Positions 1 through 32,821 of a DNA stretch of 32,821 bases are shown here, piece after piece; positions within the stretch are counted from its first letter, which is position 1; every line of letters starts with the position of its first letter. The translations under genes were made by a program, and so were the position numbers. This DNA is from Pseudomonadota bacterium (GTDB lineage Bacteria; Pseudomonadota; Gammaproteobacteria; Steroidobacterales; Woeseiaceae), in contig JADFLJ010000008.1 in the NCBI GenBank assembly GCA_022564475.1, positions 1 through 32,821 on the forward strand, given 5' to 3'. Below the pieces are notes generated by a model. The model was not told the DNA's origin. It saw only the letters and a list, made by a program, of their open reading frames with translations, and did not search any database.

Positions 1-402
1 CGCCCACATTGGGTGGTTGTGCACGAGAGAGGAGCTCGAAGCTCCACACCCTTGCGGCGCCGGAACGTAGATCCGGCGGGGATCTCGAAGTGGAATGCAG
101 GGCTTGCAGGAGATGTCGAATTGCCTGAAGTGGGACAAGACCTGGATGTTGACGGCGAGATGGCCGTTGTCGAGTCCGTGAAGGCAGCTTCGGATGTTTA
201 TGCACCGATTTCGGGCAACGTGCTGGCCGTCAACGAAGCCCTGGCGGACGTACCGGAAACGATTAACACAGATCCTTATGGCGAAGGCTGGATCGTAAGA
301 CTGCAACCCGCCGGCGAGATCGACGAGTCGAGCATGATGTCGCCCGATGACTATCAGACACTACTGGACGAACTGGACGAAGTGGACGAAGTGGACGACT
401 AA
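1..402 (+). CDS. gcvH: Glycine cleavage system H protein, 5'-truncated or with an anomalous 5' end at the window edge
   Basis: [42 protein letters not shown]...[13 protein letters not shown] is typical GcvH, including the lipoyl-lysine ESVKAASD motif. The first ~110 nt do not give a recognisable GcvH N-terminus in any frame. Confidence 0.85.
364..399 (+). repeat. Four tandem copies of a 9-bp unit (consensus STGGACGAA) at the 3' end of gcvH
   Basis: CTGGACGAA CTGGACGAA GTGGACGAA GTGGACGAC read directly at 364-399; encodes [12 protein letters not shown]. Confidence 0.9.
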
Positions 403-403
403 G

Positions 404-1777
404 ATGCCATTCATTCCGCACACCAGGAAAGACACTGAAGAAATGCTGGCCGCGATCGGCGTGCCCGATCTGGATACCTTGTTCGACGAAATTCCTCCCG
501 AGCTCATTATCGATTCGATAGAGGGTGTCCCTGAGGCCCTGTCGGAAATGCAGATCACGCGGCTCATGCACAAACGCGCAGCCATTGATGGCACGCCGTC
601 GTGCTTTATTGGCGCCGGTGCGTATGAGCATCACATCCCGACCGTGGTGTGGGATATCGCGACGCGCGGCGAGTTCTACAGCGCCTACACGCCGTACCAG
701 GCGGAGGCGAGCCAGGGCACGCTGCAAACGATCTACGAATACCAGTCGATGATCACCGAGTTGACGGGTCTCGATGTCAGCAACGCCTCTCTGTATGACG
801 GTGCATCGGGGCTCGCCGAGGCATCGCTCATGGCTGTGCGAACGAATCGTGCAGTGAAATCGCGGCGCGTCATGCTTGCACCGGGCGTCAACCCGATTTA
901 CGCGCAGGTTGCAGAAGCGATCGCCGGGAGTCAGGCCATCACGTTCGAATCGATTGCGATGGATGCAAAGACGGGCAACGTCGACTTCGACAGCCTTGAC
1001 GACAACGCAGACCCGGTTGCCGTCGTCATTCAGCAGCCCTCGTTTCTTGGCACACTGGAAGATGTTGATCGACTCACAAACTGGGCAGTGGAACGCGGAG
1101 CCATCGTTATCGCGATCGTAAACCCGATGTCTCTGGCCTTGCTCAAAGCGCCGGCGCAATGGGGCGATAGCGGTGCCGACATCGCCTGTGGGGAAGGGCA
1201 GCCGCTGGGTGTGCCACTGTCCTCCGGCGGGCCGTACTTCGGCTTCATGACCTGCAAGCAAAAGCATGTACGTCAGATGCCGGGCCGGATTGTGGGCCGT
1301 ACTACCGACCTCGACGACAAGCCCGGTTATGCGTTAACGCTGCAGGCACGCGAGCAACACATTCGACGTTCGAAGGCGACGTCCAATATCTGTACCAATC
1401 AGGGCCTCATGGTGACGGCCGCGACGATCTACATGTCCTTGCTCGGTTTTGATGGCCTCGTAAAGGTGGCGTCGCAGTCGCAACGTAATACGAAGCGTCT
1501 CGTCGATGGTCTGTGTAGCCTCGACGGCGTGCAGCGAGTGTTTGAGGGATCGTATTTCCACGAAGTCGCATTGCGACTGGATCGACCCGTGGCGCCGGTG
1601 CTTGCGGCACTGGCCGCGAACGATATCCTGGGTGGGCTGGACCTGTCGGCGTACACACCAGAGCTTGAAAATGCCTTGCTGGTTTGCGTAACCGAAACCA
1701 AGACCGACGAAGACATCGACGAGTACATCGATGCAATGCGCAAAGTACTGGCCACAGAATCTGCGAGGGGCTCATGA
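404..1777 (+). CDS. gcvPA: Glycine dehydrogenase (decarboxylating) subunit 1
   Basis: [20 protein letters not shown]...; GcvPA motifs such as [56 protein letters not shown] at 404 preferred over the 347 start, which overlaps gcvH. Confidence 0.95.
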
Positions 1778-2301
1778 GCGGCACAATCATTGCAAAAATA
1801 TCCTTCGAGAGCGGCGACTATCGAACCTACGGGGAACTTCCGAGTGTTGGTAGTCGTGCGCCGGACATCATGCTCGTGAACACCAAGTTGCAAAACGTGT
1901 CACTCGCGAACTGGATGGGCATGCGCAAGATCATGAACATTTTCGTCAGCATCGACACGTCGATCTGTGCCAGGTCGGTCATCGAATTTGATCGCATGGG
2001 CACGGGTTTTGATGATGTTGCGATGCTGATGGTGTCCTATGACTTGCCGTTCGCTCACAAGCGTTTTCAGGAGCAGCATGACCTGAAAAACGCAATCGGC
2101 TTGTCTGCCATTCGACATGCGGGTTTCGGCGAAAACTACGGCGTGCAGATCATCGAAGGACCGCTGGCCGGCATGTTTTCGAGAGCCGTTGTCGTGCTCG
2201 ATGAGAACAATACGGTCGTGCATTGCGAACACATTGAAGATATTTCCACTGAACCCGATTACACACAAGCGTTTCGCGCGCTGGGCATCGAGATCGAATA
2301 A
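1774..2301 (+). CDS. Tpx-family thiol peroxidase (peroxiredoxin), atypical active site
   Basis: Starts at [23 protein letters not shown], with ATGA overlap with the gcvPA stop. Tpx-like blocks: [79 protein letters not shown]. Confidence 0.88.
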
Positions 2302-3779
2302 TGGAATACAGGATGGAAAAACTGATATTTGAGAAATCCCGTTCGGGCCGACGCGCGTTTGCCCAGGCGCCGCGCGAGACCGCGGCGACAGACATTCCGG
2401 ATGCCCTGCGCCGTACGGACAGGCCCGGATTGCCGGAGGCATCCGAGTTACAGGTCGTGCGCCATTTCACGCGCTTGTCGCAGCTGAATTTCTCGATCGA
2501 CACGCAGTTCTACCCGCTGGGTTCGTGCACGATGAAATACAATCCGCGTGCGTGCAATGCGCTGGCGTTGTTACCGCCATTCGCGGGTCGACATCCGCTG
2601 GGACCCGTGAGTCACGGCCAGGGATTCATGAGTTGCATGTACGAATTACAGGAAATGCTCATCGGCGTAACGGGCATGACGGCCGTCTCGTTAACGCCGA
2701 TGGCCGGCGCGCAAGGCGAGTTCGCCGGCGTTGCAATGATCAAGGCCTACCATGTCGCGCGTGGCGACCTGGAACGTAATGAAATTCTGGTGCCCGACGC
2801 AGCACACGGCACGAACCCGGCAACGGCGACGATGTGTGGATGCGTTGTAAAGGAAATCCCGACCGGGCCGGACGGCGATATCAATTTTGAGGCCTTGCAG
2901 GCAGCGCTGGGTCCGAAGACCGCAGGCATCATGTTGACGAATCCATCGACACTTGGCGTCTTCGAGCGGCGCATCGTGGACGTTGCAAAACTCGTTCACG
3001 AAGCGGGTGGCTTGCTTTATTACGACGGTGCGAATCTCAATGCGATCCTCGGCAAGGTGCGGCCGGGCGATATGGGCTTCGACGTGATCCACATGAACCT
3101 GCACAAAACTTTCTCGACGCCGCACGGTGGCGGTGGTCCGGGTTCGGGGGCCGTTGGTGTGAACGACAGGCTCAAAGCCTTCATGCCGATTCCGGTTGTG
3201 GGTGCTGAGGAGCGCGACGGAGAGACCGTGTACCGCTGGCTGGCGGAGGATGATCTACCCCAAAGCATCGGACGTTTGTCAGGATTCATGGGCAACTCGG
3301 GCGTGCTGCTGCGCGCTTATGTGTATATGCGCATGATCGGTCGCGACGGCATGCGGCGAATTGCCGAGTACGCGACACTGAACGCCAACTACCTGCAAAC
3401 GAAACTGGCTGCCGCGGGTTTCGAGCTGGCGTTCCCGGGGCGGCGTGCGAGCCATGAATTCATTATTTCACTGCGGAAAGAAGCCAAGACAGTGAACATG
3501 ACGGCGATGGACGTCGCCAAGGCTCTACTCGATTGCAACTACCATGCACCGACGACCTACTTCCCGTTGCTGGTGCCGGAGTGCCTGCTTATCGAGCCCA
3601 CCGAGACCGAAAGCAAGGAAACGCTGGATGGCTTCGTCGATGCGATGATCAAGATCGCCAACGACGCACGAGACAAGGGCGTCAGCTACAAAGAAGCACC
3701 GTACAAGATGCCGGTTCGCCGCCTCGATGACGTGAAAGCCGCGCGGCAGCTCGACATCCGGTTTCAGCGACCGGACTAG
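2301..3779 (+). CDS. gcvPB: Glycine dehydrogenase (decarboxylating) subunit 2 (alternative ATG at 2313)
   Basis: [30 protein letters not shown]-lysine region [25 protein letters not shown] overlap with the preceding gene. Confidence 0.95.
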
Positions 3780-3873
3780 CGTTGGCACCGAAAATGGGAA
3801 CCGTGACGTCCTGCCATAGTCTGAAATAGTCTAGTATTCACAAGCTCCCTTCCGCAGAGTCCACAGGACGCAT

Positions 3874-6672
3874 ATGGCAATCGGCAGACCACTCATAGCA
3901 CTCATCTCACTCGGCTTTGTGTCAGCGCTCAATGCGGCAGAGGACGCGGACTGGACCGCTACGCTGGACCGCATTTCGTCCGGCGTCGTTTCGATCAGAG
4001 TCGACAGCACGCGGGCGTTCGATACCGAGTGGAATTCGTCCTCGCAGGCGACCGGCTTTGTCGTCGACGCCGAACGTGGCCTGATTTTGACCAACCGGCA
4101 TGTGGTGACTCCCGGACCCGTAGTGGCCGAAGCCGTGTTTCGCAACAATGAAGAAGTACGTCTTACGCCCGTGTACCGGGATCCCGTGCACGACTTCGGG
4201 TTTTTTCGTTACGACCCGGCAGATCTCCAATACATTGAGCCGATAGCGCTGGCCCTGACACCGGGCGCGGCTGGTATCGGCCGGGAAATCAGGGTAATTG
4301 GCAATGATGCCGGCGAACAACTATCGATTCTGGCAGGGACCATTGCACGCCTCGATCGCAAGGCGCCGGACTACGGTCGAGGTAAATACAACGACTTCAA
4401 CACCTTTTATTTGCAGGCCGCATCGGGCACATCCGGTGGCTCCTCCGGGTCTCCTGTGGTGAATATAGAGGGCGAAGTGGTCGCACTGAATGCGGGTGCA
4501 AATGGCTCAGCAGCAAGCAGTTATTTCCTGCCGCTTGATCGGATCGAGCGCGCGCTCAAATTGTTGCAGGCTGACGAATTCATTACTCGTGGCAGCTTGC
4601 AAACGATCTTCGAGAGCAAGCCTTTCGACGAATTGCGGCGGCTTGGGCTGACTGAAGAATCAGAACGCGCTGTGCGGTCACGGTTTCCGGAGCAAACGGG
4701 CATGTTGACGGTTGAGCAGGTCATTCCGGATTCGCCCGCGGCAGGCAAGTTGCAGCCCGGCGACATATTGATTCGCATGAACGGTGAGCTGGTAACGGAA
4801 TTCATCCCGCTGGCGGTATTGCTTGATGACACGGTGGGCGGTGAGGTCGAGATTGAGCTTGAGCGTGGCGGTCGGTCGATCACGGAGACCGTGGTCGTTA
4901 GTGACCTGCACTCAATTACACCGTCGGAGTTCATTGAAGTGGGTGACGCGATCGTAAACAACCTTTCTTACCAGCAAGCGCGGCACTACAACCTGGCCAT
5001 CGAAGGCGTTTACGTCGCGAGTCCGGGTTATTTGTTGTCCAAATCAGCCGTGCCGCGCGGTGCGGTTATAACCAAATTTGGCAAAGACGAGATTCGGAAT
5101 ATTGATGACTTTGAAGCGGCGCTCGACAAACTGGCGGATGGCTCAAGATCGGTCTTGCGCTACGTAACGCTCGATAACCCAAGCAACTCGGTCGTTCGTC
5201 CTTTCGAAATGGATCGTGTCTGGTTTCCGGTGCGGCGTTGCACGCGTGATGACAAATCCGGTGTCTGGCCATGCAGGGACCTGGGTGCCGGACCTGCGCC
5301 GCAGCCCGAGGTCCCGGGCAGTACGGATTTTGCGAAGCAATCAGACAGGCGCGTAAGAGCCGTTGCACCGTCACTCGTGGTCGTAACATTTGATCTTCCG
5401 TACACGGTGTCTGGCGTAGCCGATCGTCATTACTACGGCACCGGCGTCATTGTCGACACGGAGCGTGGTTATGTTGTGGTTGATCGAAACACCGTGCCGG
5501 TCGGCATGGGCGATGTGACCGTTACGTTTGCCGGCTCACTGGAGGTCAAAGCGAAAATCGTGCAGCTGCATCCGCTGCATAACCTCGCCATCGTGTCCTA
5601 TGACCCGGCAGCAATCGGCGACACGCCGGTCAGGCAGGCGGTATTCAATACGGAAGCCGTCAAGTCGGGTGATGACGTACTCGTGGTTGGCATCAAGTCC
5701 GATCATCGACTGGTGTACCAGGAAAGCACGGTCGCTTCCGTCGATCCACTCACATTGCCCTTGTCACGGACACTGCGATTTCGCGACACCAATATTGATG
5801 GAATTTCACTCGTCAACGGTCCGTCGGGTTTTGACGGTGTACTCGTCGACGATCGTGGGCGAATTCTTGCAACCTGGTCGAGTTTTGTCGTTCAGACGGG
5901 CGGTGAATCCGCGCAGTTTAACCGCGGCATCAGCAGCGAACTCGTGCGTGAATTTGTGCGAACGGTGCAATCCGGGAAACCGTTTTACTCGCTCGAGGCT
6001 GAGTTTGTTTACGCACCGTTGTTTGCTGCCAGAAACATGGGTGTTAGTGAAGACTGGTTGAATCGTCTGGAGAAAAACAATCCCGTGCGTCGACGCGCAC
6101 TCAGCGTGACCCGATTGGTAGCCGGAACGAACGCGGCAGAGCTTCTTCGCAACGGCGATATTGTCATGGCTGTGGATGGCCAGGTCGTCACGTCATTTCG
6201 CGCGCTTGAACATGCGGTGCAGAAACCTGTAGTGGATCTTACGATCTGGCGCAATGGTGAAGAACTTCAATTGACGTTGCAAACCGCATCGCTGAGCGGA
6301 CTTGGTATTGATCGGGCCGTGTCATGGGCCGGCGCCTTGTTGCAGGACCCGCATCGACAGATGGCGGCACAGCGCGGCATCGAACCCTATGGTGTTTACG
6401 TGGCGTTCTTCAGTTACGGCTCGCCGGCAACACGTTACGGGCTGTGGGCAGGGCGGCGCGTGATCGAAGTTGACGAGACGCCAACCCCCAATCTGCAAGC
6501 GTTCATCGACGCGGTGAAAGGCAAGCAAGATCAGGAGTCTGTGCGTATCAAGACCGTTACCTGGACCGGTGCGATCGAGGTCATAACGCTTAAGCTCGAC
6601 AACCAATACTGGCCTGCGTACGAGATTCGTCGCACCGCTGACGGCTGGGTTCGTTCTTCGATCGGTTCCTGA
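3874..6672 (+). CDS. Signal-peptide-bearing double trypsin-like/multi-PDZ serine protease, Nma111/Deg7-like architecture
   Basis: N-terminal signal-like MAIGRPLIALISLGFVSALNAAEDAD. First protease domain: ATGFVVDAERGLILTNRHVV (His), VYRDPVHDFGFF (Asp), SGTSGGSSGSPVVNIEG (Ser). PDZ-like segments (TVEQVIPDSPAAGKLQPGDILIRMNGELV; ALSVTRLVAGTNAAELLRNGDIVMAVDGQVV). Second trypsin-like fold: YYGTGVIVDTERGYVVVDRNTVP...LHPLHNLAIVSYDP. Confidence 0.85.
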   Translation: MAIGRPLIALISLGFVSALNAAEDADWTATLDRISSGVVSIRVDSTRAFDTEWNSSSQATGFVVDAERGLILTNRHVVTPGPVVAEAVFRNNEEVRLTPVYRDPVHDFGFFRYDPADLQYIEPIALALTPGAAGIGREIRVIGNDAGEQLSILAGTIARLDRKAPDYGRGKYNDFNTFYLQAASGTSGGSSGSPVVNIEGEVVALNAGANGSAASSYFLPLDRIERALKLLQADEFITRGSLQTIFESKPFDELRRLGLTEESERAVRSRFPEQTGMLTVEQVIPDSPAAGKLQPGDILIRMNGELVTEFIPLAVLLDDTVGGEVEIELERGGRSITETVVVSDLHSITPSEFIEVGDAIVNNLSYQQARHYNLAIEGVYVASPGYLLSKSAVPRGAVITKFGKDEIRNIDDFEAALDKLADGSRSVLRYVTLDNPSNSVVRPFEMDRVWFPVRRCTRDDKSGVWPCRDLGAGPAPQPEVPGSTDFAKQSDRRVRAVAPSLVVVTFDLPYTVSGVADRHYYGTGVIVDTERGYVVVDRNTVPVGMGDVTVTFAGSLEVKAKIVQLHPLHNLAIVSYDPAAIGDTPVRQAVFNTEAVKSGDDVLVVGIKSDHRLVYQESTVASVDPLTLPLSRTLRFRDTNIDGISLVNGPSGFDGVLVDDRGRILATWSSFVVQTGGESAQFNRGISSELVREFVRTVQSGKPFYSLEAEFVYAPLFAARNMGVSEDWLNRLEKNNPVRRRALSVTRLVAGTNAAELLRNGDIVMAVDGQVVTSFRALEHAVQKPVVDLTIWRNGEELQLTLQTASLSGLGIDRAVSWAGALLQDPHRQMAAQRGIEPYGVYVAFFSYGSPATRYGLWAGRRVIEVDETPTPNLQAFIDAVKGKQDQESVRIKTVTWTGAIEVITLKLDNQYWPAYEIRRTADGWVRSSIGS

Positions 6673-6676
6673 ACGA

Positions 6677-7618
6677 ATGACGCCACGACGCACAGGTTTG
6701 TTGCTGGGTCTGATCGCGCTGGCGTTCGCGTTAAATACGTTCGCACAGACGCTTTACAAGTATCGCGGCGAAAATGGCGAGTGGATCTACTCGGATCGCC
6801 CACCCGACGACGGTGAGGTGCGCGAAACTCGCGATCTTCATACGGGGGCTGTCAGAGGCAGGCTGAGCGTTTCGCACAGCTTTGTTGATCGTAGTATTCG
6901 GCTTGTGGCGAACAACGAATTTTACGCACCCGTCGAAATGACGCTGGGTTTCGACCGCCTAAAGGGCATGAGTTACCCCCATCCGGATCAGGAACTGCGT
7001 TGGGTGCTGCCGCCGCGAAGTGAAACTGTCTTGTTGGACCTGCACGTCATTGACAGCGTTGCGGCACCCGACACGCAGTATACAACCCGGTACACACTGG
7101 GCAGCCCGGCGGCATCTCATCAGCCGACGTCCTTATACCGCGTGCCCTTCGCCATCGCGAATGAGTACGCGGTGACCCAGGCGTATCCGAATGTGAGCAC
7201 GCACGACACACCGGACGCTTACCATGCGGTCGATATTGCGATGCCCGTCGGGACCAATATTTTTGCGGCGCGTGGCGGCATTGTCTTCGATGTAGCTGAC
7301 GCCAATTTTCGTAGCGGGCTTGATCGGGAACGCGACGGACCCGGGGCGAACATCATCCGTGTACTGCATGACGATGGCACCTACGCAATCTATGCGCACC
7401 TGAACTGGAATACGATTCGTGTGCGTCCCGGTGACCGCGTGCAACGAGGTGAATACATCGCGGATTCCGGCAATACGGGGTTTTCCAGCGGCCCACACCT
7501 GCATTTCGTTGTGATTCGGAATTCGGGCATGAAACCTGAGTCGGTTCCGCTGCGCTTCGAGGGCGCGAATTCAAGTGCCGTGGTGCCCGCAACAGGCAGT
7601 GAGCTAACGGCGTACTGA
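6677..7618 (+). CDS. M23 family metallopeptidase with N-terminal DUF4124-like domain
   Basis: YHAVDIAMPVGTNIFAARGG (HxxxD), YAIYAHLNW (H), GNTGFSSGPHLHFVV (HxH): the M23/LytM zinc and catalytic motifs. N-terminal LYKYRGENGEWIYSDRPPDDGEV is DUF4124-like, behind a signal peptide. Confidence 0.9.
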   Translation: MTPRRTGLLLGLIALAFALNTFAQTLYKYRGENGEWIYSDRPPDDGEVRETRDLHTGAVRGRLSVSHSFVDRSIRLVANNEFYAPVEMTLGFDRLKGMSYPHPDQELRWVLPPRSETVLLDLHVIDSVAAPDTQYTTRYTLGSPAASHQPTSLYRVPFAIANEYAVTQAYPNVSTHDTPDAYHAVDIAMPVGTNIFAARGGIVFDVADANFRSGLDRERDGPGANIIRVLHDDGTYAIYAHLNWNTIRVRPGDRVQRGEYIADSGNTGFSSGPHLHFVVIRNSGMKPESVPLRFEGANSSAVVPATGSELTAY

Positions 7619-7662
7619 TTATCTGACAAGACAAACGAGCAGACGCAAAGGAGAGGGGAATA

Positions 7663-8004
7663 ATGAAAATACTGGCCTTGATTCCGTTATGGTTTTTCCT
7701 GGCTGCGTGCGCATCGAGCCCGGATTCGGATTCCGGCGAGCGCAGCAAGGGCGTGGAAGTCTCGGCAAGCGCCGGCGGCAATACTTTCGAGTGTCCGGGT
7801 CGCAACTCCACATGTTATGCCGACGTTCGGCGCATGTGCGGGGAACGCGGTGTGGAGGAAGTCCGCGGACCTGGTCAGGGTCAGGTTTACACGGCGGGTC
7901 GTAGTGGCAGTGGTGACGATCCGTTCGCCAGGGCGGACCGTCAGCGGACCTATAATCAACCCGTCAAATTGCGCTGCAAGACAGGCTTATCGACATCCAG
8001 GTAA
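7663..8004 (+). CDS. Small cysteine-containing lipoprotein of unknown function
   Basis: MKILALIPLWFFLAACASS has a lipobox (LAAC). Strong SD-like AAGGAGAGG upstream of the ATG. Confidence 0.75.
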   Translation: MKILALIPLWFFLAACASSPDSDSGERSKGVEVSASAGGNTFECPGRNSTCYADVRRMCGERGVEEVRGPGQGQVYTAGRSGSGDDPFARADRQRTYNQPVKLRCKTGLSTSR

Positions 8005-8006
8005 AC

Positions 8007-10025
8007 CTAAAGCAGGGCTTCCCAGCTGGTCACGGGTAGTTCGCAATGAGTTCCGACGCAGCGGTAGGCCACGGTTTTTCCGGCCACCGGCTCGCGGTCA
8101 GCGAGCGCGCCGGGCAGGTTCCCGGTGTCGTTGCCAATCGCGAATATCAGCTGTGAGTGTCGACAGGATTTCGCGAGTGACGTTCGCCACTGACTGATCT
8201 CTGCATCCTCGCCGCGAATTACGATTATCTCGGGATGGGAGTTGTACTCTTGCAGGGCGTTGAGCAATGACATATGCGCCAGCGGATGTTCGGTCATTGC
8301 CTGCCACGCGGCCCGCAGGACGCGTTCCGCCGCATCGAGATAGCGTGTTTCTCCAAGCAGGAAGCCCAGCCGCTGCAATGCCAGTGCTGCGATGCCGTTT
8401 CCGGACGGGACCGCGTCGTCAGCCAGGGGCTTCGGTCGATGCATCAGACTTTCATGATCGTCTGCTGTGAACCAGAAACCACCGTCTTCAGCGTCCTCGA
8501 AAAATTCCAGCAAAGTGTCTGCAAGCCTGGTTGCGAACTCGAGGTGCTGGTTGTTCCAGCGTGCCTGCAATAATTCCAGTATCGCATCCAGAAGAAACGC
8601 GTAGTCGTCGAGATACGCCGGAAAGCGGGCTTGCCCGTCTTTGTATACGGCCAAAAGCCGTGCATCCAGGAACAGATTTTCGTGAATGAAATCGACGGCG
8701 CCGGCTGCTGCGTCGATCAGGTCATAACGATCCAGAGCGCGTCCGGCGATTGCAAAGCCGCGGATCGCGAGCGCGTTCCAGGATGTTAGTTGTTTTTCGT
8801 CACGCGCAGGTGGCACGCGTTGCGCACGCTCGGCCAACAGTATTTTGCGACCGGCGTTAACGCGCTCGACGAGCTCATTAACCGGGACGTTCGTAGCCTT
8901 CGCGATCTCATCGACGGTTTGCCGCACCGTCAGATGCCACTTGCCCTCGAAATTCGCGTCCTCATCAAGTCCGAATCGCCGACTCAATGCCGCGAACGTG
9001 TCCTGGTCGAGCAAATCCGACACCTGCTCCGGCGTCCATGCGTAGAAGCGGCCTTCCTCGCCTTCGGAATCCGCATCGCGTGTTGAGTAAAGCCCGCCAT
9101 TGGGCGCGACCATGTCCGCCAGCATCCAGTCCGCCGTCGCATTGGCGACGTCGGCGAAGAGTTGCTCGCCCGTCGCCAGGTACGCCTGTGTATACACGGC
9201 CAACAAGGCTCCGTTGTCGTACAGCATTTTCTCAAAATGCGGTATTTGCCAGAATTGATCGACCGAATAACGGAAGAAACCGCCGCCAAGATGATCGAAC
9301 AGGCCACCTTCCGCCATGCGTCTGAGTGTCAGGCTCGCCATCGACAACGCTGCATCGTCTTGTGGGTAGCGCAGCAGGCGTTCGATCGTTGTCGGATGCG
9401 GAAACTTCGGCGCGCCGCTGAAACCGCCATATTCGGCATCGAAATTTCGCGCAATCTGCGTCCTGACATCGGCCAGCGGTCCGCTGTCCAGTTTCTCGTG
9501 GGCAGCAGCCGGCTCCGGGAGGAGGCGGCCGAACACTTCCATAAGTTGCTCGCCCTGACTGCGGACATCGTCAGATTTGTCGACGTAATAGGTCGCGACG
9601 TGCTGCAACAGATCCTTGAACGCGGGCATGCCGTGGCTGGGCGTCGGCGGAAAGTAAGTGCCGCCAAAGAACGGGCGCTGCGTGTCAGGGCTCAGGAACA
9701 TCGTCAGTGGCCAACCACCCGAGCGCTGCGTTAGTAATTGATAGGCGCGCTGGTAAATCTTGTCGACGTCCGGTCGTTCCTCCCGATCGACCTTAATATT
9801 CACGAACAACTTGTTCATTATCCCGGCGGCCACGGGATCTTCAAAGGACTCGTGCGCCATGACGTGGCACCAGTGACAGGCCGAATAGCCCACGGACAAC
9901 AACACGGGTTTGCCCGTCTCGCGTGCCAGTGCAAATGCCTCATCAGACCACGGATACCAGTCCACGGGATTATCGGCATGTTGCAGTAAATAGGGGCTGG
10001 TCTCGGTGGCGAGGCGATTGGGCAT
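8007..10025 (-). CDS. Thioredoxin domain-containing protein, YyaL/DUF255 family
   Basis: [88 protein letters not shown]. Confidence 0.95.
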
Positions 10026-10041
10026 TTCGGCTGGTGTCCTG

Positions 10042-10071
10042 CTGGCACGAAAATCGGGCGGCCACTATAAC
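10042..10071 (+). promoter_or_regulatory. Possible sigma70-type promoter for lgt (CTGGCA-N18-TATAAC)
   Basis: CTGGCA at 10042-10047 and TATAAC at 10066-10071 in the divergent yyaL/lgt intergenic region; found by eye only. Confidence 0.3.
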
Positions 10072-10135
10072 GCATCTACAGTCGGCGAAAAGGCGGTGTT
10101 AGACTTAGCCGAAATTCGCTACCGGGCACCTGTTT

Positions 10136-10921
10136 ATGCTGACATACCCAGAGATCGACGAGGTCATATTCTCGATCGGTTTTCTCAAAATTCGCTGGTA
10201 CGGGCTGATGTACGTCATCGGTTTTGTGCTCGCATGGTGGCTGGCCAAGCGTCGTTGCACGCGGTCCGATTCACCGGTAAACAGCGAACAGGTCGATGAC
10301 CTCGTGTTCTACGCCATGCTCGGCGTGATCGCGGGCGGGCGTGTTGGCTATTGCCTGGTGTACGGCTGGGATGAGCTGATATCCGACCCGTTGTATTTGT
10401 TCAAGATCACCGAAGGTGGCATGTCATTCCACGGCGGGCTGGCCGGCGTGTTGATCGCGATGTGGCTTTATGGCCGAAAACTTGGCAAGACGATGTGGCA
10501 AATCACCGATTTTGTCGCGCCATTGGTGCCGCTCGGGCTCGGCTTCGGTCGCATCGGCAACTTCATCAATGGCGAACTCTGGGGCAAGCCGACTGATGTT
10601 CCCTGGGCGTTCAATATCAACGGCGTCGGACTGCACCCGTCGCAGTTGTATGAAGCCATACTCGAGGGCTTCATGCTGTTCGCGATCCTGTGGATCTACT
10701 CGCGCAAACCGCGACCCTACCTGGCCGTGTCGGGCTTGTTCCTGTTTTTATACGGTGTGTTCCGATTTTTCGTCGAGTTCTATCGCGTGCCCGACGCGCA
10801 TCTCAACTACCTCGCGCTGGGCTGGGTGACAATGGGACAATTACTCAGCATGCCGATGATCATAGTCGGCGCGCTGGTCCTGTTTCTTGCCTACCGAAAA
10901 AAGCAGGAGGCGCAGGCCTGA
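10136..10921 (+). CDS. lgt: Prolipoprotein diacylglyceryl transferase
   Basis: [59 protein letters not shown]. Confidence 0.97.
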
Positions 10922-10922
10922 C

Positions 10923-11717
10923 ATGCATCAATATTTGTCGCTGATGAGGCACATCAAGGAGTCCGGCCAACGCAAGGAAGACCGCACGGGCACGGGCACA
11001 TTGAGCGTGTTCGGTCACCAGCTGCGCTTCGACCTGAGCGCAGGATTTCCACTCGTCACGACCAAGAAATTGCATTTGCGTTCGATTATCCATGAGTTGC
11101 TGTGGTTCTTGTCGGGCGACAGCAACATCCGCTACCTCAGGGAGAATGGCGTCAGGATCTGGGACGAGTGGGCGGACGCGGACGGCGAGCTGGGTCCTGT
11201 TTATGGTGTGCAATGGCGCAGTTGGGGTACGCCCGATGGCGCGGCAATCGATCAGATCAGTACGGTGATGCAGCAGCTCAAAGAGTCGCCAGACTCGCGG
11301 CGAATTATTGTCTCTGCCTGGAATGTCGCTGACCTGGACAACATGGCGCTGCCCCCATGCCACGCTTTATTTCAGTTTTACGTCGCGGACGGCAAGCTGT
11401 CGTGCCAGTTATACCAGCGCAGCTGCGACGTCTTTCTGGGCGTGCCGTTCAACATAGCGTCCTACGCCTTGCTAACGCATATGATAGCGCAGCAAGCGGA
11501 TCTTGCCGTCGGTGATTTCATCTGGACCGGGGGCGATTGTCACTTGTATCTGAATCATCTGGCACAGGCGGACGAGCAGCTTGCGCGTCAGCCGCTGCCG
11601 TTACCTCGTCTTGCGATCAAGCGGCGGCCAAAAAGTATTTTCGACTACCAATACGAGGATTTCGAGATTCTTAACTACGAGTCGCACCCGCACATTGCGG
11701 CGAAAGTCGCGGTCTAG
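10923..11717 (+). CDS. thyA: Thymidylate synthase
   Basis: [63 protein letters not shown]. Start ATG at 10923 gives 264 aa. Confidence 0.97.
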
Positions 11718-11723
11718 TTCCAA

Positions 11724-12236
11724 ATGCGTATCAGCCTTATCGCCGCAGCCTCGGCGAATAATGTCATCGGAAACCGGGGTGAGCTGCCGTGGCACCTGCC
11801 GCGCGACCTAAAGCGTTTCAAAGAAATCACGACGGGCAAACCGATCGTCATGGGACGTTTAACCTGGCAATCGATCGGCAAGCCGCTGCCGAATCGTCAG
11901 AATATCGTCCTCAGCCGCAATCCGGACTTCGAAGCGCCGGGTTGCGATATCGTCGCGTCGCCCGATGATGCTGTGGACATGGCAGGCCGGGTCGACGAGC
12001 TAATGATTATTGGCGGTGGACAGCTTTACCGTGAATTCCTGCCACGTGCGCAACGTATCTATATGACTCGAGTCGCTGTCGACATTGATGGCGATGCTTA
12101 CTTTCCCGATTTGATTGATGGCGAGTGGCAGGAAACGTCACGCGAGGCTTTCGCGATGGATTCGAAACACGCTTACCCGATGGAGATTTTTCAACTGGAT
12201 CGAGTCCTTACGGCTTCAATGCCGACAGGCGGCTAA
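11724..12236 (+). CDS. folA: Dihydrofolate reductase
   Basis: MRISLIAAASANNVIGNRGELPWHLPRDLKRFKEITTGKPIVMGRLTWQSIGKPLPNRQNIVLSRNP; IIGGGQLYREFLP. Confidence 0.96.
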   Translation: MRISLIAAASANNVIGNRGELPWHLPRDLKRFKEITTGKPIVMGRLTWQSIGKPLPNRQNIVLSRNPDFEAPGCDIVASPDDAVDMAGRVDELMIIGGGQLYREFLPRAQRIYMTRVAVDIDGDAYFPDLIDGEWQETSREAFAMDSKHAYPMEIFQLDRVLTASMPTGG

Positions 12237-13569
12237 GGGCCGCGTCGGCGGCTCCTGGCAGATCGACTTCGGCCAGCGAGTTCGCGTCCCTGGTGAATTC
12301 TTCCAGCAGCGCGTTCTGGATTTCCCCACGTTGTTGTGCGAGGAGATAGGGGATTTCCGCATGAAACATCACCATTGAATAACGCGGGATGAAGTGCTGC
12401 GGTAACCTGCGCTCAAGCTCGAAAGACAGTGTCTTGCGCAGCGCGAATTTTGGGTCGCGCACTGTGTCGCGCATTTCGATGTAATTGTCCAGTGCCATGT
12501 CTGCAATCGCATTTGCATTCGCAAGTTGTTCGGCCTCGAAGCGCGCGAAAACATTGGGCCAGTCGCCGCCAAGGTCGTCCACGATCTCCGACAGTCGCAC
12601 GCAGTCTTCGAACGCCAGGTTCATGCCCTGACCGTGGAAAGGCACGATGGCATGCGCTGCGTCGCCGATGAGCAAGACGTTGCCGTGGTCGTGCCAGTGG
12701 CGGCAGCGTACGGTGCTGAGTATGCCCAGTGGGTGGTGCAGGACTTCGTCACAAAGCCTGGGAATCAATGCGGCTACGTCAGAAAAATGCTCTTCGAAAA
12801 ACCGCATGACCGCAGCTTCGTCGACCAATTGCCCGAAGCTGTTATTTCCCGCCGTGGACAGAAACAGTGTCAGCGTGAAGTCACCGCCCGGATTCGGCAG
12901 GGCGATAAGCATGAAGCCGCCGCGCGGCCAAATGTGTAGTGCGTCCGACGCAAGCTGATATTCACCGCTCGGTCCGGCAGGAATAGAGAGTTCCTTGTAA
13001 GCGTGTGCGAGCAGGGATTCGATGCCACCAAAGGTTCCGGTACCGTCGAATGAGCGACGGATGATCGAACCGGCGCCGTCTGCCGCAAGCAAGGGCTCCG
13101 CTGCAATTTGATACATGCTGCCGTCGAGCTCGTTCCTGATGTGTACAGTGCGGTCCGGCGCGTCGTAAGCGATCGCATTCTGCTGAAAATGCAGGTGCAG
13201 GTTGGGTGTGTCGTCGGCCACGCCCAGCAATACCTGATTCAGCCCCAGCCTCGTGACTGAGTAAATCTGTTCGTGTTCTTGTTGCCCATAGCGAAGGAAA
13301 GACGTCGTACCGTCGGCCTGATGCAGCATGCGGCCCCGCATAGGCACCAACATGGGTTGGATGAGTGCGTCGATGCCCACTTGCTGTAATGCATTCAGCC
13401 CGCGCGCCGCGAGCGCGAGATTGATCGAGCGACCTGCCTCCGCGTCGCGGATGCGCGGGTCGGTGAAGCGTTCGTAAACGTTAAGCTCGAAACCGTGTCT
13501 CGCGAGCATAATCGCGGTCAACGTGCCGCATTGACCGGCACCAATTATATTGACGGAATCGGATTTCAT
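12208..13569 (-). CDS. kmo: Kynurenine 3-monooxygenase (FAD-dependent)
   Basis: VNIIGAGQCGTLTAIMLARHGFELNVYERFTDPR; AGRSINLALAARGLNALQQVG; LLIGDAAHAIVPFHGQGMNLAFEDC. Confidence 0.92.
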   Translation of the reverse strand: MKSDSVNIIGAGQCGTLTAIMLARHGFELNVYERFTDPRIRDAEAGRSINLALAARGLNALQQVGIDALIQPMLVPMRGRMLHQADGTTSFLRYGQQEHEQIYSVTRLGLNQVLLGVADDTPNLHLHFQQNAIAYDAPDRTVHIRNELDGSMYQIAAEPLLAADGAGSIIRRSFDGTGTFGGIESLLAHAYKELSIPAGPSGEYQLASDALHIWPRGGFMLIALPNPGGDFTLTLFLSTAGNNSFGQLVDEAAVMRFFEEHFSDVAALIPRLCDEVLHHPLGILSTVRCRHWHDHGNVLLIGDAAHAIVPFHGQGMNLAFEDCVRLSEIVDDLGGDWPNVFARFEAEQLANANAIADMALDNYIEMRDTVRDPKFALRKTLSFELERRLPQHFIPRYSMVMFHAEIPYLLAQQRGEIQNALLEEFTRDANSLAEVDLPGAADAALSRLSALKP

Positions 13570-14834
13570 TTTAGAGCGAGTTCGAGACGCTCCACAAATT
13601 CGAATACGTCGGAAAAGCTGTTGTACATCGGTGCGGGCGCGACGCGTATGACGTCGGGTTCACGCCAGTCGCCCGTGACATTGAGCTTGCGCAGTCGGTC
13701 GAACAGCGTCTTGCCGTCGATGTTCGCATCTTGCACGACGAGTGACAGTTGAGCACCGCGCGCATCTGCAGGCGTGAGAATGCCAATGTGTTCAGGGAAG
13801 CGTCGATTGATCAACCAACGCAGGTAATTCGTCAGGCTGCGGGATTTTTCGATCAGGCGCGGCAGACCAGCCTCGAGAAACAGTTCCAATGACGCAATGA
13901 CGGGCGCCAGCGAAAGAATCGGTGGGTTACTTATCTGCCAGAGTTCGGCGCCTGCGGCCGGTGTAAACGTCGGCAGCATCTTGAAGCGTGTCTTGTCGTC
14001 ATGTCCCCACCAGCCGTGCAGCTGGTTCAGGTTTTCCGGCGAACAATGCGACTCGTGGATAAAGGCACCGCCGATCGCTCCCGGCCCCGCATTCAGGTAT
14101 TTGTAGGTACACCATGCCGCGAAGTCCGGCGCCCAGTCATTGAGGTGCAGTTCTACGTTGCCAATGGCATGTGCCAGGTCCAGCCCAACAACACAGCCGG
14201 CATCGCGCCCCAGGCGGCAAATTTCGGCCATTTCGAGAACCTGCCCCGTGTAGTACTGGACGCCCGGCAGCAACAGCAGGGCGATGCTGTCGCCCTCTCG
14301 CTCGAGAATGTCGGCCAGGTCTGACAGGGCTAGCCAGCCGTCCTCGTTGGACGATTTCCATTCAACGATTCCTTCCTCCGGGTCGAAACCGTGCATGCGA
14401 ATCTGCGATTGCGCAGCGTAGCGATCGGACGGAAACGCCTTTTCCTCGATCAGAATCTTGTGGCGTGCATTCGTCGGACGATAAAAACTCGCCATCAGAA
14501 AGTGCAGATTGACGGTCAGCGTGTTCATCGCGATTACTTCGGATGGTTTCGACCCCGTTAAATCTGCAAACCCCCGGGTTGCGTGCCGGTGGTATTCGAT
14601 CCACGGCCGCTCGGAATGAAAATGACCGTCGACGGCGTAATTGGCCCAGTTTGCGAGTTCGTCGAGAACGTATTTTTTAGCCAGCTTGGGCTGCAGTCCC
14701 AGGGAATTACCGCACAAGTACACAGGCGAATTGCCGTCACGGCTTGGCGGGAAATTAAACTGGTCGCGAAATGCCCGCAGTGGATCCTGTTCATCCAGCT
14801 TGCGTGCGAATTCCTTGTTGTCTTCGAAATTCAT
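13566..14834 (-). CDS. kynU: Kynureninase
   Basis: NSPVYLCGNSLGLQPK; WIEYHRHATRGFADLTGSKPSEVIAMNTLTVNLHFLMASFYRPT; DWAPDFAAWCTYKYLNAGPGAIGGAFIHE. Start MNFEDNKEFARK at 14834 preferred. Confidence 0.95.
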   Translation of the reverse strand: MNFEDNKEFARKLDEQDPLRAFRDQFNFPPSRDGNSPVYLCGNSLGLQPKLAKKYVLDELANWANYAVDGHFHSERPWIEYHRHATRGFADLTGSKPSEVIAMNTLTVNLHFLMASFYRPTNARHKILIEEKAFPSDRYAAQSQIRMHGFDPEEGIVEWKSSNEDGWLALSDLADILEREGDSIALLLLPGVQYYTGQVLEMAEICRLGRDAGCVVGLDLAHAIGNVELHLNDWAPDFAAWCTYKYLNAGPGAIGGAFIHESHCSPENLNQLHGWWGHDDKTRFKMLPTFTPAAGAELWQISNPPILSLAPVIASLELFLEAGLPRLIEKSRSLTNYLRWLINRRFPEHIGILTPADARGAQLSLVVQDANIDGKTLFDRLRKLNVTGDWREPDVIRVAPAPMYNSFSDVFEFVERLELALK

Positions 14835-15352
14835 GGTTGGGCGGTTTCCTGCTTCACTGTTCCACAATGTTCGCAGCTGCGATTTTCGACGGAGCTGTAG
14901 AATCGTTCAAAAACCGCAGGCAGTTGACCCACGATATCGTCGACGTACAGGTATTCCTCGTACAGCTTGCTATCGCAATTGTCGCAATACCAGATGAAGC
15001 CGTCGAGTTCCTGCGGCAAGCGCTTGCGTTCGACGACCAGGCCAATCGTGTCCGCAAAGCGTTGCGGTGAGTGCGGCACGCGCGGTGGCAGGAGCAGGAC
15101 GTCGCCTTCGCCAATCGTGATATCGACTCGCTTGTCATCCTGGATGGTCCGCAGAAGCATATCGCCCTCGAGCTGGTAGAAAAACTCGGGTCCTTCATCG
15201 ACGTGATAGTCGTCGCGTGAGTTTGGACCGCCGACAATCATGACGATGAAGTCATCGTCCTCGAAGACCTGTTGATTACAGACCGGTGGTTTGAGCGCAT
15301 CGCGGTGAGCGTCGATCCACTGCTGCAAATTGAACGCGCTTAGCGATCGCAT
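14831..15352 (-). CDS. nbaC: 3-hydroxyanthranilate 3,4-dioxygenase
   Basis: GGPNSRDDYHVDEGPEFFYQLEGDMLLR; LLPPRVPHSPQRFADTIGLVVERKR; C-terminal CDNCD...CEHC metal site. Start MRSLSAF at 15352. Confidence 0.93.
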   Translation of the reverse strand: MRSLSAFNLQQWIDAHRDALKPPVCNQQVFEDDDFIVMIVGGPNSRDDYHVDEGPEFFYQLEGDMLLRTIQDDKRVDITIGEGDVLLLPPRVPHSPQRFADTIGLVVERKRLPQELDGFIWYCDNCDSKLYEEYLYVDDIVGQLPAVFERFYSSVENRSCEHCGTVKQETAQP

Positions 15353-16170
15353 GCTTGTTGGCCTGCTACCTGGAACACACGCGGGTTGCGCTTGTCCAGC
15401 CGCACGGCTGTAAGCTGGCGGCCCCAGACACAACCCGTGTCCAGGCTGATCAACTCGGGCAATACAATCAGACCCAGCGCAGACCAGTGTCCGAACACGA
15501 CACGCGTATCGCCAGTCGCCCGATCATCAAATTCGAACCACGGCTTAAGCCCTTTTCGTGCGCGCCAGGGCGCGCCCGTATGGGCGAAATTCAATCGCAT
15601 GTCGGCCGTCAGCATGCGCATGCGTGTCAGCGTATTGACGATGAATCTCAGGCGCGCGTTGCCTTTCAATTTTCCTGACCATCGTCGTGGTGTGTTGCCA
15701 TACATTTTCTCGAGCAAGGTTTCGAACTTCTTGCCCTGCAGGGCAGCTTCAACCTCTGCGGCATGCGCCAGTGTCTTCTTGACGGACCAGGCAGGGTGCG
15801 TGCCTGCGTGTACCAGCAGCGTATCGAGTTTCCTGTCGTAGTGTGCGAGGGGCAAGCGTCGCAACCAATCGACGAGTTCGTCGCAATCCGCTGCCCGCAG
15901 AAGTTTTTCCAGTGTCTCGAATCGACGATTGAGGTTGGTGCTGTCGCTTGCCAGCGCAAGCAAATGCAGGTCGTGATTGCCCAAAACAGTAATCACTGAG
16001 TCGCCCAGACCGCGCACAAAGCGCACAAGCTGCAGCGATTTTGGCCCACGGTTCACAAGATCGCCGGTTAACCAAAGCCTGTCCTTTGCCGGGTCGAAGT
16101 CGATCTGATCGAGCAGCTTGCGGAACGGGTCATAGCAGCCCTGCAAGTCTCCAATCGCGTAGGTTGCCAT
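15340..16170 (-). CDS. apaH: Symmetrical bis(5'-nucleosyl)-tetraphosphatase
   Basis: MATYAIGDLQGCYDPFRKLL; DRLWLTGDLVNRGPKSLQLVRFV; VLGNHDLHLLAL. Confidence 0.96.
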   Translation of the reverse strand: MATYAIGDLQGCYDPFRKLLDQIDFDPAKDRLWLTGDLVNRGPKSLQLVRFVRGLGDSVITVLGNHDLHLLALASDSTNLNRRFETLEKLLRAADCDELVDWLRRLPLAHYDRKLDTLLVHAGTHPAWSVKKTLAHAAEVEAALQGKKFETLLEKMYGNTPRRWSGKLKGNARLRFIVNTLTRMRMLTADMRLNFAHTGAPWRARKGLKPWFEFDDRATGDTRVVFGHWSALGLIVLPELISLDTGCVWGRQLTAVRLDKRNPRVFQVAGQQACDR

Positions 16171-16184
16171 GCGGTACTCTTAAC

Positions 16185-16565
16185 TCAGTGCAGCAGGCCT
16201 GGAACGGCGAGCGTGAATGCCGCAATTGGCGCATCGAAATTGACGCCATCGTCGGTTTCCATTCTGTACATACCCTGCATCGAGCCTACCGGCGTGCCGA
16301 GCACGGCACCGCTCGAGTACTGAAATTCCTCACCGGGCTGCAAATGCGGCTGCTCACCGACAACGCCATCGCCATTCACTTCCTGCACTTTTCCATTCGC
16401 ATCGGTAATGATCCAGTGGCGGCTGATCAACTTTGCCGCCACGGCGCCGTAGTTCGAAATGGTGATCGTGTATGCGAAAACGTAGCGATCCAGCTCCGGT
16501 TCGGATTGCTCATCAACATAACGTGTAGCGACCTGGATCCTGATGTCGCAGACTTTTTCATCCAT
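16185..16565 (-). CDS. apaG: Co2+/Mg2+ efflux protein ApaG
   Basis: YVFAYTITISNYGAVAAKLISRHWIITDANGKVQEVNGDGVVGEQPHLQPGEEFQYSSGAVLGTPVGSMQGMY. Confidence 0.95.
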   Translation of the reverse strand: MDEKVCDIRIQVATRYVDEQSEPELDRYVFAYTITISNYGAVAAKLISRHWIITDANGKVQEVNGDGVVGEQPHLQPGEEFQYSSGAVLGTPVGSMQGMYRMETDDGVNFDAPIAAFTLAVPGLLH

Positions 16566-16611
16566 GGGGATCGTGGCCTGACCAGTAATGAAGGCCTCTA
16601 TTCTATCGACT

Positions 16612-17403
16612 TCAGGTGCTCGCGGAACTGTTTTTCAACGCCAGATGATTGGCCAGTGCCACCCAGTCCGGGATCGCGATGTTTTCAGGGCGCAATCCCG
16701 GGTCAATATTGAGGGCTTGCAGTTCCTCCTCGGAGGCGTATGTCTTTACGGCATTGCGCAGCGTCTTGCGCCGCTGGCTGAAAGCCGCTGCGACCAGGCC
16801 TGACAGAAGCTGGCCATCCACGATATCGATGATCCCGGATTTGGGCCGCAGCCGCACCACGGCCGAGGTCACGGCTGGCGGCGGATCAAACGCCAGTCGG
16901 TCGACGTCGAACAGCGCTTCGATATCGAGGTAGCAGCCGAGCATGATTGTAAGACGACCGAATGCCTTGCTTCCGGGATCTGCCGCCATGCGATCGACCA
17001 CCTCTTTTTGCAACATGAAATGCATGTCGGTAATCACGTCGCGCTGAGCGAGGAGGTGAAACAACAACGGTGTCGAAATGTTGTACGGGAGATTGCCAAC
17101 GACGCGCAGCGAGGTGCCCAGTGACGAGAAGTCGAAAGACAGCGCGTCTGCTTCATGAATCGTGACGCGCTCGTTATCCTGGAACAGAGTGCGCAAACGC
17201 GCTGCGAGGTCGCGATCGAGCTCCACTGCATGCAAACTACCGCAGCGTCGCGCGAGTGGCACTGTGATTGCTCCGGAGCCCGCGCCGATTTCGACAATGA
17301 CCTCATCTTCCTGCGGCGAAATCGCATTGACGATGGCGTCAACGACACCGGGATCTGTCAGGAAATGCTGTCCAAATCGTTTGCGCGGGCGGTGCTTGTT
17401 CAC
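16612..17403 (-). CDS. rsmA: 16S rRNA (adenine1518/1519-N6)-dimethyltransferase (GTG start)
   Basis: RPRKRFGQHFLTDPGVVDAIV; VIVEIGAGSGAITVPLA; VVGNLPYNISTPLLFHLL. Minus-strand start codon is GTG (plus 17401-17403 = cac). Confidence 0.96.
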   Translation of the reverse strand: MNKHRPRKRFGQHFLTDPGVVDAIVNAISPQEDEVIVEIGAGSGAITVPLARRCGSLHAVELDRDLAARLRTLFQDNERVTIHEADALSFDFSSLGTSLRVVGNLPYNISTPLLFHLLAQRDVITDMHFMLQKEVVDRMAADPGSKAFGRLTIMLGCYLDIEALFDVDRLAFDPPPAVTSAVVRLRPKSGIIDIVDGQLLSGLVAAAFSQRRKTLRNAVKTYASEEELQALNIDPGLRPENIAIPDWVALANHLALKNSSAST

Positions 17404-18401
17404 GAGTGACCGGCTTGCCGATGGGCGATGTCGCGCGCCAGCTCCATTGCCTTGAGCAGACTCCCCGTATCGGCTTCGCCCGAGCCTGCGAGATCAAAGG
17501 CAGTGCCGTGGTCGACCGACGTCCGAATGAACGGCAGGCCCAGCGTGACATTGACGGCATGACCAAATCCGGCGAATTTCAGAACCGGTAAGCCCTGATC
17601 GTGGTACATGGCCAGGACGGCATCTTTGTGGCCTGCCGCGGGTGTGAACGCCGTATCAGCCGGTATGGGGCCGCGAATGTTTGCGCCGCTGTCCTGAAAC
17701 TCCCGGACCACGGGCGCTATGATTTCGGCGTCTTCGTGGCCAAGGTGCCCACCTTCGCCTGCATGTGGATTCAGGCCGCAGACCACGATCTCCGGCCGGT
17801 CTATCCCGAAAGATGATTTGAGGCCATCGACCAGCACAGACAAGACCTCACGCAAGCGGGTCGCGTTCAGATAGTCCGGCACGTCGCGCAGCGGCATGTG
17901 CGTACTTGCCAGCGCAACTCGCAACTCACCCGCAACAAGCAACATGACGGGGAGACGGATGTTCGCCAGTTCGGCCAGAAACTCCGTATGCCCGGTAAAC
18001 GCGATGCCGGCATCGTTAACAATGTCCTTGGCAAGCGGTGCCGTGACCAGCGCCGCGAAACGACCGTCGAGACAGCCTTCGACGGCGAGTCTCAGGCCAT
18101 CCAGCAGTGCAGCCGCATTTGCCGGATCGGGTTTTCCGCATTCGACCTTTGCGGGGAAGGGTATATCAATGACGGCGAGCGTACGGGCAGTGGCTTGCCA
18201 GTCCTCGAGCTGGTCAAGCGCGAGTCCTGAAATCTGAATGTCGATTCCGATTTGCTGTGCACGCTCACGCATGAGTCTCACGTCAGAGACGACGATGAAA
18301 TCAGGGCGATCTTGTGCGGCCGCAATTGCCAGACAAAGTTCAGGGCCGATGCCTGCCGGGTCACCGGCAGTGACAATGAGGGCTTTGCGGGTGCGAGTCA
18401 C
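17400..18401 (-). CDS. pdxA: 4-hydroxythreonine-4-phosphate dehydrogenase (likely GTG start overlapping the surA stop)
   Basis: TRTRKALIVTAGDPAGIGPEL; TGHTEFLAEL; NPHAGEGGHLGHEDAEIIAPV; GHKDAVLAMYHDQGLPVLKFAGFGHAVNVTLGLPFIRTSVDHGTAFDLAG. Confidence 0.94.
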   Translation of the reverse strand: MTRTRKALIVTAGDPAGIGPELCLAIAAAQDRPDFIVVSDVRLMRERAQQIGIDIQISGLALDQLEDWQATARTLAVIDIPFPAKVECGKPDPANAAALLDGLRLAVEGCLDGRFAALVTAPLAKDIVNDAGIAFTGHTEFLAELANIRLPVMLLVAGELRVALASTHMPLRDVPDYLNATRLREVLSVLVDGLKSSFGIDRPEIVVCGLNPHAGEGGHLGHEDAEIIAPVVREFQDSGANIRGPIPADTAFTPAAGHKDAVLAMYHDQGLPVLKFAGFGHAVNVTLGLPFIRTSVDHGTAFDLAGSGEADTGSLLKAMELARDIAHRQAGHS

Positions 18402-19786
18402 ATCCGGATGTCGATGTAGGCCTCGTCGCGCAGTCGGCGCATCCACAACTGGGTTTCGTCACCCAATTTGCCATTACGGATACGTGCCGCGCAATTTTGC
18501 TCTTTGAGGTCTTCGGTTGTGTCGTAAACGCGACGGCCGAGGACTTCAACGATGTGCCAGCCGAACGGGCTGCGGAAGGGCTCGCTCATTTCACCGGTTT
18601 CGAGTAGATCGACGGCGGCCTGAAATTCTGTAACGAATGTTCCGGGACCTGCCCAGCCCAGATCACCGCCATCATTTGCGGAGCCAGGGTCATCAGAGAG
18701 TAGTTTCGCAAGGTCTGCAAATTCCTCGCCCGCCACGATGCGTTCGTGCGCATCAACGACCCGCTGCCTGGCCGTTTGGTCATCGATGATTTCGTTCGGC
18801 ATGACCAGGATATGCCGGACATTGATCTGATCTTCTTCGCTGTGCTCAACTGCGCTGCGCATAGCGTTGACTTTTACAATGTGGATGCTTGCCGCGGTAC
18901 GGAATGGTTCAGACACGTCACCGGCCGAGAGTGGTGCAAGTATCTCGATGAATACGGTTGGCACTTGTTCGCCCTGCATCCACCCCAAAGCGCCGCCCTG
19001 CAGTGCAGAAGGGCCATCGGAAAAGCGTACGGCCAGTTCGCGAAAATCTGCACCGTCGGTCGCCCGTTCGTAAATATCCTGGGCAATGCCAACGATGTCA
19101 TCGATCTGTGTTGCCGATGCAGCTTCCGGGAAAGACAGGAGGATGTGCGACAGGTCGTAGTCTGAGTTAACGACAACATTGTCTTCTACGTCAGCAACGC
19201 AATTTTCTATTTCACGTGGCGAAACATTGATTTTTTGTTCAACTTCGATGCGCCGTAATTGTTCCAGTGTAATGTCGTCGCGCATTTGACGTCGAAAATT
19301 CTGATAGTCGATGCCTTCCCTGGACATTACGACCGGCAGGTCTTCAAATGCGATGCCGCGTCTTGCAGCGACGTTGGCAATGACCTGGTTGAGCATTTGG
19401 TCGGAAACCTGCAGGCCAATCATCTCGGCACGCTGCAGTTGAATTTCGTTCAGTATGACGCGCTCGAGAACCTGTTCTTCAAGAATATCATCGGGCGGCA
19501 AAGGCCAGCCTTCCTGCTCCGACTGCGTCACAATCAATTCGAGTGTTTCCAGGTATTCGCTTTTGAGTACGATGCCTTCATTAACGATCGCAGCGACGCT
19601 GTCGAGCAGCTCACCGACGGGTTCCGCCTCTTCCGCGGGCGGGCCTGCGAAAAAACTGACGGCCTCCGGCGGCGCATCCGCGACGGCCTCAGCGGGCGGA
19701 TCGTCGGTCTCGGGGAGGTCTTGGGCCGCGACAAGCGGCGCAGCCAATAGCGCGACAATAGCGCATAAGCTATTAATTTTAAACAC
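18398..19786 (-). CDS. surA: Periplasmic peptidyl-prolyl isomerase/chaperone SurA (GTG start)
   Basis: Signal peptide; LLDSVAAIVNEGIVLKSE; two parvulin (PPIC) domains (SHILLSF..., VRHILVMPNEI...GDLGWAGPGTFVTEF...SEPFRSPFGWHIVEVLGRR). Confidence 0.95.
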   Translation of the reverse strand: MFKINSLCAIVALLAAPLVAAQDLPETDDPPAEAVADAPPEAVSFFAGPPAEEAEPVGELLDSVAAIVNEGIVLKSEYLETLELIVTQSEQEGWPLPPDDILEEQVLERVILNEIQLQRAEMIGLQVSDQMLNQVIANVAARRGIAFEDLPVVMSREGIDYQNFRRQMRDDITLEQLRRIEVEQKINVSPREIENCVADVEDNVVVNSDYDLSHILLSFPEAASATQIDDIVGIAQDIYERATDGADFRELAVRFSDGPSALQGGALGWMQGEQVPTVFIEILAPLSAGDVSEPFRTAASIHIVKVNAMRSAVEHSEEDQINVRHILVMPNEIIDDQTARQRVVDAHERIVAGEEFADLAKLLSDDPGSANDGGDLGWAGPGTFVTEFQAAVDLLETGEMSEPFRSPFGWHIVEVLGRRVYDTTEDLKEQNCAARIRNGKLGDETQLWMRRLRDEAYIDIRM

Positions 19787-19792
19787 TTTTTA

Positions 19793-22000
19793 TTACCGGA
19801 GGTCTGCAGAATAGCCAAGAATACCACGTTCGAGGAGTTTGTCTGCCGCGGTACCCACACTCGTCATTCCCTTCAATACCAATTGCAGACCGAAGGATGA
19901 ATCACGAGTTCCATCACGGGTTGATATATGGCGCCGGGAGACGATTCTGAGGCCCCAGCAACAGCTGTCGTATTCGAGTCCGAAAAACTGCTCGAGCACT
20001 TCTCGATCGCGAAAGGAGTAGTTATATCGCCCAACAAAATTCCACTTCGTGCCAAGCGGCCAGGACCAGGACAGATCACCCTGCTCGAGTGAGTCGCGAC
20101 GGAAGCGGTAGCCGATGTTGAGGATCTTGTTGCTCGCCGGCCGATATTGCAGCCGCGCCTCGGACTTCGTCGTGCCGGACTCGCCGGAGCCCCACTGCTG
20201 CCCAAGGTCGAAGTTCCAATGCTCTGACAGAAAAACCCGAATTTCAGCAACATAGTCCGACGACTCAAAGTTTAAGGGAGCCCCCCTTGGCAGAGTGACT
20301 TGTCGATCGCTGAAGTAGCGTGTTTGGCCAAGCGTGGCCGCCACGAGCTCTCTGCCGGTTGAGACATCGAGAATTCGCGAGGTGATGCCAATGCTGAGCT
20401 GATCGGTGTCACCGATGCGGTCAATGCCGAGGAAGCGATTCTTGCGGAACAGTTGCACGAGATTGAGATCCGGCATGATCGTGTCGAACACGGGCAGGTC
20501 GTTCTGATCACGGTGCGGAATGTGCACGTACAAAATGCGCGGTTCGATCGTTTGAATTCGCCCGAAGCCGCTGGACATAGATCGTTCGAGAATCAGCCCG
20601 GCATCGAGGCTAGCTATCGGAATGGATCTACCGGGATCCGTTGGATCGCCCGGCAACGTGTTGCTGAGTTCATATAGTGTGTAGTCCAGAGCAACAGCGG
20701 GCTTGATAAACCAGCCCGGCCCACTGATCGGCAGTTCGATTTGCGGCGATACGTTCAGGCGCCAGCCCGTGACGCCGACATCACGATCAAAATTAACGAC
20801 CTCGCCATTAATGCCTGCTGTAAGTCCCATCAATTGATCGGGCCAGTAAGCATTGAATAGTAACTGCGGTAGTCGTCGATAGGGCTCATCGCCAGGCAGG
20901 ATGGCGTCGTCCAGCGTTTGGAAATCCTGCACTTGACCGAAGAACGACATGTTGTCGGTATGCCAGTCGAAACTGATGCTCTGGTTGAGTTGCGTGATAC
21001 TCGAAATACTCAAAGAGCCGCCGAGGTCCTCAAAATACTGGCTGTCGGACACTGTCCGAAAATCGATTTGATTACGCCAGCCATTTCGAAACAGGCTTTG
21101 ATGATCGACGCCGATCAAATGCCGTGTATCGTCGATCAGGTCGTCATCGGGCAAGTACTGCGCTATGACGATGCCGTCGCTGGTTTCGGTCAGGTAGCGA
21201 AACTCGGTTTGTAATTGCAGGCCGCGTTCGGTCAGCAAGCGCGGCGTGATCGTCGCATCGTAATTCGGCGCGATGTTCCAGTAGTAAGGCATGCTAATCT
21301 CGTTACCGCTGCGGCCAGCGCTGCCAATCTCCGGGGTCAATACGCCGGATTTGCGTGCATCGCCAATCGGAAACGAGATGTAGGGCGCATACAGAATAGG
21401 GATGTTCTTGAATCGCAGTTTGATGTGGCGTGCCGTACCGACGCCGAGCCGTGTATCGAGATCGATTTCGTCGGCCTGTAACTCCCAGTCTTTCGAGCCT
21501 GGCGGGCAGGTCGTGTAGCTGACGTGGTCCAGTTGCAGCTGCCCCTGCTGATTGATCAACAGCTTGTCGGCGGACCCTCTCGCGTTGCTGCTGCCAAGTG
21601 AAAATTCAGCGCCTTCGAAAACGATGCGACCGGAGTCGTAGGCAAACTCGGCTGTGTTGCTGACGATCTGCGTACCCGGGTCTTCATAGCGGACATTGCC
21701 GTGCAGGCGCAATGCGCGTTCGCCCGGATCGAAGACTGCGCTGTCTGCGCCGGCAAGCTTGTTGCCTCGGCGCAGCAGGACGCCGCCCGTCATCGACACC
21801 GCTGGCTCATCACCCAGCTGTGCTTCGAGCGCGCCGGCCGTCAATTCGATCGTCGAAGCATCGGCGAGCTGCAGTGGCGTCGGGTGCGCGCGTTCGGCCA
21901 GCTCCGTCCCCAGCGTGTTTTGGCAGGCGAGCAGTTCCGCAGCGTGCGCCACGGGCACGAGCAGCAAAAAGCTGGCAGTTATCAGGAGTTTCGCAAACAA
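19793..22000 (-). CDS. lptD: LPS-assembly protein LptD (TTG start)
   Basis: Signal peptide; ELLACQNT (C1), YTTCPPGSKDWEL (C2), EYDSCCWGLRIV (C3/C4): the four disulfide cysteines; LptA-like N-domain followed by a beta-barrel. Plus 21998-22000 = caa, i.e. TTG start. Confidence 0.95.
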   Translation of the reverse strand: MFAKLLITASFLLLVPVAHAAELLACQNTLGTELAERAHPTPLQLADASTIELTAGALEAQLGDEPAVSMTGGVLLRRGNKLAGADSAVFDPGERALRLHGNVRYEDPGTQIVSNTAEFAYDSGRIVFEGAEFSLGSSNARGSADKLLINQQGQLQLDHVSYTTCPPGSKDWELQADEIDLDTRLGVGTARHIKLRFKNIPILYAPYISFPIGDARKSGVLTPEIGSAGRSGNEISMPYYWNIAPNYDATITPRLLTERGLQLQTEFRYLTETSDGIVIAQYLPDDDLIDDTRHLIGVDHQSLFRNGWRNQIDFRTVSDSQYFEDLGGSLSISSITQLNQSISFDWHTDNMSFFGQVQDFQTLDDAILPGDEPYRRLPQLLFNAYWPDQLMGLTAGINGEVVNFDRDVGVTGWRLNVSPQIELPISGPGWFIKPAVALDYTLYELSNTLPGDPTDPGRSIPIASLDAGLILERSMSSGFGRIQTIEPRILYVHIPHRDQNDLPVFDTIMPDLNLVQLFRKNRFLGIDRIGDTDQLSIGITSRILDVSTGRELVAATLGQTRYFSDRQVTLPRGAPLNFESSDYVAEIRVFLSEHWNFDLGQQWGSGESGTTKSEARLQYRPASNKILNIGYRFRRDSLEQGDLSWSWPLGTKWNFVGRYNYSFRDREVLEQFFGLEYDSCCWGLRIVSRRHISTRDGTRDSSFGLQLVLKGMTSVGTAADKLLERGILGYSADLR

Positions 22001-22118
22001 GATTATCGGGGGACTGAGTGTGGCGCCGCAGGCGATGATACCGGGATGTTATCAGGCATTAGTATTTGTTACCTTCGCATAGATTCTTAGGTGCTACAAC
22101 GCGTTACGGAGATCGGTA

Positions 22119-23141
22119 ATCAGCGACATTGATTCGACCATCGACAGCCGCAAGGCTGAACTCGAACTCTGGCTTGAGCAGATCGAGGGCCTTGCAGACA
22201 GCGATATGACGCCGGCTTCTTCGGACGCGAGTTTTCGTCGCTATTTTCGATTGCAAACAACAGCAAAAAGTTTCATCGCAATGGACGCGCCACCCCCACA
22301 AGAAGACTGTCTGCCGTTCGTACGAATCGCGGGATACCTGGAGGCCATGGGGCTGAACGCACCGCAGATTGTAGAGGCGGACCTGGAGCGCGGCTTTCTG
22401 TTGCTGTCGGATCTGGGGGCGACCCAGTACCTGCAGCGACTGACTGCGGAGCCGGGCCAGGCTGACAAGCTCTATGCAGATGCGATTGTGGCGCTTTTGG
22501 CGATGCAGTCACGCGGCGCGGTGTATCAGGCGCAGCTGCCGCCCTACGATGCCGAGCTGCTCGAATTCGAGCTATCGCTTTTTCACGACTGGCTTTGCGG
22601 CGCACATCTTGGCATCAGATTCTCAAAAGACGAAGAGGGTCATTGGCAGGACATCTGCTCGATGTTGATCCAAAACGCGCTCGACCAGCCGCAAGTCTTT
22701 GTGCATCGCGACTACCATTCGCGGAATCTTATGGTCACAAATGACCAGAACCCGGGAATTCTGGATTTTCAGGACGCCGTTGAAGGGGCGTTTACCTACG
22801 ATCTCGTTTCCTTGCTTAAAGATTGCTACATCAAATGGCCGGCGGGTCAGGTGCAGGCCTGGGCGGAAAAGTTTTATTCTGAACTCGATGCCGACACGCG
22901 CGCGCAGGTCAGCATGGAGCAGTTCATGCGTTACTTTGAGCTCATGGGCGTGCAGCGGCAGCTTAAGGCTGCCGGTATTTTCGCGCGACTGCAGCACCGC
23001 GACGGCAAATCCGGATACATCGCCGACATTCCACTTTGCCTGTCCTATGTCGTCGAGATTGCACCGCGCTACGACGAATTGGCTTTCCTGGCTGACGTCA
23101 TCGAGTCGCGTGTGTTGCCGGCGTTCGAGGCGGACTCATGA
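22119..23141 (+). CDS. amgK: Aminoglycoside phosphotransferase-family kinase, AmgK-like (N-acetylmuramate/N-acetylglucosamine kinase); first ATG is at 22206, proposed non-canonical start at 22119
   Basis: MTPASSDASFRRYFRLQ; VFVHRDYHSRNLMV; GILDFQDAVEGAFTYDLVSLLKDCYI. Adjacent to murU. Conserved-looking RKAELELWLEQIEGLADSD lies upstream of the first ATG in the same open frame. Confidence 0.88.
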   Translation: MSDIDSTIDSRKAELELWLEQIEGLADSDMTPASSDASFRRYFRLQTTAKSFIAMDAPPPQEDCLPFVRIAGYLEAMGLNAPQIVEADLERGFLLLSDLGATQYLQRLTAEPGQADKLYADAIVALLAMQSRGAVYQAQLPPYDAELLEFELSLFHDWLCGAHLGIRFSKDEEGHWQDICSMLIQNALDQPQVFVHRDYHSRNLMVTNDQNPGILDFQDAVEGAFTYDLVSLLKDCYIKWPAGQVQAWAEKFYSELDADTRAQVSMEQFMRYFELMGVQRQLKAAGIFARLQHRDGKSGYIADIPLCLSYVVEIAPRYDELAFLADVIESRVLPAFEADS

Positions 23142-23788
23142 TCGCAATGATTCTTGCGGCCGGCCGTGGCGAGCGGCTGTGGCCAATTACAGAATCCATG
23201 CCGAAGGCCTTGGTGGAGGTACGCGGGCGCAGCTTGCTCGAACGCCACCTGGATGCCGTCAAGGCAGCCAGCATCGACAATGTTGTAATCAACCTCGGCT
23301 GGTTGGGCGAGCAAATCGCCGACCGCATTGGATCCGGCGCGATGTATGGACTCTCTGTCGTTTACAGTCCTGAGGGTGACAATATTCTGGAAACGGGCGG
23401 CGGCATACAGCGAGCATTGCCGTTGCTCGGCAAAAAACCGTTTCTCGTGATCAATGCGGACGTGTTTAGCGACATGCCGCTGCCCGCCGGGTTGGCAGAC
23501 GATGCGCAGGGACATCTTGTTCTGGTGCCAACGCCAGCGCACAAGGAACAGGGTGATTTCGATCTTGCAGACGGGCGCGTAACGAATGGCGAAAACCCGG
23601 AGTTTACGTTCAGTGGCGTCGCAATTTATCGCCCGAGCTTTTTCGCAGACCGCGAGCCGGGACGTTTTTCGCTGGCACCGATGTTACGCAGCGCTGCCGA
23701 CGCGTCAACGCTGACGGGCGGCGTGTATGAGGGCGTGTGGGAGGACATAGGCACGCCGCAGCGGCTTGAAAAACTCAATCGTCGTTAA
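23138..23788 (+). CDS. murU: N-acetylmuramate alpha-1-phosphate uridylyltransferase
   Basis: MIAMILAAGRGERLWPITESMPKALVEVRGRSLLERHL; NADVFSDM; FSGVAIYRP; WEDIGTPQRLEKLN. ATGA overlap with amgK. Confidence 0.92.
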   Translation: MIAMILAAGRGERLWPITESMPKALVEVRGRSLLERHLDAVKAASIDNVVINLGWLGEQIADRIGSGAMYGLSVVYSPEGDNILETGGGIQRALPLLGKKPFLVINADVFSDMPLPAGLADDAQGHLVLVPTPAHKEQGDFDLADGRVTNGENPEFTFSGVAIYRPSFFADREPGRFSLAPMLRSAADASTLTGGVYEGVWEDIGTPQRLEKLNRR

Positions 23789-24440
23789 ATCGCGGTAGTT
23801 CGGCAGGTCCAATATTGAGCGTGGAGTCGGATAAGCCCAGGTGCTTGAGGAAGTAGGGCAGCAACTGTGTCTGCGCGCTGTCCATGTCATGCCCGGTTCC
23901 AAGTCGAGTCAGATCGGTTACCTGCATATTGCTGAATCCACAGGGATTGATGCGCGAAAATACCGCGGTGTCGACGTCAACATTCAGCGCCATGCCGTGA
24001 AAACTCGATCCACGACGAATTCGCAGGCCGACGCTCGCCAGTTTCACGCCGTCAACGTACACACCCGGAGCGTCTTTGCGACTGGCGGCCTGCACGCCGT
24101 GTTCGGCGACGAGATCGACAACGCTTTGCTCCAGCGCCGTGACCAGCGGCCGAATGCCTATGCCGGATCGCTTGAGGTCGATCAATGCATAGATCATGAG
24201 TTGCCCGGGACCGTGATAGGTGACCTGCCCACCGCGATCGACCTGGACGACGGGAATATCACCCGGTGCGAGTAGATGTTCACGACTCGCGTTGACGCCC
24301 AGTGTGAAGACCGGATTGTGTTCGGTAAACCAGATCTCGTCCGCCGTATTCGCGTCGCGTGTGTTCGTGAATTCCTGCATTGCGTGCCAGACGGGCTCGT
24401 AGTCCTGTCTGCCGAGGCTGCGGATGGCTATCTCGCTCAT
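23775..24440 (-). CDS. lipB: Octanoyl-[acyl-carrier-protein]-protein N-octanoyltransferase
   Basis: NPVFTLGVNASREHLL; VDRGGQVTYHGPGQLMIYALIDLKR; DAPGVYVDGVKLASVGLRIRRGSSFHGMALNVD; GFSNMQVTDL. Confidence 0.96.
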   Translation of the reverse strand: MSEIAIRSLGRQDYEPVWHAMQEFTNTRDANTADEIWFTEHNPVFTLGVNASREHLLAPGDIPVVQVDRGGQVTYHGPGQLMIYALIDLKRSGIGIRPLVTALEQSVVDLVAEHGVQAASRKDAPGVYVDGVKLASVGLRIRRGSSFHGMALNVDVDTAVFSRINPCGFSNMQVTDLTRLGTGHDMDSAQTQLLPYFLKHLGLSDSTLNIGPAELPRFNDD

Positions 24441-24700
24441 AGCGCCATCAATACATCTTCGTGTGCCGTGAGTGCATGGTAGATATCGTCCAGCTGCTGC
24501 TGACTTTGGGCATTAATGGTTGCCGTGATCGAGACGAATCGACCATTGCGGCTCAGGCTTGACTGGATTGCACTGTCGGCCAGCGGGCCCGCGTGTTCTT
24601 CGACCAGTGCACGCACGAGCGCATGGAATTCCGGTGTTTCGTGTCCCATGATCTTGATGGGAAACTCACAGGGAAATTCAAGCAGGCTTTCGTCACTCAT
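24437..24700 (-). CDS. ybeD: UPF0250/DUF493 protein YbeD
   Basis: MSDESLLEFPCEFPIKIMGHETPEFHALVRALV...SLSRNGRFVSITATINAQSQQQLDDIYHALTAHEDVLMAL. ATGA overlap with lipB. Confidence 0.93.
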   Translation of the reverse strand: MSDESLLEFPCEFPIKIMGHETPEFHALVRALVEEHAGPLADSAIQSSLSRNGRFVSITATINAQSQQQLDDIYHALTAHEDVLMAL

Positions 24701-24719
24701 GACACAACTCAAATGCTGT

Positions 24720-25868
24720 CTACTCGAACCAAAGACTAATACCGTCACGCGCTTGCTGCCACAGCGAGCCCTCCGGATTGTCGTCCAGCGCACGCAGCGA
24801 CTCCGTCGCAATGCTTGCCCCGTTGAGGCTGAGAACGATTTCGGCCAGCGGCTGACTTTTTGCAACAGGTGCCTCGATAATGGCAGGAATCTTGTGAATC
24901 ATTTCGAGCGAGTCGTAGGAACCGCGCGGAATCGTGATGTAAAGGTCTTCAATAACGCCCAGGGAGGTGAACTCGTTGGCCGACTTCCATATGCGTATTT
25001 TGGTGATTTCCTGATCCGCCGCATAGACGAGACGTGTCTCGAAGAATCTGAATCCGTAGTTGATGAGCGCCTGGCTGCCGTCGATTCTGGCCTTGGCGCT
25101 GGCGGTCCCCAGCACGACGGTGACAACACGCATGCCTTCTCGTTCCGCTGACGACACGAGGCAGTATCCCGCGGCGTCTGTGTGGCCCGTCTTCATGCCA
25201 TCGACCGACGCGTCGCGCCACAGAAGATTGTTTCGATTCGGCTGCGAGATGTCACCGTAGGTGAATTCCTTAACGGAATACCAGCGGTAATAGTCGGGAA
25301 ATTCCTCGATGATTGCGCGCGCCAGTGTGGCCAGATCGCGTGCCGTCGAATAGTGATCGTCATGCGGCAAGCCCGTCGCATTCATGAAGTGGCTCGACGC
25401 CATGCCGATCGTCCGGGCGTATTGATTCATGAGTTCCGTAAAGACCGATTCCGTGCCCGCGACATGCTCCGCCAATGCCACGCTTGCGTCATTGCCGGAT
25501 TGCACGATCATGCCGAGAACGAGGTCCGCAATTGAAACTTGTGTTCCGACTTCGATGAACATGCGCGAACCCGGCGTGCGCCACGCTTTTTCGCTGACCG
25601 TAATTTCTTCGTCCAGTTGAATCTGCCGCTGCTGCAGGGCATGGAAGACCACGTAGGCGGTCATGAGCTTCGTGAGACTCGCCGGCGCTAAACGCTCGTC
25701 CGCCTGATGCGACGCCAGAACCCGCCCGGTCCTGTGGTCAATCATTATATAGCTCCTGGCACCGATGACGGGCGGCGCCGGTGTGGGCAGTATCTGCGCG
25801 CTTGAGACAGCTGCGACCAGCAGGGCAAGCGATAAAAGAGTCAATCGAACAGAATTACAAACGTGCAT
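24720..25868 (-). CDS. dacA: D-alanyl-D-alanine carboxypeptidase (PBP5/6 family)
   Basis: ARSYIMIDHRTGRVLASHQADERLAPASLTKLMTAY (SxxK), SGNDASVALAEH (SxN), DGMKTGHTDAAGYCLV (KTG); amphipathic C-terminus. Confidence 0.95.
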   Translation of the reverse strand: MHVCNSVRLTLLSLALLVAAVSSAQILPTPAPPVIGARSYIMIDHRTGRVLASHQADERLAPASLTKLMTAYVVFHALQQRQIQLDEEITVSEKAWRTPGSRMFIEVGTQVSIADLVLGMIVQSGNDASVALAEHVAGTESVFTELMNQYARTIGMASSHFMNATGLPHDDHYSTARDLATLARAIIEEFPDYYRWYSVKEFTYGDISQPNRNNLLWRDASVDGMKTGHTDAAGYCLVSSAEREGMRVVTVVLGTASAKARIDGSQALINYGFRFFETRLVYAADQEITKIRIWKSANEFTSLGVIEDLYITIPRGSYDSLEMIHKIPAIIEAPVAKSQPLAEIVLSLNGASIATESLRALDDNPEGSLWQQARDGISLWFE

Positions 25869-25975
25869 TTGGGTCCAGCCAGGAGATAAAGAGGGCGCAC
25901 ATTGTAAACGGAATCTGCAGCGAGAGATCGGATTAGGAAAAATTCACCCGCATCCTGGATTGATGCTGTCTTTCG

Positions 25976-26833
25976 CTATTCCGAAATCAGGTACGGATTC
26001 GAAATGCCGATGTTTGCCAGTTCCTCGACAATCACGTCGTATTGAATGACATCGTGAATCGGTCCGATTCGCACTCGGTAGAGCGTCGGGCTGACGTCGG
26101 TATCGGCATGGATGATGACATTGCCGAAATGTGCAGCATTGAGCTCTGCGCTGCGGCGTTCCGCGTTCTCACGCCTGCCGAATGCGCCAACTTGCACGTA
26201 GATCTGCTCTGGCTTAGCCACGTCCGGCCTTGGCGGCGTGGATTTAACAGCCGCTGGCGCGGGTTGCGGGACCGGCGTCGTTGTTTGCCGGGTCGGGTGG
26301 TCACCGGGCGGGGCGTCGAAGCTTATCGCCGTAATTTCGACGAGGCTCGTGCCGTCTTTAACCATGTCGAGTTTCGATGCCGCGGCGTAGGACAAGTCGA
26401 TGATGCGATTGCTGACAAACGGGCCACGATCATTCACTCGAACAATAACGCTCTTGTTATTGCGCAAATTCCGAACGCGTACATAGGTTGGCAGCGGCAG
26501 TGTCTTGTGTGCCGCCGTCATCGCGTACATGTCGTAGGGTTCGCGGTTTGACGTCAGTCGACCGTGAAATTTCTCGCCATACCAGCTCGCGACACCGCGC
26601 TCGGAGTAGCCGGAACCCGAATCCATGACGACGTAGCGTTGGCCGAACACCTCATAAACCGGGCCGTTGCCATAGCGACTACGGGCCTCGGGCCTGGGGA
26701 CCGCATCCCCTGGCATATCGGGAATTGACGCGCTGCCACTTGGCGCGCTGTCTTTGATGTCTCTGCCGCCACAACTGGCAAGCATGACCAAAATGACGAG
26801 GCCGGCAAGCGCTCGACGCGCTTCAATTTGCAT
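25976..26833 (-). CDS. rlpA: Septal ring lytic transglycosylase/lipoprotein RlpA with SPOR domain
   Basis: Lipobox LASC; ERGVASWYGEKFHGRLTSNREPYDMYAMTAAHKTLPLPTYVRVRNL; VNDRGPFVSNRIIDLSYAAA; C-terminal SPOR (IYVQVGAFGRRENAERRSAEL). Confidence 0.95.
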   Translation of the reverse strand: MQIEARRALAGLVILVMLASCGGRDIKDSAPSGSASIPDMPGDAVPRPEARSRYGNGPVYEVFGQRYVVMDSGSGYSERGVASWYGEKFHGRLTSNREPYDMYAMTAAHKTLPLPTYVRVRNLRNNKSVIVRVNDRGPFVSNRIIDLSYAAASKLDMVKDGTSLVEITAISFDAPPGDHPTRQTTTPVPQPAPAAVKSTPPRPDVAKPEQIYVQVGAFGRRENAERRSAELNAAHFGNVIIHADTDVSPTLYRVRIGPIHDVIQYDVIVEELANIGISNPYLISE

Positions 26834-27845
26834 GGTTGTTCAGTTCTATGGCAATTTCCTGGCCGAGCTGATGCACGGCTAACGCGTACATCACGTTGCG
26901 GTTGTAGCGGGTAATGACGAAAAAATTATGAAAGCCCACCCAGTGTTCAATACCGTCTTTACCGTCGTAGGTCAGCAGTTGGCTCTTGGCTTCGCCCGGC
27001 AAGTCGGTTGCGAACATGACGCCCATCCGGCTCAGCGTACTGACGGTGGCATCAGGTCTGAGTGTGTTCGCAGGCATCGGAGCATCGCCTGACCAGGCAT
27101 TTCCCAGCGATGCCAGTGATACGACCTCCTCGCCCGTCGTCCAGCCATGTGCGTTGAAATAGTTAGCGATGCTGCCTGCGACATCGGCCCAGTTGTTCCA
27201 GATATCTCGCTTACCGTCGCCCGTGGAGTCGATCGCGTAAGCGCGATAACTCGACGGCATGAATTGTGGTCTGCCCATGGCGCCGGCGTAGGAGCCTGTC
27301 GCGTCGGTCGCTTCCATGCCTTCTTCGCGCACGAGCAACAAATACTGTTTGAGTTCCTTGCTGAAAAAAGTCGCACGCGGTGGATACTGGAACGCGAGTG
27401 TCGACAGCGCGTCGAGAACCCGGTAGTTACCCGTAATTCGGCCGAAATAGGTCTCCACGCCGATAATACCGACGATGATTTCTTCCGGGACGCCTGACGA
27501 AGCGGCGATTTCCGTCAATATCTCGCGATTCTCGCGCCAAAAGGCAGCGCCGGCCCGTATGCGTTCGGGCGTGATGAAAATCCTGCGGTACGCCGCCCAG
27601 TTAAGCGTTTTCTCGGCCGGCTTGCTGATGGCATCGAGAATCGATTGCCTTATTTCCGCCGCCGCCAGAGTCTTTTCCAGCTCATCACGACTAAATTCAT
27701 GCTGCGTCACCATATCGTCGATAAACGACGCAACTTCCGCTTGCTCGACATTGATGTAAATGGCTTCTTCGTCTTCTGCGGCAAAGACGAAGGTACTCAT
27801 CATTAGAAGGAAGCAGACGGTGCCGGCAAGCTTGCTGAATTTCAT
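26823..27845 (-). CDS. mltB: Membrane-bound lytic murein transglycosylase B
   Basis: MKFSKLAGTVCFLLMMSTFVFA signal; IVGIIGVETYFGRITGNYRVLDALSTLAFQYPPRATFF; GAMGRPQFMPSSYRAYAIDSTGDGKRDIWNNWADVAGSIANYF. Start at 27845 (TAATG with rodA), not 28355. Confidence 0.95.
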   Translation of the reverse strand: MKFSKLAGTVCFLLMMSTFVFAAEDEEAIYINVEQAEVASFIDDMVTQHEFSRDELEKTLAAAEIRQSILDAISKPAEKTLNWAAYRRIFITPERIRAGAAFWRENREILTEIAASSGVPEEIIVGIIGVETYFGRITGNYRVLDALSTLAFQYPPRATFFSKELKQYLLLVREEGMEATDATGSYAGAMGRPQFMPSSYRAYAIDSTGDGKRDIWNNWADVAGSIANYFNAHGWTTGEEVVSLASLGNAWSGDAPMPANTLRPDATVSTLSRMGVMFATDLPGEAKSQLLTYDGKDGIEHWVGFHNFFVITRYNRNVMYALAVHQLGQEIAIELNNHAN

Positions 27846-28984
27846 TAGTGGGGCAGGAGCTTCCGATGCGAATGAATCGACATCAGAATACCGAATCCTG
27901 CCATGAGCGTCACCATCGATGTCCCGCCGAAACTCACGAGCGGCAACGGTATGCCAACGACCGGCACGATTCCCGTGACCATCGCTGTATTGACGAATAC
28001 ATAAACGAAAAACGTGAAGCTGATGGAGCCGGCCAGCAAACGCGAGTAGGTGTCGCGCGCCTGCGTCGCGATGTACAAGCCGCGGCCGATTACGAAAATG
28101 TAGAGGCAGAGCAAAGCCAGTACACCCAGCAGGCCGAATTCCTCGCCTAACACGGCAAAAATGAAGTCGGTGTCGCGTTCCGGCAAAAACTCGAGCTGCG
28201 CTTGCGAGCCATTGGTCCAGCCCTTGCCGAACAGACCGCCTGAGCCGATCGCAATCTTCGACTGAATAATATTGTAACCGGCCCCTAGCGGATCGCTGTC
28301 CGGGTTGAGTAAGGTCAGTACGCGCTGGCGCTGATAGTCTTTCATAAACGTCCACAACAGAAGCGCTCCGGGAACGGCCAGCACACCAAGCGCGATCATG
28401 AGTCGAATCGACAGGCCGGCGAGCACGATCACGATAAACCCGGCTGCAGCGATCAGCAGCGCCGTTCCTAGATCCGGTTGGCGCGCGATCAGTATGGTTG
28501 GAACGATGATGATCACGGCAACGATAAGCAACTGTCCGGGTCGCGGCGGTATCGAACGGTCATGCAGGAACCAGGCAGCCATCATTGGGACGGCGAGTTT
28601 CATTATTTCCGACGGCTGGAAACGAATTCCCAGATCAAGCCATCGTTGCGCACCCTGACCAACATCGCCCGTCGTTAAAACGAGGACCAGGAGAATAAGG
28701 CCGGCCGCATACCCCCACGGTGTCCACCGACGAAGAAAATCCGGCGGCATTTGCGCAATAATTATCATGCCGACCAGCGCGACACAGAGCCGTATGACCT
28801 GGTTGAGCGCAAGACGTATGCTCTCACCGGCAGCGCTGTACAGAACGGCGAGACCAAACGCGCATATTAACAACAGACCGGCGAGCAATGGCCCGTCGAT
28901 ATTGAATTGGCGCATGAGCCGCGCAGCGTCAGACAGTGGCGCGGCCTTGGGCGTTAACAATCGTTGTGTGTCACTGAACCGCAT
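27845..28984 (-). CDS. rodA: Rod shape-determining protein RodA (SEDS peptidoglycan polymerase)
   Basis: GDVGQGAQRWLDLGIRFQPSEIMKLAVPMMAAWFL; ARQPDLGTALLI; FLPERDTDFIFAVLGEEFGLLG; PLPLVSFGGTSMVTLMAGFGILMS. Confidence 0.96.
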   Translation of the reverse strand: MRFSDTQRLLTPKAAPLSDAARLMRQFNIDGPLLAGLLLICAFGLAVLYSAAGESIRLALNQVIRLCVALVGMIIIAQMPPDFLRRWTPWGYAAGLILLVLVLTTGDVGQGAQRWLDLGIRFQPSEIMKLAVPMMAAWFLHDRSIPPRPGQLLIVAVIIIVPTILIARQPDLGTALLIAAAGFIVIVLAGLSIRLMIALGVLAVPGALLLWTFMKDYQRQRVLTLLNPDSDPLGAGYNIIQSKIAIGSGGLFGKGWTNGSQAQLEFLPERDTDFIFAVLGEEFGLLGVLALLCLYIFVIGRGLYIATQARDTYSRLLAGSISFTFFVYVFVNTAMVTGIVPVVGIPLPLVSFGGTSMVTLMAGFGILMSIHSHRKLLPH

Positions 28985-30869
28985 CGTTGTATCCGAGGTA
29001 TTGATCCATGATCGCGCGCGCTATCGGAGCGGCGACTCTACTACCGCTGCCGCCATTCTCAACGATAACGGCCACTGCGATCTGCGGATCGTCGAGCGGT
29101 GCGAAAGCAATGAACAAAGCATGGTCGCGCAGACGTTCGACAATCTTTTCCTCGTCGTATTCCTCTTCCTGTCCGATTGAAAAAACCTGCGCCGTGCCAC
29201 TTTTGCCAGCCATCCTGTACGGCGCACCGACACCCACGGCGCGCGCGGTTCCACGGACGCCCTGCATCACATCGTTCATCGCGCCGATAACATCGTCCCA
29301 GTAAAATTCATTCTGTATCTCGACATTACCGATGCGTTCGGGTTTTGTCAGCGTTCGCTCCCCCGTCAGCGGGTCTTCCCAGGCTGCTACGAGGTGTGGG
29401 CGGTAGCGAGCGCCACGTGTTGCCAATGTTGCTACTGCGCTCGCCAACTGCAACGGAGACGCCAGCATGTAGCCCTGACCAATCGCTGCGATGACGGTTT
29501 CACCGTGATACCAGCGTTGATCGGCCCGATTCGAAAAGGCCTTTCGTTTCCACTCTCGTGACGGATTGATGCCGATTCTCTCGCCTCTGACATCCACGCC
29601 ACTGGGTTGGCCAAGGCCGAACTGGTCGAGGTAGTAGTGCATGCTGTCAATGCCGAGTTTGACGCCCATATCGTAAAAATAGACATCGCAGGACTGTTCT
29701 ATGGCGTCGTGCAAGTCCATCTCGCCGTGCCCCTCCGGCTTCCAGTCGCGGTAGCGGTGTGTGCTGTTCGGCAACATGAAGTAGCCGATGCACAGGTTCT
29801 TGCGTGTCAGGTTTGTCGCACCGGTTTCAAGTGCTGCGAGTGCAAGCATGGGTTTGATTGTCGAGCCCGGCGGATAATTGCCGCGTATCGCTCGATTGAA
29901 CAAAGGCTTGTCAGGATTTCCCTGCAGTTCAGCAAATTGCGCGGTCGTCATGCCGACGGCAAACAGGTTCGGGTCGAACGAAGGGGCGCTGACCAGCGCC
30001 AATACTTCACCGCTCCAGGGCTCGATCGCAACAATTGCACCACGACGACCCTGCAGTGCTTTGGTGGCGATGATTTGCAGGTCAAGGTCGATACTGAGAT
30101 ACACATTCGATCCTGGCGCCGGTGATGCGTCGGCGGGCAGGGAATCCAGAATATAGCTGGTGTCAGAGGAGGGGATGACACGCCCGAGCGCGTTGGTTAC
30201 CACGTGTCGATAGCCCGAGTCACCGTGCAGCTGGGACTCGAAACTCTGCTCAATGCCGGTCTTGCCGGTGATGCTCGTTCCGGCGTAGCGAGTGGGATCC
30301 AGAGTTCGAAGATCGTCTTCCGATATCGCACCGACATAACCCAAAGCGTGCGCAACTGCGACGCCGTGTGGATAGTGTCGAACCAGGCGCGGCCGAAAAT
30401 CGACACCCGGGAATCGTGGACGCCGCGTCGCAAAGCTCGCAATCTCCTCATCGCTAAGTCGGAGTCGCAAGCTAACGGGTTTGAAGCGCAGACTGTTTGC
30501 GATCAGTTTTTTCAGTCGTGGAATATCTGCGGACTCAATAAGCTCCAATGCGGCCAGACGAGACAGGGTTCCATCGATGTCTTCCACTTGCTCGGGAATA
30601 AGTTCGAGTTGGTAGGCGGGCAGGTTTTCTGCGAGGACGCGACCCCTGCGATCGAATACCAGCCCGCGGATCGGCGGTACAGCCTCAATGCGAATCCGAT
30701 TGCCTTGCGATCGTTTTGCGAAGTGTTCGTAGTCGATCACTTGCAGTTGCACCAGCCGTGCAACAACAACGGCCAACAATAAAACCGCTACGATTGCGGA
30801 AAAAACCACACGCTTGAAAAACAGCTGCCGTTCGAAACGGTGATCCCTGATGGGCGACAGCAGGGACAT
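28971..30869 (-). CDS. mrdA: Penicillin-binding protein 2
   Basis: IRIEAVPPIRGLVFDRRGRVLAENLPAYQLELIPEQV; NYPPGSTIKPMLALAAL (SxxK); EQSCDVYFYDMGVKLGID; AGKSGTAQVFSIGQ (KSGT). Confidence 0.96.
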   Translation of the reverse strand: MSLLSPIRDHRFERQLFFKRVVFSAIVAVLLLAVVVARLVQLQVIDYEHFAKRSQGNRIRIEAVPPIRGLVFDRRGRVLAENLPAYQLELIPEQVEDIDGTLSRLAALELIESADIPRLKKLIANSLRFKPVSLRLRLSDEEIASFATRRPRFPGVDFRPRLVRHYPHGVAVAHALGYVGAISEDDLRTLDPTRYAGTSITGKTGIEQSFESQLHGDSGYRHVVTNALGRVIPSSDTSYILDSLPADASPAPGSNVYLSIDLDLQIIATKALQGRRGAIVAIEPWSGEVLALVSAPSFDPNLFAVGMTTAQFAELQGNPDKPLFNRAIRGNYPPGSTIKPMLALAALETGATNLTRKNLCIGYFMLPNSTHRYRDWKPEGHGEMDLHDAIEQSCDVYFYDMGVKLGIDSMHYYLDQFGLGQPSGVDVRGERIGINPSREWKRKAFSNRADQRWYHGETVIAAIGQGYMLASPLQLASAVATLATRGARYRPHLVAAWEDPLTGERTLTKPERIGNVEIQNEFYWDDVIGAMNDVMQGVRGTARAVGVGAPYRMAGKSGTAQVFSIGQEEEYDEEKIVERLRDHALFIAFAPLDDPQIAVAVIVENGGSGSRVAAPIARAIMDQYLGYNDAVQ

Positions 30870-30870
30870 C

Positions 30871-31362
30871 CTAGTTACCTAATTGAACGCGGTTTCTCAC
30901 GTTGGACATGAACGAATACAGCAACGGCCAGATGAGCGTGCCCGTGATGACAGGGCCCCAGTAGCTGACTGCAGGCGCCTCCACGCCGGCAACGCCGTTA
31001 ATCCAGAACAATAGAAACTGATACAGCGCGAGCAGCGCGAAGATAGTCGCCGTGAGTTGCGGCAAGGGAAACACTCGTATCAGCAGGTGAGACTTGACGG
31101 TAATGTAAGTGATGACTACCAGTGCCAGCGCATACTGCCCAAGCAGCGTAGCTTGTGCGACATCGACGAAAATGCCGGTGATGAAGGCGGCGCCAACGCC
31201 GTAGCTTCTCGGAACGGTCATGGCCCAGAAAAGGATGATGAGGGCCACCCAGTCGGGGCGAAAGGCCGACATCGAGTCGGGCAGCGGCATCATCGTCAAC
31301 ATCAACGCAACGACGATCGTCATGAAGACCGGCAGATTACGATTGGCGTGATATTTACTCAT
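30871..31362 (-). CDS. mreD: Rod shape-determining protein MreD (alternative start 31383)
   Basis: Hydrophobic, about 163-170 aa, directly downstream of mreC; PDWVALIILFWAMTVPRSYGVGAAFITGIFVDVAQATLLGQYAL. Confidence 0.92.
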   Translation of the reverse strand: MSKYHANRNLPVFMTIVVALMLTMMPLPDSMSAFRPDWVALIILFWAMTVPRSYGVGAAFITGIFVDVAQATLLGQYALALVVITYITVKSHLLIRVFPLPQLTATIFALLALYQFLLFWINGVAGVEAPAVSYWGPVITGTLIWPLLYSFMSNVRNRVQLGN

Positions 31363-32215
31363 CGTTCGTGGCTTGCTCGTCATGTTGCGCGGACCAGATC
31401 AGCATGACTTCTCGCATCTGATCGAGCGCGGCAGTCGGTGTTGCCGTGACTTCGGCAAATGCATCCTGAGGAATGCGTGTGACCGTATCCACTACGGCAA
31501 CCGGATAGCCAGACGGGAATGTGCCGCCCAGGCCCGATGTAACCAGTAAGTCGCCTGTTCGAATGTCGGCGTTGTTTGGCAAACCCGGCAGGTCGAGCCT
31601 GCCAAATTCACCCGTGCCGTAAGCAAGCGTTCTCAGTCCGTTGCGATTTACTTCGACCAGCAGAGCATGGCCCGGGTCGCTGATCAGGATGGCATCGGAT
31701 GTCAGCGGACCCGCTTCCATGACCACGCCGATGATGCCATCGGCATTGATGATCGCCTGACCTGCATAGACGCCTTGCGAACTACCGAGGTCAAGCACGA
31801 TGTTGTGCTTAAACGGATTGGCGTCGACGGCCATGATCGTAACGACACGGACTTCATCCTGGACGCGGCGACGTGCTTCGAGGAAATCCCGCAGCCGATT
31901 GTTCTCTGCTTCGAGTGACGTCAGTCGTTGCAGCCGAGCTGCCGTCAGCAAAATTTCCGCCCGGAGTCTTGAGTTCTCTGTCTGCAATTCTTTTTTCGAC
32001 TTGCTAAGGTCGCTGGCCCAGGCCCAGAAGTTGACAGGCGCAGCCACGATGATACGCATTGGATAAACAGCTGCGCTGATCGCATTGCGCACTGCGTCGA
32101 GATGATTATCGCGATGGTCGAGGAACATGAGCAGCAGGCTCAGCAGCAACAATGCGAACGCACGCGCTCCGAGTGCCGGAATTCTTGCGGGATTTTGTTT
32201 GTAGCTACTGATCAA
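31355..32215 (-). CDS. mreC: Rod shape-determining protein MreC (TTG start)
   Basis: LRLRDFLEARRRV-type coiled coil; NPFKHNIVLDLGSSQGVYAGQAIINADGIIGVVMEAGPLTSDAILISDPGHALLVEVNRNGLR; DIRTGDLLVTSGLGGTFPSGYPVAVV. Confidence 0.94.
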   Translation of the reverse strand: MISSYKQNPARIPALGARAFALLLLSLLLMFLDHRDNHLDAVRNAISAAVYPMRIIVAAPVNFWAWASDLSKSKKELQTENSRLRAEILLTAARLQRLTSLEAENNRLRDFLEARRRVQDEVRVVTIMAVDANPFKHNIVLDLGSSQGVYAGQAIINADGIIGVVMEAGPLTSDAILISDPGHALLVEVNRNGLRTLAYGTGEFGRLDLPGLPNNADIRTGDLLVTSGLGGTFPSGYPVAVVDTVTRIPQDAFAEVTATPTAALDQMREVMLIWSAQHDEQATNDE

Positions 32216-32248
32216 CAGGCTGTCCTTAACCCGGTCGCCGCTGGTCGT

Positions 32249-32821
32249 CTACTCCAAACCGAAAACTGCCGGACCGTGTTCGTCGATAAGCTCAATTACC
32301 CGGCCGCCACCACGTGCGACACAGGTCAACGGATCGTCCGCGATGACAACCGGCAGGCCCGTCTCTTCCATGAGCAGCTTGTCGATTTCGCGCAGCAAGG
32401 CGCCACCGCCCGTCAGCACAATGCCACTCTCTGCGACGTCTGCGCCCAGTTCAGGTGGTGTCTGTTCCAGCGCTTCCTTGACGACGCTGACGATGCCCTG
32501 CAAAGGTTCCTGCAGCGCCTCGAGAATTTCGTTGCTGTTTAGAGTGAAGCTTCGCGGCACGCCCTCGGAGAGATTACGACCCTTAACGGATATCTCGAGA
32601 ACCTGCTGTCCCGGGAATGCCGAGCCGATTTCGTGTTTGATGCGTTCTGCAGTTGCCTCACCGATCAGGATGCCGTAGTTACGACGCACGTAGTTCGTAA
32701 TGGCCTCGTCGAAGCGATCACCACCGATACGAACTGACGCCGCATCGACGATACCGTTCCGCGACATCACCGCGCCCTCGGACGTGCCGCCGCCGATATC
32801 GAGTACCCTCGACCCGCCAGC
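32249..32821 (-). CDS. mreB: Rod shape-determining protein MreB, 5' end outside the window
   Basis: Frame open to the window end: [66 protein letters not shown]...[18 protein letters not shown]...[38 protein letters not shown]. Confidence 0.96.

Follow-up and report, generated by a model that had tools for sequence, protein, structure and literature searches.

A probably exported bacterial HtrA protein of the Nma111/Deg7 type, in which a live protease domain is joined to a dead one

A gene of a marine-type bacterium of the Woeseiaceae encodes a known eukaryotic kind of protein, the double HtrA protein Nma111/Deg7, here in a bacterial, probably periplasmic variant. The gene occupies positions 3874–6672 on the + strand of the 32,821-nt stretch of DNA that was analysed (subsequently designated the window), and its kinship with Nma111/Deg7 is well supported. 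Quite likely, it represents an exported bacterial orthologue of these proteins and acts as an ATP-independent quality-control protease of the periplasm, in which a live first half is joined to a dead second half serving as assembly module. The architecture, the intact first and the dead second catalytic triad, the kinship, the distribution and the signal-peptide-like start are features observed in the sequences.

Results

Domain architecture and predicted structure

The 932-aa ORF starts with ATG and is intact, without a frameshift. Pfam detected two Trypsin_2 stretches (8e-30), two stretches of PDZ_1 (PF12812; 93.3 bits, 9e-27) and two further stretches of the PDZ/PDZ_2/PDZ_6 type in the protein. 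The AlphaFold2 model (monomer prediction with 20 family members as input; mean pLDDT 89.6, pTM 0.86) displays the order protease-PDZ-PDZ-linker-protease-PDZ-PDZ, that is, two DegP-like halves. Pfam and the model agree on one chain with the layout PD-PDZ-PDZ-PD(inactive)-PDZ-PDZ (PD, protease domain) in the size range of about 900–1100 aa. The following features were assigned:

3874..3939, + strand: signal-peptide-like N-terminus, residues 1–22, MAIGRPLIALISLGFVSALNAA (hydrophobicity)
3952..4569, + strand: protease domain 1 (PD1), active type, residues 27–232 (Trypsin_2 59–205; AF2)
4585..4902, + strand: PDZ domain a, residues 238–343 (PDZ_6 279–331, PDZ_2 271–340; AF2 secondary structure)
4906..5208, + strand: PDZ domain b, PDZ_1 type, residues 345–445 (PF12812 347–422, 65.2 bits as single stretch)
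5209..5298, + strand: linker, residues 446–475, with C456 and C467 (invariant Cys; pattern W...C...W.C)
5341..5979, + strand: protease domain 2 (PD2), catalytically dead by its residues, 490–702 (N539, N570, F653; AF2)
5983..6282, + strand: PDZ domain c, residues 704–803 (AF2 secondary structure; position homologous to PDZ a)
6286..6660, + strand: PDZ domain d, PDZ_1 type, residues 805–929 (second PF12812 stretch, 37.6 bits, window 6310–6522)

These data bear out the preliminary description of this DNA, in which a protein of 932 aa with two trypsin-like segments, each accompanied by about two PDZ-like segments, had been recognized; the peptide blocks quoted there are all present in the translation, and the AlphaFold model suggested there as a check returned the two expected protease-PDZ-PDZ halves. 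In a class-wide profile search every complete homologue was matched over its full length, and length is kept at about 930–990 aa among 112 homologous loci. Since both this length and the first triad are conserved across these loci, the architecture of the ORF is not a product of chance.

The protein resembles Nma111/Deg7 from end to end

For comparison we employed Arabidopsis Deg7 (At3g03380, Q8RY22) and yeast Nma111/Ynm3 (P53920). Both are provisional sequences rather than database records, and their individual letters are unproven; the provisional Deg7 has the published length of 1097 aa (PMC3473262), and the provisional yeast protein gives two PDZ_1 stretches in Pfam (191.8 bits). Measured against these sequences, the window protein is 37.5% identical to yeast Nma111 over 911 aa (572 bits); its identity to Deg7 is 50.6% for the N half, 35.5% for the C half, ~43% end to end and 62% in PD1. 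Deg7 is closer to the window protein (43%) than to yeast Nma111 (34%), and it is also closer than several bacterial members, which are only 34–41% identical to the window protein. E. coli DegP, DegQ and DegS, in contrast, reach 22–24% identity (DegP ~22%), over one half. The strong resemblance to Nma111/Deg7 noted before thus runs end to end, and it is not the match to ordinary DegP/DegQ over a single protease domain that had been named as the refuting case.

Two further lines of evidence for this kinship are independent of the provisional sequences. PF12812 is found twice in the ORF protein but, as the suggested Pfam check revealed, in none of E. coli DegP, DegQ and DegS. Moreover, PDZ_1 scores above ~43 bits came exclusively from frames of ~930–990 aa in whole-genome scans, whereas DegP-sized frames scored ~20–41 bits.

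The Do-family model TIGR02037, which represents DegP/DegQ, scored 151.9 bits against a cut-off of 416.2, and in place of the single protease domain followed by two PDZ domains that is typical for this family, Pfam finds two protease domains. No NCBIfam model exceeded its cut-off for the ORF protein. Foldseek against the PDB gave DegP/DegQ as best matches, one half at a time, and sequence searches of the PDB returned single-half HtrA proteins but no structure of Nma111 or Deg7. A fusion of DegP/DegQ was ruled out as a candidate, the protein being a full-length relative of Nma111/Deg7. A conventional DegP-like gene is also present in the host genome, and the double HtrA is therefore an addition rather than a replacement.

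The first catalytic site is intact, the second has decayed

Across the alignment of 112 bacterial sequences, H76, D107 and S191 of the first triad never vary. The serine motif of the window protein is G-S-S-G-S (G189-S-S191-G-S193); G189 is invariant in all 112 sequences and S193 is present in 108/112, giving G-x-S-x-S as the motif of the bacterial alignment. The window motif fits the GXSXS given for Nma111 of A. niger (PMC7804941).

The second domain presents a different picture. Its His position (539) is occupied by Asn in 108, Asp in three and Thr in one of the 112 sequences, never by His, and its Asp position (570) carries Asn in 111/112. At the Ser position, an alignment of the halves reveals no Ser but mostly a hydrophobic residue. 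The window protein has N539/N570/F653 at this site, and the corresponding residues are N/N/F in Deg7 and R/N/N in yeast Nma111, as far as the provisional sequences go. By these residues, the ORF protein is composed of one active-type protease and one pseudoprotease. Consequently, the earlier term "double protease" is a misnomer, as one of the two trypsin-like domains is inactive, having lost all three catalytic residues.

PD1 is the most conserved part of the protein: columns that are at least 98% invariant account for 37% of PD1, but for 5–13% of the other domains. This difference suggests that catalysis is under selection and is apparently what selection guards most.

Export signal and a conserved Cys pair in the linker

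The maximal Kyte-Doolittle value of an N-terminal 11-mer is 2.47 in the window protein versus 0.74 in yeast Nma111. A hydrophobic N-terminal stretch is present in 107 of 111 homologues; the other four comprise one truncated contig and three proteins with long Pro/Ala-rich N-termini. Judged by hydrophobicity, the N-terminus is signal-peptide-like here as well as in the 107 homologues, in keeping with the preliminary description, and the ORF protein is probably periplasmic. Three homologues (L051, L059, L101) carry a lipobox-like motif and may be lipid-anchored rather than soluble. The signal-peptide-like N-termini depart from the intracellular location without Sec signal that characterizes eukaryotic members. 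Location was not taken as defining an Nma111/Deg7 double HtrA, because it differs among the eukaryotic members too.

C456 and C467 in the linker (pattern W...C...W.C) are invariant in 112/112 bacterial sequences. In the provisional eukaryotic sequences they are replaced by Y/Y (yeast) and Y/A (Deg7), and the Trp residues and an RND..G.W core are retained. From the conserved pair we infer a probable C456-C467 disulfide, which would suit a periplasmic protein just as its loss would suit an intracellular one.

Occurrence

The gene is near-universal in the host genus and order, being present in 93/99 genomes. It was detected in 25/369 sampled genomes of the class, at full length except for genome G992, in which two separate contigs each hold a partial match, as would result if contig ends had split the gene. 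Drawing 299 genomes from across the phylum added nothing outside the class, none was found in 60 and 337 genomes (about 400) of two other classes of the phylum, and control genomes from other phyla gave no match over the cut-off. A scan of named genomes returned at least 530 loci. Eighty loci were kept; among the matches listed, almost all are labelled Gammaproteobacteria, Woeseiaceae or Proteobacteria, and the nearest named records are metagenome-assembled genomes of Woeseiaceae.

One homologue (L143; 58% identity over residues 24–930) is located on a contig labelled Actinobacteria (JAJPIR010000243.1). Since it resembles gammaproteobacterial members, its source is probably a misnamed or contaminated metagenome bin. 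Another bin (N075bin63) contains two distinct gene-bearing contigs (L118, L119), reflecting either a paralogue or a mixed bin. An origin from viruses or phages was rejected, as viral contigs and phage records contained no relative. Carriage by plasmids was likewise dismissed: the matches were only ordinary DegP/DegQ-like and none covered 80% of the query, the match on an M. bullatum plasmid being a single DegQ-like frame of ~530 codons with GNSGG.

Gene neighbourhood

The gene is flanked on the same strand by:

2301..3779, + strand: gcvPB, glycine dehydrogenase subunit 2, upstream neighbour and conserved positional marker (GcvP2_C)
6677..7618, + strand: secreted-type DUF4124 + M23 metallopeptidase gene, 4 bp downstream (Pfam M23 7.5e-20; DUF4124, N-terminal)

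In 95 of 115 loci gcvPB is near the gene, in 80 of them within 600 bp, and the M23/DUF4124 gene is adjacent in 58/115. The latter is probably co-transcribed with the protease gene and possibly its operon partner in the host family. In many genomes of the order the arrangement gcvPA-gcvPB-(protease)-DUF255 thioredoxin-like-lgt-thyA-folA is conserved (window 347–3779 and 8007–12236); the proximity of gcvPB and the DUF255-lgt-thyA-folA block indicate long residence of the protease gene in the order. Outside the order gcvPB is generally missing, so that neither gcvPB nor the M23 gene is essential to the function of the protease. Next to folA are a kynureninase-like and an FAD monooxygenase gene (13566–14867 and 12208–13569, − strand, 4 bp overlap), which suggests a pair for tryptophan/kynurenine degradation. 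Further on, 16612–22000 and 23775–30869 (both − strand) hold ordinary blocks of envelope and cofactor genes: lptD-surA-pdxA-ksgA; lipB and genes for a PBP5-like carboxypeptidase, a lytic transglycosylase and a PBP2-like transpeptidase.

Origin of the duplication

Phylogenies were calculated with IQ-TREE (LG+C20), three from the halves and one from their concatenation, combining the halves of 17–24 bacteria and 1–2 eukaryotes with 8–15 DegP/DegQ proteins; the eukaryotic rows are the provisional sequences, and several of the rows are long or unusual in composition. Bacterial and eukaryotic N halves share one clade and their C halves another (98–100 support each), and both are set apart from the 8–15 DegP/DegQ proteins with 100/99–100 support. 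Grouping with conventional bacterial HtrA, previously named as an outcome speaking against the Nma111/Deg7 assignment, is therefore not seen; the halves join Nma111/Deg7. As the halves sort by their position in the protein and not by organism, a single duplication predates the split of bacterial and eukaryotic members. For both halves the eukaryotes are nested among the bacteria; of 200 bootstrap trees per half, 0% united the bacteria in one group, compared with 6% for the concatenation. AU tests with bacteria constrained to one group, i.e. with sister groups, gave p values of 0.12 and 0.29 for the halves and 0.37 for the concatenation and did not reject this topology. Neither changes of taxa nor concatenation decided between nesting and sister groups.

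These trees favour the direction from bacteria to eukaryotes, and the doubled enzyme probably arose in bacteria before its use by eukaryotes. The suggestion that the bacterial proteins are related to the origin of the eukaryotic family is favoured, as eukaryotes fall inside the bacterial spread in free trees, but in view of the AU tests it is short of proof. Eukaryotic HtrA proteins are usually assumed to derive from the alphaproteobacterial mitochondrial ancestor. We tentatively put forward, as a scenario with somewhat less than an even chance, that the envelope of gammaproteobacteria-like bacteria was where duplication and PD2 inactivation occurred, and that Nma111/Deg7 descend from this exported enzyme, losing signal peptide and Cys pair, rather than from that ancestor. 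A single-half ancestor was not found among bacteria in the class-wide profile search.

Two other histories have to be weighed. The family could have been transferred from a eukaryote to bacteria with the signal peptide added afterwards, as its patchy occurrence in the class (25/369) and its absence from the samples of two other classes would allow and the AU tests did not reject; however, the gene is near-universal in the host order, with a conserved place beside gcvPB, and in the free trees the eukaryotes lie inside the bacteria. Moreover, the bacterial spread (down to 34% identity with the window protein) exceeds the distance to Deg7 (43%), and the rarity of bacteria as a single group in the bootstraps (0% and 6%) likewise makes this direction improbable. 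Alternatively, ordinary DegP might have been duplicated independently in these bacteria, converging on the eukaryotic architecture. Each half indeed has the fold and order of DegP and tandem duplication is easy, but this idea is already contradicted and hardly credible: bacterial and eukaryotic halves group by position with 98–100 support, PD1 is 62% identical to that of Deg7, the linker motif W..RND/RDD..G.W is shared, and N/N/F stands at the dead second site just as in Deg7.

Discussion

Taken together, the data point to a protease that would serve envelope quality control as an ATP-independent serine protease. What is proposed for its proteolysis, its activation by PDZ domains, the formation of trimers through the dead domain, the disulfide and the substrates is drawn from the relatives. 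By analogy, cutting would be performed by the first half (protease-PDZ-PDZ), whose PDZ domains, as in other HtrA proteases, may catch unfolded or exposed C-terminal ends and thereby activate the H76-D107-S191 site. The second half would be the duplicate, its protease domain having presumably died before bacterial and eukaryotic members separated; it may have become an assembly module, mediating trimerisation as reported for Deg7, and probably also offers an extra platform for substrates. In the oxidising periplasm, the C456-C467 pair could stabilise the region where the two halves join.

It is conceivable, albeit unlikely, that the protein is mainly a periplasmic chaperone or scaffold for which cutting is secondary. 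One half of the protein has no catalytic role, HtrA proteins are able to function chiefly as chaperones, and chaperone activity has been reported for yeast Ynm3/Nma111 and several HtrA proteins (PMC4877387). Yet conservation is by far the highest around and within the active triad (37% nearly invariant columns in PD1 versus 5–13% elsewhere), which suggests that catalysis is selected for. Still less probable is a role as dedicated regulator that trims or activates the neighbouring M23 peptidoglycan hydrolase: the two genes are 4 bp apart on the same strand and adjacent in 58/115 loci, and both products are apparently exported, but this pairing is absent from almost half of the loci, among them every one sampled outside the order, and gcvPB, which has no plausible link to the protease, is just as constant a neighbour. 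A quality-control protease with a live first and a dead second half is our preferred reading.

The doubling of Deg7 has been explained, for plants, as duplication and fusion of a whole gene, after which the second half decayed. That an entire Gram-negative order has an identical end product, down to the dead residues, moves this event before the bacterial/eukaryotic split. Architecture, dead domain and the role of the latter in trimerisation are already known for Deg7, whereas the bacterial periplasmic variant is mentioned only in passing in the open literature. Klim et al. 2018 (PMC5982838) note that bacteria possess some proteins with greater similarity to yeast OMI/HTRA than to human HTRA; the relevant part of that paper is silent on how they are built, on a dead second domain, and on their hosts and cellular location. 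A survey of microbial PDZ proteins from 2019 (PMC6411480) lists PDZ_1 from a few fungi and archaea only and, for eukaryotic HtrA, refers to an origin from mitochondria; the bacterial double-HtrA family fits neither statement easily. We found no description of an exported bacterial Nma111/Deg7 in the open literature, and automatic annotations of such bacterial proteins may well exist. The bacterial homologues offer a means to study how a dead protease half aids a live one, and they would be of greater interest if the eukaryotic proteins indeed originate from this family.

Among known systems, the Do family (DegP/DegQ/MucD) shares a periplasmic location by signal peptide, and each half of the window protein resembles one DegP subunit in fold and order; DegP/DegQ differ by their single protease domain, the serine motif GNSGG and an identity of only ~22%, and E. 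coli DegP/Q/S also by the lack of a PDZ_1 match. Yeast Nma111/Ynm3 agrees in architecture, the two PDZ_1 domains, GXSXS and a dead second site, but has no signal peptide, has R/N/N at the second site and Tyr in place of the linker Cys; the fungal Deg protease is described as nuclear (PMC4130198). Deg7, which according to different reports resides in chloroplast stroma, cytosol, nucleus or mitochondrion (PMC4130198), has the layout PD-PDZ-PDZ-inactive PD-PDZ-PDZ (PMC3473262), and its homotrimers form through the degenerate protease domain, as reported in PMC3473262 and PMC4754418. It is like the window protein in domain order and in its active first and dead second protease domain with N/N/F residues, and unlike it in that a long insertion separates its halves, bringing its length to 1097 aa, in the lack of a bacterial signal peptide and in the replacement of the linker Cys by Tyr/Ala.
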